A DNA stretch of 55,819 bases from Lachnospiraceae bacterium. Lineage in GTDB: Bacteria; Bacillota; Clostridia; Lachnospirales; Lachnospiraceae. The position numbers and the translations under genes are program-made. Shown here piece after piece: positions 1 through 55,819 of this stretch (the stretch's first letter is position 1; the number at the start of each line of letters is the position of its first letter). Location: assembly GCA_017521195.1 (NCBI GenBank), contig JAFXGP010000027.1:1-55819 (forward strand). The letters run 5' to 3'. The notes below the pieces were generated by a model that worked only from the letters and a program-made list of their open reading frames with translations, made no database searches and was not told the DNA's origin.

Positions 1-1
1 A

Positions 2-3000
2 TTTGCAGAACGATTGGTGCAGGAAATACTTGTATTCGAAGGAATTGTTGAACCTGAAAAAGACAATACACATGCTAATAGAATCCGTTTGTTAAAGCGT
101 GCGGGATTATTGCCTCACGAGATTGATAATACGCTTTATCTTCTTCGAAAAACTCGTAATTCGGCGGTTCATGCTGGGGCAGATTCGGTAGATGTGGCAA
201 AAGAGCTCATTTCAATGACATACAATTTGGCAACTTGGTTTATGAAAACATATGGGGATTGGGCATATGAACCATGTGATTTTGTTATGCCCCCAAAAAC
301 AAGTTATCCAGATTTTGAAGCACTTATTACAGAACAGGAAAAGAGAATTGAGGAATTAACGAAACAATTAAAGGCAGCGGTTACTACTGTATCTGGTACA
401 ACACAGAAAGAACGTGCAAAGCAGTCTGAGAGAGTTTCTGCTATGATGAATTGGACAGAGGCTCAAACAAGATGTCTTATAGATGAACAACTACAAAAAG
501 CTGGTTGGGAAGCAGATACAAAAAATTTGTCATACAGCAAAGGAATACGCCCTGCTAAAGGTAAAAATATTGCGATAAGTGAATGGCCCACAGATTCCGC
601 GTATGGGAAGAAAGGATTTGTTGATTATGCACTTTTTGTCGGAGAGAAACTTTTTGCTGTTATAGAGGCAAAGAAAGTATCTGAAGACGTTTCTTCTACG
701 ATCGATGTGCAGGTAAAAGATTATGCTACTCATATTAAGGCGGAGGATTTGCAATATACTCTTGGAGAATGGGGAGGGTATAGGGTGCCATTTCTCTTTG
801 CATCAAATGGAAGGTCTTATATAGAACAATTGCGTACTAAATCAGGAATTTGGTTTTTAGATGCAAGAAATTCAGAGAATCAACCGTATCCAATTCGAAA
901 TTGGTTTAGTCCACAAGATCTTATTGAGAAAGCTGGACAGAATACTGAACAAGCAAACAATACACTTGTAACAGCCGATGACTCATTTATGACAGATCCA
1001 TTGGGACTAAATTTGAGAGATTATCAGATTCATGCTATTAATAAGGCAACAGAAGCGATAGTTAATGGAAGTTCAACGGCTCTTTTGGCGATGGCAACTG
1101 GAACGGGTAAAACGAGAACTATTCTAGGATTGATTTATAAAATGTTAGAATCTAAGCGTTTTAGAAGAATCTTGTTTCTTGTTGACCGAGTTTCGCTCGG
1201 AGAGCAGGCGATGGATACCTTTAAAGATGTTAAACTTAAGGAACTCATGTCTTTGGATAAAATATATGAACTCAAAGCGATTGATGATAATGAGATAAAT
1301 ATTGAAACAAAAGTTAGTGTATCTACAGTACAAGGATTGCTTAAGCGAACAATTCTTGCAGATGAACCAGATTTGATGCCAGGGGCATTTGACCTAATTA
1401 TCGTTGATGAAGCACATAGAGGATATATTCTTGACAGAGAGATGACAGATGAGGAAATCCTATATGATAATCAAGATGACTATATGAGTAAATATAAGCA
1501 GGTGATTGAGTATTTTGATGCAGTAAAAGTTGCACTTACTGCAACGCCTGCACTTCATACAACACAGATTTTTGGAGAGCCTGTATTTACATATAGTTAT
1601 AGGGAGGCTGTAATTGATGGATGGCTTGTAGATCATGATCCACCATACATAATCAATACGGATTTTATACAAAATAAAGCAAGATTTAGAAAGGGCGAAA
1701 CGATAGCAAAGTATGACCCTGAAACTAATGAGCTTTTGAATGGTTCTGTTATTGAAGATGAACTAGATTTTGAAGTTGCTGAATTTAATAGAAAAATTGT
1801 ATTGCCGGATAATACTCGCAAGGTATTAGAAGAGATATCATCTTATCTCAATCCCGAAAGCGGAGAAAAAACACTTATCTTCGCTGTGAATGACAACCAC
1901 GCAGATATGATTGTGGATACTCTCCGAGATATTTACAAAGAGTATGGCGTACCGTTTGAGTCCATAATGAAGATTACCGGTAAAACTGCAGGCGGTAATA
2001 AAAAGAAGATTTTACAGGTAATTAAACAGTTTAAGAACAATCAGTACCCCAATATTGCCGTGACGGTTGATCTCTTAACAACGGGTATTGATGTTCCTGC
2101 TATTTGCAATCTTGTATTTATGCGCAAGATTAATAGCCGTATTTTGTTTGAACAGATGCTCGGTCGCGCAACTCGTCTTTGCCCTGAAATTAACAAGACT
2201 CATTTTAATATCTTTGATGCTGTTAGAGTGTATGAGGATTTAGATGCAACATCGGGAATGAAGTCTGTTACAGTTAGTAAGACAATGCCCGAACTACTCG
2301 AAGATTTGTTCCGCCCGAGTGAAACGAGCAAGCAATCTATTAAGGATCGTATTCTGGCTCGCTTGCAGCGTAAGAATAATAATCTAACCACGGAGCAAAA
2401 ATACGATGTGAAGGAACGTTTAAATGGCAAAGATTTGAAAGCATATATAAAAGAACTTAAAAGCTATACCGAAGAAGCCTTTATTGAAATCTGTCGCAAA
2501 GATGAAGATTTCCTTCTTTGGGTGGATAACCTAAAAGGCAAAAAGCGTGGATATTACTATTCCGACAAAAAAGATACGCTTTTGGAAACTACTCGTGGTT
2601 ATGGCGATACGGAAAAACCCGAAGATTATTTAGAAGCATTTTCAAGATTTGTAAATGAGAATAAAGATGCTGTTGAGGCAATACGTATTGCTTGTACCAA
2701 ACCGAGCGATATGACACGAGCACAACTCAGAGAATTGAAACTGGCTCTAGATAAAGAGAACTTTAATGAAAGTAGTTTAAACCAAGCGATTAGCATGGTA
2801 AAGAATGAACAAATCGTGGCAGATATTATTGCTCATGTTCGCCGAGTTGTATTGCATACTCCTATTCTTAACCATGACGAAAAGGTTAAAATGGCTTTTG
2901 CAAAATTGATTTCCAACAATAATTTTAACAAGATGCAACTTGACCTTTTGGAGAAGATTAAGACTTATATGCTTCATGAAAGTCTTTTAAATGTAGAAAC

Positions 3001-3121
3001 CTTTGAGGCACCTGCATTTAAGAGAGATGGCGGATTTGTGAGATTTGATAAGAAGTTAGATGGTCGATTGTTAGAAATTATCCGTCAGATTAACACCTAT
3101 ATTTATGAAGGAGCAGCATAA
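2..3121 (+). CDS. hsdR: Type I restriction enzyme subunit R (HsdR), 5' partial
   Basis: This is the motor and nuclease subunit of a type I restriction-modification complex. It translocates DNA using ATP and cuts unmodified DNA. The reading frame is open to the left edge of the window, so the true start lies outside; residues below are counted from base 14. The first ~90 residues resemble a DUF4145 domain and are followed by a coiled-coil stretch (~105-140). The nuclease domain shows the D...ExK pattern in VDYALF and AVIEAKK (~203-219). The SF2 helicase core has Walker A ATGTGKT (361-367), DEAH (465-468), LTATPA and a motif VI-like QMLGRATRL. The C-terminal part is of EcoEI/HsdR C type. Its stop lies two bases before hsdM, so R, M and S form one operon. 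The gene appears intact apart from the missing 5' end. Confidence 0.93.
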   Translation, partial: FAERLVQEILVFEGIVEPEKDNTHANRIRLLKRAGLLPHEIDNTLYLLRKTRNSAVHAGADSVDVAKELISMTYNLATWFMKTYGDWAYEPCDFVMPPKTSYPDFEALITEQEKRIEELTKQLKAAVTTVSGTTQKERAKQSERVSAMMNWTEAQTRCLIDEQLQKAGWEADTKNLSYSKGIRPAKGKNIAISEWPTDSAYGKKGFVDYALFVGEKLFAVIEAKKVSEDVSSTIDVQVKDYATHIKAEDLQYTLGEWGGYRVPFLFASNGRSYIEQLRTKSGIWFLDARNSENQPYPIRNWFSPQDLIEKAGQNTEQANNTLVTADDSFMTDPLGLNLRDYQIHAINKATEAIVNGSSTALLAMATGTGKTRTILGLIYKMLESKRFRRILFLVDRVSLGEQAMDTFKDVKLKELMSLDKIYELKAIDDNEINIETKVSVSTVQGLLKRTILADEPDLMPGAFDLIIVDEAHRGYILDREMTDEEILYDNQDDYMSKYKQVIEYFDAVKVALTATPALHTTQIFGEPVFTYSYREAVIDGWLVDHDPPYIINTDFIQNKARFRKGETIAKYDPETNELLNGSVIEDELDFEVAEFNRKIVLPDNTRKVLEEISSYLNPESGEKTLIFAVNDNHADMIVDTLRDIYKEYGVPFESIMKITGKTAGGNKKKILQVIKQFKNNQYPNIAVTVDLLTTGIDVPAICNLVFMRKINSRILFEQMLGRATRLCPEINKTHFNIFDAVRVYEDLDATSGMKSVTVSKTMPELLEDLFRPSETSKQSIKDRILARLQRKNNNLTTEQKYDVKERLNGKDLKAYIKELKSYTEEAFIEICRKDEDFLLWVDNLKGKKRGYYYSDKKDTLLETTRGYGDTEKPEDYLEAFSRFVNENKDAVEAIRIACTKPSDMTRAQLRELKLALDKENFNESSLNQAISMVKNEQIVADIIAHVRRVVLHTPILNHDEKVKMAFAKLISNNNFNKMQLDLLEKIKTYMLHESLLNVETFEAPAFKRDGGFVRFDKKLDGRLLEIIRQINTYIYEGAA

Positions 3122-3123
3122 TA

Positions 3124-4644
3124 ATGAGCACTCAAGATATTGTACAAAAACTATGGAATCTCTGTAATGTATTGCGAGATGACGGTATTACCTATCATCA
3201 GTACGTTACCGAACTTACTTACATTCTTTTTCTCAAAATGTTAAATGAAACAGGAGAGGAAGAAAGACTTATTTCATCTGTCCGTGAGGCGTATGTAAAG
3301 AAGCTTGAAGCATACGCAAAAAAACACAAAAAGCCGGTTGAAGCACTTGATGAAAAGGAAAAAGAAGATCTTAAGGGCGCCTTATATGCATATTCATGGG
3401 ATTACCTTGCCAGCCTTGAGGGATTAGAACTGAAGAATTATTATAATAAGCTCTTGGCCGAACTTGGCGAAGCATCTTTCAGTAAAATTAGTGAGATATA
3501 TGTCAAGGCGGTTTCTAACATTGATGAGCCTAAGAATTTACAAAAGCTTATTTCCAAAATCGATGAGCTTGACTGGTATGAAGCAAAGCAAGAAGGTCTT
3601 GGCGACCTTTACGAAGGTTTACTTGCCAAAAATGCTGACGAGAAGAAGTCTGGTGCGGGTCAATATTTTACGCCTCGTGTTCTTATTGATGTTATGGCAG
3701 AGCTGATTGCTCCTGAATTTGAGGATTCATGCTTTGACCCAGCCTGCGGTACATTCGGATTTATGATTGCTGCGTATAAGCACGCCACCAAAGATAAAGA
3801 CCTTTACGAACTTTCCGACCAAGAAGTAGCTGCGATGCAAGGACGTTACGGTGGTGTTGAGCTTGTACCTGATGCACATCGTTTGGCGCTAATGAATGCA
3901 TATTTGCACAATGTTCCTGCAAATATCGTCTGCATGGACTCTCTTTCACCTAATGCGAAGAAATTTAAGGGGTTTGATGTCGTCCTCACAAACCCTCCTT
4001 TTGGCACAAAGAAAGGTGGAGAGCGTGCTACCCGTGACGATATTTCTTTCCAAACCTCGAATAAGCAGTTGAATTTCTTGCAGATTATCTATCGTAGTTT
4101 GAACGCTGACGGTAAAGCTCGTTGCGCTGTAGTTCTGCCCGATAACGTATTGTTTGCTGGTGGCGATGGTGTGAGCGTGCGCCGTGAATTGATGGAGTTC
4201 TGCAATCTTCACACTATTCTACGTTTGCCTACAGGAATTTTCTATGCCCAGGGCGTCAAGACCAACGTTCTGTTCTTCACAAGAGGCAAGACTGAAAAAG
4301 ACAATACAACAGAGGTTGCATTCTATGATCTTCGCACTAATATGGATAGTTTTGGCAAGACGAGAACGCTTCGTCATGAGGATTTTGCGGAATTTATTGA
4401 AGGCTACAACGATCCTACAAAGCGTACAGGAGAGCGATGGAGTAAGTTTTCCCGTGAAGAAATTGAAACCAAATATAACGATAGCCTTGATCTCGGCTTA
4501 ATTAAGGATGATTCCATTATTGATGCAGACGAGCTTCCCGATCCTATTGAAAGTGGAGAAGAAGTCATTGCACAGCTTGAAGAAGCAGTAGATTTATTGA
4601 AAAGTGTTGTTCGTGAATTGAAGGCATTAGGTTTGGAGGAATAA
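3124..4644 (+). CDS. hsdM: Type I restriction-modification DNA methyltransferase subunit (HsdM)
   Basis: This is the N6-adenine methyltransferase subunit, which with HsdS methylates host DNA and with HsdR restricts unmodified DNA. An N-terminal helical HsdM domain (~1-130) precedes the catalytic domain. Motif I is DPACGTFGF from residue 205 (SAM binding) and motif IV is NPPF at 290-293 (adenine binding and catalysis). QYFTPR just before motif I is also typical of the family. The length of 506 aa is normal. The gene starts two bases after hsdR and stops two bases before hsdS, which suggests translational coupling. All key motifs are present, so it is probably active. Confidence 0.95.
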   Translation: MSTQDIVQKLWNLCNVLRDDGITYHQYVTELTYILFLKMLNETGEEERLISSVREAYVKKLEAYAKKHKKPVEALDEKEKEDLKGALYAYSWDYLASLEGLELKNYYNKLLAELGEASFSKISEIYVKAVSNIDEPKNLQKLISKIDELDWYEAKQEGLGDLYEGLLAKNADEKKSGAGQYFTPRVLIDVMAELIAPEFEDSCFDPACGTFGFMIAAYKHATKDKDLYELSDQEVAAMQGRYGGVELVPDAHRLALMNAYLHNVPANIVCMDSLSPNAKKFKGFDVVLTNPPFGTKKGGERATRDDISFQTSNKQLNFLQIIYRSLNADGKARCAVVLPDNVLFAGGDGVSVRRELMEFCNLHTILRLPTGIFYAQGVKTNVLFFTRGKTEKDNTTEVAFYDLRTNMDSFGKTRTLRHEDFAEFIEGYNDPTKRTGERWSKFSREEIETKYNDSLDLGLIKDDSIIDADELPDPIESGEEVIAQLEEAVDLLKSVVRELKALGLEE

Positions 4645-4646
4645 GT

Positions 4647-5966
4647 ATGGCTAAGCATATTCAAATGCCGCCCATATATCCAATTCCATATAATTGGACT
4701 TGGGTGGAATTACGCCAATTAACAAGAATTATATCCGGATACCCATTTGATTCCAAATCATTTTCTGATCTGGCGACAGAAGGTCGTCCGCTTATTCGTA
4801 TTAGAGATGTAGTGAGGGGATATACCGAAACTTACACAACAGAAGAATGTCCAAAGCAATATATAATCCATAAAAATGATATTTTAATTGGTATGGATGG
4901 CGATTTTAATGTTGGCAAATGGCAAAACGAAGATGCGTTATTAAATCAGCGAGTTTGTTTTATTCAATCGGTGTCAGCCTTACTGTTAAATGACTATTTG
5001 TTTTATTTCTTGCCCAAACCATTGAAGCAGATTAATGATGTTACACCAAGTGTTACGGTTAAGCATCTTTCAACCAAAACCATTGAATCGATAATGATTC
5101 CGCTTCCGCCGTTAGAAGAACAACAACGCATAGTCGATCGCATAGATTTTCTTTTTGCCAAGCTCGACGAAGCAAAAGAAAAAGCGCAAGAAGTTGTAGA
5201 TAACTTTGAAACTCGCAAAGCAGTCATTCTTCATAAGGCGTTTTCAGGTGAACTGACTGCAAAATGGCGCACGGAAAATAATGTTTCCGAAAAATCCTGG
5301 ATGGCACGCAAAATAAATCAAGTATGCACTCCGAGAGCTGGATATGCTTTCGATAGCAAAAAATTTACTAATGCAGGTTATCAAATTATTCGTATGGGAA
5401 ACTTATATGGAGGCACCCTCGATCTTGCCAGAAACCCCGTTTTCACTTTGGCTACGGACATCGATGATGCTATTTTAAAACGATCTTTGGTTAATGACGG
5501 CGATATTTTAATTACCCTAACAGGAACAAAATATAAACGAGATTACGGATATGCTGTTTGTATTAGAAATCCATACAATTTGTTGGTTAACCAACGTATT
5601 TTGTGCCTATCACCAAATCTTAACGAAATAACAACCGATTATCTCCTGTATTACCTTCAATCCGATATCTTTAGGGATGTATTTTTCAGTAATGAAACGG
5701 GTGGTGTAAATCAAGGTAATGTAAGTTCAAAATTCGTTGAGAATATACAATTTGAGGTTCCTACCTATAGAGAACAAGAAGAAATTGGTTATATTCTTCG
5801 TAGCATCTTGGAAAAAGAATATCAAGCTAAAGAAATTGCCGAAGCAGTTATTGAGCAAATAGACATAATGAAAAAATCGATCCTTGCTCGTGCCTTTCGT
5901 GGTGAACTTGGTACAAATGATCCGAGCGAGGAAAGTGAAATAGAGTTGCTAAAACAAATTGATTAA
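4647..5966 (+). CDS. hsdS: Type I restriction-modification specificity subunit (HsdS)
   Basis: This subunit recognises the two halves of the target site for the HsdRMS complex. It has two target recognition domains (~12-150 and ~220-370), each followed by a helical spacer. The spacers carry the family hallmarks PLPPLEEQQRIVDRID, KAVILHKAFSGELTAKWR and, at the end of the second half, KSILARAFRGELG. The length of 439 aa is typical. The start ATG follows hsdM by two bases. No inverted or silent second hsdS copy is visible in the window, so phase variation by shuffling is not supported. The recognition sequence cannot be predicted by eye. Confidence 0.94.
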   Translation: MAKHIQMPPIYPIPYNWTWVELRQLTRIISGYPFDSKSFSDLATEGRPLIRIRDVVRGYTETYTTEECPKQYIIHKNDILIGMDGDFNVGKWQNEDALLNQRVCFIQSVSALLLNDYLFYFLPKPLKQINDVTPSVTVKHLSTKTIESIMIPLPPLEEQQRIVDRIDFLFAKLDEAKEKAQEVVDNFETRKAVILHKAFSGELTAKWRTENNVSEKSWMARKINQVCTPRAGYAFDSKKFTNAGYQIIRMGNLYGGTLDLARNPVFTLATDIDDAILKRSLVNDGDILITLTGTKYKRDYGYAVCIRNPYNLLVNQRILCLSPNLNEITTDYLLYYLQSDIFRDVFFSNETGGVNQGNVSSKFVENIQFEVPTYREQEEIGYILRSILEKEYQAKEIAEAVIEQIDIMKKSILARAFRGELGTNDPSEESEIELLKQID

Positions 5967-5985
5967 GGTAGAAAGCAGGTGCTAA

Positions 5986-6867
5986 ATGCGTAGGTTTATA
6001 TATCTTGATACAGATACACTAAACTCCTATTTGGCTCAGATTTTTGACGGTTTGTTACAGTCAAAAGAAACAGAAAAGAGTTCGAATAAGAGAAAAGAGA
6101 AACAAAATCGATTTGCTAATAATGTTGGAGGCCAAATTGCACTTAAACTTTTTGGAAAAGGAATAGATGCAAATGCGCAAGCTACCTATGAACACTTAAA
6201 AACTGTTGCTAATGATGAAATGGTTAGAGATGTTCAGACAAAAATTATGCACGATAATGCATTTGATGAATTTGCTTCATATTTAAATGAAAATAACCTT
6301 TTGGGAGAAAGTGAAATTGGCAATTTCGTTTCTGTTGAAGATGATTTCTATATTTTTGATATTGCGTTCTTTCAAAAATTATTTGCCGAACAAGGATTTA
6401 TATCAGGATTAAAAGGAATTCAGCAAAATAACATTCAAAAGGAGGCTGAACAAAGAGTTCAAGAACTGAATCGAAAACAGCAGAGAGACAAAAATTTACA
6501 GCGCCAAGTTAAAGAAATTGTCGATGCGGCAACAGCAAAAAATGAAGAAGAATTTGAGGCAGTTGAAAAATTAATTAATATGCTTGCCTCGATTATTCCA
6601 TATCCACAAATCTTGTGCATATCAAATTATGTTGTGGTTTTTAAAGAAGAATATCTAAGAGACGATTTATCTGCTGATGCTTTTAAGTATGGTGGAAAGA
6701 TTAAGGTTGTTGGCTATATAACTAACAAAGTGACAGCTCAAGCAAATACGCATGTCTCTGCATTTGCTGGGATTGGAAGATCTATCAATGAACTTTTGAA
6801 AATCTTCTTTGAAAACGTTGATGAAATGTACATTGTACATCCTGTGGCTATCTATTATGATAATTAG
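5986..6867 (+). CDS. Unknown protein between hsdS and a Septu-like pair (DUF6414-like?)
   Basis: I do not firmly recognise this 293-aa protein. Its N-terminus (RRFIYLDTDTLNSYLAQIFD) and its middle (ISNYVVVFKEEYLRDDLS) recall DUF6414-type proteins, but that is from memory and unverified. It has no signal peptide or membrane segment. A charged, probably coiled-coil stretch lies at about residues 145-195, rich in Q, K, E and R. It starts 20 bases after hsdS with AAGCAGGTG as a modest ribosome binding site, and it stops 20 bases before the ATPase start. The placement makes it part of the restriction/defence operon. It may be a sensor, adaptor or immunity component for the two downstream genes. 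Confidence 0.75.
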   Translation: MRRFIYLDTDTLNSYLAQIFDGLLQSKETEKSSNKRKEKQNRFANNVGGQIALKLFGKGIDANAQATYEHLKTVANDEMVRDVQTKIMHDNAFDEFASYLNENNLLGESEIGNFVSVEDDFYIFDIAFFQKLFAEQGFISGLKGIQQNNIQKEAEQRVQELNRKQQRDKNLQRQVKEIVDAATAKNEEEFEAVEKLINMLASIIPYPQILCISNYVVVFKEEYLRDDLSADAFKYGGKIKVVGYITNKVTAQANTHVSAFAGIGRSINELLKIFFENVDEMYIVHPVAIYYDN

Positions 6868-6887
6868 TTTTGAAGTGGGAGTCGAAA

Positions 6888-8237
6888 ATGAGAATAAAAA
6901 GAATTGCTATAGAAAAATATAAGAACCTAGTTGACTTTAAATGTGAGTTTTCAGATTCCAATATCTCTGCGTTTATTGGCAACAACGGATCAGGAAAATC
7001 AAACCTCTTGGAAGTTATTACGGAAGTATTTAGCTATGCTAAAAAGAAATGTGAGGACAAGTTGTATAGTATCATTGTTCCGCCTGAAATTTACGGATGT
7101 GAAATTGAATATGAAAAGGACGGTATATTATATACTTTAAAATATAGTCATCCCGAAGTATCCCTGCATTGTGCAGGTAAATCACTTTCCAAGCGTGAAA
7201 CAAATGCAGCGTTACCTGATAATATTCTAATTTACTATGCTGGGGAAACTATGCGCCAAGCACGTATCGTAGCTGAAACTTTTGATGAAAAATATAATTA
7301 TCGTCTCAAGAATTCTGATAATAACTCTTTTCCTGGATATAAGTATATAGACTATTATTCTGTTGAAGACCTTGGGTTATTGTTACTTACTGCTGCAGTG
7401 TACAAGGGCGATTATTATGAGAGACTTCTAAAATTACTCAGATGTACGGCAATTCTGCCCGAAATTAACATTATGCTTCAAAATCCCAAAGGGAAGGAAC
7501 AAGAAAACGCCGATACTTATTGGGGGGCAAAAGGTTTTGTTCAATCTTTTTTGGATACATTGCGCAAATCTGTTTCTTCTACTCAGAATCTTCTTGCATA
7601 TTACTCAATGTATTTTCAGGAGATTGAGCCTTTTAGAAGCTCCGCTAAAAACGAGAACGAGTTTTTGGCAAAATTAAAAGCGTTAAAGAATGCTAAATAT
7701 TTGCATTGGATTAAACTCGAATTGTGCAGAGATACTGGAGAAAAATTCACCTTTGATATGTTAAGTGAAGGGGAAAAGCAGTTAGCATTATTGTTCTTAT
7801 TAACTACTTTTACCGCTAAGGATAACTGTCTTTATATTTTTGACGAATTTGATGCATATCTGCATTTAAATTGGCAACGACTATTTTTTCAAATGATTAA
7901 TCAAACCCAAGTGAATGGTCATATTATTTTTACAACGCACTCTCCGGCATCAATTTCAAAGATTCAAAAAGAAGATGTATATAAAATGCACAATGGAATA
8001 GTCTCAAAGCCACTAAGCGATACATTTAATCGTTCTTTGGATGAGGTTATGGAAGAACAATTGGGCGTTTCATTACGCCCTCAAGAATATACCGATATCG
8101 TTGACGAGTTTAGAAAAGCTGTGATTAGTAATAAAAAGGGTATGGCGTTAGCGAAACTTGAACAACTTGAAGAAATTGTTGGTGAAAACGATCCGTTTTT
8201 TATTACTGCAAGAATTGCTTTAGAGAGGATGGACTAA
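6888..8237 (+). CDS. SMC/AAA-type ATPase, PtuA-like (Septu)
   Basis: This is a cytoplasmic ABC/SMC-fold ATPase of the AAA_15/AAA_21 type. The Walker A motif is GNNGSGKS (31-38), the ABC signature is LSEGEKQ (292-298), Walker B is YIFDEFD with D319 and E320, and the H-loop histidine is H351 in TTHSP. The span between Walker A and the signature is modest, without a long coiled coil, as in PtuA/OLD-like ATPases. The ATG at 6888 is chosen over an upstream TTG at 6870 because GTGGGAG lies correctly before it. The next gene, four bases downstream, is a CxxC/HNH-type nuclease. An ATPase followed by an HNH protein is the Septu (PtuAB) arrangement. The assignment rests on motifs and neighbourhood, not on a search. 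Confidence 0.85.
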   Translation: MRIKRIAIEKYKNLVDFKCEFSDSNISAFIGNNGSGKSNLLEVITEVFSYAKKKCEDKLYSIIVPPEIYGCEIEYEKDGILYTLKYSHPEVSLHCAGKSLSKRETNAALPDNILIYYAGETMRQARIVAETFDEKYNYRLKNSDNNSFPGYKYIDYYSVEDLGLLLLTAAVYKGDYYERLLKLLRCTAILPEINIMLQNPKGKEQENADTYWGAKGFVQSFLDTLRKSVSSTQNLLAYYSMYFQEIEPFRSSAKNENEFLAKLKALKNAKYLHWIKLELCRDTGEKFTFDMLSEGEKQLALLFLLTTFTAKDNCLYIFDEFDAYLHLNWQRLFFQMINQTQVNGHIIFTTHSPASISKIQKEDVYKMHNGIVSKPLSDTFNRSLDEVMEEQLGVSLRPQEYTDIVDEFRKAVISNKKGMALAKLEQLEEIVGENDPFFITARIALERMD

Positions 8238-8241
8238 TTGT

Positions 8242-8910
8242 ATGAAATATATTAAGAAATCTTCTCCTCCCGAGGAATTCGTATCATATAAACAACTTCT
8301 GGGTTCCACCTATGAAGATTTAGTTGTCAATCATCATGACATATATGAAATTGCAAGACTATCTTTGGCAGAAGAACAGGGCTATATTTGTTGCTATTGC
8401 GGTCAAAGAATAACAGGCTTCGAAGGAACACAAATAGAACATGTTTTTCCTAAGGGAACTGCTGCATATGAGAAAATGCAGTTGGATTATGAAACTAATC
8501 TGATTGCTTCTTGTGATGGTGGGAAATATAAAAGAAAAATTGACTCCACCATCCCCGTGGATGATTTGCATTGTGACACCAAGAAACATCAGGATCCCAT
8601 ACCGGTTACGCCATTAAACCCTGTATGCGAAGATAAATTTTTGTTTGACACCAATGGTGATATAATCGGTATTGGTGCTGATGCGGAAGCGACAATAGAA
8701 ATATTAAATTTAAAATCTCCCATACTCAAAAACATGAGAAAGGCAGCAATTGATTATTATTCACAATTTCCACCAACCGATTGGAGTGAAGAACTCGAAA
8801 AACTTAAACAAAAGAATTCAAATAACCAATTTACTGAATTTTGTTTTGTTTTGAAAAGTTACATAGAAATATTTCATAGTGCAGAATTGAGAGAACCAGC
8901 GGCAGTATAA
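8242..8910 (+). CDS. HNH endonuclease, PtuB / TIGR02646-like
   Basis: This is a likely metal-dependent nuclease and the effector partner of the upstream ATPase. The sequence ICCYCGQRI carries a CxxC pair (C50/C51 and C53). Residues IEHVFPKG supply the HNH E66-H67, followed by NLIASCDGG, HCDTKK and NPVCED. This cysteine and histidine pattern fits the small HNH family found with retrons and Septu (TIGR02646). The length of 222 aa is right for PtuB. It starts four bases after the ATPase stop, in one operon. If the Septu model holds, the ATPase holds the nuclease inactive until phage infection. All the visible active-site residues are intact. Confidence 0.85.
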   Translation: MKYIKKSSPPEEFVSYKQLLGSTYEDLVVNHHDIYEIARLSLAEEQGYICCYCGQRITGFEGTQIEHVFPKGTAAYEKMQLDYETNLIASCDGGKYKRKIDSTIPVDDLHCDTKKHQDPIPVTPLNPVCEDKFLFDTNGDIIGIGADAEATIEILNLKSPILKNMRKAAIDYYSQFPPTDWSEELEKLKQKNSNNQFTEFCFVLKSYIEIFHSAELREPAAV

Positions 8911-8914
8911 CAAT

Positions 8915-9250
8915 ATGACAAATGGAGGAAAACATAAATTTATACAAAGCAGTTACATATATACAAGATTAACGGAACTATGGTCTGAAGTTGATGCTGA
9001 AAGCATGACTCGCAAATGGTTTGCAAAAATGTTACTGAAAATCACGATGCAGCTTTACAAGCATCGTTCTTCTAACGATAACAATCTTGCTATGCTCAAA
9101 AATAAATCGGCATGGTTTTCTTGTCCTATTACATGGAATGATTCTATCGATGTGACAATTTCATATGATAGAAACAATAGTAGAGGGTCAGAAATGTCCT
9201 TCTATTTTTGTGGCAAAAAAACAAATTCCCCGGGTCCTAGGTCCTCCTAG
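8915..9250 (+). CDS. Unknown small protein ending at the island junction
   Basis: I do not recognise this 111-aa protein. It begins four bases after the HNH gene stop, so it is probably the last gene of the defence operon. Residues 1-100 look like an ordinary folded, tryptophan-containing protein (TRKWFAKMLLKITMQLYKH, WNDSIDVTISYD). The last ten residues (NSPGPRSS) are encoded in a segment where base composition changes abruptly to GC-rich hairpin DNA. The natural C-terminus may therefore have been lost when the neighbouring element inserted or recombined. Start codon ATG; the ribosome binding site falls inside the previous gene's end. Confidence 0.5.
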   Translation: MTNGGKHKFIQSSYIYTRLTELWSEVDAESMTRKWFAKMLLKITMQLYKHRSSNDNNLAMLKNKSAWFSCPITWNDSIDVTISYDRNNSRGSEMSFYFCGKKTNSPGPRSS

Positions 9251-9252
9251 TG

Positions 9253-9308
9253 CGCATCTCCTTGGGAGTGCGGTGTTTCTGCGCAAGTTGCCAATGCAAC
9301 TTTGTGCG
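9253..9308. repeat. Two adjacent GC-rich hairpins
   Basis: Hairpin 1 (9253-9272) pairs CGCA and CTCC with GGAG and TGCG around a three-base loop, with one bulged T. Hairpin 2 (9281-9308) pairs AAGTTG (9285-9290) with CAACTT (9297-9302), flanked by GCGCA and TGTGCG. They sit immediately after the junction that follows the orphan gene and before the GGTCAG repeats. Neither is followed by a clean T-run, so they are not ordinary terminators. Their role is unknown; an element-borne regulatory or processing site is possible. Confidence 0.6.
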
Positions 9309-9336
9309 TATCCTGTTAGCGCTTTTTAAGTAGTCA

Positions 9337-9479
9337 GGTCAGCTGTGCTGTCTTTGGGGCAGTGTCGCTGACTTTGGCTTATTTACTGGGTTTGTAGGTG
9401 GTCAGCATCGCTGACCAGTAAATTTATAGAAATTGTTTGGTCAGTTGTACTGTCTGTATTTTGGTCAGTTCATCTGACC
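9337..9479. repeat. Five copies of a 16-17 bp dyad repeat, GGTCAGnnnnnCTGACC
   Basis: Copies lie at 9337-9352, 9357-9372, 9400-9416, 9439-9454 and 9463-9479. The third and fifth are perfect palindromic arms (GGTCAG/CTGACC); the other three have one altered position per copy. Start-to-start spacing is 20, 43, 39 and 24 bases. The stretch contains no convincing gene. Such iterated dyads can bind a regulator or recombination protein, or form RNA hairpins. They lie directly upstream of the excisionase remnant and integrase, so a link to the element's recombination or copy control is plausible but unproven. Confidence 0.7.
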
Positions 9480-9572
9480 AATTTTTTTGTCAATTTTTTT
9501 GCAATCAGCTTTTTTTGACTTCAAGAAGATAGTAGAAGCCCAGAGAAGGGTGTCGGAAAGGAGGAAGTTGAT

Positions 9573-9754
9573 ATGGCAGAAAAACAGGCTAGAAAGAAAT
9601 TCGTCCGCTACAAAGACGGTGCAGTTCCCTCGGCATTCAGAACTTTATGAAGATTGCCAAGGAAGCCGGAGCAGTACGTAAGATTCGTGGAACAGTTCTT
9701 GTGAACACAGAGAAGTTGGATGAATATATTGATTCTTTTGAAGTGAGAGAGTAA
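9573..9754 (+). pseudogene. Frameshifted excisionase-like gene (DUF6462/Xis type)
   Basis: A good ribosome binding site (AAAGGAGGAAG) precedes ATG 9573, which reads MAEKQARKKFVRYKDGAV and then hits TGA at 9648. In another frame the expected remainder continues from about 9630: SLGIQNFMKIAKEAG, then KIRGTVLVNTEKLDEYI, stopping at 9752-9754. Joined, this is the ~65-aa helix-turn-helix protein that usually precedes integrases in Lachnospiraceae elements and helps excision. About seven bases (or another length leaving remainder 1 mod 3) seem to be missing after GCAGT near 9624, where family members have a Leu-Tyr. The gene is therefore probably inactive, and excision of the element may be blocked. 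Confidence 0.75.
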
Positions 9755-9765
9755 AGATTAACAGG

Positions 9766-9859
9766 CGAGCCTTGACTGAGGAAGTGCGTAAAAGATATAA
9801 TGACAACACACAAGTCGTTGGCAAAGGAGGATATTTTATAGCACATTGGTTGAGGCTCG
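9766..9859. repeat. Inverted repeat CGAGCCT / AGGCTCG ahead of the integrase
   Basis: CGAGCCT (9766-9772) and AGGCTCG (9853-9859) are perfect complements 80 bases apart between the broken excisionase and the integrase start. An unused AAAGGAGGA at about 9824 lies between them with no open frame after it. The arms could bring two integrase or excisionase sites together or form a weak leader hairpin. No function is established. Confidence 0.4.
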
Positions 9860-9885
9860 TTACTATTTAGAAACGAGGTGATACT

Positions 9886-11133
9886 ATGGCAAGTGCCAGA
9901 AAAGACAAAAAAGGAAGAGCTCTTTATAAGGGCGAAAATGAACATGCAGCAGGCGGATATTATTATCAGTATATGCATCACGGAAAGAGACGGACGGTTT
10001 ATGCACCATCGCTGCCGGAACTCCGAGAGAAAGAAGAACAGATTAAGAAAGCAATGATGGATGGATTGGATAGTCATCTTGCGAAGACTAAGACGTTGAA
10101 TGATATGTTTGATGAATATATGCGACTGAAAACGGATATAAGGGAGACAACTCGTGCCAATTATACCTACATGTATAATCATTTCGTCCGGGACAGTTTT
10201 GGAAAACGAAAAGTAGGTTCTATCAAGTATACGGATGTGAAGGAATTCTATCTATCCATCCTGCAGAACGATATGATGAAAGCGTCCACATTGGAAAGCA
10301 TACATACCGTAGTCAGACCATCCATGCAGTTGGCAGTTCGTAATGATATCATTATGAAAAATCCATGCAATGATGTTATGGCAGAGATTAAACGCAGTGC
10401 TTTCTGGGAAAAGGACAAGAGACATGCTTTGACAGAGGAAGAACAGGATGCGTTTTTACAGTATCTTGCGGAGCATGAGGAAATGAGACGCTGGTATATT
10501 GTTTTTACCATGCTGATAGGAACCGGAATGCGTTTGGGAGAGTTTAGTGGATTACGATGGGATGATGTAGATTTCGAAGAGAACTACATTGACGTAAACC
10601 ATCAGGCTGTCTATTATTCCCACGGAGACAGGAAATGTAGATGGGGAATTAGTATTCCGAAGACAGAAAACGGAGTGCGTATCATACCGATGCTAGAACC
10701 TGTCAGAGAGGCGTTGCTGGAAGAATATGAGTGGCAGAAGGAACATGGTTTTAGTAAATATAAGTTGGATGGATATTCTGGATTTGTGTTTACCAACCGA
10801 TTTGATAATCTCTATAACCAAGGGTGTCTGAATAAACAGATTGAACGAATCCGTCAGGCATACAACCATGAGGAAGAGATAAACGCCAAACAAGAGAAAC
10901 GCCGTCCGTTATTGCTACCACACTTTACCAATCATCAGTTGCGCCATACCTTCTGTTCAAGACTATGTGAGCAGGATGTAAATGTGAAACTGATACAGGA
11001 AGTGATGGGACACGCAGACGTATCTACAACATTTGATATTTACGCTGAGTTTTCCGCAAAGAAGAAAAAGGAAGCGTTTAAGCTCTTGGATAATGGTAGC
11101 ATTATCAAGACGCAGAAGAAAGTAAGCCGATGA
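9886..11133 (+). CDS. int: Tyrosine recombinase / integrase (Tn916-family style)
   Basis: This site-specific recombinase integrates and excises the mobile element. The N-terminal ~55 residues form an arm-DNA-binding domain (KGRALYKGENEHAAGGYYY), followed by a SAM-like core-binding domain (~60-165) and a catalytic domain. Visible catalytic residues are R216 (TGMRLGE), H350 and R353 (HQLRH), H376 (MGHAD) and the nucleophile Y386. The length of 415 aa is typical. CGAGGTGATACT supplies the ribosome binding site. The upstream excisionase is broken, but this gene is intact. It is the last gene before chromosomal housekeeping genes, so the element's right end should lie just downstream. Confidence 0.92.
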   Translation: MASARKDKKGRALYKGENEHAAGGYYYQYMHHGKRRTVYAPSLPELREKEEQIKKAMMDGLDSHLAKTKTLNDMFDEYMRLKTDIRETTRANYTYMYNHFVRDSFGKRKVGSIKYTDVKEFYLSILQNDMMKASTLESIHTVVRPSMQLAVRNDIIMKNPCNDVMAEIKRSAFWEKDKRHALTEEEQDAFLQYLAEHEEMRRWYIVFTMLIGTGMRLGEFSGLRWDDVDFEENYIDVNHQAVYYSHGDRKCRWGISIPKTENGVRIIPMLEPVREALLEEYEWQKEHGFSKYKLDGYSGFVFTNRFDNLYNQGCLNKQIERIRQAYNHEEEINAKQEKRRPLLLPHFTNHQLRHTFCSRLCEQDVNVKLIQEVMGHADVSTTFDIYAEFSAKKKKEAFKLLDNGSIIKTQKKVSR

Positions 11134-11628
11134 CAATTAGCATTGTGTCAGAGGCGACAGACTTGTGAACTTCATACTATTATGCAGAAATTATGCAAAA
11201 GGCATATACTATATGGAATTATGTGTAATCTTTAAAGAGGAACAAAACGGCAGATTTAAAGTATTTATAAAGATGTGTAATTATTTGTAAAGTGCCGGAA
11301 AGTCATCCCAACAATGAAGAGTCTTGATAAATAAGTTCATATCTTATTCAATTAAAATGTATGTATCTGCCGTTGGTTGATTATGGAAATGCAATAATCA
11401 ATCAACGGTGGGATAAAATATATCTATTTATTTTTTTTATCCTACAAAAAATCATTCCTTTCATAAATATAACTACTAAATTCTACACTAATTTCTTAAA
11501 AAATTATATCGAAACATACAATGACAAACAAAACCAACCATGTTATATTAATCATGTTATAAAGGAAATTTTGATGAAATATTCTTTTGAACTGTAAAAT
11601 AAGATGTATTAAAAACAGGAGAAATGAA
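11134..11628. other. Gene-poor, AT-rich stretch after the integrase; likely element boundary
   Basis: No convincing gene lies in these ~495 bases. The stretch probably contains the right attachment site, because integrase genes of this type lie next to the element end, but the other copy of the repeat is outside the window and the site cannot be pinned down. No tRNA gene is visible. The only clear structure is the hairpin at 11370-11408. A 78-codon open frame at 11361-11597 lacks a ribosome binding site and encodes low-complexity sequence, so it is not called. Confidence 0.5.
11370..11408. repeat. Strong 15-bp inverted repeat (hairpin)
   Basis: CCGTTGGTTGATTAT (11370-11384) pairs with ATAATCAATCAACGG (11394-11408) with one G-T wobble around a nine-base loop. 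A T-rich stretch (eight Ts) lies ~25 bases further on, not directly after the stem, so it is not a textbook terminator. It may be an operator for the downstream transporter gene or part of the element end. Confidence 0.6.
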
Positions 11629-12474
11629 ATGATTAAAAACGTATTAAAAGGAATGGTAATCGGTATTGCTAACATAATTCCCGGTGTAAGTGGCGGAACC
11701 ATGATGGTAGCCATGGGGATTTATGATAAATTAATCCATTGTATTACTCATTTGTTTAGTGAACTTAAAAAGAACATATTGTTTTTAGCTCCCATTGCGG
11801 TTGGTATGGGATTAGCAATCGTACTTAGTTCCTTTACTATTGAAAAAATGTTTGCAAGTTTTCCCTTCCAGACAAGTCTTTTGTTTGTGGGTTTGGTAGT
11901 AGGCGGTCTTCCGGCTATGTGGAAAAATGTAAAAGGAAAAGAAATAAAAGTAGGACACATTATTACCTGTGTGCTTTTTCTTGCATTGGTAGTTGGAATG
12001 GCTCTGCTTGGTGAAAAAGAAGGAAATGCAGCTAACTTGGTTTTCAATCTCGGGAATGTGATTAAACTTTTTGCAGTAGGTGTAATTGCTGCGGCAACAA
12101 TGGTAATCCCGGGTGTTAGCGGTTCCATGGTTCTGTTGCTAATCGGTTATTATAATCCGATTCTTTCTGCGATTAGTGGTTTTATCCGTGCAGCATTGTC
12201 TTTTGATATGCAGGGGATTTTAAACGGAGTCGGTATTCTGGCACCATTTGGTATCGGTGTTGTAGTTGGTGTTTTTGCCATTGCAAAATTAATTGAAATT
12301 ATCTTTAATAAGTTTCCATTGTATGCTTATTGGGGAATTATTGGTTTGATTGTAGCATCTCCATTTGCAATTCTTGCAATGGGTAGTTTCCCTGTAATTA
12401 CAGTAATGAGCATTATAACCGGTGTGGTAGCATTAGCAATCGGATTTATAATTGCTATGAAATTAGGTGAATAA
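11629..12474 (+). CDS. popT: Polyprenyl-phosphate transporter, DUF368/PopT family
   Basis: This is a polytopic membrane protein that, by family, returns undecaprenyl phosphate across the membrane for cell-envelope synthesis. Two inverted-repeat signature motifs are visible: NIIPGVSGGTM near residue 15 and MVIPGVSGSMVLLL near residue 160. About eight to ten hydrophobic segments follow. ATG 11629 with AGGAGA just upstream is preferred over an upstream TTG at 11587 that lacks a ribosome binding site, giving 281 aa. It is apparently transcribed alone and is the first chromosomal-type gene after the mobile island. Confidence 0.88.
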   Translation: MIKNVLKGMVIGIANIIPGVSGGTMMVAMGIYDKLIHCITHLFSELKKNILFLAPIAVGMGLAIVLSSFTIEKMFASFPFQTSLLFVGLVVGGLPAMWKNVKGKEIKVGHIITCVLFLALVVGMALLGEKEGNAANLVFNLGNVIKLFAVGVIAAATMVIPGVSGSMVLLLIGYYNPILSAISGFIRAALSFDMQGILNGVGILAPFGIGVVVGVFAIAKLIEIIFNKFPLYAYWGIIGLIVASPFAILAMGSFPVITVMSIITGVVALAIGFIIAMKLGE

Positions 12475-12548
12475 ATATTAGCTGATGAAGGAATAATAGG
12501 GTTGTAACTCTTAGGTTTAAAACTGAAAGTTATGACTCTTTTCTAGTG

Positions 12549-12577
12549 TTGAACAAATTATTAAATAAATATAAACT
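12549..12577 (+). promoter_or_regulatory. Sigma-A-type promoter for degV
   Basis: TTGAAC (12549-12554) and TAAACT (12572-12577) are separated by exactly 17 bases, ~88 bases before the degV start. The spacing is ideal; the -10 element is only moderate. Confidence 0.5.
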
Positions 12578-12664
12578 GTATTAAATAACAATAAAAACTA
12601 TTGAATTAAGCAAATGTTAGTTATAAAACAGAAAATGTAAATTAGTACATATGGAGGTAAGAAA

Positions 12665-13519
12665 ATGAAGAAAATTTCTATTATCACAGATAGTACAGCT
12701 GATTTATCTAAGGAATTATTGGAAAAATATGATATTACAGTTTTTCCTTTACATATACATTTGGGCGACAAAGAATATGCTGATGGAATTGATATTACTC
12801 CGGAGGAAATATATCGTTGGTCAGAAGAAACCAAGGAAACACCTAAGACTTCTGCATTGTCTTTATATGATGCAAAAGAATATTTGAAAAAAGCTTTGGA
12901 GAAGGGCGAAGAAGTTATTTGTTTTTGTATTTCTGAAGAGATGTCCTCTTGTTGCAGTGTTATGCATATGGCGATGATGGAATTAGAAGTGGAAGACAAA
13001 GTTTTTGTGGTAGATTCCGGAAATCTGTCTACAGGAATCGGTCTTCAGATTTTAGAAGCAGCGAAGTTGGCTGAACAGGGACTTGGAGCAGGAGCGATTG
13101 TTGAGAAAATTAAATTAATGCAGCCAAAAATCCGTTCCAGTTTTGTGGTAGACAGTTTAACCTTTTTACATCGTGGAGGCAGATGCAGCGGTGTTGCTGC
13201 ATTAGCCGGAAATACATTGAAACTTCATCCATGCATTTTTGTATTGGATGGGAAAATGCAGGCGGGGAAAAAGTATCGTGGAAAAATGGATAAAGTACTT
13301 TTAAACTATGTGGAGGATATAAAGCCGGAATTAGCTGCGGCAAAAAAAGACCACGTATTTATTACCCATTCCGGTTGCGATACAGAATTGATTGAAACTA
13401 TTAGAAAAGAATTGGAAAGTTTAAATTATTTCGAAAACATTCATGTAACTCAGGCGGGAGGAGTTATTGCCAGCCATTGTGGTCCGGGAACCATGGGTGT
13501 ATTGTATGTAGCAGAATAA
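12665..13519 (+). CDS. DegV family fatty-acid-binding protein
   Basis: This is a soluble DegV-fold protein of the FakB type. By family it binds a fatty acid and presents it to a fatty-acid kinase. The N-terminus KISIITDSTADLSKELLEKY is the family signature, and SLTFLHRGGRCSG with the C-terminal SHCGPGTMGVLY are also typical. The length of 284 aa is normal. A strong GGAGG precedes ATG 12665. No kinase subunit lies nearby, so the partner must be elsewhere. It is followed by its own terminator. Confidence 0.9.
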   Translation: MKKISIITDSTADLSKELLEKYDITVFPLHIHLGDKEYADGIDITPEEIYRWSEETKETPKTSALSLYDAKEYLKKALEKGEEVICFCISEEMSSCCSVMHMAMMELEVEDKVFVVDSGNLSTGIGLQILEAAKLAEQGLGAGAIVEKIKLMQPKIRSSFVVDSLTFLHRGGRCSGVAALAGNTLKLHPCIFVLDGKMQAGKKYRGKMDKVLLNYVEDIKPELAAAKKDHVFITHSGCDTELIETIRKELESLNYFENIHVTQAGGVIASHCGPGTMGVLYVAE

Positions 13520-13530
13520 AAAATAGAAAG

Positions 13531-13556
13531 GCGGTTCATTGTGAGCTGCTTTTTTT
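13531..13556 (+). terminator. Intrinsic terminator after degV
   Basis: GCGGTTC (13531-13537) pairs with GAGCTGC (13543-13549) using two wobble pairs, followed by seven Ts. Confidence 0.65.
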
Positions 13557-13590
13557 ATGCATTTCATTACGAAGAATCCGGTTCTATTTC

Positions 13591-13619
13591 TTGAATTTAC
13601 CAATGTTTAATAGTATAAT
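13591..13619 (+). promoter_or_regulatory. Sigma-A-type promoter for pgi
   Basis: TTGAAT (13591-13596) and a perfect TATAAT (13614-13619) are 17 bases apart, ~60 bases upstream of the pgi start. Confidence 0.8.
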
Positions 13620-13680
13620 ATTTGTTATTAAAATAATATAGACGTAAATTGTAATGTAATTTAAGGAGGAACGATTAATT

Positions 13681-15261
13681 ATGATTAGTTGGAACAATTT
13701 AGATACGGTTGCTTCTTTTCAGGAACTTGAAAAAGTGGCAAAGGTAAGTCTTGTAGAAGTTATGGCAGGAGAAAATGGAGCAGACCGTGTAAGAAAATAT
13801 AGCGCTCCTATGGCAGAAGGTATGGTATTCAACTATGCATCCAGACCTGTAGATGATGCAGTATTAGCAACACTTGCAAAAGTAGCTGAAGAAACTCAGC
13901 TTACAGAAAAATTTGAAGCTCTTTACAATGGTGAAATGATCAACACAGGAGAAAAACGTCTTGTTCTTCATCATATGTGCCGTGGACAGCTTGGAGAAGC
14001 TGTTGTAGCTGATGGCGGTGACAAACGTGAATTCTATACAGGTGAGCAGAAGAAAATTGAAGCTTTCGCTAACAAAGTACATAATGGAGAAATTACAAAC
14101 GCGGCAGGTGAAAAATTCACAACTGTAGTTCAGATTGGTATCGGCGGAAGTGACCTCGGTCCTCGTGCTATTTACCTCGCTCTTGAAAACTGGGCAAAAG
14201 TTAATAATACTTTAAAAATGGAAGCTAAATTCATCAGTAACGTTGACCCTGATGATGCAGCAGGTGTTTTAGCAACTATTGATGTTGCACATTCCTTGTT
14301 TGTACTTGTTTCTAAATCCGGTACAACATTAGAAACATTAACAAATGAATCTTTCGTAAAAGATGCATTAAAAAATGCAGGTTTAGATCCTGCGAAACAC
14401 ATGGTAGCGGTTACAAGCGAAACCTCTCCTTTAGCTAAGAGTGCAGATTACTTAGATGCATTCTTTATGGATGACTATATTGGCGGACGTTTCTCTTCTT
14501 CTTCCGCAGTAGGTGGAGCGGTATTATCTTTAGCATTCGGACCGGAAGTGTTTGCACAGTTCTTAGAAGGTGCAGCAGCTGCAGACAAGACTGCAACAAA
14601 CAAAGATTTACTTGCAAATCCTGCTATGCTTGATGCATTAATTGGTGTTTATGAACGTAACGTTTTAGGATATGAAAATACAGCAGTACTTCCGTATTCT
14701 CAGGCTCTCAGCCGTTTCCCTGCTCACTTACAGCAGTTAGATATGGAATCCAATGGTAAATCCGTAAACCGTTTCGGTGATCCGATTGATTATGTAACAG
14801 GACCAATCATCTTTGGTGAACCGGGAACTAACGGACAGCATTCCTTCTATCAGTTATTACATCAGGGAACTACTATCGTTCCGCTTCAGTTTGTCGGTTT
14901 CAGAAACAGCCAGATGGGACAGGATGTAATTATTGAAGGAAGTACAAGTCAGCAGAAACTTAATGCTAACGTAGTTGCTCAGATTGTGGCATTTGCATGT
15001 GGTAAAGATGATGATGACCGTAACAAATATTTTGCAGGCGAACGTCCATCCAGTATCATCGTTGGTGATCAGTTGAATCCTAGAACAATGGGTGCTCTTT
15101 TAGCACACTTTGAAAACAAAGTTATGTTCCAGGGCTTCGCATGGAATGTTAACAGCTTTGACCAGGAAGGTGTACAGCTTGGTAAAGTATTAGCTAAGAA
15201 AGTTCTTGCACATGATACAGACGGAGCATTAAAAGTTTACAGTGAATTATTAAACATTTAA
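13681..15261 (+). CDS. pgi: Glucose-6-phosphate isomerase
   Basis: This enzyme interconverts glucose-6-phosphate and fructose-6-phosphate in glycolysis and gluconeogenesis. Signatures include IGIGGSDLGPRAIY (phosphosugar binding), SKSGTTLETLTNE, GGRFSSSSAVGG and LQQLDMESNGKS with the catalytic glutamate. The length of 526 aa fits the longer bacterial form. AGGAGGAACG gives a strong ribosome binding site before ATG 13681. It is monocistronic, with its own promoter and terminator. Codon usage looks like that of a highly expressed gene. Confidence 0.96.
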   Translation: MISWNNLDTVASFQELEKVAKVSLVEVMAGENGADRVRKYSAPMAEGMVFNYASRPVDDAVLATLAKVAEETQLTEKFEALYNGEMINTGEKRLVLHHMCRGQLGEAVVADGGDKREFYTGEQKKIEAFANKVHNGEITNAAGEKFTTVVQIGIGGSDLGPRAIYLALENWAKVNNTLKMEAKFISNVDPDDAAGVLATIDVAHSLFVLVSKSGTTLETLTNESFVKDALKNAGLDPAKHMVAVTSETSPLAKSADYLDAFFMDDYIGGRFSSSSAVGGAVLSLAFGPEVFAQFLEGAAAADKTATNKDLLANPAMLDALIGVYERNVLGYENTAVLPYSQALSRFPAHLQQLDMESNGKSVNRFGDPIDYVTGPIIFGEPGTNGQHSFYQLLHQGTTIVPLQFVGFRNSQMGQDVIIEGSTSQQKLNANVVAQIVAFACGKDDDDRNKYFAGERPSSIIVGDQLNPRTMGALLAHFENKVMFQGFAWNVNSFDQEGVQLGKVLAKKVLAHDTDGALKVYSELLNI

Positions 15262-15288
15262 TAAGTAATTATTAAGAGCATATTAGGG

Positions 15289-15320
15289 GCAGCGCGATAT
15301 TTCATTCGCGCTGCTTTTTC
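15289..15320 (+). terminator. Intrinsic terminator after pgi
   Basis: GCAGCGCG (15289-15296) pairs perfectly with CGCGCTGC (15307-15314) around a ten-base loop, followed by a T-rich tail. Confidence 0.9.
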
Positions 15321-15412
15321 TTTTTGACATTTATCAGTAATAGTTGTATGCTTGACATGAAAAACAGGTTTGTTTTTTAGTTTAAAAATATTCTTAAAAG
15401 GGGAAAAGAAAA

Positions 15413-16050
15413 ATGGAATTATCAAAGGTGCGAAGCTGTATTTGGGAGTTACAGTTCTTAAGGAAGAATTTGCACTGGAAGCTTTAGGATATGATTTTGA
15501 ACGGTTAGTGCTCTATATTACCAGTTTGGATTTGGGAACTTGTTGGCTTGGCGGTACATTTAAACGGGAAGCATTCACTTCAGTTATGGAAATTAAAGAA
15601 GGAGAGGTGTTCCCGATTTTATCACCATTAGGTTATCCGGCTCAGAAAAGAAGTTTTACGGAAAATATTATGCGCAAGTCCATCAAAGCAGATGGAAGAT
15701 TTCCATGGAGAGAATTATTTTTTTAAAGAGAATTTTAAAGAAACATTATTGGAAGAAGAGGCGGGAGAGTTAGCTTTTCCGTTAGAAATGGTAAGGTTGG
15801 TATCTTCTGCTGTGAATAAACAACCATGGCGTCTGGTAGTTACCAAGGATGCAGTTCATTTCTTTGAGAAACATTCCATGCCAAAAGAAGGCAGCAGTAT
15901 GGATATGCAGAGAATTGATGTGGGAATTGCGATTTGTCATTTTCACATGGCAGCAATAGAGAAAAAATACCGGGACATTTTGAAAGAAAAATTCCGAAAT
16001 TTGAAATACTAGAGGATGCAACTTATATTACCTCTTGGATTCGAGAATAA
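15413..16050 (+). pseudogene. Decayed nitroreductase-family gene (TM1586-like)
   Basis: Three separate lesions are visible. ATG 15413, with a good ribosome binding site, reads only a few matching residues before the frame is lost, and the N-terminal FMN-binding part (~50-60 residues) is missing. A middle segment (IIKGAKLYLGVT, then ITSLDLGTCWLGGTF) reads in another frame and ends at ELFF because a T-run near 15717-15724 has seven Ts where six would keep the frame into KENFKETLLEEE. The third segment (NKQPWRLVVTKD) loses frame at a five-A run near 15989; with one more A it would continue PKFEILEDATYITSWIRE to a stop at 16048-16050. Several independent lesions argue against a single sequencing error. 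Confidence 0.82.
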
Positions 16051-16065
16051 AATAGGGAAGGAATT

Positions 16066-17253
16066 ATGAACAATATGCAGTATCGTTTAGATAAATATGG
16101 AAATAAAATATCAGTATTAGGGTATGGTTGTATGCGTTTTACCCAGAAAGCCGGAAAGATTGATGTACCAAAAGCGGAAAGAGAAATTATGGAAGCTTTC
16201 GAGGCAGGGGTGAATTATTATGATACGGCATTTGTGTACGGTGGGAGCGAAGCGGCTCTGGGAGAAATTCTGGAACGAAACGGAATTCGTGATCAGGTAT
16301 CTATTGCAACGAAGCTTCCGCATTATTTGATTAAAAGCAAAGAAGTGGCAGAAAAATTATTTCAGGAAGAGTTGAAGCGTCTTCGCACAGATCATGTAGA
16401 TTACTACTTGATGCATATGTTGACCGATGTGAAAACATGGGATCGATTAAAAGAATTAGGAATAGATACTTGGCTTCAGGAGAAAAAAGAAAGCGGTGCT
16501 ATTCGTCAGGTGGGATTTTCTTATCATGGAAATTCTGATATGTTCTGTCAGTTGGTAGATGCTTATGACTGGGATTTCTGCCAGATTCAGTATAACTACT
16601 ATGACGAACATTCTCAGGCAGGAAGAACAGGACTTAATTATGCAGCGGCAAAACAGATTCCGGTGATAATTATGGAACCTTTACGAGGAGGAAAACTGGT
16701 AAATAATTTACCGGATAAGGCAAAGAAACTTTTTGCTGATTTTGAAGTAAAGCGTACTCCGGCAGAATGGGCATTTCGTTGGTTATGGAATCAGCCGGAA
16801 GTTACCTGCGTTCTGTCGGGAATGAATTCATTGGAAATGGTTCGGGAGAATGTGAAAAACGCAGCATCTTCTTATGTGGGTGAATTTGGAGAAAACGAAG
16901 AAAAACTGTTAAAAGAAGTGGTGCAGATATTAAATGACAAAATGAAAGTAGGTTGTACCGGCTGCGGTTATTGTATGCCTTGTCCTAAAAAAGTAGATAT
17001 TCCCGGAACTTTTGCAGCTTATAACAGATGTTTTGTGGACGGAAAATTTGCAGCGATGTCAGAATATATGATGTGTACTGTTTTACGAAAAGATGCAACC
17101 AGTGCATCTAATTGTGTAGAGTGTGGTTTGTGTGAAAAGCATTGTCCACAGCATATTGAGATAAGGAAAGAATTGAAAAACGCAAGAAAAGAATTGGAAG
17201 GACCACTTTATAAAATTGCTAAGAAAGTAGTACCGGTTGTAATGAAATATTAA
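16066..17253 (+). CDS. Aldo/keto reductase with C-terminal ferredoxin domain
   Basis: This is an NAD(P)H-type aldo/keto reductase barrel (~1-290) fused to a 2x[4Fe-4S] ferredoxin-like tail. Barrel residues of the AKR tetrad are visible: D and Y in YYDTAFVYGG, K in ATKLP and H in YYLMHML. The tail carries CTGCGYCMPCP and CVECGLCEKHCP. The length of 395 aa is normal for this anaerobe-specific family, whose substrates are mostly unknown. It starts 15 bases after the nitroreductase remnant. A second member, related in architecture, lies at 40788-41969. Confidence 0.92.
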   Translation: MNNMQYRLDKYGNKISVLGYGCMRFTQKAGKIDVPKAEREIMEAFEAGVNYYDTAFVYGGSEAALGEILERNGIRDQVSIATKLPHYLIKSKEVAEKLFQEELKRLRTDHVDYYLMHMLTDVKTWDRLKELGIDTWLQEKKESGAIRQVGFSYHGNSDMFCQLVDAYDWDFCQIQYNYYDEHSQAGRTGLNYAAAKQIPVIIMEPLRGGKLVNNLPDKAKKLFADFEVKRTPAEWAFRWLWNQPEVTCVLSGMNSLEMVRENVKNAASSYVGEFGENEEKLLKEVVQILNDKMKVGCTGCGYCMPCPKKVDIPGTFAAYNRCFVDGKFAAMSEYMMCTVLRKDATSASNCVECGLCEKHCPQHIEIRKELKNARKELEGPLYKIAKKVVPVVMKY

Positions 17254-17259
17254 ATAATG

Positions 17260-17301
17260 AAGGATTTTTCTTTAGAATAGTTTGAAGAAAAATCCTTTTT
17301 T
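17260..17301 (+). terminator. Intrinsic terminator after the aldo/keto reductase gene
   Basis: AAGGATTTTTCTT (17260-17272) pairs perfectly with AAGAAAAATCCTT (17285-17297), followed by Ts. Confidence 0.85.
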
Positions 17302-17344
17302 ATCTGTTGGTATGTAAAGAAATTATTCATTTTATACGGAAATT

Positions 17345-17353
17345 TGATATAAT
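17345..17353 (+). promoter_or_regulatory. Extended -10 promoter for the EamA gene
   Basis: TTGATATAAT holds a perfect TATAAT (17348-17353) preceded by TG at the extended -10 position. The -35 region is weak. Confidence 0.5.
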
Positions 17354-17394
17354 AAATGTCTAGAGAATATTCTATAAGATGAAATGAGAAAAAT

Positions 17395-18252
17395 ATGAAA
17401 ACAAATATTAAAAATAAGAATTCAATTGGAATATATATGGTATTAATGGCGGCTGCACTTTTTAGTATGGGTGGGTTGTGTATTAAAATGGTACCCTGGT
17501 CCCCCCTTGCAATCAACGGTGCCAGAAGCTTAATATCTGTGATGGTATTGGCAACTTATCTAAAAATTATAAAGCACAAAATAGTCATAAATCCGGCAGT
17601 ATTATTTGGAGCGGTTTGTATGACTGGGACCACCAGTCTGTATTGTGCAGCCAACAAACTTACTACAGCAGCCAATGCTATTGTGTTGCAGTTTACAGCT
17701 CCCATTTTTGTAATATTGTTGATGTGGGCATTAAAGAATGAGAAACCTAAAAAAGTGGATATTCTGGCTTGTGTGGTTGTGTTTTCAGGTATTATTTGTT
17801 TCTTTGTGGATGGTCTGTTGATAGGAAATATGTTGGGGAATATCATTGCGGTTCTTTCCGGAGTTTGTTATGCCGGAGTGTTTATGATGAACAGTTTTGA
17901 AAAGTCAGATGCGATTTCTTCTGTCTTTTTGGGACATGCCTTGTCTGCAGTTACAGGGATTGGATTTGTATTTCGGGAAACGGATTTTGGAACACAAGCT
18001 ATCACGGGAATTTTACTGTTGGGTGTTTTTCAAATGGCAATTGCCTATATTTTTATGTCGAAAGGTTTGGAACAGGTGTCTGCGATTACTGCCAGTCTGA
18101 CTACTGCCATTGAACCTATTTTGAATCCCTTGTTAGTAGCCTTTTTCTGGGGAGAGATGATAAGCCCTTTGTCTCTGGTTGGTGCAGTGATTGTTATTGT
18201 TGGAGTGATAGGGTATAATCTGATAACTATTCAGAGCCAAGCGAATTTATAA
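17395..18252 (+). CDS. EamA/DMT family transporter
   Basis: This inner-membrane drug/metabolite-type exporter has ten predicted hydrophobic segments in two EamA halves (~10-140 and ~155-280). GTTSLYCAANKLTTAANA and the second-half counterpart GLEQVSAITASLTTAIEPI are typical repeat signatures. The length of 285 aa is standard. The substrate is unknown. ATG 17395 is preceded by ATGAGAAAA, a weak ribosome binding site. The next gene, 64 bases downstream, may be cotranscribed. Confidence 0.88.
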   Translation: MKTNIKNKNSIGIYMVLMAAALFSMGGLCIKMVPWSPLAINGARSLISVMVLATYLKIIKHKIVINPAVLFGAVCMTGTTSLYCAANKLTTAANAIVLQFTAPIFVILLMWALKNEKPKKVDILACVVVFSGIICFFVDGLLIGNMLGNIIAVLSGVCYAGVFMMNSFEKSDAISSVFLGHALSAVTGIGFVFRETDFGTQAITGILLLGVFQMAIAYIFMSKGLEQVSAITASLTTAIEPILNPLLVAFFWGEMISPLSLVGAVIVIVGVIGYNLITIQSQANL

Positions 18253-18316
18253 AAAATATACGATGAATAGTTATATAATTTAATAAAAACACAAAGAAAA
18301 GTATGGAGTGATAACT

Positions 18317-18895
18317 ATGACCAAGTTTTTACAGGATATGACAGATTTTATATTTTTAGAGGATGAACCCAAGAAGGCAGATGTCATTTTTCTTCCCGGT
18401 TCAGAAGAGGGAGAATTGGCAAGAACGGCAGCAAGACTTTATCACGAAGGATATGCGCCTTTGATTATACCTTCCGGGAAATATGCAAAATGGACAGGAA
18501 AATCCGTTGTGGAAGAATTTGAAACAGAAAGCGATCATTTTGCCAAGATTTTGATGGAAGAAGGTGTTCCTGAATGTGCTATCTTAAAAGAGCGGGAAGC
18601 TACTTATACCTATCAAAATGCTATCAACACCAGAAAGCTTTTGGATGAAAAAGGTATCGTGGTAAAAAGAGCTCTTCTTTGTTGCCAGGCGTTTCATGCC
18701 AGAAGAAGCAAATTGTATTATCAGATTTTATTTCCGGATACGGAGATTTTAGTTTGTCCCACAGTGACCAAGGGCATCAGTAAAGATAATTGGTTTAAAT
18801 CGAGAGAAAAATCCGACAGAGTCTTAGGAGAAATCGAACGTTGCGGAAGCCAGTTCCATGAAATTGTGGCTGAGTACGGAGCTTTGGAAGAATAA
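18317..18895 (+). CDS. YdcF/DUF218 family protein
   Basis: This is a soluble DUF218-fold protein; relatives bind S-adenosylmethionine or act in envelope metabolism, but the role is unclear. VIFLPGSEEGELARTAARLY resembles the family opening. EREATYTYQNAINTRKLLD holds the conserved N and T residues, and LLCCQAFHARRSKLYYQILFP is also typical. ATG 18317 is chosen because GGAG (18305-18308) precedes it at eight bases; the frame also opens at GTG 18308. There is no signal peptide, unlike many YdcF proteins. Confidence 0.82.
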   Translation: MTKFLQDMTDFIFLEDEPKKADVIFLPGSEEGELARTAARLYHEGYAPLIIPSGKYAKWTGKSVVEEFETESDHFAKILMEEGVPECAILKEREATYTYQNAINTRKLLDEKGIVVKRALLCCQAFHARRSKLYYQILFPDTEILVCPTVTKGISKDNWFKSREKSDRVLGEIERCGSQFHEIVAEYGALEE

Positions 18896-18947
18896 ACGGA
18901 CGTTTGTGAAAAGACGGATTTAACAAAATACAAAAGGGGAAAGATAA

Positions 18948-20237
18948 ATGGAAAAAAAGGATGTCAGTGTTAAAGTTATAGAAAGTTTGAAATATTATTG
19001 GGGAGAAATCCGACAAACTGCTTATAATTTTATAAAATGGTCGGTGTTGGCGATTATTACCGGAGGAATTATCGGAGTTATCAGTAGTGCTTTTGGTCAT
19101 ACCTTATCAGCGGTAACTTCTTTTAGAAAAGATAATCCATGGATTTTATTTGCAATGCCTCTGGCTGGTGCAATTATTGTGTTTCTATATAAAAAATTCG
19201 GAAAAGATGACGGAGGAACCAATCAGGTATTTTCTACAGTCCGTGCCAGAGATGAAGTTCCGGCCACTGCAGCACCTTTAATTTTTGTCTCCACGGCATT
19301 AACCCATCTTACAGGGGGAAGTGCAGGTCGTGAAGGAGCTGCTATTCAGTTAGGAGGCAGTATTGCCAATCAATTAGGTAGAATTATTAAGTTAGATGAT
19401 GAAGATACGCATGTGATTGTTATGTGTGGTATGAGTGCAGCTTTTGCGGCACTTTTTGGTACACCTATGGCGGCAGCGATTTTCGCGTTGGAAGTAATCA
19501 GTGTAGGGGTAATGTATTATACAGCATTGATGCCTTGTTTGATTGCATCTCTTATGGCAGCAGGGGTGGCAGGTGCATTGGGAATTCATGCAGAACGTTT
19601 TTTGGCAGGCTATGTACCAAGCATGACTGTGGAATCCGGAATAAAAGTGGGAATTGTAGTTTTGACCTGTTCCATTGTAAGTATATTGTTTTGTATGATT
19701 TTAAAATTGGTAGGAAAAGCTTATGGACATTGGTTCAAAAATAAGTATATGAGAATTGTTGCAGCGGCAACTATTGTAATTGTTTTGAATTTGCTGTTAC
19801 AAACTACAGATTATATGGGAGCGGGAACGGAATTAATTATTCAGGCGGTAGAATATGGAAAAGCAAGACCGTTGGACTTTTTTTGGAAATTAATTTTGAC
19901 AGCACTTACCATGAAAGCAGGATTTAAAGGCGGGGAAATTGTTCCTTCTTTTTGCATCGGTGCAACTTTGGGATGTGCCATGGGACAATTAGTAGGATTT
20001 GAGCCAAGATTATGTGCTGCTTGCGGTATGATTGCTTTCTTCTGTGGTGTAACTAACTGTCCGATTACTTCTATATTAATTGCGTTTGAATTGTTTGGGT
20101 TCGAAGGGGTATCTTATTATCTGGTTGCGGTAGCGGTCAGCTATGCTACTTCCGGATATTATGGATTATACAAAGACCAGACTATTGTATATTCTAAATA
20201 TAAAGCGAAATATGTAAATCAGAAAACAAGAACCTAG
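18948..20237 (+). CDS. CLC-family antiporter, fluoride (CLC-F) subtype
   Basis: This is a membrane CLC protein with many hydrophobic segments (429 aa). The gating segment reads GGSAGREGAAIQLGGS and the later one FGTPMAAAIFALEV; GGEIVPSFCIGATLG is the third pore segment. The canonical chloride-channel GSGIP motif near the N-terminus is replaced by KDDGGTNQVF. These features match the CLC-F branch, which exports fluoride in exchange for protons, better than chloride-transporting CLCs. The substrate call is from family knowledge. I see no fluoride riboswitch in the 52 bases upstream. It may be cotranscribed with the DUF218 gene. Confidence 0.82.
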   Translation: MEKKDVSVKVIESLKYYWGEIRQTAYNFIKWSVLAIITGGIIGVISSAFGHTLSAVTSFRKDNPWILFAMPLAGAIIVFLYKKFGKDDGGTNQVFSTVRARDEVPATAAPLIFVSTALTHLTGGSAGREGAAIQLGGSIANQLGRIIKLDDEDTHVIVMCGMSAAFAALFGTPMAAAIFALEVISVGVMYYTALMPCLIASLMAAGVAGALGIHAERFLAGYVPSMTVESGIKVGIVVLTCSIVSILFCMILKLVGKAYGHWFKNKYMRIVAAATIVIVLNLLLQTTDYMGAGTELIIQAVEYGKARPLDFFWKLILTALTMKAGFKGGEIVPSFCIGATLGCAMGQLVGFEPRLCAACGMIAFFCGVTNCPITSILIAFELFGFEGVSYYLVAVAVSYATSGYYGLYKDQTIVYSKYKAKYVNQKTRT

Positions 20238-20320
20238 TGATATCTATCATATGCAGAAGGAAATAATAGTGAAAAAATAATTTAAATGTTGTAAAAATTA
20301 TACAAATGACTGCATGGGGG

Positions 20321-20349
20321 TTGCGGTCCGAACCGATAAATGTTAAAAT
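20321..20349 (+). promoter_or_regulatory. Sigma-A-type promoter for the flavin/Rnf-like operon
   Basis: TTGCGG (20321-20326) and TAAAAT (20344-20349) are spaced by 17 bases, ~30 bases before the first gene. No other promoter of similar quality was noticed before the terminator at 27680. Confidence 0.6.
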
Positions 20350-20379
20350 TTTGTCGATTTATTATTATAAGGAGGCAGC

Positions 20380-20775
20380 ATGGGTAAAACAAAGGGGATG
20401 AGACTGAGATTTTGTATAGGCGATGTCCTAGTAATAGGCTTTGTAGTAATGCTGGCAATTCTTATAGGTGTAGTGTTTTGGATAAAAACAGGAACAGAAG
20501 AAGGGAATCTTGTAGTGGTTTACCGTGAAGGTGAAAAAATACGGGAACTTTCCTTAGATAAGAATACGGAGATTTTTATTGAAAACAGTTACACAAATAA
20601 ATTAGTAGTAAAAGATAAAAAAGTTGCCATTGTGGAATCCGATTGTCCGGGAATGGATTGTGTACACAGCGGATGGATCAGTGGTAAAGGGCGCAGTCTT
20701 GTGTGTTTGCCCAATCGTGTGGAAATTCGAATCGAGGGGGAAGTAGATTCAGAAGTGGATTTTATCGTGAGGTAA
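20380..20775 (+). CDS. NusG domain II-containing protein (EetA-like)
   Basis: This small protein has one N-terminal membrane segment (~13-35) and an extracytoplasmic NusG-II-type beta domain. The conserved pattern SDCPGMDCVHSGWIS followed by SLVCLPNRVEIRIEG is the family hallmark, with three cysteines. Proteins of this type pair with Gx-transporter proteins in Gram-positive flavin and quinone redox loci; as I recall, EetA of the Listeria extracellular electron transfer locus is one. The ribosome binding site is AAGGAGGCAGC. The next gene starts three bases after its stop. Its exact molecular role is unknown. Confidence 0.85.
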   Translation: MGKTKGMRLRFCIGDVLVIGFVVMLAILIGVVFWIKTGTEEGNLVVVYREGEKIRELSLDKNTEIFIENSYTNKLVVKDKKVAIVESDCPGMDCVHSGWISGKGRSLVCLPNRVEIRIEGEVDSEVDFIVR

Positions 20776-20778
20776 GTT

Positions 20779-21300
20779 ATGAAGAAGAATAAAGTGAATC
20801 AAATGACTTTGTGTGCGATATTAATATCCATGGCGTTGGTGTTGTCCTATATGGAACGTTTTATTCCGTTACAGATGTTTATTCCGTTACCGGGAATAAA
20901 ACTGGGGCTGGCAAATGTAGTAACATTAATGGCCTTGTTCTTTTTAGGAACAAAGAGTGCTTTTACTATTTTAATTATAAGATGTGTTTTGGGCGCTGTT
21001 TTTGGCGGAGGAATTTCCGGTCTGGCATTTTCTTTGACAGGTGGGATTTTGGCCATGAGTGTGATGTGCATCTTTAAACAAAACAGAAGAGTTTCGGTAT
21101 TTGGAGTCAGCATCTTGGGAGCTGCATTTCATAATATCGGACAAATTCTTGTAGCCATTTTTATGATGGGATCTGTGTACGTAATAGGTTATTTGCCGTA
21201 CTTATTATTAGTATCTGTGTTTACCGGGATGGCAACCGGCAGTATTTGCGCGGGGGTATTCCGTATTTTAAAAACAAATACGCAGATAATACAAAATTAA
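20779..21300 (+). CDS. Gx transporter family membrane protein (EetB-like)
   Basis: This 173-aa polytopic membrane protein belongs to the family once annotated as heptaprenyl diphosphate synthase component I and now as Gx transporter (ECF-S-like fold). About five hydrophobic segments are visible. GIKLGLANVVTLMALFFLG and GAVFGGGISGLAFSLTGG are characteristic. By family it probably moves a small hydrophobic or flavin/quinone-related molecule; the substrate is not established. It is coupled to the NusG-II gene upstream and lies 23 bases before the flavin lipoprotein gene, as in EetA/EetB-type loci. Confidence 0.87.
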   Translation: MKKNKVNQMTLCAILISMALVLSYMERFIPLQMFIPLPGIKLGLANVVTLMALFFLGTKSAFTILIIRCVLGAVFGGGISGLAFSLTGGILAMSVMCIFKQNRRVSVFGVSILGAAFHNIGQILVAIFMMGSVYVIGYLPYLLLVSVFTGMATGSICAGVFRILKTNTQIIQN

Positions 21301-21323
21301 AGGGAAATGGGAGGAAAGAGACA

Positions 21324-23312
21324 ATGAAAAAATTACTTGCTTTTATTTTAACAATGGCAATGACTGCAAGTATGCTTGTAGGATGTACAGGAACAATTGT
21401 AGTGATAGAAAATCCTACAGAGAATGTAGAAAACGTGGAAACTGAAATGGTGGAAGTTACAGAAGGTGCTGTAAAAACAGGTCTTTCCGTGATTGCAAAT
21501 CTGTCAGGGGAAGCAGCAAGTGCTGAAGCAAACGGAACTGTAACAACAGATATTTCTTTAGTTGCGGTTACTGTAAATGACAATGGTGTAATTGAATCCT
21601 GTGCCATTGATGCAGTACAGGGAAAAGTTGCATTTGATAGTGAAGGTCAGCTTGCGGCAGAGGCAGGAGAAATCTTAAGCAAAAACGAATTAGGCGATAA
21701 CTATGGAATGAGAGCTTTCTCAGGAATCGGAAAAGAGTGGAATGAACAGGCTGCATATATTGCAGATTATGCAGAAGGTAAAACAGTAGAAGAATTAAAA
21801 ACAAATGCTATAGATGAATCAGGTATGGTAAAAGATGCAGACTTGGCTTCCGGCGCGACTATTTATATGGGCTCTTTTATTTGGGCAATTGAAGATGCAG
21901 TTAACAATGCAAAACATTGTGGTGCCCAGAGCGGAGATCAGTTGGTATTAACAGCAATCTCTTCTTCTGAAGGAAGTGCAGCAGCAACAGCAGAAGCAGA
22001 AGGAAGTGCATCTGTAACATCTAACATTATTGCTATGACAACAAATGGCGAAGTAATCACAAGCTGTATTATTGATGCAGTTCAGTCAAAAGCAGGATTT
22101 GCAACAGACGGAACTTTAGTAGGAGAAGTAGCAGGCAGTGTATTATCCAAAGCACAGCTTGGCGAAGATTATGGTTTAAAAGCTTACTCAGGAGTAGGTA
22201 AGGAATGGGATGAACAGACATTAGCATTCTGCGAATATGTAACAGGTAAAACTGTAGAAGAAGCTACAAGTATTGCTTTAACAGAAACTACAGCACCTGC
22301 AGATGCTGACCTTGCAGCAAGTGTATCTATCGCAGTAGGTGATTTTGTAAACTTAGTGAAAAAAGCCGGTGAAAAAACAGTAGGCGGAGATGTGGCAAGT
22401 GAAGCCGGAGCAGTAAAAACAGGTTTTGCAGTTTCTGCTACCATCGGTGCAGAAAGTGCCGGTGAAGAAGATGGAACAACAACAACAGATGTTTCTGTTG
22501 TAGCAGTAACAGTTACAGAAGACGGAGTAATTGAATCTTGTAAAATCGATGCTGTACAGGGAAAAGTTTCCTTCACAGCAGAAGGAAAAATCAGTTCTGA
22601 AGCAGGTGCTGTTTTAAGTAAAAAAGAATTGGGCGATGACTATGGAATGAGAGCTTTCTCAGGAATCGGAAAAGAATGGAATGAACAAGTAGAAGCTATT
22701 GAAGCTTATGCAATAGGAAAAACGGTAGAAGAATTAAAATCCAAAGCTATTGATGAATCCGGTGTGGTAGCAGATGCAGACCTTGCCAGCGGAGCAACTA
22801 TTTATATGGGCTCTTTCATTTGGGCAATTGAAGATGCAGTAAACAATGCACAGAATCTTGGGGCAAATTCCGGGGATGAATTGATCTTGGTTACTAATTC
22901 CAAAGCATCCGGAACAGATGCTTCTGCAGATGCAGAAGGAACTACACAGGTAGATTCTAACGTAGCAGTATTTACTATGAAAGATGGTGTGATTACAAGT
23001 TGTATCATTGATGCTATTCAGGCAAAAGCTGCTTTTGATGCCAAAGGTGTAGTAGCAGAAATTGCAGATGCAACAGTTTTAAGTAAAGCACAGCTTGGTG
23101 AAAAATATGGATTGAAAGCATTCTCCGGTGTCGGAAAAGAATGGAATGAGCAGACAACTGCATTCTGTGAATATATCACAGGAAAAACGGTAGAAGAAGT
23201 AATGGGCATTGCCTTAACAGAAACTACAGCACCGGCAGAAGAAGATCTTGCAGCAAGTGTATCTATTGCTGTAGGAGACTTTATGGGACTTGTTGAAAAA
23301 GCAGCTAAGTAG
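21324..23312 (+). CDS. Lipoprotein with four tandem FMN-domain-like repeats
   Basis: This is a surface lipoprotein: a hydrophobic signal ends in SMLVGC with lipid-accepting C21. The ATG at 21324, with GGGAGGAAAG before it, is preferred over an in-frame start at 21246. The mature protein has four ~155-aa repeats arranged A-B-A'-B', with an exact 313-codon period between the halves. A and A' each end in DLASGAT (T179 and T492), matching the [ST]GA[ST] site where ApbE attaches FMN. B and B' have AASVS there and have lost the acceptor. The next gene is ApbE. It probably carries two covalent FMNs and relays electrons outside the membrane, like PplA. The very regular repeats mean the flavin role is inferred, not proven. 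Confidence 0.8.
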   Translation: MKKLLAFILTMAMTASMLVGCTGTIVVIENPTENVENVETEMVEVTEGAVKTGLSVIANLSGEAASAEANGTVTTDISLVAVTVNDNGVIESCAIDAVQGKVAFDSEGQLAAEAGEILSKNELGDNYGMRAFSGIGKEWNEQAAYIADYAEGKTVEELKTNAIDESGMVKDADLASGATIYMGSFIWAIEDAVNNAKHCGAQSGDQLVLTAISSSEGSAAATAEAEGSASVTSNIIAMTTNGEVITSCIIDAVQSKAGFATDGTLVGEVAGSVLSKAQLGEDYGLKAYSGVGKEWDEQTLAFCEYVTGKTVEEATSIALTETTAPADADLAASVSIAVGDFVNLVKKAGEKTVGGDVASEAGAVKTGFAVSATIGAESAGEEDGTTTTDVSVVAVTVTEDGVIESCKIDAVQGKVSFTAEGKISSEAGAVLSKKELGDDYGMRAFSGIGKEWNEQVEAIEAYAIGKTVEELKSKAIDESGVVADADLASGATIYMGSFIWAIEDAVNNAQNLGANSGDELILVTNSKASGTDASADAEGTTQVDSNVAVFTMKDGVITSCIIDAIQAKAAFDAKGVVAEIADATVLSKAQLGEKYGLKAFSGVGKEWNEQTTAFCEYITGKTVEEVMGIALTETTAPAEEDLAASVSIAVGDFMGLVEKAAK

Positions 23313-23373
23313 GGAATTTCAAATTAGTAAATATGTGGTCGGAAAAAATAAGACTACGATATGAGGAAAAGAT

Positions 23374-24411
23374 ATGTTTCGAAAATGGCTGTTCCTTGTT
23401 TTGGCAACCTTGCTTTTAACAGGATGCGGTAATTCACCTGAAATAAAAGAAACTGAGGTAGTAAAGAAACAGTATCAGGCATCTTTCCTGAATTTGTTTG
23501 ATACTGTAACTACCATTTTGGGGTATGCCGAAACAGAGGAGGAATTTGAGAAAATTACAGATGATATCTATACCAAACTGGAAAAATATCATAAGCTGTT
23601 TGACATTTATAGGGAATATGAAATAAATAACATTAAAACCATAAATGATCAGGCGGGAATTGCTCCGGTAGAAGTAGATGAAGAGATTATAGAACTTCTG
23701 TTGGATTGTAAAGAATACTATTATATGACCGGTGGTAAAGTTAATGTGGCCATGGGTAGCGTACTGAATCTTTGGCACGAAGCCAGAGAGGATGGAGTTG
23801 ACAATCCCCTGGAATCATATTTACCGGATGAGGCAGCTTTAAAGGAAGCAGCCTTGCATTGCGATATAGAGGATGTGGTGATTGATGAAGAGGCATCCAC
23901 GGTTTATATTGCAGATCCCAAACTTCGTCTGGATGTGGGAGCAGTTGCCAAAGGATGGGCCACGGAAAAGGTATGCCGGGAAATACCGGAAGGACTTTTG
24001 GTCAGTGTAGGTGGTAATGTCCGGGCAACGGGACCAAAGCCGGGAGATATTCCATGGGTAGTAGGAATAGAATCTCCCTGGAAAGAAAATTCAGACTATG
24101 TTCATACGTTGTATGTAAATCGGGAGTGTGTAGTTACCAGTGGTGATTATCAAAGATATTATACGGTAGATGGTGAAACTTATCATCATCTCATAGATCC
24201 GGAGACTTTGTATCCGGGTAAAAAGTGGAAGGCAGTCAGTGTGGTGTGTGAAGATTCCGGTCTGGCAGATGCTTTATCCACAGCACTTTTTCTCCTCTCA
24301 AAAGAAGAAGGGGAAAAAATAGCAAAACAACATGATGCCTATGTGATGTGGATCGCTTCTGAAGAAGAAATCTATTATAGCGATGGCTTTGAAACGATAA
24401 TTAAGAGGTGA
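23374..24411 (+). CDS. apbE: FAD:protein FMN transferase (ApbE), lipoprotein
   Basis: This enzyme attaches FMN from FAD to a threonine in target flavoproteins on the outer face of the membrane. The signal LLLTGC places the lipidated Cys at residue 18. Family motifs are GGKVNVAMGSVLNLW, LDVGAVAKGWATEK, VSVGGNVRATG, HHLIDPETLYPGK and the metal-binding DALSTALFLL. The length of 345 aa is typical. It lies between a likely substrate (the repeat lipoprotein) and RnfC-D-G, where RnfD and RnfG are also flavinylated. The gene stops six bases before rnfC. Confidence 0.95.
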   Translation: MFRKWLFLVLATLLLTGCGNSPEIKETEVVKKQYQASFLNLFDTVTTILGYAETEEEFEKITDDIYTKLEKYHKLFDIYREYEINNIKTINDQAGIAPVEVDEEIIELLLDCKEYYYMTGGKVNVAMGSVLNLWHEAREDGVDNPLESYLPDEAALKEAALHCDIEDVVIDEEASTVYIADPKLRLDVGAVAKGWATEKVCREIPEGLLVSVGGNVRATGPKPGDIPWVVGIESPWKENSDYVHTLYVNRECVVTSGDYQRYYTVDGETYHHLIDPETLYPGKKWKAVSVVCEDSGLADALSTALFLLSKEEGEKIAKQHDAYVMWIASEEEIYYSDGFETIIKR

Positions 24412-24417
24412 GAGGAA

Positions 24418-25725
24418 ATGAAACGTTTATTCTTTGGTGGAGTACATCCGGCAGATAAAAAAGAATTGTCTGCTAATGTAGAACTGCAAATGAAAAAAGA
24501 ACCAAAGCAAGTAACTATCCCTATGTCCCAGCATATTGGGGCTCCTTGTGAACCTTTGGTAGCTGTAGGAGATACGGTTAAAAAAGGACAGAAAATCGGG
24601 GATGGCAAAGGTCTTTGTGTACCGGTACATGCTTCTGTTTCCGGTAAAGTAGTTGCAATTGAAAAAAGACGTCATGTAAACGGACAGGATGTTCTTTCTG
24701 TTGTGATTGAAAATGATTATAAAGATACTGAAGATACATCTATGACAGCTTATGAAGATTATTCTAAATTAAGTGATGATAAGATTATTGATATTATCCG
24801 TGAAGCAGGAATTGTTGGTATGGGTGGTGCTACTTTCGCTACTAATGTGAAAGCAGCAAGCAGCATGGAAAAAGTAAAAGTTTTAATTGCCAATGCCTGT
24901 GAATGTGAACCATATATTACATCGGATGATATGCTTCTTCGTATGTATCCGGAACGTGTATTGGAAGGTATGAGAATTATCTGTCAGGTTTTAAATCCTG
25001 AGAGAGTAGTTCTTGCGATTGAAGAAAACAAAAAAGCCGCTATTGAAGTTTTGAAAAAAGAGTTGGCTAACGATAAAAAAATTGAATTGGTAGTGCTTCC
25101 GACCAGATATCCTCAGGGAGCAGAAAAACAATTGGTACAAGCTGTAACAGGTTTTGAAATTAAAGGTGGAGAACTTCCGAGAAGTGTAGGAGCAGCGGTA
25201 TTTAACGTAGCTACTTTTGCTTACACATACGGGGCAGTGTGCTTTGGACGTCCGGTAACCAGACGTATTGTAACTGTTACCGGTGAAGCTGTAAACAATC
25301 CGGGAAATTATTGGTTAAGAATCGGAACTCCTTTTGAAGAGGCAGTAGCCCAGGCCGGTGGTTTAAAAGATAATGCATGGAAAGTAATTGCCGGAGGACC
25401 TATGATGGGTGTGGCACAGGAAGATTTAAGTGCCTGCACTATTAAAGGAACTAACTGTATTCTTTGCTTATCTGAAGAACAGAATGGTGAAGCAAAAGAA
25501 GAAAATCCATGTATTCGTTGCGGAGCTTGTGTGAAGGCATGTCCTATGAATTTACAGCCATTGTATTTACATGCATATGGTAAAAAAGCAGATACAAAAG
25601 AATTAAAACGATTAAATGTAATGGATTGTATTGAATGCGGATGTTGTTCTTATACATGTCCTGCTAAATTGCGTTTGGTAGAAACCATCCGTGAAGGAAA
25701 AGTACGTGTAAAGGAGGAAATGTAA
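24418..25725 (+). CDS. rnfC: Rnf/Nqr-type electron transport subunit C
   Basis: RnfC is the peripheral NADH-binding subunit of Rnf, holding FMN and two [4Fe-4S] clusters. An N-terminal biotinyl-lipoyl-like segment (VPVHASVSGKVVAIEKR) is followed by the NADH/FMN site REAGIVGMGGATF, a SLBB-like region and two ferredoxin motifs, CIRCGACVKACP and CIECGCCSYTCP. The 435 aa match the usual core length without C-terminal extensions. A strong GAGGTGAGAGGAA ribosome binding site precedes ATG 24418. All cofactor ligands appear intact, so the cytoplasmic NADH-facing module should work. Confidence 0.95.
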   Translation: MKRLFFGGVHPADKKELSANVELQMKKEPKQVTIPMSQHIGAPCEPLVAVGDTVKKGQKIGDGKGLCVPVHASVSGKVVAIEKRRHVNGQDVLSVVIENDYKDTEDTSMTAYEDYSKLSDDKIIDIIREAGIVGMGGATFATNVKAASSMEKVKVLIANACECEPYITSDDMLLRMYPERVLEGMRIICQVLNPERVVLAIEENKKAAIEVLKKELANDKKIELVVLPTRYPQGAEKQLVQAVTGFEIKGGELPRSVGAAVFNVATFAYTYGAVCFGRPVTRRIVTVTGEAVNNPGNYWLRIGTPFEEAVAQAGGLKDNAWKVIAGGPMMGVAQEDLSACTIKGTNCILCLSEEQNGEAKEENPCIRCGACVKACPMNLQPLYLHAYGKKADTKELKRLNVMDCIECGCCSYTCPAKLRLVETIREGKVRVKEEM

Positions 25726-25727
25726 TC

Positions 25728-26687
25728 ATGAAATTTGAAGTAACATCTTCCCCTCATATTAGAAGTAAAAAGAATACACAGCATATTATGCTGGATGTAA
25801 TTCTTGCATTACTCCCTGCTCTTTTGGTAGGTGTAGTAAGATTTGGAGTACAGGCTTTAGTGCTTACTTTAGTAAGTATTGCGGCAGCAGTAGCAGCAGA
25901 ATGGATTTGCGGTATGGTAATTTACCATCGCAATACAGTAAAAGATTTGTCTGCGGTAGTAACCGGTTTATTACTTGCCATGACACTTCCGTCCACAGTG
26001 CCTTACTGGGTGGCAGCTATCGGCAGTGCGTTTGCTATTATTCTTGTAAAAGGTTTTGGCGGTGGTTTAGGTAAGAATGTATTTAACCCTGCTTTAGCAG
26101 CAAGAGCGCTTTTAATGTTAATCTGGCCGGTATATCTGGTTCGTTTCCCGAAAGTAGGGACTACAGGAAATGCGGTAGATATGGTAGCAGGAGCTACACC
26201 TTTACATCATATGCAGATGCCTGCATTACCGGAAGAAAGCCTTATGGATATGTTCCTTGGTAATATTGGAGGCTGTATCGGTGAAGTGTGTTCATTAGCA
26301 TTATTGGCAGGCGGAGTATATTTAATTTGGAAAGGTATTATTTCCGTAAGAATTCCGGCTGCATACTTAGGAACTATTGCAGTTTTAACACTGGTATTCT
26401 CCAAAGGTGACAATGCTTTTGCATGGATGATGTACAGTGTTCTTGGCGGTGGAGTTATGTTGGCTGCATTCTTTATGGCAACGGATTATACAACATCTCC
26501 TGTAACACCTAAGGGACAGGTAATTTACGGAATCGGTTGTGGAGTTTTAACAGTAGTATTCCGTTATTTCGGTCTTTTCCCGGAAGGTGTAACTTATGCA
26601 ATTCTTTTAATGAATGCCTGTGTTTGGGTAATTGATACTTATACAGCACCACGTAGATTTGGAACAAAGAAAGGAGAAACAGCATAA
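25728..26687 (+). CDS. rnfD: Rnf-type electron transport subunit D (flavinylated membrane subunit)
   Basis: RnfD is an integral membrane subunit that normally carries covalent FMN. This 319-aa protein has about nine hydrophobic segments and the motif AGATPL, with candidate acceptor Thr157, the equivalent of the SGAT site of NqrB/RnfD. KGFGGGLGKNVFNPALAARALL is not written in full here but its core GGGLGKNVFNPALA is the family signature. It starts three bases after rnfC and overlaps rnfG by one base (TAATG), so translation is coupled. Confidence 0.94.
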   Translation: MKFEVTSSPHIRSKKNTQHIMLDVILALLPALLVGVVRFGVQALVLTLVSIAAAVAAEWICGMVIYHRNTVKDLSAVVTGLLLAMTLPSTVPYWVAAIGSAFAIILVKGFGGGLGKNVFNPALAARALLMLIWPVYLVRFPKVGTTGNAVDMVAGATPLHHMQMPALPEESLMDMFLGNIGGCIGEVCSLALLAGGVYLIWKGIISVRIPAAYLGTIAVLTLVFSKGDNAFAWMMYSVLGGGVMLAAFFMATDYTTSPVTPKGQVIYGIGCGVLTVVFRYFGLFPEGVTYAILLMNACVWVIDTYTAPRRFGTKKGETA

Positions 26688-27226
26688 TGAAAAATAAATA
26701 TGTAACTCCTATTTTAGCAATTGTTATTGTTGCAGTTGTTCTTTTTGGCGGAAAAGCTGCTCTTTCAGGCACTGCCGAAAAAAACGTGGAAATTGCAAGA
26801 AATAAAATGATGACAGCATTATTGCCGGGTAGTACAACTTTTGCACCGGAAGAATTTGATGCAGCCACCAATTCAGCAATTAAGTCCGTATATAAGGGTG
26901 AAAACGGATATGTAATCGAAAGTACAGCTTACGGATATAACGGTGATATCACACTTATGGTAGGTGTAAGCAATGAAGGTCAGGTGACCGGTCTGGTAGT
27001 TGAAAATATGCAGGAAACCAGAGGACTAGGAGCAGATGCATTAACAGATGTTCCGTTTCTGGCACAGTTTTTGTTAACCGGCGGTGATGCAGAAGTAGGT
27101 AGTAATGTTGATGCCCTTACGGGAGCTACCGTTTCTTCCAAAGCGGTAACGAAAGCAGTGAATTCAGCAGTTGCTTATGTAACAGGGGCAGATACATCAT
27201 CTTCTGCTACAGAATGGGGAGGTTGA
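26687..27226 (+). CDS. rnfG: Rnf-type electron transport subunit G (FMN-binding)
   Basis: RnfG is anchored by one N-terminal membrane segment (~5-27), with an FMN-binding domain outside the membrane. The flavinylation motif DALTGATVSS has acceptor Thr148, a good ApbE substrate. MQETRGLGADA matches the family's ETPGLG-type loop. The length of 179 aa is normal. It shares one base with rnfD. In full Rnf operons rnfE, rnfA and rnfB follow; here only a single unrelated small membrane protein does. Confidence 0.94.
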   Translation: MKNKYVTPILAIVIVAVVLFGGKAALSGTAEKNVEIARNKMMTALLPGSTTFAPEEFDAATNSAIKSVYKGENGYVIESTAYGYNGDITLMVGVSNEGQVTGLVVENMQETRGLGADALTDVPFLAQFLLTGGDAEVGSNVDALTGATVSSKAVTKAVNSAVAYVTGADTSSSATEWGG

Positions 27227-27230
27227 TAAT

Positions 27231-27659
27231 ATGAAGAAAAATACAATGTTGGTAAATACCTTACTTGCTGTAGTGTTGGGAGCAGGATTAATGGTTGGGA
27301 TTGTTTGGAGAACCTTTATGCCTTACGTAGTACTTCCTGAATTGGATGTGAATGCCTGTGTAGCAATTACTTTGATTGCTCTTGTTCTGGAATATTATAT
27401 TTCAGGGAAACAGGAAAGAAACTGGGCGGTTCAGACTATTTTAGGTACTGTTACCTTTGGCGGGCTGTCCCTTGCAGCAGGATTTCCTTATGCAGGAGTT
27501 AAAACATTTATTGTGGGTGCAGTTGTATTTGCGGCTACTACTTTCCTTTTTGATTCCATGGTATGTAGATTGGAAGTGACTACAGACAAAAAGTGTGCAG
27601 TGATTCCAAGTGCATTTGTTCTTTTCCTGGCATGCCAGTGTTTTATGGGAATGTTCTAA
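27231..27659 (+). CDS. Unknown small membrane protein replacing RnfE/A/B
   Basis: I do not recognise this 142-aa protein. It has about five hydrophobic segments (roughly 8-26, 40-58, 66-84, 88-108 and 122-141). It has five cysteines (43, 112, 122, 135, 137), several near membrane borders. RnfA and RnfE hold a membrane [2Fe-2S] cluster using cysteines, but their LGxCP-like signatures are absent here, so homology is not claimed. The start is four bases after rnfG, and an operon terminator follows. It could be a structural partner, a redox relay or a quinone/flavin-handling subunit. Confidence 0.8.
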   Translation: MKKNTMLVNTLLAVVLGAGLMVGIVWRTFMPYVVLPELDVNACVAITLIALVLEYYISGKQERNWAVQTILGTVTFGGLSLAAGFPYAGVKTFIVGAVVFAATTFLFDSMVCRLEVTTDKKCAVIPSAFVLFLACQCFMGMF

Positions 27660-27679
27660 AGTAAGTTAAAAATTTAAAC

Positions 27680-27740
27680 AGACTTCTGTTATGCAGGAAA
27701 TTAGTTAATAAGACAATTTCTGCTGACAGAAGTCTTTTTT
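27680..27740 (+). terminator. Terminator closing the flavin/Rnf-like operon
   Basis: AGACTTCTGT (27680-27689) pairs perfectly with ACAGAAGTCT (27726-27735), with a 36-base loop and a run of Ts. Confidence 0.85.
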
Positions 27741-27877
27741 ATGAAATATTTGGTAAATATACGAAGATAGTATATAGATTTTATAGAATAAAAGTGTTAA
27801 AATAGAACCAGACATGACAAAAACTTTTCGACATCAAAGGATAAGTAGAAGAGAAAAAGGATTGGGGGAAGAATGTT

Positions 27878-29917
27878 ATGGGGAAAAAAGAAAAAATAAA
27901 GGCCGTGGTGAAAAAAAGTACCAATAAGAACGGGATTGGAAAACAGATTCAGAAACAAATCGGAATCAGTGTTTCTGTAGTGTTAGCAGTAATTGCGGTT
28001 GTAACCCTTTTGCAGATGAACAATATGGGAACTACATCCAATAATACAGAGCTGAAGTTAGAATCTGAGGCTGCAGCACTGCAGTTGGAACAGTTTTTTG
28101 CACCTTTTGAAAGAATGGTAGAGCAGCAGGCTGTTAATAATGAAATAAAAGCTATTATGAATTCTACCTATGCAGGGGATGATATAGGTAAAAATGTCAG
28201 ATACAGTAATATGCTGGCTAACTTAAAGGAAGTAAAAGCTTTAGATGACAGTAACATTCTTGCAACCTGGGTTGCGGATATTGATGCCAGTACCGCTGCT
28301 ATGTCAGACGGATATATAACAGATCCGGGATTTGATGTAACTACCCGTCCTTGGTTTGAATGTACAAAGACAGGAGAAACTGTGCTGACAGAACCTTATG
28401 TGGATGATGCAACCGGTCAGATGGTATTAAGTGTTGCAACACCTGTAAATGTTATGGGAAAAACGGTAGGTATTTCCGGTATGGATGTTTCTCTGGAGTC
28501 CATGGTTGGTCTCATGGGTAATTATAAAATCGGTGATAACGGTTATGTTATGCTTTTGACCGGAGACGGAGATTTTATCTATCATCCAAACGATGAATTG
28601 GTGACTACTAATATCAAAGATTTAAACATCTCAGAAAATGTACTTACAGCAATTGAGAATAAAAGCGCGGAATTGTTAAAGTATAAAGTGGATGGTGATG
28701 GTAAATTTGGATATCTTACACCGATTGGAGATACCGGTTTTGTAGCGATTAGCTGTATTACAACAGGAGAATATCATTCAGCTGTTATCGCAGCATTGTT
28801 GATGTTACTACTTGTGTTTGTAGTAGGATTTATCTTTGTTGTTATTACAGTAAGAAGAATTTCAGGCAAAATTGTAAGCCCGTTGATTGAATTAAATGAA
28901 ACAGCAGAACAGTTGGCAGCAGGTAATTTAGATGTAACTATTGATGTATCATCTCAGGATGAAGTCGGTGATTTGGGACGTTCTATTGAAAAGACTGTAA
29001 ACAGATTAAAAGAATACATAGATTATATCGATGAAATTTCCGAAGTGCTTGCGGCTATGGCAAATGGAAAATTGGCAATCAATTTGAAGTATGCCTATGT
29101 TGGAGAATTCCAGAAGGTTAAAGAGGCATTGATTCATATTTCAAGCTCTATGACAGATGTTATGACTAACATTGCGGAAACTGCAAATCAGGTATCTGTG
29201 GGTTCTGATGATTTGGCTAAGGCGGCTCAGGGATTGGCAGAAGGTTCTGAATCACAGGCTGCAGCAGTAGAAGAATTATTGGCTACAGCAACAACTGTGG
29301 CTGAGCAGGTAGAAGAAAATAAAAACGATTCAGAAAAATCTGCACTGCATACACAGGAAGTTACTGCAATGATGGAAGAAAGCCAGCAACAGATGGATAT
29401 GATGCGTAAAGCTATGGATAATATTTATGAAGCATCTCAGAAAGTAGTTGGTATCATTAAAACTATCGAAGATATTGCAGAACAGACTAATCTATTATCC
29501 TTAAATGCATCTATTGAAGCTGCAAGAGCAGGAGAAGCAGGAAGAGGATTTGCGGTTGTAGCAGGAGAAATCGGAAATCTTGCCAATGAAAGTGGTCGTG
29601 CAGTAAATACAACCCGTGAGTTAATCGGTGTATCTTTGGATGAAATCGAAAAAGGTAATGCACTGGCAAAAGAGGTAGTGGAATCCTTAAGTCAGGCAGT
29701 TGCAAAAGTAGAAGAAGTTAATGAAATGATTCAGAAATCTGCAGAAAGTGCGGAAGTACAGATGCAGAGTGTAAATCAGATTCGTGATGGAGTAGAAGAA
29801 ATGTCCCAGAGTATTCAGGACAATTCAGCTATGGCAGAAGAAACTTCTGCAACCAGTGAAGAACTGGCAGCACAGGCTGTAACTTTGAACGAATTGGTTC
29901 AGATGTTTGAAATCTAA
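27878..29917 (+). CDS. Methyl-accepting chemotaxis protein (dCache sensor)
   Basis: This transmembrane chemoreceptor signals to CheA to steer flagella. It has a first membrane segment (~27-48), a double-Cache-like extracellular domain (~50-300, including [20 protein letters not shown] and a second copy of the fold with [16 protein letters not shown]), a second membrane segment (~305-327), a HAMP domain with an extra HAMP-like linker, and a methyl-accepting signalling domain whose hairpin tip reads [20 protein letters not shown]. The 679 aa are normal. GGGGGAAG precedes ATG 27878. No sigma-28 promoter was found upstream. It is monocistronic, with its own terminator. Confidence 0.94.
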
Positions 29918-29938
29918 GAATAACATATTTATATGAGA

Positions 29939-29970
29939 AATACCGTACCCGATAGGGTGCGGTATTTTTT
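29939..29970 (+). terminator. Intrinsic terminator after the chemoreceptor gene
   Basis: AATACCGTACCC (29939-29950) pairs with GGGTGCGGTATT (29955-29966) with one wobble around GATA, followed by Ts. Confidence 0.9.
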
Positions 29971-30012
29971 GGCTAAAAATAGGGGAATTTAGGACTGTAA
30001 TGCCTTAAAAGG

Positions 30013-30041
30013 TTGAAAAAAAATGCATTATAGATTAAAAT
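30013..30041 (+). promoter_or_regulatory. Sigma-A-type promoter for the pot operon
   Basis: TTGAAA (30013-30018) and TAAAAT (30036-30041) with a 17-base spacer lie ~90 bases upstream of potA. Confidence 0.7.
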
Positions 30042-30046
30042 AAAGA

Positions 30047-30060
30047 AGATTATGTAATCT
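30047..30060. promoter_or_regulatory. Dyad operator-like site AGATTATGTAATCT
   Basis: A six-base perfect dyad (AGATTA/TAATCT with a two-base centre) begins six bases after the -10 element, where the transcript would start. Its position fits repression or start-site control of the pot operon by a dimeric regulator. The regulator is unknown. Confidence 0.45.
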
Positions 30061-30131
30061 GATATTATAGGAAAATTTTACCTACAATATAAAGCACATG
30101 GTTGAGTCAATTTAAAGGAGACCAATTATTT

Positions 30132-31712
30132 ATGGAAAAGAAAAAATTGATTGAATTTCGAAATATTGTTAAGAATTTTGATGGCAACTTTGTTTTGAAA
30201 GGGGTCAATCTCGATATATATGAAAAAGAGTTTGTAACATTATTGGGTCCAAGTGGCTGCGGAAAAACAACCCTTCTCAGAATTCTTGGAGGTTTTTTAG
30301 ATGCGGACGAAGGAAGTGTTATATTCGATGGTGAGGAAATCAGCAATAAGCCTCCATATGAAAGAGAGTTAAATACAGTATTCCAGAAGTATGCGCTTTT
30401 CCCTCATTTAAGTGTTTTTGAAAATATTGCTTTTGGACTTCGTATTAAAAAGATGAGTAAAGACGTTATTGAGCAGAAAGTAATGAAAATGTTGAAGCTC
30501 ATTGGTTTAGAGGGTTATGAAAACAAGAATGTAACCCATATGTCCGGCGGACAGCAGCAACGAGTAGCTATTGCAAGAGCTCTGGTAAATGAACCGAAAG
30601 TTCTTCTTTTAGATGAACCTTTAGCCGCTTTAGATTTAAAACTCCGTAAGGAAATGCAGTATGAATTAAAACGAATCCAGCAGGAAGTAGGTATTACTTT
30701 TATTTTTGTAACCCACGATCAGGAAGAAGCATTAACTATGTCTGATAAGATTGTGGTTATGAAAGGTGGGGAAATTCAGCAGGTAGGGACACCGGAAGAA
30801 ATTTATAATGAGCCTGCTAACAGTTATGTTGCTAACTTTATCGGAGAAAGTAATATTATTCCGGGTGTAATGCTGGAAGATTATAAAGTTCAGTTTGATG
30901 ATATTACATTTGATTGTGTGGATTTTGGATTTAAAAAGAATGAAAAGGTAGATGTTGTAATCCGTCCCGAGGATATTGATATCGTAGAAATATCCGAAGG
31001 AAAAATGACGGGTGAAGTATTAAGTGTACTTTTTAAAGGCGTGCATTATGAGATTATGGTAGAAACTGTTCCGGGTACTACGGTAAAGGTTAATATGCAT
31101 GTAATCCGTAATACAGATGTTACCAGTGAAGATGGAAAAGAGAAAATCAGTGCTAACGATTTCTATGTAGATATTGAAGATGTAGCAAAATTGGATGATA
31201 AAGAAATTATCGCGCTTTCTAATGCCCAGGCATGGAATCCGGAAACGGATGAATATACATCTATCGCTAAGATAGAATATGAATTGCAGGAAGAATTGGG
31301 AACTTATCCGGTTACCTTCTACACTGCAGGCGGTATTTCTATAGAAAAGAAAATATTTGTAGTAAACCAGAGAGTAGTAAAGAATGAAAAAGCCAACGAA
31401 GCAGTTATGGCATTTAACTTCTTTATTACGGCAGATGAAATTAAAGAATCCAAAGCATTGGATACTGATATTAAAACCTGGGCCAATGCTCAGGGCTGGA
31501 AACTCAGTGATGAAAACCAGTCGATTGATATTGATGTAGATTATGAATTTGATCCGGAAGATATTAATGTTGGTATTTATAAGGTGACATTCTCTACAAC
31601 CGGTCGTGAATTTAAAATTCATACAACCGATTATTCTGAAGTGGGACAAGAAGTAGGACTTACTTTCTTCCCGGAAGATATTCACGTTATGTCAAAGGTG
31701 GTATATGAATAA
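30132..31712 (+). CDS. potA: Spermidine/putrescine-type ABC transporter ATP-binding protein with a TOBE insertion
   Basis: This is the cytoplasmic ATPase of a polyamine importer. The nucleotide-binding domain (~1-240) has Walker [10 protein letters not shown], signature MSGGQQQR, Walker [12 protein letters not shown] and switch H in THDQEEAL. The TOBE region starts normally ([13 protein letters not shown]) and ends normally ([13 protein letters not shown]). Between them, at about residues 320-490, lie ~170 extra residues with two similar ~73-aa repeats ending [12 protein letters not shown] and [12 protein letters not shown], resembling bacterial Ig-like surface domains. ATG 30132 with AAAGGAG before it is preferred, giving 526 aa against ~350-370 aa for a typical PotA. 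It overlaps potB by one base. Confidence 0.93.
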
Positions 31713-32551
31713 TGAAAAAAATTTCACAGTTAGCAATTCCGTACATTGTATGGATGGTGTTAATGTTGGTGCTTCCAATGGCATTGATTGCCATGTATTC
31801 CGTAACACAGCACGGAAACAGCATTATCTCCTTTTCACTGACTTTGGAACATTATAAAAAGTTTTTTACAGACAGTGACTTTCTGCTGATATTGGGACGA
31901 AGTCTTATGATAGCTTTTAAAACTACGATTATCTGTCTTTTGATAGGTTATCCGGCAGCATATTTTATTTCCAGAAGCAGTGAAAGAATCCAGAGCCTAT
32001 TGATTATGGCAATTACAATTCCGACTTGGATTAATATGCTGGTTAGAACTTATGCATGGATTGGCCTTTTAAGTGAAGGTGGAATAATCCAGCAGATTTT
32101 AAAAGTTTTGGGCTTTGGCCAAGTGGAACTTTTATATACGGAAGCTGCGGTTCTTCTGGGAATGGTATATAACTTTGTACCATTTATGATTTTGCAGATT
32201 AACAGTGCTCTTTGTAAGATGGATCATTCTTTATTGGAGGCAGCAGCCGATTTAGGTGCCAGTAAGGCAGAAACCTTTAAAAAAGTTACTTTTCCGTTAT
32301 CCCTGCCGGGAGTTATTAATGGAATTACACTGGTATTTTTACCGGCAGTCAGTTCCTTCTTCATTCCAAAACTTTTGGGTGGAGGACAGTACTTCCTGAT
32401 TGGTAACCTGATTGAAAATCAGTTTATTACTGCAGGTGAATGGAACTTCGGAAGTGCCATTTCCATGATTATGGCTATCATTATGATGCTTATGATGATG
32501 TTAGTGAAAAAAGTGGAAGTTAGAAATAATGGTGGGAAGGAGGAAGAGTAA
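31712..32551 (+). CDS. potB: Spermidine/putrescine-type ABC transporter permease PotB
   Basis: This is one of two permease subunits of the polyamine importer, with six hydrophobic segments. The cytoplasmic EAA-like loop reads LEAAADLGASKAETFKKVTFPLS in part (core EAAADLGASKAETFKKV), which docks the ATPase. The length of 279 aa is standard. The start overlaps the potA stop by one base, and the stop lies five bases before the next gene. Confidence 0.93.
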   Translation: MKKISQLAIPYIVWMVLMLVLPMALIAMYSVTQHGNSIISFSLTLEHYKKFFTDSDFLLILGRSLMIAFKTTIICLLIGYPAAYFISRSSERIQSLLIMAITIPTWINMLVRTYAWIGLLSEGGIIQQILKVLGFGQVELLYTEAAVLLGMVYNFVPFMILQINSALCKMDHSLLEAAADLGASKAETFKKVTFPLSLPGVINGITLVFLPAVSSFFIPKLLGGGQYFLIGNLIENQFITAGEWNFGSAISMIMAIIMMLMMMLVKKVEVRNNGGKEEE

Positions 32552-32556
32552 TCAGT

Positions 32557-34452
32557 ATGAAAAAGGACAAAAGATTATTTGGAAAAATACTGATGATTGC
32601 TTTAATCATCTTCTTCTATGCACCAATTATCTATATGATTGTATTTTCCTTTAATGAAGGAAAATCCCTGACGAATTTTAGTGGTTTTTCATTAAAATGG
32701 TATCGTCATATGTTGGAATCCAGAGATATGATGGAATCTTTGTATACAACTTTCAGCATTGCGATTTTATCAACTCTGATTTCTACGGTAGTGGGTACAA
32801 TCACTGCTATCGGTTTAAGTAAATCCAAAAAGGTAGTCCGTGATGTAGTGGAGCAGGTAAACAACCTTCCGATTATGAACCCGGAAATTGTAACTGCCAT
32901 TGGATTTATGTTATTGTTTATTACCTTTCAGGCAGAAAAAGGGTATACTACCATGCTTTTGGCACATATAGCATTTTGTATTCCTTATGTTATTTTGTCT
33001 GTTATGCCCAAGGTACGTTCGTTGGACCCGAATCTTGCGGATGCTGCCATGGATTTGGGGGCAACTCCGATACAGGCGTTGTTAAAAGTGATTGTGCCTC
33101 AGATTACACCGGGGATTGTTTCCGGAGCATTGATTGCATTTACCATGTCTGTAGATGATTTTATTATTTCTTATTTTGTAACGGGACAAGGGGTTAAGAA
33201 CTTAAGTATTATGGTTTACACAATGAGTAAACGTGTGAATCCAAGCATCAATGCCATCTCAACATTAGTTGTGGTAATTATTATGGTGGCATTGCTGGCA
33301 ATAAATCTGATTCCGATGTTTATTGCAAAGCAGCAGGAAAGAGGAAAAGGGAATGCTGCCACAGCTATTATGATAGGTGTAGCAACAATATTGATAGTGG
33401 TTTCCGCAGTTGGGTTATCCATTCATGGCGGATTGAAAAATACCAATAAACCTTATCAGGGACAGACCTTACGTATTTACAGTCCGGGAGAATATATCGG
33501 AGAAAATGTAATTCCCCAATTTGAGGAATTGACAGGTGCCAGAGTTGTTTTGGAATTGTTTGATTCCAATGAACAGATGTATATCAAAGTAGCTAATGGT
33601 GAATCTTATGATATTTTAATTCCCAGTGACTATATGATTGAAAGATTAATTAAAGAAGATTTGCTTCAAAAAGTTGATTCGTCGAAACTGATGAATATGG
33701 ATTTTATCAGCGAAGAAGTAAAGGGGCTGGCATATGATCCGGGAAATGAGTATTCAGTACCATATTTTTGGGGCAGTGTAGGTATCGTTTATGATACTAC
33801 AAAGGTAAGCGAAGAAGAGTTGCTGCAGGAAGGATATAATATTTTCCTGAATGAAAAATATAAAGGTGATATCTATTTATATGATTCGGAAAGAGACTCC
33901 TTTATGATGGCATTGAAAGCCTTGGGATATTCCATGAATACCGAAAGTGAAGAAGAACTTCAGGAGGCTTATAAGTGGTTTGAGACTTGTGTTACAACCA
34001 TGGCCCCGGAAATTGTTACGGATGAAATTATCGATAACATGGCTCAGGGTAGAAAAGCCTTAGGGATTGTATATTCCGGAGATGCTGCTTATGTTATGAG
34101 CGAAAATGAAGATATGGGCTATTTTGAACCTATGGAAGGAACTAACATTTGGTGTGATGCTATGGTAATTCCAAGCAATGCAGCTAATGTGGAATTGGCC
34201 CATGAATTTATGAATTATTTGTGCGATTATGAAGCAGCTTTTGATAATTCGGATTTTGTTGGTTACACTTCGCCGAATGAAGAAGTTATGGATGAATTGT
34301 ATGGGGAGGGCGGAACTTATGAAGGAATTAATGCTTATGTTCCACGCTCCGGTTATGTGAATGATGAATCTTTTGTGTTTAATGAAAGAACAAGAAAAAT
34401 AATAAGTAACTTATGGAGTAAAGTTAAAATTGTAGCCAGCAATGTGAATTAA
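32557..34452 (+). CDS. potCD: PotC-PotD fusion: permease plus polyamine-binding domain
   Basis: The first ~265 residues are the PotC permease, with six membrane segments and the loop ADAAMDLGATPIQALLKVIV. A further hydrophobic segment (~270-290) leads into a full PotD-type substrate-binding domain from about residue 300 (LRIYSPGEYIGENVIPQFEE) to 631. The binding domain is thus tethered outside the membrane in place of a free lipoprotein. Such fusions are known in several Firmicutes, so it is not an assembly error. It binds spermidine or putrescine by family; the ligand is not proven. The next gene starts 21 bases after its stop. Confidence 0.92.
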   Translation: MKKDKRLFGKILMIALIIFFYAPIIYMIVFSFNEGKSLTNFSGFSLKWYRHMLESRDMMESLYTTFSIAILSTLISTVVGTITAIGLSKSKKVVRDVVEQVNNLPIMNPEIVTAIGFMLLFITFQAEKGYTTMLLAHIAFCIPYVILSVMPKVRSLDPNLADAAMDLGATPIQALLKVIVPQITPGIVSGALIAFTMSVDDFIISYFVTGQGVKNLSIMVYTMSKRVNPSINAISTLVVVIIMVALLAINLIPMFIAKQQERGKGNAATAIMIGVATILIVVSAVGLSIHGGLKNTNKPYQGQTLRIYSPGEYIGENVIPQFEELTGARVVLELFDSNEQMYIKVANGESYDILIPSDYMIERLIKEDLLQKVDSSKLMNMDFISEEVKGLAYDPGNEYSVPYFWGSVGIVYDTTKVSEEELLQEGYNIFLNEKYKGDIYLYDSERDSFMMALKALGYSMNTESEEELQEAYKWFETCVTTMAPEIVTDEIIDNMAQGRKALGIVYSGDAAYVMSENEDMGYFEPMEGTNIWCDAMVIPSNAANVELAHEFMNYLCDYEAAFDNSDFVGYTSPNEEVMDELYGEGGTYEGINAYVPRSGYVNDESFVFNERTRKIISNLWSKVKIVASNVN

Positions 34453-34473
34453 ATGTACTGGTTTGGGGGAACT

Positions 34474-37401
34474 ATGAGAAGAAAAATCTATTTGGGGATT
34501 TTAGGTTTATGTATTGGTTTATTGTGGGGGAAAGCATCAGTATTTGCCGCGGAAATGCCGAAATCCCAATCTGTTAAGGTAGGTTGGTTTGAAAGTGCGG
34601 GGTATTTTGAAAAAGACCGGAAGAATAATCTGAATGGTTTTGGGGTGGATTATCTGAATGCTATTGCTGATTATACCGGTTGGGAATATGAATTTGTAGA
34701 AGGCACCCGTGAAGAGTGTCTAACTATGCTGCAAAATGGTGAAATCGATATTATGTCACCTGTGCGGGTTGATTTGGAATTAGAGAATGTCCAAATATCT
34801 GAAGAAATCATAGGAGAAAGTTTCGGGTATATTTATAAACTGGAAAATAATTTTAATATCAGTTATGAAGAATATTCCAAATTTAATCAGATGATTATTG
34901 GTATTGAAAAAGGAAGCGGTATCGAAAAAGAAGTTTTGGCATATTGTGAAAAATATAATTTTCAATTTTTCGATATTATATATTATGATACCATGGATGA
35001 AATGCAGAAAGAATTGGCAGAAAGGAAAATTGATGCGATTGCGGTAGATTCCTATGTGAGTATTGACAACTTAAAAGTAGTTGGAAGATTTACCAATAGC
35101 ATGGTTGCTTTTGCAGTATCAGATGAAGCTCTTTTGGCACCATTAAACCAGGCTGTTGAAAAAATCAAGTTGGAACTTCCGGAATTTGAGGAAGATTTAA
35201 AGCAGAGATATTTTTCGGAAAGTTCTCAAACAGAGCTTGAATATTCGGCAGAAGAAAAAACTTTTCTTACGGCAGGGAAAAAATATAATGTGGTATTAAC
35301 AGAAGAACAGTATCCCATTTCTTATAGGAGTACCGAGGAAATGGGACAAAAGGGCATTGTAGTGGATGTTCTTAAACAGTTAGAACATTACAGTGGTATT
35401 ACTTTTAACATTACTTATGTAGATTCCTACGCCCGGGCAGAGCAGATGCTGAAGAGTGGAGAAGCCGATATATTCGGCGGTGATATTGTAGTTAAGAATA
35501 ATGTCAATAGTTTGCTTGATGCATCTGAAGCAGGAGATGAGAGTGGAAGAAAAGAATATACAGCAGAGTATTATGATATGGAAATGGCATTTGTTGGTCG
35601 TAAAGGAACTGATATGGATGCCCATTTGCGGATTGCAGTGCCGGCATATGTAAAGAAATGTATTCCGGAATTAGAAATTATATATCCTAAATACCAATTT
35701 ATCATATACGATAGTGATGAAGAGTGTTTAAACAGTATCTTAAACAAAAATGTAGATGCGGCAGTACAGTCTGATTTGAAAATTAATGAGATCACTATTT
35801 ATGATAAATATAAAGAACTTCAGAATTTGAAATTTATTCAGGGAAATTATGCAGCCTCTTTTACCATTTTTACAACTGACGATATTTTAGTTAATATTTT
35901 AAATAAGACTTTGAATCATATTTCAGAGTCAGCTATGGCAACCATTGAAAACAATAATATCCAACATATAGCCATGGAGCAGATAACACTGTGGGAATTT
36001 GTGCAGCGTTACTGGGGATATTTTATCCTTGTTTTTGTTTTGTTGGTATTAGTAAATGGAGTTACCATCGGTTACCGCAAGTATAAAAGAGAGAAAAAAG
36101 AAAAAGAAAAAGCTTATAGAGATAATATTGCGGATGTAAGCAGTATGCAAAAATTCCGTATAGATGTAGAGCCGATTTTAAGCAGTGATTTAAAACTTGA
36201 CTATTTTATTTTATCTATAGATATTGAACAGTTTAAAATTGTGAACGATTTATATGGTTATAAGGAAGGGGATAAAGTAATTTCTTATTTGGGTTCTGTT
36301 TTAAAAAATACTCTGGACCAAGACAGTTATATTACCCGTTCCAATGCAGATTGTTTCGTGATTATGAAAAAAGCCGGTGGATTCGAAGAGATTGTATCAT
36401 ATTTAAAGACTGTATTTGATAAGATTGAAATGGATATCTTACAATTTGATGCGGAATATAAATTGATATTAAAAGCCGGTGTATATGAAATTGTAGAAGA
36501 TGACTTTTTACTGTCCAGTATGATAGATAAGGCCAATATTGCGAAGAGTAATATGGAAGTTGGTCATGAGAGCATGTATGCCTTGTATAGTGAAGAGATG
36601 CGTCAGAATGCCATTGAAGAAAAGAAAATGGAAAATGACATGGAAAGGGCTTTGGAGACAGGACAATTTAGAGTATATCTTCAGCCACAGGTGGATTTGA
36701 AGACCAGAAAGATTGTTAGTGCAGAAGCATTAGTCAGATGGAAGAATCCGGAAAGGGGAATGATAGCTCCGATTAAGTTCATACCTCTTTTTGAGAAAAA
36801 TGGTTTTATTTGTAAGTTGGATTATTATGTATGGGAAGAAGCAATAAAAACCTTAGCTAAATGGCGGGATAACAACCAGCCTATGGTACCAATCTCTATT
36901 AATTTGTCCAGTGCAGATATCCGTAAAAAAGGTATGTTAGAAAAAACAATAGAGCTTTTGGATAAATATAACATTCCTTCTAAATGGGTGAAAGCAGAAT
37001 TGACCGAAAGTATGTGTTTGGAAAACGATAAACTGGTTATGGAAAAAATGGCACTGTTAAAGAGTAAAGGAATCAAGATTGCCATAGACGATTTTGGATC
37101 AGGATACTCTTCTTTACATATGTTGAAGGAAATGCCTATTGATATATTGAAGATAGACAAAAGTTTCCTGACTTATGAAAGAGAGATGCAGGAAAAAGAT
37201 GAGATACTTATCCGTGATGTTATAGAATTAGGAAAACATCTGCGAATGGTAATTATTACAGAAGGTGTAGAAAATCTGGAACAAAGTGATTTTCTGGAGG
37301 AAATCGGATGTGATATAGTTCAGGGATATTATTACGGACGTCCTATGCCAATTGAAAACTTTGAACGATTGATAGAAGAAAATTACAAAGAGGAGGAGTA
37401 A
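34474..37401 (+). CDS. Membrane c-di-GMP phosphodiesterase with two substrate-binding sensor domains
   Basis: After a signal/membrane segment come two tandem SBP_bac_3 domains (~35-250 and ~265-505), a membrane segment (~515-537), a GGDEF domain and an EAL domain. The GGDEF motif is degenerate (NADCF, 624-628), so cyclase activity is unlikely. The EAL domain keeps EAL (751-753) in AEALVRWKNPE, ELTES, DDFGSGYSS (from 872), LKIDKSF and EGVE, so hydrolysis of c-di-GMP is likely. ATG 34474 with TTTGGGGGA before it is preferred over ATG 34453, which abuts the previous stop. It sits in the pot operon, and an SBP-family lipoprotein follows after three bases. Confidence 0.92.
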   Translation: MRRKIYLGILGLCIGLLWGKASVFAAEMPKSQSVKVGWFESAGYFEKDRKNNLNGFGVDYLNAIADYTGWEYEFVEGTREECLTMLQNGEIDIMSPVRVDLELENVQISEEIIGESFGYIYKLENNFNISYEEYSKFNQMIIGIEKGSGIEKEVLAYCEKYNFQFFDIIYYDTMDEMQKELAERKIDAIAVDSYVSIDNLKVVGRFTNSMVAFAVSDEALLAPLNQAVEKIKLELPEFEEDLKQRYFSESSQTELEYSAEEKTFLTAGKKYNVVLTEEQYPISYRSTEEMGQKGIVVDVLKQLEHYSGITFNITYVDSYARAEQMLKSGEADIFGGDIVVKNNVNSLLDASEAGDESGRKEYTAEYYDMEMAFVGRKGTDMDAHLRIAVPAYVKKCIPELEIIYPKYQFIIYDSDEECLNSILNKNVDAAVQSDLKINEITIYDKYKELQNLKFIQGNYAASFTIFTTDDILVNILNKTLNHISESAMATIENNNIQHIAMEQITLWEFVQRYWGYFILVFVLLVLVNGVTIGYRKYKREKKEKEKAYRDNIADVSSMQKFRIDVEPILSSDLKLDYFILSIDIEQFKIVNDLYGYKEGDKVISYLGSVLKNTLDQDSYITRSNADCFVIMKKAGGFEEIVSYLKTVFDKIEMDILQFDAEYKLILKAGVYEIVEDDFLLSSMIDKANIAKSNMEVGHESMYALYSEEMRQNAIEEKKMENDMERALETGQFRVYLQPQVDLKTRKIVSAEALVRWKNPERGMIAPIKFIPLFEKNGFICKLDYYVWEEAIKTLAKWRDNNQPMVPISINLSSADIRKKGMLEKTIELLDKYNIPSKWVKAELTESMCLENDKLVMEKMALLKSKGIKIAIDDFGSGYSSLHMLKEMPIDILKIDKSFLTYEREMQEKDEILIRDVIELGKHLRMVIITEGVENLEQSDFLEEIGCDIVQGYYYGRPMPIENFERLIEENYKEEE

Positions 37402-37404
37402 GAA

Positions 37405-39054
37405 ATGAAGAAAAAACAACATATTCTAATACTATTTCTTAGCCTGCTTCTTTGTGTTTGGATGATCGGATGTCAAGGGGAAGAGAGTGCAACAGAACAG
37501 CCGGAAAATGTGGAGCAGATACAGGAACAGAAAGACGAAATTGTGATTGCTGTTAATGTGGATGGTTCTTCCACCCAGCTTCCTTTTGAAAATGTCTGGA
37601 TGAACCGAAGTAAATTCTGGGGAAGTTTGATTTTTCAAGGATTGTTGATTGCAGATGAAAATATCAGTAACGTAAAATCGGATTTATGTGAAGAATATAT
37701 TATATCGGCGGATGGTAAAAAATATACTTTTATATTGAAAGACGATTTATTCTGGCACGATGGTGTTGAACTGACAGCAGAAGATGTTGTATGGAGCCTT
37801 GAGACTTTTTTTAAAGTTCAGGAAACGAATGGATTTGTGAAAAAAGGACTTCAGGAAATTCAGGGAGTTGGCAATTACGAAAAGGGGTTGTCCAAGCGTA
37901 TTAGCGGAATCAGTTATCGTGGAAAAGAAATTACCATTACTTTGCTTCAGGAGGATTCTAATTTTTTGACTGCAATAGCTCAGTTGGCAATTTTACCAAA
38001 ACATTGTCTGGAGAAGGTTCCTTTGAATGAGTTTGCTATGTGTGATTTCTGGTCTATGCCTATAGGAAGTGGTCCTTATAAAATAGCCTCAAGTGAAGAC
38101 AATAAAGAAGCACTTTTGGTAGTAAATGAAAATTATTCCGGAAGAAAGCCGGAAATCGAAAGAATTCGATACAAAGTATTGGAAAATCCTGAAACGGATT
38201 ACTTTGATTTTGCATTAACTTCAGATCCGCTTACTGTAAATAAGTATGAATGGAATCCTAACTATAATGTGGTAAAAACCAATAATTTGTATTATAGATA
38301 TTTGTTTTTTAATCTGGATGAAAGAACCGGAGAAAATGAAAAACTTCTTCAGAATGCTAATGTCAGAAAGGCTTTGATGTTAGCTATAGATAAGGAAAAT
38401 ATTTTAGAAGAAATATATGGCGGTGCAGCCTTTTCGATAGATTGCGGAGTGCCCCAATATGATTCCTGGTATGTGGAAAAAGAAGAAGCTTCTTATAATC
38501 CGGAACTTGCAAAGCAGATGTTGTTAAATGAAAGGTTTGATTTCAGCAAAACGATAGTATTGACAAGATACAGCATGGATGACTTGTCGGTGAGACTTTT
38601 GGAACGGATTGCAGAATGTTGGGAAGAAGTGGGAGTGAAAGTAGAGATTATACCTGTGGAAGGTGATTCTACTAATAAGTTGTTTGTGGAAGCAGATTGG
38701 TATGATGTTGCATTGAAAAATTTATCTGCAGTAGACTATACAGAGTGGTACTATGAATATTCAAGTGATAATCAGTTGTGGTCTACTATAATGCATAATC
38801 GTAAAGAATTCAATATTTTGATTTATGGTATTGATCGTGCTGCATTTGCCCACGAATTTAAGAATTTATATTCGGAGATTCAGTTGTTAGAAAATTCAGT
38901 GGTATATAAAATCCCTCTGGCAATTGTTCCTCAGTATGTGATTTATAATAAAGAGCATATGTATATTCCGGAAATGACATTTCCTAATTTGTGGTATCAT
39001 TACGATTTGAATATTGCAGATTGGAGTCTTATAAAAGAAGATAACTCGAACTAA
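37405..39054 (+). CDS. Solute-binding lipoprotein, SBP family 5 (oligopeptide/nickel type)
   Basis: This extracytoplasmic lipoprotein has signal and lipobox VWMIGC with lipidated Cys23. The fold is SBP_bac_5, shown by YTFILKDDLFWHDGVELTAEDV (core LFWHDGVELTAEDVVWSLE), IGSGPYKI and VRKALMLAIDKENI. The 549 aa are normal for the family. No oligopeptide permease or ATPase genes are adjacent. It follows the EAL protein by three bases, so it may act as a ligand-binding partner of that receptor instead of a transporter subunit; this is inference. It is the last gene before a strong terminator. Confidence 0.88.
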   Translation: MKKKQHILILFLSLLLCVWMIGCQGEESATEQPENVEQIQEQKDEIVIAVNVDGSSTQLPFENVWMNRSKFWGSLIFQGLLIADENISNVKSDLCEEYIISADGKKYTFILKDDLFWHDGVELTAEDVVWSLETFFKVQETNGFVKKGLQEIQGVGNYEKGLSKRISGISYRGKEITITLLQEDSNFLTAIAQLAILPKHCLEKVPLNEFAMCDFWSMPIGSGPYKIASSEDNKEALLVVNENYSGRKPEIERIRYKVLENPETDYFDFALTSDPLTVNKYEWNPNYNVVKTNNLYYRYLFFNLDERTGENEKLLQNANVRKALMLAIDKENILEEIYGGAAFSIDCGVPQYDSWYVEKEEASYNPELAKQMLLNERFDFSKTIVLTRYSMDDLSVRLLERIAECWEEVGVKVEIIPVEGDSTNKLFVEADWYDVALKNLSAVDYTEWYYEYSSDNQLWSTIMHNRKEFNILIYGIDRAAFAHEFKNLYSEIQLLENSVVYKIPLAIVPQYVIYNKEHMYIPEMTFPNLWYHYDLNIADWSLIKEDNSN

Positions 39055-39063
39055 ATAAAATGT

Positions 39064-39099
39064 CGTATTGGAGAACGTGGTTCTCCGATACGGCTTTTT
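39064..39099 (+). terminator. Terminator closing the pot/c-di-GMP operon
   Basis: CGTATTGGAGAAC (39064-39076) pairs with GTTCTCCGATACG (39080-39092) with one wobble around GTG, followed by Ts. Confidence 0.92.
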
Positions 39100-39152
39100 G
39101 CTTTATTTTTAAGGATTTTAATAAAATATTTATAGATTATTTGAAAGAACTC

Positions 39153-39161
39153 TGTTATAAT
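39153..39161 (+). promoter_or_regulatory. Extended -10 promoter ahead of a long leader
   Basis: TGTTATAAT contains a perfect TATAAT (39156-39161) with an upstream TG. The transcript should begin near 39168, leaving ~255 bases before the coding start at 39426. The -35 element is weak. Confidence 0.6.
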
Positions 39162-39167
39162 ATGAAC

Positions 39168-39420
39168 ACTTATTGAGGTTCAAGATATTGAATATAAAGT
39201 AAGTAAGAACATATTGATTATTTTTTGGAAGGAGAACATAGATAAAATGGACGGAGACGCCGGTACTCAGGATAACAAGCCTCCATTAGAGTGTAACATA
39301 GGGAACATTTTGAGACGTGGTCTGTACTTACGGGAGTGAGAATAGGCTTTGTTTTTTTGCGTTTTTTTAATAAGAATCGAGGAAGTAAAGTTACATTTTA
39401 GAAGATAGATTCGGAGGGAA
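39168..39420 (+). ncRNA. Long structured 5' leader, candidate riboswitch of unassigned class
   Basis: The leader contains complementary segments. AATGGACGG (39246-39254) pairs with CCTCCATT (39280-39287) with one bulge. ACAAGCCT (39275-39282) can pair instead, with one bulge, with AGGCTTTGT (39344-39352), which is followed directly by seven Ts (39352-39358) and soon by another T-run. The two pairings share bases 39280-39282 and exclude each other, as in a terminator/antiterminator switch. The next gene is a CNNM/CorC-type transporter, so a metal-ion or related signal is a natural guess. I compared it from memory with M-box, manganese, NiCo, lysine and c-di-GMP riboswitches and saw no convincing match. 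Confidence 0.5.
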
Positions 39421-39425
39421 TTATA

Positions 39426-40784
39426 ATGGGAGAGTCGATTATATTTATGATATTATTGCAGGTTGTTTTAATTGCATTAAATGCAGTTTTTGCCTGCGCG
39501 GAAATTGCAATTATTTCCATGAATGACAACAAGATGAATAAGATGGCAGCGGAGGGGAATAAAAAGGCAAAACGTTTGGTGAAATTAACAGAAGAACCTG
39601 CCAGATTTTTGTCTACAATTCAGATTGCTATTACCTTATCAGGATTCTTGGGTTCAGCTTTTGCTGCTGAGAACTTTTCTGATGTTTTAGTAGATGCATT
39701 AATAGGATGGGGAGTGCCTGTTCCGGCGGAAGTACTGGAATCGGTTGCTGTCATTGTTATTACATTAATTTTATCCTATTTTACATTGGTGTTTGGGGAA
39801 TTGGTTCCTAAGCAGGTAGCGATGAGAAAAGCAGAACCTTTAGCATTAGGGCTTTCAGGATTAATTAGTGGCATTGCTGCTGTTTTTAAACCGATTGTAA
39901 GCTTTTTAACATTTTCCACCAACTCCATGCTTCGTTTGATGGGGATTGACCCTAATGAAGAGGCTGAAGAAGTAAGTGAAGAAGAGATTCGTATGATGGT
40001 AGATGCGGGAAGTGAAAAAGGTACTATTGATTACGAAGAAAAAGAGTTTATTCAGAATATTTTTGAGTTTGATGATTTATCAGCAGAAGAAATCATGACC
40101 CATAGAACAGATGTGACTATGTTGGATTTGGAAGATTCTATGGAAGAATGGAAGAATATTATTTATGGCAGCAGACATACATTATATCCTGTATGTGATG
40201 GTTCGGCAGATGAAATTGTTGGTGTTTTAAATGCCAAATCTTATTTCAGATTGGAGAATCAAGACAGGGAAAATGTTATGCAGAATGCAGTAACAAGTGC
40301 ATATATGGTTCCGGATACGGTAAAAGCAGATACTTTGTTCAGAAATATGAGAAAAGAACGTCATGGCATGGCTGTGATTTTGGATGAATATGGCGGAACC
40401 AGAGGAATTGTTACCATTAATGACTTGGTAGAACAGTTGGTTGGTGATTTGGGTAACAATGAGACGGTAGAGGAAGAAGGTTACATTGAGCTGTTAGAAG
40501 ACAATACATGGAAAGTACAGGGAAGTGTGACTTTGGAAGAAGTTTCCGAAGTGATTGGTATTCATATTGATTCCGAAGAGAACGAAACCTTAAGCGGATT
40601 GATTTTCCATGAATACGGAAGTGTTCCAAAGGATGGAACTTGTATCGAAGTGGATTTGGATAAAATGAATATTCAGGTATTGGAAATTCAGGACCATCAG
40701 GTGGAAACAGCAATTATTCAGATAAAAGAAGAAAAGACGGAAGAATCTGAAGAAGAGATTGAAAAAGAAGAAAGTAAGGAATAG
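39426..40784 (+). CDS. CNNM/CorC (HlyC-type) transporter with CBS domains
   Basis: This is a membrane protein of the family misnamed haemolysin; characterised relatives export magnesium or affect cobalt/magnesium resistance. A DUF21/CNNM membrane domain (~1-190) has three to four hydrophobic helices, followed by paired CBS domains (~205-335, with DDLSAEEIMTHRTDV) and a CorC_HlyC domain (~350-435). The C-terminus is a Glu/Lys-rich tail. CGGAGGGAA is the ribosome binding site. The unusually long leader suggests RNA-level control. The next gene starts three bases after its stop. Confidence 0.9.
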   Translation: MGESIIFMILLQVVLIALNAVFACAEIAIISMNDNKMNKMAAEGNKKAKRLVKLTEEPARFLSTIQIAITLSGFLGSAFAAENFSDVLVDALIGWGVPVPAEVLESVAVIVITLILSYFTLVFGELVPKQVAMRKAEPLALGLSGLISGIAAVFKPIVSFLTFSTNSMLRLMGIDPNEEAEEVSEEEIRMMVDAGSEKGTIDYEEKEFIQNIFEFDDLSAEEIMTHRTDVTMLDLEDSMEEWKNIIYGSRHTLYPVCDGSADEIVGVLNAKSYFRLENQDRENVMQNAVTSAYMVPDTVKADTLFRNMRKERHGMAVILDEYGGTRGIVTINDLVEQLVGDLGNNETVEEEGYIELLEDNTWKVQGSVTLEEVSEVIGIHIDSEENETLSGLIFHEYGSVPKDGTCIEVDLDKMNIQVLEIQDHQVETAIIQIKEEKTEESEEEIEKEESKE

Positions 40785-40787
40785 ATT

Positions 40788-41969
40788 ATGATTTTTAAAA
40801 AATTTAAAAATGAAAACCTATCATTGTTGGGATTTGGAACCATGCGTCTTCCGTTAAAAGAAGATGGTACAGTTGATGAGATACAGGTAGAACGGATGGT
40901 AGCATATGCTATGGAAAATGGAGTAAACTATTTTGACACAGCATATCCTTACCATGATGGAGAATCGGAGAGGATAATAGGACGTATTCTTTCCAAATAT
41001 CCAAGAGAAAGTTATTTTCTTGCAGATAAATTTCCGGGACATCAGATTTTTGATGACTATACTCCGGAACGTTTCTTTGAAGAACAGTTAGAAAGATGTC
41101 AGGTAGAATATTTTGATTTTTACTTGCTTCATAATGTATATGAAAAGTCTATTAATACCTATAAAGATTCGAATTGGAAAATTGTGGACTATCTTTTGGA
41201 ACAGAAGAAAAACGGACGTATTAAACATTTGGGATTTTCTTCTCATGGCAGTAAAGAAATTATGAAAGAAATCATTGATTACTGTCAGGGCGAACTTGAA
41301 TTTTGTCTGATTCAGTTAAACTATCTGGATTGGACTTTGCAGGGTGCGAGAGAAAAATATGAAATGCTGACAGAAATGGGAATTCCTGTATGGGTTATGG
41401 AACCGGTTCGTGGCGGTAAGCTGGCTAGATTAAGTGATGAACAAGAAGCATTTTTGAAAAAGCTTCGTCCGGAAGAATCTACACCGGCGTGGGCATTTAG
41501 ATTTTTACAGGATCTTCCTAATGTGCATATGGTCTTAAGCGGCATGTCTGCTATGGAACATATGAAAGATAATGTGAAAACTTTTGAAGAATATAAGCCG
41601 TTATCAGAAGAAGAAAGACAGTTCCTGTTTGATGTAGCAGAAGGAATGAAGACTTCCGTGCCTTGTACTTCCTGTCAATATTGTGTGGCAGGATGTCCAA
41701 AGGGGTTAGATATTCCTATGCTTATTAGTGTGTATAACGAATTGAAGTTCGTGCCTACTGTAAATGCATCCATGAGAATTGAAGCTATGGAAGAAGATAA
41801 AAAGCCAACAGCATGTATTGCTTGTGGAAAATGTTCCCACATGTGTCCTCAGGGAATACATATTCCGGAAATTATGAAGGAACTTCCGGAATTGATGGCA
41901 AAACTCCCGACTTGGGAAGAGGTTAGCAGACTGCGTGAGGAAGCACAGGAGCGAAATAGAAATAAGTAG
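40788..41969 (+). CDS. Aldo/keto reductase with C-terminal ferredoxin domain (second copy)
   Basis: The architecture matches the protein at 16066-17253: an AKR barrel (D and Y in YFDTAYPYHDG, K in ADKFPG, H in FYLLHNVYE) and a tail with two cluster motifs, CTSCQYCVAGCP and CIACGKCSHMCP. The length is 393 aa. Sequence between the two copies differs throughout, so they are old paralogs, not a recent duplication. It appears cotranscribed with the CNNM gene three bases upstream. The substrate is unknown. Confidence 0.92.
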   Translation: MIFKKFKNENLSLLGFGTMRLPLKEDGTVDEIQVERMVAYAMENGVNYFDTAYPYHDGESERIIGRILSKYPRESYFLADKFPGHQIFDDYTPERFFEEQLERCQVEYFDFYLLHNVYEKSINTYKDSNWKIVDYLLEQKKNGRIKHLGFSSHGSKEIMKEIIDYCQGELEFCLIQLNYLDWTLQGAREKYEMLTEMGIPVWVMEPVRGGKLARLSDEQEAFLKKLRPEESTPAWAFRFLQDLPNVHMVLSGMSAMEHMKDNVKTFEEYKPLSEEERQFLFDVAEGMKTSVPCTSCQYCVAGCPKGLDIPMLISVYNELKFVPTVNASMRIEAMEEDKKPTACIACGKCSHMCPQGIHIPEIMKELPELMAKLPTWEEVSRLREEAQERNRNK

Positions 41970-41973
41970 TAAT

Positions 41974-42018
41974 AAAAAAGAGGTCGATTTTTCGGTTGGA
42001 ATTATCGACCTCTTTTTT
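41974..42018. terminator. Bidirectional terminator between convergent genes
   Basis: AAAAAAGAGGTCGAT (41974-41988) pairs perfectly with ATCGACCTCTTTTTT (42004-42018). A-run and T-run flanks let it serve both the aldo/keto reductase and the serine dehydratase transcripts. Confidence 0.93.
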
Positions 42019-42031
42019 ACATACGTATGAT

Positions 42032-42901
42032 TTAGTTACATATATTACATGCGGCACATGCAGTTGGAGTTGTGGCACAGCCGCCAAGTGCGGTTTCACG
42101 AAGTTCAGCCGGAAGACGTTTCCCGATAGAGTACATGGTTGCTAACATTTCATCAAAAGGAATTAATTGAGGAACTCCGCTTAAAGCAAGCTCTGCGGCC
42201 ACCAGTGCATTAGCAACTCCTGTAGCATTACGGTATTGACAAGGATACTCTACAAGACCTCCTACGGGGTCACATACTAATCCCAACATATTCATAAGTA
42301 CGGTAGAGGCAGCATTCAGACATTGCTTGGGACTTCCGCCCAGAAGTTCTACGGCAGCAGATGCAGCCATGGCTGAGGCAACACCGACTTCGGCCTGACA
42401 TCCTCCTACAGCACCTGCAACAGTGGCATTTCTCATGGCAAGATATCCGATGGCAGCTGCGTTAAATAAAGCATCCATAATACTGCCTTCAGAGAGGCGA
42501 TGTTCCTCCTGTAAAGATAATAATAATCCGGGAACAATTCCTGAGGAACCGGCAGTAGGAGCAGCAACAATAACTCCCATGGTGGCATTTACTTCTAAAA
42601 CAGCCATTGCATAAGTGATTCCTCTGCTTAAAATATTACCGCAAATCTGTTTTCCGGAAGATAAGTGGTTAGCCAGAAGATGGGCTTCACCGCCAATGAG
42701 TCCGCCCATAGATTTGGAAGGTTCTTTGATGGCCTTTTTGGCAGAAGCTTTCATTACTTCCCAAACCCTCCGCATTTGTCTTTCGATTTCCGGTAATGAA
42801 GTTTCACCTAAGATACATTCACGTTGGCGCATAACCTCGGAGATTTTTATGTTATTTTCTTCGCATAATGCGAGCAATTCTTTTCCGTTTTTAAAATCCA
42901 T
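42032..42901 (-). CDS. sdaAA: L-serine dehydratase, iron-sulfur-dependent, alpha subunit
   Basis: With the beta subunit this enzyme deaminates L-serine to pyruvate and ammonia using an oxygen-labile [4Fe-4S] cluster. Family motifs include SKSMGGLIGGEAH, VIVAAPTAGSSGIVPG, GGCQAEVGVASAMAA and CDPVGGLVEYPCQYRN. The C-terminal end is unusually cysteine-rich (GGCATTPTACAACNICN). ATG 42901, preceded by AAAGGAAAG on the minus strand, is preferred over an upstream TTG at 42931, giving 289 aa. It lies downstream of the beta subunit gene on the same strand, ~59 bases apart. Confidence 0.94.
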   Translation of the reverse strand: MDFKNGKELLALCEENNIKISEVMRQRECILGETSLPEIERQMRRVWEVMKASAKKAIKEPSKSMGGLIGGEAHLLANHLSSGKQICGNILSRGITYAMAVLEVNATMGVIVAAPTAGSSGIVPGLLLSLQEEHRLSEGSIMDALFNAAAIGYLAMRNATVAGAVGGCQAEVGVASAMAASAAVELLGGSPKQCLNAASTVLMNMLGLVCDPVGGLVEYPCQYRNATGVANALVAAELALSGVPQLIPFDEMLATMYSIGKRLPAELRETALGGCATTPTACAACNICN

Positions 42902-42960
42902 GTTTCGTATTTCTTTCCTTTCCGTTTTCAACGTTAGAAAATGTTGTATAAAAATAATTT

Positions 42961-43629
42961 TTATTTCTGAACAATCATAACATCATGAACATTGGGGTTT
43001 TCTTTTAACATTGCAGATAAATCTGAAGGCAGTGCATCATCAGATTCTACAATAGTGTAAGCGATGTGTCCTTTGGCTTCGCGGAATAATCGCATGAAAG
43101 CAATGTTAACACCGTCATCGCTTAAACATTTGGTAATATGGGCTACGACGCCGGGCTTGTCCTGATGAATAACGATAGCTGCACTGTATTCTCCGGTAAA
43201 ATCAACTTTTACTTTGTTAATGCGTACAATACGGACCTTGCCTCCGCCCAGAGATTCTCCGCGGATTGTCATGGTCTGTCTCTGATCATTGGTCATGGCA
43301 ATGTCTACGGTATTGGGATAGATATCTGTATCTTCTTCGTTTGTTTTGAAACTGTATTCCAAACCTTTAGCGGTAGCAATTTCAAAAGAATCACGGATAC
43401 GTGTGTCATATGTGGAAAAACCCATAATACCACCCAGCAGTGCACGATCTGTACCGTGTCCCCGATAGGTTTTGGCAAAAGAACCATAAAGAGTAAATTC
43501 TACTTTTTTCAATTCTCCGTTAATCATTTTCTGTGCCAGATAAGCAATGGCTGCGGTTCCGGCTGTATGTGAACTGGAAGGACCTACCATAATGGGTCCT
43601 AAGACATCAAAAACACTTATGAATGCCAT
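42961..43629 (-). CDS. sdaAB: L-serine dehydratase, iron-sulfur-dependent, beta subunit
   Basis: This is the partner of SdaAA. The N-terminal part carries the catalytic-type SVFDVLGPIMVGPSSSHTAG. The C-terminal ~75 residues (IVIHQDKPGVVAHITKCLSD) form an ACT domain that may sense serine. ATG 43629, with AGGAGG just upstream on the minus strand, is better than the in-frame ATG at 43662, giving 222 aa. The gene diverges from the MATE gene across 62 bases, and TATAAT elements are visible in that gap on the minus strand. Confidence 0.95.
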   Translation of the reverse strand: MAFISVFDVLGPIMVGPSSSHTAGTAAIAYLAQKMINGELKKVEFTLYGSFAKTYRGHGTDRALLGGIMGFSTYDTRIRDSFEIATAKGLEYSFKTNEEDTDIYPNTVDIAMTNDQRQTMTIRGESLGGGKVRIVRINKVKVDFTGEYSAAIVIHQDKPGVVAHITKCLSDDGVNIAFMRLFREAKGHIAYTIVESDDALPSDLSAMLKENPNVHDVMIVQK

Positions 43630-43691
43630 GGTCTTCCTCCTGAAGTTAATTTGTGTTATCATATTATATCATTATCTAAAAGGATAAAACA

Positions 43692-45080
43692 ATGCAGAAA
43701 AGAGAAAAACAAAATCTTTTAAATAAAGAGATGATAATCGTAATTTTAAGTTTGGCATGGCCTACAATGTTAGAACAGTTAATGCAGACCACGGTCCAGT
43801 ATATTGATACAGCTATGGTAGGAAGTCTGGGAACACAAGCAACAGCAGCAGTAGGGGCTACAGGAACCATCAACTGGCTGGTAAGTGGTTCCATAGGGGC
43901 TTTAAGTATAGGTTTTTTATCTTATATAGCGAAAGCCTGCGGAGCAGGAGATTTAAAAAATGCCAAGAGGGCTGCAGGTCAAGCCTGTTTTATGGTTCTT
44001 GTGGCGGGAATTTTTTTTACTGTCCTTACGGTTGGTGTAAGTGGACGGCTACCTGTTTGGATGCAGGTAGATGAAAACATTCAGAAATTAGCAGGGACTT
44101 ATTTCCTGATTTTGTATGCTCCCATGCTTTTTAGGACAGCAACCATTATTTTTGGAAATGTATTAAGGGCAGTAGGTGATACGAAATCACCTATGAAAAT
44201 AGGAGTAATTGTTAATTTTTTGAATGTGATTCTAAATTTCCTGTTTATATATCCTACAAGAGAGGTGGAAATAGGAAATAAATGCATTACTGTTTATGGT
44301 GTTGGTTGGGGTGTTTTAGGAGCTGCTACGGCCAGTGCCATCGCTTTTGCCATAGGAGGTATTTTGATTACGGTAGTATTGTTCCGGCATCCGTTAATAT
44401 CACCCGGAGGCCAGTCCATACGTCCACAGTGGGATATTTTGCAGCCATGTTTGAAAGTGGCTGTTCCTAATATGCTACAGCGTTTCGGAACTTCTTTGGG
44501 ATATGTGTTTTTTGCGGCTATGATTAATTCTATAGGAGAAGTAGCAACAGCGGCCCATACCATAGCCAATACCGTGGAATCCTTGTTTTATATTCCTGCA
44601 TATGGCATGCAGACGGCTGCGGCAACTTTGGCAGGAAATGCTTATGGGGCGCGGGATAATAAAAAAATGCAGGAGACTTCAAGGGTATTTATTCCAATAG
44701 AAATTGGTCTGATGTTTATCACCGGAAGCGCACTTTTTGTTGTGGCTCCGGCGTTTATGGGTATTTTTTCCGATAATCAGGAAGTAATAACTTTGGGAGC
44801 TACGGTGCTTCGTATGGTAGCGGTTACGGAACCTTTTTATGGCTTTTCCATTATTGTAGAAGGGTTTATGCAGGGGGTAGGCAAGACCAGAGAGCCTTTT
44901 ATTTACAATATTATAGGTATGTGGGGAATCAGGATTGTAGGAAGTTTTATTTGTACTCAATGGCTTGGCATGGGATTGGTATCAGCTTGGATGTGCATGA
45001 TTCTTCATAATTTACTGCTGTTTACAATGTTTTTGATTATTTATATAAAGAAGACCTGGAATCCTCTGTATGTGAAATAG
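43692..45080 (+). CDS. MATE family efflux transporter
   Basis: This is a cation-coupled multidrug/metabolite exporter with 12 hydrophobic segments in two halves. It opens with LAWPTMLEQLMQTTVQYIDTAMVG in part (core QTTVQYIDTAMVGSLG), and the repeat in the second half reads VPNMLQRFGTSLG. The 462 aa are normal. The substrate is unknown. It is divergent from sdaAB and transcribed alone. Confidence 0.93.
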   Translation: MQKREKQNLLNKEMIIVILSLAWPTMLEQLMQTTVQYIDTAMVGSLGTQATAAVGATGTINWLVSGSIGALSIGFLSYIAKACGAGDLKNAKRAAGQACFMVLVAGIFFTVLTVGVSGRLPVWMQVDENIQKLAGTYFLILYAPMLFRTATIIFGNVLRAVGDTKSPMKIGVIVNFLNVILNFLFIYPTREVEIGNKCITVYGVGWGVLGAATASAIAFAIGGILITVVLFRHPLISPGGQSIRPQWDILQPCLKVAVPNMLQRFGTSLGYVFFAAMINSIGEVATAAHTIANTVESLFYIPAYGMQTAAATLAGNAYGARDNKKMQETSRVFIPIEIGLMFITGSALFVVAPAFMGIFSDNQEVITLGATVLRMVAVTEPFYGFSIIVEGFMQGVGKTREPFIYNIIGMWGIRIVGSFICTQWLGMGLVSAWMCMILHNLLLFTMFLIIYIKKTWNPLYVK

Positions 45081-45151
45081 AAACGGCTGTGGCAGATGCT
45101 GCCAGTTGCCAGCCAAATTGTATAAATATTGGAAAAGAGTGTAATATTTTT

Positions 45152-45200
45152 AGCTTGTTTATATAAGCTGATTGACATTTAAAAACGATTTTTTTATACT
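45152..45200 (+). promoter_or_regulatory. Strong sigma-A promoter with adjacent dyad, for phosphoglucomutase
   Basis: A perfect TTGACA (45172-45177) and TATACT (45195-45200) are spaced by 17 bases. Just upstream, AGCTT (45152-45156) and AAGCT (45165-45169) form a dyad that could be an activator site. Confidence 0.85.
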
Positions 45201-45264
45201 GTATTTAGAGGAAATGCGCAAGCATTTAAGCTATTTTTATTATTAAGAAAGATGGGTGATTACA

Positions 45265-46947
45265 ATGTACTTGGATGATTACAAACGTTGGATGGAAGCT
45301 GATCTTGAAGATGCAGCTTTAAAAACAGAATTAGAATCTATTGAAGGTAATGACGAAGAAATTAAAGATCGTTTTGCAGTTTCTTTGGCTTTTGGTACAG
45401 CCGGTTTAAGAGGTGTATTAGGAGCAGGTACTAACCGTATGAACATTTATGTTGTTCGTCAGGCAACACAGGGATTAGCTAACTGGGTGAAGACACAGGG
45501 TGGCAATCAGTTGGTTGCAATCAGTTATGATAGCCGTATTAACAGTGATGTATTTGCTAAAACAGCAGCATGTGTATTAGCAGCAAACGGAATTAAGGTT
45601 CGTATTTATGATGCACTTATGCCTGTTCCGGCATTAAGTTTTGCTACACGTTATTATGAAGCAAACGCAGGTATCATGGTTACAGCATCCCACAACCCTG
45701 CAAAATATAACGGATACAAAGCATATGGTCCTGACGGATGTCAGATGACAGATGAAGCAGCAGATATCGTTTATGCAGAAATTCAGAAAACAGACATCTT
45801 AGAAGGTGCTAAGATGATGAGCTTTGAAGATGGTATGGCTGCAGGTCTCATCGAGTACGTTGGTGATGACTGTAAAGAAGCTTTATATGATGCAATTAAA
45901 GCAAGAAGTGTTCGTCCTGAACTTTGCAAGACAGCAGGATTAAAATTAGTATATTCTCCATTAAATGGTTCCGGTTTAGTTCCTGTAACAAGAATCTTAA
46001 ATGATATCGGTATTGATGATATTACTATTGTTCCTGAACAGCAGTATCCTGACGGAAACTTCCCAACATGTCCATATCCAAACCCGGAAATTTTCGAAGC
46101 TCTTCGTTTAGGTTTGGAATTAGCTGAAAAATCTGATGCTGACTTAATGTTAGCGACAGACCCTGATGCAGACCGTGTTGGTATCGCAATCAAATGTCCG
46201 GATGGTACATATGAATTAGTATCCGGTAACGAAGTAGGTGTTCTTTTACTTGACTATATCTGTGCAGGACGTATTGAAAACGGAACAATGCCTGAAAAAG
46301 CAGTTGCGGTAAAATCTATCGTTTCCACACCACTTGCAGATGCAGTAGCAGCTAATTATGGTGTTGAACTTAGAAATGTATTAACAGGTTTCAAATGGAT
46401 TGGCGATCAGATTGCACAGTTAGAGGCAGCCGGTGAAGTAGACAGATTTATCTTTGGTTTCGAAGAAAGCTACGGATACCTTGCAGGTCCTTATGTACGT
46501 GATAAAGATGCTGTAATCGGTTCTATGTTAATCTGTGAAATGGCAGCATATTACAGAAGTATCGGTTCTTCTATCAAACAGCGTTTGGAAGAAATTTATG
46601 CGAAATACGGTCGTTACTTGAATAAAGTAGACAGCTTTGAATTCCCTGGTCTTTCCGGTATGGATAAGATGGCAGGAATTATGAATGAATTACGTCAGAA
46701 TCCTCCGGCAGAAATCGGCGGATATGCAGTTGTAAAAGTGACCGACTACAAGAAACCTGAAGAAACAGGACTTCCTGCAGCTAACGTATTAATCTATGCA
46801 TTAGAAGGTGGTGCAACAGTAGTTGTTCGTCCTTCCGGTACAGAGCCTAAGATTAAAACATACTTTACAACATTAGGAAAAGATTTAGCAGAAGCAGAAG
46901 CACAGAAAGTGAAACTTGCAGAAAGCTTAAAACCTCTTTTCTCATAA
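45265..46947 (+). CDS. pgm: Phosphoglucomutase/phosphomannomutase
   Basis: This alpha-D-phosphohexomutase interconverts glucose-1-phosphate and glucose-6-phosphate, feeding glycogen and envelope sugar pathways. The phosphoserine loop is TASHNPAKYNGYKAYG, the metal loop DPDADRVGIA, the sugar loop FGFEESYGYLAG and the phosphate-binding loop RPSGTEPKIKTY. The 560 aa fit the longer Firmicute form (PgcA type). ATG 45265 is preferred over GTG 45256. The strong promoter and preferred codons suggest high expression. The glgC/glgD genes that use its product lie ~2 kb downstream. Confidence 0.94.
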   Translation: MYLDDYKRWMEADLEDAALKTELESIEGNDEEIKDRFAVSLAFGTAGLRGVLGAGTNRMNIYVVRQATQGLANWVKTQGGNQLVAISYDSRINSDVFAKTAACVLAANGIKVRIYDALMPVPALSFATRYYEANAGIMVTASHNPAKYNGYKAYGPDGCQMTDEAADIVYAEIQKTDILEGAKMMSFEDGMAAGLIEYVGDDCKEALYDAIKARSVRPELCKTAGLKLVYSPLNGSGLVPVTRILNDIGIDDITIVPEQQYPDGNFPTCPYPNPEIFEALRLGLELAEKSDADLMLATDPDADRVGIAIKCPDGTYELVSGNEVGVLLLDYICAGRIENGTMPEKAVAVKSIVSTPLADAVAANYGVELRNVLTGFKWIGDQIAQLEAAGEVDRFIFGFEESYGYLAGPYVRDKDAVIGSMLICEMAAYYRSIGSSIKQRLEEIYAKYGRYLNKVDSFEFPGLSGMDKMAGIMNELRQNPPAEIGGYAVVKVTDYKKPEETGLPAANVLIYALEGGATVVVRPSGTEPKIKTYFTTLGKDLAEAEAQKVKLAESLKPLFS

Positions 46948-46972
46948 GAAGTAACAGGATATAGAATTAGAA

Positions 46973-47006
46973 GGGAGCTTCTCCGGTAACGGAGGGGCTC
47001 TTTTTT
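46973..47006 (+). terminator. Intrinsic terminator after pgm
   Basis: GAGC..CTCCG (46975-46985) pairs with CGGAG..GCTC (46990-47000) around GTAA, followed by six Ts. Confidence 0.88.
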
Positions 47007-47041
47007 AGAAATAATAATTTTCAGCCAAAGAAAACGTTTTT

Positions 47042-47107
47042 AATGCAATAGACAGAAAATAAAAAAACAATAAACTTATTGCATTGAAAAGAATAATGAT
47101 TTACAAT
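47042..47107 (+). promoter_or_regulatory. Promoter with -35 inside an inverted repeat
   Basis: TTGCAT (47079-47084) and TACAAT (47102-47107) have a 17-base spacer. The perfect inverted repeat AATGCAATA (47042-47050) / TATTGCATT (47077-47085) overlaps the -35 box, a layout typical of a regulator binding two half-sites. Confidence 0.6.
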
Positions 47108-47155
47108 ATACATAAATAATTGTCGCGCAATTTAAGCGAAAAAGGAGGATTAGAT

Positions 47156-47794
47156 ATGCAGGATATGATTAAAATTAGCTTAAAGGAAAATTCTTATGTA
47201 GTTTTAAAAGCAATTCCGGGACATTTTATTACCCCGAACTCACATGTTAATTATTATTTGGATATGACTACAATTAAGAGCCGTTTAAGTGAAGCATCCG
47301 CGGCAGCGAAGGAACTGGCTACAAAGATTAAACCGGATACTATTGTGGATACTATAGTTTGTATGGATGGATGTGAAATCATTGGAGCATATCTTGCGGA
47401 AGAACTTACCAAAGCGGGGGTTTTATCTATTAACTTCCATAAGACTATTTACATAACAACACCGGAAATTGCAAGTACCGGACAATTAGTGTTCAGAGAT
47501 AATATCCAGCCTATGATTAAAGGTAAAAATGTTCTGTTATTGATGGCTTCTGCAACTACAGGACAGACATTGGCAAAAGCAATTCAGGCTCTTAATTATT
47601 ACGGAGCAAGTATTAGCGGAATTAGTGCAATTTTTAGTGCGGCTAACAGTTCTATGGGTATTCCGATTAATTCCTTATTTACAATTAAAGATATTCCTGA
47701 TTACAAAGCATATGCTCCGGAAGGATGCTCTATGTGTAAGGATAAAAAACCGATTGATGCATTTGCTAATGCGTATGGATATTCCAGTCTTTAA
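47156..47794 (+). CDS. Phosphoribosyltransferase-like protein
   Basis: This 212-aa soluble protein has a type I PRTase fold similar to orotate phosphoribosyltransferases. VDTIVCMDGCEIIGAYLAEEL is the first substrate loop and VLLLMASATTGQTLAKAIQAL takes the place of the PRPP-binding loop. The usual acidic pair (DD or ED) before that loop is MA here, so PRPP chemistry is doubtful. A strong AAAGGAGGAT sets ATG 47156 as the start over an in-frame start at 47120. Its substrate is unknown; a regulatory role is possible. Confidence 0.8.
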   Translation: MQDMIKISLKENSYVVLKAIPGHFITPNSHVNYYLDMTTIKSRLSEASAAAKELATKIKPDTIVDTIVCMDGCEIIGAYLAEELTKAGVLSINFHKTIYITTPEIASTGQLVFRDNIQPMIKGKNVLLLMASATTGQTLAKAIQALNYYGASISGISAIFSAANSSMGIPINSLFTIKDIPDYKAYAPEGCSMCKDKKPIDAFANAYGYSSL

Positions 47795-47812
47795 AGTATA
47801 AAAAAGCATATT

Positions 47813-47840
47813 AAAAGAGGGTTCCTTGGAACCCTCTTTC
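47813..47840. terminator. Bidirectional terminator between convergent genes
   Basis: AAAGAGGGTTCC and GGAACCCTCTTT pair perfectly around TT; A- and T-rich flanks serve both strands. Confidence 0.92.
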
Positions 47841-47850
47841 TATGTGCTTT

Positions 47851-48993
47851 TTATACTTTATGGAATTTAGGAATGTAAACAGGGAAACTGTCATTTCCTT
47901 TTAATTCTTTGCCGGCAGAAATAACTACATCTTTATCTGTAATTGTATATTCTACGTTAGCACCTGCTTCAACTACTGTATCCTGCATTAATACACAGTT
48001 CTTAACTACAGCACCTTTAGCAATTTTAACACCTCTGAATAATACACAGTTTTCAACTTCGCCTTCGATTACACAACCATCAGCTGCCATAGTGTTTTTA
48101 ACTTTAGCGCCGTCGATGTAACGTGTTGGGTTGTCATCACGAATTTTAGTATAAATCTGATTTCCTTCGAATAAAGCATCGATGTTGTAGTCATCAAGGA
48201 GTTTCATGTTTTCGTCGAAGTAGCTCTTCATACCTGTGATTCTTGCTAAGTATCCGTCATATTTGTAAGCCTGTACATTAAGTTTGCCAAGCTGAGGAAT
48301 AAGTACGTCGCGTTCGAAGTATTCATTTCCGCGGAGAGAAGCTTCGTTGATTAAGTTAATCAATAATTCTCTTTCAACTACGTACATATTCATAGAGAAG
48401 TTCTGAACACCTTTATCTTTTGCATTGATAAGGATTTTTTCTACACGACCATTGTTAATGTTTAATGTGTAGTAATGATCTCTATCGTTTGCTTCGTGAT
48501 ATAAGAAGTTAGCAGGAAGTTCTTGTTCGTTGTATGCAACAGTGATATCAGCACCGCTTTCGATATGAGCATCGATCATTTTGCTGAAATCAAAGTTTAC
48601 AGCGATGTTAGAGTCAGTCATAACAACATATTTTTCTTTCTGGGAACGAAGGAAATCTAATGTGTTAGCTAAAGCACCTGCACGTCCTAAGTATGCTCTT
48701 GAGTCGGATTCCATAAATGGAGGGAAAATGTTTAAACCGCCATGTTTACGAACCAAATCCCATTCACGACCGGATCCAAGATGATCCATTAAGGAGTGAT
48801 AGTTCTTTTTAACGATAACGGAAATGTTATCAATACCGGAATTTGCCATGCTGGATAATACGAAGTCAACCATACGATAACGGCTTGCGAAAGGGATGGA
48901 AGCCATAAGACGAACATTTACCAATTCTGGTACCCAATTATCATAACTGTTTGGGAAAATAAGACCCAATGCCTTTTTATTAGAGTTTACCAT
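47851..48993 (-). CDS. glgD: Glucose-1-phosphate adenylyltransferase, GlgD subunit
   Basis: GlgD is the non-catalytic or weakly catalytic partner of GlgC in the Firmicute ADP-glucose pyrophosphorylase. It has a nucleotidyltransferase-like domain (~1-250) and a left-handed beta-helix C-terminus with repeats such as [19 protein letters not shown]. The catalytic GGxGxRL loop of GlgC is replaced by [12 protein letters not shown], which is normal for GlgD. The length is 380 aa. Its ATG overlaps the end of glgC by seven bases, so translation is coupled. Confidence 0.93.
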
Positions 48994-50195
48994 TGTTCTT
49001 CACCATCCTTTACATCATTTCTTACCATTGCGTTTGGACCAATCTTAGCACCTGCACCAACACTTACGTTAGCACCGATTGTAGCAACGCCTTTTTCTTC
49101 TTCTGTAGGCATAGCACCAACAACAGCATTTTCGCCTACTGTTACGTTTTCTGCGATGATACAGTGTTTAACAACAGCGCCGGCTTTGATTGTTGTTCCA
49201 CCCATAATAACTGCATCTTCAACAACAGCGCCTTCTTCTACTTTAACGCCTGCGAAGAGTACAGAATGTTTAACAGCACCGTTGATACGGCAACCGTCTG
49301 TAATCATAGAGTTTTCAACAACAGCATTTTCACCAATCTTATGAGCATTCATACCGCTGTTACGGCTGTAAACTTTCCATTCGTCATCGAATAAGTTAAT
49401 ACCGCTGTTTTCAGGATCTAATACTTCCATATTAGCTTCCCAAAGAGAAGAAATTGTTCCTACATCTTTCCAGTAACCGCTGAAACGATGTGCATACATC
49501 TTACGGTTGTCACGAAGGAGATTAGGAATAATGTTGTTACCAAAGTCGTTTTCAGAGTTAGGATCTGCTTCGTCTTCTTCAAGATATTTCTTTAAAATAT
49601 CCCAGTTGAAGATGTAGATACCCATAGAAGCTAAGTTAGACTTAGGATTCTTTGGTTTTTCCTGGAATTCTGTAATACGATCGTTTTCATCAGTTACCAT
49701 TAAACCGAAACGTCCTGCTTCTTCCCAAGGTACTTCCATAACTGCTACAGAGAATTCAGCCTGTTTAGCTTTGTGGAATTCTAAGAATTCATTGTAGTCT
49801 TGTTTACAAATCTGGTCACCGGAAAGGATGATAACATATTCAGGGTCGTAACGTTCAATAAAGGAAATATTCTGGTAAATAGCATTAGCGGTACCTTTAT
49901 ACCAATCGGAACCGGATGCTTTCTGATAAGGTGGAAGAACGTGGATACCACCGTAGAGACGGTCGAGGTCCCAAGGCTGTCCATTTCCTATGTACTCATT
50001 CAGTACCAGAGGCTGATACTGTGTTAAAACACCTACTGTATCAATTCCAGAGTTAACGCAGTTAGAGATGGGGAAGTCGATGATACGATATTTTCCACCA
50101 AAAGGAACTGCTGGTTTTGCAAGCTTTTCTGTCAGAGCATAGAGACGAGATCCCTGTCCACCGGCGAGAAGCATTGCAATCATTTCTTTTGCCAT
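48987..50195 (-). CDS. glgC: Glucose-1-phosphate adenylyltransferase, GlgC subunit
   Basis: This is the catalytic subunit that makes ADP-glucose, the donor for glycogen synthesis. The N-terminal loop is [21 protein letters not shown] and the substrate sites include [20 protein letters not shown] (core [12 protein letters not shown]). The C-terminus is a beta-helix with hexapeptide repeats. ATG 50195, preceded by AGGAGGCATC on the minus strand, is preferred over an in-frame start at 50243, giving 402 aa. An extended -10 (TGTTACAAT) lies on the minus strand at 50234-50242, but a -10 this close leaves only a short leader. Confidence 0.95.
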
Positions 50196-50512
50196 AATGA
50201 TGCCTCCTATTATATATAAATACTTGTGTGGAAATTGTAACACATCGAGAAGAAATTTACATCTTTTTTGTGCAAATTTTTAAAGAAAATACAAAAAAAA
50301 ATCATTCCATTGTAAAAAATATGTAAAAACTTGGAAAAAACAAAATATTATTATAAAAAATATGAAAAAGTCGAAAAACGCAGCAGAGAATAGTACCAAA
50401 AGTTTGCTGTAAGATATAGATGAAAGCTTGTTCACAACTCTAAAGTTTTGGGGAAACTATCCGATAAACATAGTGAAAATAAATTTTCAATCCATAGTAA
50501 GGAGGGGAAGTT
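50196..50512. other. Divergent regulatory gap between glgC and flgM
   Basis: No gene is visible. The left part holds the glgC ribosome binding site and a minus-strand TGTTACAAT (50234-50242). The middle is A-rich and featureless. The right part carries the sigma-28 promoter of the flagellar operon (50441-50467). Confidence 0.7.
50441..50467 (+). promoter_or_regulatory. Sigma-28 (FliA/SigD) flagellar promoter
   Basis: TAAA (50441-50444), 15 bases, then TCCGATAA (50460-50467) matches the sigma-28 consensus TAAA-N15-GCCGATAA at all but one base. It drives flgM, the anti-sigma-28 gene, and the genes behind it, which is the usual feedback design. Confidence 0.9.
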
Positions 50513-50800
50513 ATGCGAATAGATGCATATGCACAGGTACAGCAATTGTACGGAAATAAGAAGACACATAAAGTACAGAAAGAAGCCAGAACCGGTTTTA
50601 GAGACCAGCTTGAAATCAGCAGTAAGGGAAAGGATATCCAGACTGCGAAAACAGCAGTGGCTAATGCGGCAGATGTAAGAGAAGATGTAGTGGAATCTTT
50701 GAAAAATAAATTGAATGCAGGCACATATGAAGTAAGCGGAGAACAGTTTGCACAGAAATTATTTGAAAGATATCATAGTGCGCATTTGGGAAGCTTCTAA
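50513..50800 (+). CDS. flgM: Anti-sigma-28 factor FlgM
   Basis: This 95-aa protein binds and holds sigma-28 until the hook is finished and FlgM is exported. It is charged and low in hydrophobics, with the family's C-terminal helix region VREDVVESLKNKLNAGTYEVSG in part (core VESLKNKLNAGTYEVS) and ERYHSAHLGSF at the end. AAGGAGGGGAAG is a strong ribosome binding site. It is the first gene after the sigma-28 promoter, in an operon with flgN, two flgK genes and flgL. Confidence 0.92.
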   Translation: MRIDAYAQVQQLYGNKKTHKVQKEARTGFRDQLEISSKGKDIQTAKTAVANAADVREDVVESLKNKLNAGTYEVSGEQFAQKLFERYHSAHLGSF

Positions 50801-50832
50801 GGACTTTTTAGAAAATCAGGAGGTAAGTTTCA

Positions 50833-51351
50833 GTGGCCAGTTTGATGGAAAATTTAATCAGTGTGTTACAGTTAGAAGGCGATGCCTATGAAGAGCTGCT
50901 GGAATTATCCATGAAAAAGACATCTATTATCGTAAGCGGAGATTTGAAGGGCTTACAAAAAATCACGGATGAAGAGCAAATCGTTGTGGCAAAAATCAAT
51001 CATTTGGATGCCCAAAGGGAAGAGGTAACAAAAGATATTGCAAACGTACTTAACAAGGATGTTACAAAATTAAAACTTGCAGACATTATTAATATGTTAT
51101 CCCAAAGACCGGTAGAGCAGAAGCTGTTGGCAGAAGCTCATGATAAATTGAAGAACGTAACCGGCAACATGACGAGAGTCAATGAACACAACAGAGATTT
51201 AATAAAACAGTCTTTAGAAATGGTAGAATTTGATCTGAATCTGATTCATGCCATGAAGTCTGCACCGCAGACCGCCAATTACACCAGAGGTGCTTATAAT
51301 TCAGGCACTATAATGGGAAGGAGTAATGGCGGGTTTGATGCAAAACAATAA
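50833..51351 (+). CDS. flgN: Flagellar export chaperone FlgN
   Basis: This 172-aa, all-helical cytoplasmic protein is a chaperone for the hook-junction proteins FlgK and FlgL. The start is GTG 50833 (MASLMENLISVLQLEG) with CAGGAGGTAAG before it. The helix LLELSMKKTSIIVSGDLKGL and the C-terminal helix NRDLIKQSLEMVEFDLNLI are typical. Its cargo genes follow directly. Confidence 0.9.
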   Translation: MASLMENLISVLQLEGDAYEELLELSMKKTSIIVSGDLKGLQKITDEEQIVVAKINHLDAQREEVTKDIANVLNKDVTKLKLADIINMLSQRPVEQKLLAEAHDKLKNVTGNMTRVNEHNRDLIKQSLEMVEFDLNLIHAMKSAPQTANYTRGAYNSGTIMGRSNGGFDAKQ

Positions 51352-51372
51352 CATCTTTAGGAGGCGCGATTT

Positions 51373-53046
51373 ATGCCATTAATGGGAAGTTTATATATCG
51401 GAAATTCCGGTTTACAGACAAGTCAAAATGCTTTGAATACTACAGCTCACAATATGACCAATGCCGATACTACAGGTTATGTGCGTCAGCAGGTGCAGCA
51501 GGGTACCAAAGTTTATAATACAATTAGAGTAGATTTCAATTCTGTTTCCAATCAGCAGGTTGGCCTTGGGGTTAACTATTCCAGAGTAAAACAAATCAGA
51601 GATTATTTTTTGGACCAGACTTATCGGAGAGAGTCTGGCCGTAGTGCTTTTTATGAGGTTGCTTCCGATGCTTTGGAAGAAATTGAAAATTTATTGGACG
51701 AATTAAATGGAGAATCTTTTCAGGAATCTCTGGAAGGCGTTTGGACTGCGATTCAGGAGCTTTCTAAGGATCCGAGCAGTGCGGTAACGCAAGGGCTGTT
51801 GGTGCAGAAGTCAACTCAGTTTATTGAAAGAGCCAAGGCTGTATATAATGGTATGTGTGATTATCAGGATAACTTGAATCAGCAGATTAAAGGAAAAGTA
51901 GATACCATTAATAAATACGCAGACCGTATTCGGGCTTTGAATGAAGAAATTTTAAAAATAGAATGTGGCGGCCATGAAAGAGCCAATGATCTTCGCGATG
52001 AAAGAAACCGTATGTTGGATGAACTATCAGCAATGGGAAAAATATCTTATTCAGAAGATCTCAAAGGTCAGGTAAATGTCCAGTTTGAAGGCGTGGACCT
52101 GGTAAAAAGAGAAGTGGTTTATGAAATCGGACTTTTACAAGATGAAAATACCGGATTCTACACTCCTTTTTGGACGCAGAATGCAGAATATACCCTTAAT
52201 TCATTGGGACTCAAAGAATATAATATCGAAGGAGCCAAAGTGTTTGAATTAAACACAGTGATTTCTTCGGATTTAAATACAGATATCGGAAGTCTGAAAT
52301 CCATGCTTTTAGCAAGAGGGGATCACAGGGCCGATTATACAGATATTAAAGAAGAAAATTATGATTACTCAGTTAGTCAATCAGTAATCATGAATATACA
52401 GGGTGAATTTGATCAGTTGATTCACAATGTAGTAACCACGATTAACCAGGTATTGGTAGATGCTGCCAATGCTGCGATTAAAGAAGGTAAAGGCTACATG
52501 CAGAATGCGGATGGAAGTCCTATTGTTCTTTTTGAAAAAATCGGAGCAGAAAGTTACGAAAAGCAGAATGACGGAACTTGGGCAGAATCGACACCTGATG
52601 AAAGAAAAAATGGATACAAAGGAAGTTTGTATTCTATCAGTAATATTACCATCAATAAAGACCTGGTTCAGGTACCAACCAAATTAGGTTTTATCAAAGA
52701 CGATGGTTCTGTGGATTATGAAACCATGGAAATTATGAAAGCAAAATTTACGGAAGAAAGCAATACTCTGAATCCTAAGGTAAAGAAGAAAACCAGCTTT
52801 GTAGATTATTATGGAGATTTGGTTGCACAGGTTGCCAATTCCGGAAGCGTATATAAGAGCATTATGTCAAATCAGCAGGCAACTGTAAATGCAACCTTTA
52901 GTGCAAGGGAGCAGGTAATCGGGGTTTCCAGTGATGACGAATTAACCAACATGGTGAAATTCCAGAATGCTTATAATGCATCCAGCCGATATATCAATGT
53001 TATCAGCGAAATGTTGGCGCATCTTATCAATACATTAGGAACCTAA
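51373..53046 (+). CDS. flgK: Flagellar hook-associated protein FlgK, copy 1
   Basis: This is a hook-filament junction protein exported through the flagellar tube. The N-terminus LYIGNSGLQTSQNALNTTAH and the C-terminus VKFQNAYNASSRYINVISEM form the coiled-coil ends of axial proteins. The 557 aa are within range. TTAGGAGGCGCG precedes ATG 51373. A second FlgK-like gene follows 19 bases after the stop. Copies 1 and 2 share family ends but differ widely between them. Confidence 0.93.
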   Translation: MPLMGSLYIGNSGLQTSQNALNTTAHNMTNADTTGYVRQQVQQGTKVYNTIRVDFNSVSNQQVGLGVNYSRVKQIRDYFLDQTYRRESGRSAFYEVASDALEEIENLLDELNGESFQESLEGVWTAIQELSKDPSSAVTQGLLVQKSTQFIERAKAVYNGMCDYQDNLNQQIKGKVDTINKYADRIRALNEEILKIECGGHERANDLRDERNRMLDELSAMGKISYSEDLKGQVNVQFEGVDLVKREVVYEIGLLQDENTGFYTPFWTQNAEYTLNSLGLKEYNIEGAKVFELNTVISSDLNTDIGSLKSMLLARGDHRADYTDIKEENYDYSVSQSVIMNIQGEFDQLIHNVVTTINQVLVDAANAAIKEGKGYMQNADGSPIVLFEKIGAESYEKQNDGTWAESTPDERKNGYKGSLYSISNITINKDLVQVPTKLGFIKDDGSVDYETMEIMKAKFTEESNTLNPKVKKKTSFVDYYGDLVAQVANSGSVYKSIMSNQQATVNATFSAREQVIGVSSDDELTNMVKFQNAYNASSRYINVISEMLAHLINTLGT

Positions 53047-53065
53047 TTAGTAAAGGAGGCAGTTT

Positions 53066-55003
53066 ATGCCATCTCAGTTTTTTGGATTAAATATAGCATA
53101 CTCAGGATTAATAGCATCTAATGCAGCATTAAATACTACCGGTAATAATATAGCCAATGTGGAAACTGAAGGTTTCAGCAGACAGAAGGCTGAACAGGCA
53201 GCGGCTAATGCACTCAGAGTTTTTACTACATATGGATGTGCAGGAGCCGGTGTAGATGTTATTGCGATTGAACGTGTGAGAGATCATTTTTATGATGTAA
53301 AATATTGGGATAACAATGCCAACACCGGTGAATATAATATGAAGCAGTATTATATGAAACAGGTAGAAGATTATTTTAATGATGACAGTACCATTGAAGG
53401 GTTTAAGACAATTTTTGACAATATGATGTCAGCACTTGATGAAGTATCAAAACAGTCGGGAAGTGATACTACAAAAGCGCAGTTTATTGGGCATGCGTCT
53501 AATCTGACCCAGTATTTTAACAGTATGTCAGCAAATATGTCTCTGGTACAAAAAGACGTAAACCAGGAGATTAAATTAAAAGTAGATGAAATTAATTCTC
53601 TGGCATCGGAAATTGCTACTTTGAATAAACAGATCAATGTTATTGAAATTGATGGAAAAGCCAATGCAAATGAACTTCGTGATCAACGAGAAGTGCTGAT
53701 TGATAAGCTATCTGCTATTGTTTCAGTGAAAGTAATCGAAACACCGGTGTGTGACAGCAATAATCCGGATCGATTAACCGGTGCTTATCGTTATCTGGTA
53801 CAGATTGCCGGAGGACAGACACTGGTAGATACCAATGAATATAATTCTCTGGAATGTGTGGCGAGAAAAAGTTGGGAAAAAGTGAATCAGTCAGATATTG
53901 ATGGACTTTATGACGTATATTGGGTGGCTGATAAACTGACTGGAGAACTGGCAGATGAATTTAACCTGTACAACGCAAGTCTGGGCGGAGAATTGCAGGG
54001 GCTGGTACAGATGCGTGATGGTAACAATGGAGAGAATTTTCAGGGAATCGTAAAAGATATCGGAACAATCAATGTGCAGGAAGAAGACCTTTATGGAAAT
54101 ATGGTTAACAAAACATATAAGACTGTTTCCATAGATGTAAGTGCGGAATATTTAAAAGATATTAATAAGTGTACTTTATCGGATACCGGCGGTAAGATTA
54201 ATCTAGGAAATCAGATTTTTTACTACAATGATTGGAAAATGGTAAAGACACCGGGTGCTAATGGAGAAGATGTTTATACATATGTTTTTACCATAGATGA
54301 AAGTATTAACGATGCTAAACTAACAGAGAGCAGAAGAGGAAAAGAAGCAACTATCGGTCAGAGCGTTAATTATCAGGGTGTTCCTTATTACATGCAGCAG
54401 ATGAATGAATGGGCCAGAACTTTTGCTACCAAGTTTAACGAAATTTTAGCAAGCGGTTATGATCTGAAAGGTAACAAAGGTAATATCATGTTCAGTGCGA
54501 ATCATGAAACAGATCTGGAACAGTATTTGTTTACGGAAGGGTTCAGCGATAATAAGAATTACATTTCTGCGAAAGATGATAGTTATTATTGTATGACTGC
54601 AAAAAATTTCAGTATTTTAAATGCTATGTTTGATAATCCTGATCTTCTGGCAACCAAAGTGGATGGAGCAGCCGGCGTAGATGAATATGGAAATGTGGAA
54701 AGATTGGTTAAGATGATCAATGACAAATCAGTTGTTAGTTTCCGAGGTGCTTCTACTGGTGAGTTTTTGACTTGTATTTTATCAGATATTGCATTGAATG
54801 CAAATAATGCCAATAATTTTTATGGTAACTTTAAAAATGTAGGAAAAGCTATTGATAACCAGAGAATCTCGATTTCCGGAGTGGATACCGATGAGGAAGC
54901 AGTGAATTTGGTAAAATATCAGAATGCTTACACATTGGCTTCTAAAATGATTCAGACATTAACAGAAGTTTATGACAGATTGATCTTAGAGACAGGAGTA
55001 TAG
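53066..55003 (+). CDS. flgK: Flagellar hook-associated protein FlgK, copy 2
   Basis: This is a second FlgK-type axial protein of 645 aa, with N-terminus LNIAYSGLIASNAALNTTGN and C-terminus LVKYQNAYTLASKMIQTLTE. It is ~90 residues longer than copy 1, mostly in the variable surface domain. AAAGGAGGCAG precedes ATG 53066. It is one base short of touching flgL. The two may form a mixed junction or serve different filaments; alternatively one may be an HAP1 variant specialised for this lineage. Confidence 0.92.
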   Translation: MPSQFFGLNIAYSGLIASNAALNTTGNNIANVETEGFSRQKAEQAAANALRVFTTYGCAGAGVDVIAIERVRDHFYDVKYWDNNANTGEYNMKQYYMKQVEDYFNDDSTIEGFKTIFDNMMSALDEVSKQSGSDTTKAQFIGHASNLTQYFNSMSANMSLVQKDVNQEIKLKVDEINSLASEIATLNKQINVIEIDGKANANELRDQREVLIDKLSAIVSVKVIETPVCDSNNPDRLTGAYRYLVQIAGGQTLVDTNEYNSLECVARKSWEKVNQSDIDGLYDVYWVADKLTGELADEFNLYNASLGGELQGLVQMRDGNNGENFQGIVKDIGTINVQEEDLYGNMVNKTYKTVSIDVSAEYLKDINKCTLSDTGGKINLGNQIFYYNDWKMVKTPGANGEDVYTYVFTIDESINDAKLTESRRGKEATIGQSVNYQGVPYYMQQMNEWARTFATKFNEILASGYDLKGNKGNIMFSANHETDLEQYLFTEGFSDNKNYISAKDDSYYCMTAKNFSILNAMFDNPDLLATKVDGAAGVDEYGNVERLVKMINDKSVVSFRGASTGEFLTCILSDIALNANNANNFYGNFKNVGKAIDNQRISISGVDTDEEAVNLVKYQNAYTLASKMIQTLTEVYDRLILETGV

Positions 55004-55004
55004 T

Positions 55005-55819
55005 ATGAGAATTACAAACAAAGTAATACAGAATAACTCTTTAACGAATATAAACACGAACAAACTCTTGCAGGATAAGTTGAGTCAGCAGATGTCTACA
55101 GAGAAAAAGGTTAGCAGACCTTCAGATGATCCTATTGTAGCAATCAGAGCCCTGCGACTCAGAACTAATGTAAATCAGGTAACTCAGTACTATGAGAAAA
55201 ATGTACCGGACGCAAAAAGCTGGCTGGAAGTTACGGAAAGTGCACTTTCTTCTATGGGTGAAGTTGTGACAGATATGATTGCTCAGTGTACGAAAGGTAG
55301 CAATGAAGACCTGACAACTAGTGACAGAGAAACTATTTTGACAGCATTGAAAGCTCTTCGTGATGAAGTATATTCTACCGGAAACGCAGATTATGCCGGA
55401 AGATTTGTTTTTACCGGTTACAGAACCGATACAGCATTAACTTTCGGGAATGCAATGAAGCAAACATACTCTATTACAGAACAGGTAAGTAATGCAAAAA
55501 TAGATTCGGTAACTTATGTAAAAACAGGTCAGCTTCCGGAGTTAAACGAAAGTAATGCTACAGATCCTGATAAAGATTTTATAAATATTGTGGAACAGGA
55601 TATTACACAAAGTGAGATTCATCGACTTAGATTATCTTATGATAATGTGGATGGAGAAGATGGCAGTAATATAGGGATTAAAGTATGGGATCCGAATCAA
55701 AAAGATTTTGTAGATATTTGTGCTTTGGATAACAGTTTACACTATGAAGAGCCGGCATCTATTTATGATGTTCCTAGTCCTTATGAAAAAATGGCAGATA
55801 AAGTTTATGATGAGAATGC
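55005..55819 (+). CDS. flgL: Flagellar hook-associated protein FlgL, 3' partial
   Basis: ATG 55005 lies one base after the flgK copy 2 stop. The frame stays open to the right edge (271 complete codons), so the C-terminus is missing. The N-terminus MRITNKVIQNNSLTNINTNK and KKVSRPSDDPIVAIRALRLR are diagnostic of FlgL/flagellin-type proteins. NADYAGRFVFTGYRTDTALT is the FlgL surface-domain signature. It links FlgK to the filament. Confidence 0.93.
   Translation, partial: MRITNKVIQNNSLTNINTNKLLQDKLSQQMSTEKKVSRPSDDPIVAIRALRLRTNVNQVTQYYEKNVPDAKSWLEVTESALSSMGEVVTDMIAQCTKGSNEDLTTSDRETILTALKALRDEVYSTGNADYAGRFVFTGYRTDTALTFGNAMKQTYSITEQVSNAKIDSVTYVKTGQLPELNESNATDPDKDFINIVEQDITQSEIHRLRLSYDNVDGEDGSNIGIKVWDPNQKDFVDICALDNSLHYEEPASIYDVPSPYEKMADKVYDEN

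Follow-up and report, generated by a model that had tools for sequence, protein, structure and literature searches.

A conserved half-RNF gene block beside a surface lipoprotein in uncultured gut bacteria: a candidate exporter of NADH electrons

The window analysed here, a 55,819-nt stretch of a Lachnospiraceae genome, encodes RnfC, RnfD and RnfG next to a surface lipoprotein, and RNF's ferredoxin side, made up of RnfB and an RnfA/E pair with a [2Fe-2S] cluster, appears to have been lost from the locus. This raises the question of what such a half complex does and where its electrons go. Our reading, to which we assign a probability of roughly 70 %, is that these genes specify an electron exporter built from half an RNF: the NADH arm would stand in for Ndh2 plus quinone and deliver electrons to the surface lipoprotein.

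Between positions 20380 and 27659, eight genes were found on one strand, no two neighbours being more than 61 bases apart, in the order EetA, EetB, four-domain lipoprotein, ApbE, RnfC, RnfD, RnfG and a small membrane protein, here called gene 8. The features are as follows.

20380..20775, plus strand: eetA-like gene, NusG domain II protein of 131 aa (PF07009, 2.8e-26)
20779..21300, plus strand: eetB-like gene, 173 aa (PF07456 Hpre_diP_synt_I, 1.6e-38), probable FAD-export ECF S-component supplying ApbE (EetB role from PMC9973259)
21324..23312, plus strand: lipoprotein of four repeated domains of ~150–160 aa each, arranged as two pairs (start ATG at 21324)
21849..21860, plus strand: SGAT of lipoprotein repeat 1, possible flavin acceptor (read from the sequence)
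22788..22799, plus strand: SGAT of lipoprotein repeat 3, possible flavin acceptor (read likewise)
23374..24411, plus strand: apbE, a lipoprotein FAD:protein FMN transferase of 345 aa (PF02424, 6.4e-62)
24418..25725, plus strand: rnfC, 435 aa, with NADH/FMN and two [4Fe-4S] sites (TIGR01945, 6.3e-153)
25728..26687, plus strand: rnfD, 319 aa, acceptor Thr codon at 26196–26198 within AGATPL (TIGR01946, 9.1e-94)
26687..27226, plus strand: rnfG, 179 aa, TGAT at 27119–27130 (FMN_bind, 1.3e-18)
27231..27659, plus strand: gene 8, small membrane protein of 142 aa, likely a cluster-less remote RnfA relative (hhalign, RnfA HMM)
27680..27735, plus strand: intrinsic terminator hairpin (fold of 27676–27745: −25.8 kcal/mol, z −5.44)

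The gene content and motifs listed in a preliminary description of the locus (two SGAT, GATPL and TGATVSS) were present as written according to Pfam, NCBIfam and the sequence. Its proposal of a promoter-to-terminator unit held at the 3′ end, where the hairpin is found, but was not confirmed at the 5′ end, since the promoter scan of 20238–20380 listed no plus-strand sigma-70-like site. Scanning the window for Rfam families and tRNAs produced no matches, and neither the lipoprotein nor gene 8 matched a Pfam family at E 0.001.

A survey of gene neighbourhoods recovered the block of lipoprotein, ApbE, RnfC, RnfD, RnfG and small protein, arranged identically within the limits of the contigs, in 29 of 29 genomes. 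Recurrence on this scale is far beyond chance and rules out an assembly fragment of a whole RNF. EetA/EetB were located 5′ of the block in 10 of the 29 loci, some of the others ending at contig ends. In a tree of RnfC and RnfD with 27 half-RNF and 22 full-RNF rows (L052 and L085 of the half set and L151, L154 and L159 of the full set were left out, their genes being short or missing), the half-RNF sequences formed one group with SH-aLRT support of 100. All relatives with record titles were uncultured MAGs or assemblies. Among the 27 loci with record titles, 21 name a ruminant and 20 of these a hindgut section, and the proposed chain may for this reason matter to the way in which livestock guts dispose of reductant.

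Whether the missing subunits are supplied from elsewhere was addressed by whole-genome search. Neither RnfA/E (PF02508) nor RnfB (TIGR01944) had a match on the window's contig, so that the cluster lacks both RnfB and the RnfA/RnfE pair that holds the membrane [2Fe-2S] in RNF. The earlier statement that the unit contains no rnfA, rnfB or rnfE thus stands for rnfB and rnfE; for rnfA it needs narrowing to a cluster-holding rnfA, gene 8 being a likely RnfA relative. In the source genome, PF02508 matches and above-cut-off TIGR01944 matches were confined to a single other contig (C127), which carries rnfCDGEAB. A complete set elsewhere that was clearly the partner of this RnfCDG had been named in advance as grounds for rejecting the idea; the set on C127 answers to that in form only, because with its own rnfC, rnfD and rnfG it is not an obvious partner of the half-RNF.

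The operon's RnfCDG could nonetheless be spare subunits that combine with RnfA/E/B encoded by a complete rnf operon; the product would be a second ferredoxin:NAD+ complex, and its RnfG would supply the lipoprotein as well. Consistent with this, RnfA/E was found elsewhere in 21 of the 29 half-RNF genomes, within separate rnf operons, and the lipoprotein also adjoins complete or near-complete RNF operons (L066, L067, L070 and L071), so a lipoprotein branch off a whole RNF may exist. However, these other rnf operons include separate copies of rnfC, rnfD and rnfG (the full set of six stands together in 17/21), no RnfA/E was seen in 8 of the 29 genomes (MAG gaps may explain some of these), the half-RNF group is separate from all 22 full-RNF rows, and the block holds its own cluster-less RnfA-like protein at the usual rnfE/A place. 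We consider the sharing of subunits rather improbable. L083 has a weak match to RnfB (18 bits) on the opposite strand, several genes beyond the downstream end of the block.

Gene 8, which follows rnfG where rnfE/A normally come next, is likely to be a remote relative of RnfA that lacks the [2Fe-2S] cysteines, judging from profile comparison. It matched the RnfA C-terminus at an hhalign E of 1.5e-5, equalled by none of 400 class-preserving shuffles, and when an RnfA HMM was run on 2,327 ORFs the gene 8 proteins were the only ones below E 1 apart from RnfA/RnfE themselves. The two cysteines kept in 23/24 RnfA are missing from it. A block-shuffle control, which retains parts of the matching stretch, gave a best E of 6.9e-5 in 200 versus the real 1.5e-5, and the reverse search with a gene 8 HMM was not clean, its best other matches being an unlabelled ORF of L139 (1.5e-5), RnfA (9.4e-4) and RnfD (0.001). 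The predicted structure (pLDDT 68.8) gave no fold match in Foldseek (best E 2.7). In a class-wide search, the gene 8 profile matched 2 of 391 genomes, namely the source genome and one weak match (6.2e-4). Kinship with the Ndh2 C-terminal domain (hhalign E 0.064) and with RnfE (hhalign E 0.15; with the RnfE HMM, gene 8 scored no better than E 3.3 and unrelated ORFs ranked ahead of it) was rejected, and one further gene 8 match, G115 (L018/L021), was a chance match with no rnf neighbours.

The remaining RNF subunits retain conserved cofactor residues. RnfC was composed of the Pfam domains Complex1_51K, RnfC_N, SLBB and 4Fe-4S, comprising the FMN/NADH domain and two 4Fe-4S motifs typical of RNF, and matched the solved RnfC 9eri_C at 1.6e-119; its eight cluster cysteines were present in 28/28 half-RNF rows and in 22/22 full-RNF RnfC. 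RnfD matched NQR2_RnfD_RnfE (9e-113) and the solved chain 7zc6_D (7.2e-85), and carried PF03116 alone, with no fusion to the NqrF NAD-binding domain (PF00175) of NQR/RNF-like systems. NCBIfam matches exceeded their cut-offs for rnfC and rnfD, and that for rnfG (3.5e-18) was under the family cut-off. The covalent-FMN acceptor residues of RNF were also found, with attachment predicted from sequence: the RnfD acceptor Thr in all 28 half-RNF rows with letters at that site, and [ST]GAT in 27/28 RnfG rows. A candidate gate motif in RnfD was alike in both sets, the pattern matching 27 half and 22 full rows. In solved RNF (PMC12174285), the path through RnfG-FMN, RnfD-FMN, RnfD-riboflavin and RnfC involves no RnfA/E/B.

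The lipoprotein was then the candidate for the outer end of the chain. Repeats 1 and 3 of its four domains read SGAT and repeats 2 and 4 read AASVS; most relatives have one domain pair and about 350–420 aa. The lipoprotein alignment comprised 40 rows chosen by length (23 half-RNF and 17 other), L072, L073, L086, L097, L066 and L068 being too long or cut, and L085 and L090 having no lipoprotein on the contig. The lipobox Cys was kept in at least 90 % of these rows and the acceptor Ser/Thr in 40/40, in both domains. The lipoprotein profile matched the solved chain 2kzx at E 2.1e-8 with the acceptor aligned on its DAISGAT, and the matched stretch of 2kzx in turn matched FMN_bind at 1.9e-5, above the cut-off. 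By this bridge, the best reading is that the lipoprotein is a divergent FMN_bind relative. The direct lipoprotein–RnfG profile match was not significant (E 0.039), which leaves 2kzx as the sole link to FMN_bind, and FMN_bind was absent for the 40 members among the 25 of 72 families listed. A model of the domain pair (pLDDT 92, pTM 0.85) had no PDB counterpart in Foldseek at E 0.001 (best E 0.036).

As for the multi-FMN lipoprotein of the preliminary description, both SGAT sites exist, but outside the window and L072 the putative flavin motif is mostly degenerate around its invariant Ser/Thr. With G-to-A or A-to-V changes in the motif, a model protein is reported to be flavinylated to about 50 % (PMC12052999). 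Both points weigh against the proposed reading, in which the lipoprotein would probably carry covalent flavin.

To place this lipoprotein among known systems, the other loci of its family were compared. In some other Lachnospiraceae it adjoins Ndh2, a prenyl synthase and UbiA, the arrangement of Listeria-type extracellular electron transfer (EET; Ndh2, DmkA/B, PplA, FmnA/B, EetA and EetB), and there it fills the place of PplA. Among nine such loci, an Ndh2-like ORF was found by a motif rule in eight and homology confirmed seven genomes; in L057, Ndh2 was confirmed by Pfam and a polyprenyl synthase and UbiA adjoin it. The half-RNF locus shares ApbE/FmnB, EetA and EetB with the Listeria type and differs in its NADH-side electron source, RnfCDG. 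Neither an Ndh2 type-II NADH dehydrogenase with its transmembrane domain nor the demethylmenaquinone genes DmkA (UbiA) and DmkB occur in it, and Pfam identified no prenyl synthase or UbiA among its eight genes. The spacing of flavin acceptors is 156 residues (179 and 335) in the half-RNF lipoprotein and 122 in Listeria PplA (Thr143 and Thr265; PMC8906456).

The pattern extended to whole genomes. At E 1e-20, the Ndh2 of the parallel loci was absent from all 29 half-RNF genomes and present in 7/7 positive controls, which were chosen for carrying the Ndh2 locus and include the genome of the query itself. UbiA was absent from 26 of the 29, among them the source genome, and present in 7/7 of the same controls, the comparison being confined to these two sets of genomes. 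Together with the shared lipoprotein family, the absence of Ndh2 supports the earlier suggestion that it is replaced by RnfCDG. EetA and EetB had been taken as markers of EET, a use that does not hold: EetB, the FAD-export ECF-S for ApbE, is most commonly co-located with Rnf and EET systems, and 572 Clostridia genomes have it together with Rnf (PMC9973259).

On the proposed reading, cytoplasmic NADH would be oxidized by RnfC through its FMN and two [4Fe-4S] clusters, and electrons would cross the membrane via the riboflavin and covalent FMN of RnfD to the covalent FMN of RnfG, from which the multi-domain surface lipoprotein would relay them to extracellular acceptors. From FAD exported by EetB, ApbE would attach flavin to RnfD and RnfG and, probably, to the lipoprotein as well, and the cut-down gene 8 would be retained, probably as a scaffold for RnfD/RnfG. 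With the half-RNF substituting for both Ndh2 and demethylmenaquinone, such a chain would need no quinone made by the cell itself. We lean slightly towards the more specific proposal of quinone-free EET, in which RNF has been cut at its extracytosolic midpoint, RnfC-RnfD-RnfG kept as a one-way exporter with an RnfA-derived cluster-less scaffold, and the whole coupled to the flavin-EET lipoprotein.

Electrons might instead flow inwards, the lipoprotein accepting them from an extracellular donor and the half-RNF reducing NAD+, whose potential is −320 mV. When whole RNF runs forward, RnfD and RnfC do deliver electrons to NAD+ (PMC12174285), but a flavin at about −184 mV (SaFMN3, PMC10339131) cannot reduce NAD+ without energy input, and Ndh2, which the parallel loci carry, is defined in PMC8238504 as an NADH dehydrogenase. 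Inward flow therefore seems very improbable. The half-RNF could also export to a dedicated secreted reductase of the fumarate or urocanate type encoded elsewhere, with the lipoprotein as an intermediate carrier. Flavinylated extracytosolic reductases of both kinds, fed by electron transport chains, are described in PMC8238504, but Pfam found none among the eight genes of the locus, and we regard this destination as unlikely.

Compared with RNF (RnfABCDGE), the half-RNF shares the cofactor residues of RnfC, RnfD and RnfG and the C-D-G order, but has a cluster-less RnfA-like protein in place of RnfB and the RnfA/E [2Fe-2S] pair, and is linked to a lipoprotein, ApbE and in some loci EetA/EetB. 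The exporter reading resembles the one-way NQR/RNF-like systems (Meheust 2021, PMC8238504; PMC10979944) in its single outward path, split NQR/RNF and RnfG-like acceptor. Those systems, primarily of Actinobacteria/CPR, are described there as NqrB/RnfD-NqrF fusions with the NAD-binding PF00175 and without the RnfD flavin Thr, whereas the half-RNF has a separate RnfC and an RnfD predicted to be flavinylatable. RNF with multi-flavinylated RnfG (PMC8238504) likewise ties the RNF core to extra extracytosolic flavin domains and alternative acceptors, but RnfB defines RNF there and the half-RNF has no ferredoxin arm. By the assignment rules given in PMC8238504 (RnfB, NqrF fusion, Ndh2), the half-RNF would fit none of the classes so defined. 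No half-RNF of this kind was found among the matches listed from the open-access literature.

If the exporter reading is true, Gram-positive gut anaerobes gain an outward route for NADH electrons without Ndh2 or their own quinone. The ion transport site of RNF is disputed between RnfD and RnfA-E, with both models presented in PMC12174285, and the half-RNF, with RnfD present and the RnfA/E cluster absent, would be a natural experiment on this point.

A further RnfC, in a frame of 655–722 aa, was detected in 14 of the 29 genomes and is unrelated to the block, with no adjoining RnfD/G in the five loci examined (L128–L132). A 292-aa ORF lies near this frame in three of the five, a pair that we take to be RnfC2-MetV/MetF.

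The operon in the window comprises eight closely spaced genes, in the order EetA (NusG_II), EetB (PF07456), a lipoprotein of four repeated domains, ApbE (the FMN transferase), RnfC, RnfD, RnfG and gene 8, a 142-aa small membrane protein to which no family was assigned.

20380-27659, plus strand: eight-gene operon, gaps of at most 61 bases

It had been described as a promoter-to-terminator unit; the terminator, a strong hairpin closing the operon, was recovered, and the scan of the plus strand at 20238-20380 listed no promoter-like site. Beyond the terminator, on its 3' side, lies a methyl-accepting chemotaxis protein (27878-29917), which L072, the nearest relative, has at the equivalent position with 81% identity. 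Elsewhere in the window, at 2-8910 and 9886-11133, are large proteins that are type I restriction-modification- or defence-like by their opening letters, then an integrase-like protein, as judged by eye.

The absence of rnfA, rnfB and rnfE noted in the preliminary description held for the window contig and not for the genome (133 contigs, 81.7% complete, 4.7% contaminated). PF02508 (RnfA/E) matches were confined to contig C127, which carries a complete set.

C127 3310-8348: rnfC-D-G-E-A-B run

The rnfG of this run (5571-6089 of the C127 locus, L012) is broken by a frame shift directly after SGAT, the flavin acceptor motif, probably an assembly slip since the remaining operon is intact. Both FMN_bind matches in the genome are RnfG.

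A query with gene 8 matched 4 of 348 family genomes: its own, L019 and L020, which have the identical eight-gene order, and a fourth rejected as a chance match. Scanning the genome collection with a three-row RnfG alignment yielded 27 loci, all uncultured, from Lachnospiraceae, Oscillospiraceae or unplaced Clostridia or Bacillota, with a ruminant named in 21 of the 27 titles. Together with the window and L052 (G343), and with L078 and L095 taken as the L019 and L020 genomes, these gave 29 genomes. The order lipoprotein-ApbE-RnfC-RnfD-RnfG-gene 8 (half-RNF) was kept in all 29 up to contig limits (L052 ends and L085 begins within RnfD, L090 begins slightly upstream of ApbE, L073 within the lipoprotein), and EetA and EetB precede it in 10. 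Neither RnfE nor RnfA was among the matches listed for the 27 relative loci; L083 has a weak RnfB match (18 bits) on the opposite strand, some genes downstream of the block.

Elsewhere in these 29 genomes, the PF02508 search found RnfA/E in 21 and none in 8 (G343, G350, G354, G357, G361, G363, G371, G372), part of which may be explained by assembly incompleteness. All six rnf genes occur together in 17 of the 21; the rest are G365, in which the RnfC of the full run carries an internal stop, and G360, G369 and G370, whose runs are truncated at a contig end or close to one. Because these 17 genomes carry complete rnf sets of their own, half-RNF is a second, dedicated set. In a quick, midpoint-rooted RnfC plus RnfD tree (49 rows: 27 half, 22 full, the full sets sampled only from half-RNF genomes and four lipoprotein loci), all half-RNF rows fell on one side of a branch with an SH-aLRT of 100. 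Their nearest kin were eight full RNF sets, and the window genome's own full RNF was placed elsewhere, apart from those eight. A single origin may be envisaged, in which duplication was followed by loss in a lineage resembling Oscillospiraceae and the set later passed to Lachnospiraceae; wider sampling could change this, given the narrow choice of full sets and the midpoint root.

Cofactor residues are largely conserved. The eight cluster cysteines of RnfC were present in 28 of 28 half-RNF rows, as in all 22 full-RNF RnfC, and the RnfD acceptor Thr was kept in all 28 rows that have a residue at that position. The Gly preceding Ala-Thr in RnfD was kept in only 5 of 28; the solved Clostridium tetanomorphum RnfD, whose motif reads TTATPL, bears covalent FMN (PMC12174285), so this loss lies within the known range. 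RnfG has [ST]GAT in 27 of 28 rows (AGAT in L097). As the same paper gives the route in whole RNF as RnfG-FMN to RnfD-FMN to RnfD-riboflavin to RnfC to NAD+, RnfC, RnfD and RnfG form one continuous arm, and the subunits lacking are precisely those of the ferredoxin arm. The half-RNF RnfG (window 26687-27226) also has a conserved C-terminal tail of the pattern VTGADxxSxATxWGG, and most of the 28 rows show a second GAT-like motif there.

Flavinylation of the lipoprotein was assessed from several lines. ApbE adjoins it in every half-RNF locus with both in view, and in each of the two domains all 40 aligned rows retain the acceptor Ser/Thr. The lipoprotein profile matched the solved chain 2kzx (E 2.1e-8; 4.9e-4 for the window lipoprotein by itself), with the acceptor falling on DAISGAT, in a stretch that is itself FMN_bind (1.9e-5, above the curated cut-off). 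The domains, of about 160 aa and two or four per protein, fit the FMN-bind2 type described in PMC10979944. Direct matches were missing, however: FMN_bind was absent among the best 25 of 72 families matched, the RnfG profile gave no significant match, and a confident structure model matched no PDB fold at E 0.001. The motif is mostly [ST]x[AV][TS] rather than [ST]GA[TS]; G-to-A and A-to-V changes are reported to leave about 50% flavinylation in a model protein (PMC12052999). On balance the lipoprotein is a divergent FMN_bind relative, and it would likely carry flavin.

The three-row lipoprotein profile matched 23 of 348 family genomes at E <=1e-30 and 41 at 1e-5, the match being limited to the N-terminus in 17 of the 18 weaker genomes. 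Among 22 annotated loci, three settings were distinguished: half-RNF (L019, L020, L052); nine loci (L053-L057, L059, L061, L062, L068) with upstream ORFs of 662-716 and 319-361 aa, in most cases joined by another one near 300 aa; and four (L066, L067, L070, L071) adjoining complete or near-complete RNF. In the other six, no setting was clearly seen. The three upstream ORFs of L057 are Pyr_redox_2, polyprenyl_synt and UbiA, the content named for Listeria EET in PMC8906456. The 662-716-aa ORF is an Ndh2 homologue in seven genomes (61-75% identity, the query's own genome aside), called in L068 by the motif rule alone and in L056 by size and place alone. At E 1e-20 this Ndh2 was found in 0 of 29 half-RNF genomes and in all seven controls, a group selected for carrying it. 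UbiA was found in 3 of 29 (G301, G343, G356) versus 7 of 7. The UbiA counts show that the half-RNF chain can hardly depend on quinone of the cell's own making; they do not tie UbiA loss to the chain.

The EetA/EetB pair had been linked to the Listeria-type flavin EET locus. In PMC9973259, EetB is a FAD-export S-component serving ApbE, eetB is found most often alongside Rnf and EET systems (572 Clostridia genomes have it with Rnf), and eetA deletion gives no EET phenotype; the pair marks flavinylation and is no marker of EET. In the assignment rules of PMC8238504, RNF is recognized by RnfB, an RnfD-NqrF fusion defines NQR/RNF-like systems, and a membrane NADH dehydrogenase defines EET. The window locus has none of these and, lying between RNF and flavin EET, forms a new variant; no description of half-RNF was among the matches listed from open-access main-text literature. 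With a probability of roughly 0.7, electrons are predicted to pass from NADH through RnfC, RnfD and RnfG to the lipoprotein; the scheme is most tentative in the direction of flow, the acceptor, the flavin on the lipoprotein and any coupling to ions.

The C-terminal 56 columns of gene 8 aligned with the RnfA C-terminus (hhalign probability 79, E 1.5e-5, score 39.2; RnfE, E 0.15). Among controls, E was 0.11 and 0.17 with reversed profiles and 0.037 or worse with the EetB, EetA, RnfD and RnfG profiles; 400 class-preserving column shuffles scored at best 28.2 (E 1.1e-3), and 200 block shuffles, which retain pieces of the matching stretch, at best 35.3 (E 6.9e-5). An RnfA HMM run against 2,327 ORFs of 160 loci had 67 matches at E < 1, namely 28 RnfA, 28 RnfE and 11 gene 8 (E 0.0026 to 0.83), with the first protein of another kind at E 1.1. 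The reverse search was less clean, the best other matches of the gene 8 HMM being an unlabelled ORF (1.5e-5), RnfA (9.4e-4) and RnfD (0.001), and PF02508 matched 2 of 28 gene 8 members (best E 0.0042). The structure model of gene 8 was too weak to bear on this kinship. The 28 gene 8 members lack a conserved equivalent of the two cysteines present in 23 of 24 RnfA; their commonest cysteine column reaches 18 of 28. At the sequence level, homology is likely, and gene 8 would be a cut-down RnfA relative that cannot hold a cluster.

Further rnf genes and sets were also observed. Long RnfC frames of 655-722 aa occur in 14 of 29 genomes; in L128-L132 (G350, G349, G030, G372, G363) this additional RnfC carries a long extension at its N-terminus and resembles the acetogen RnfC2 linked to methylene-THF reductase, and three of these five loci have a 292-aa ORF nearby. 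At L134 3531-5580 and L138 434-2565 (G357 and G371, whose half-RNF is the first to split in the tree) lies a divergent RnfC-RnfD pair, possibly another minimal RNF derivative, beside which the search detected no more rnf genes. L136 5468-8798 (G365) carries another type, a divergent RnfC-RnfD-RnfE-RnfA run in which the reference-set search detected neither RnfB nor RnfG. In the RNF operons of L067, L070 and L071, near the lipoprotein and ApbE, RnfG measures 390-413 aa, roughly double its normal length.
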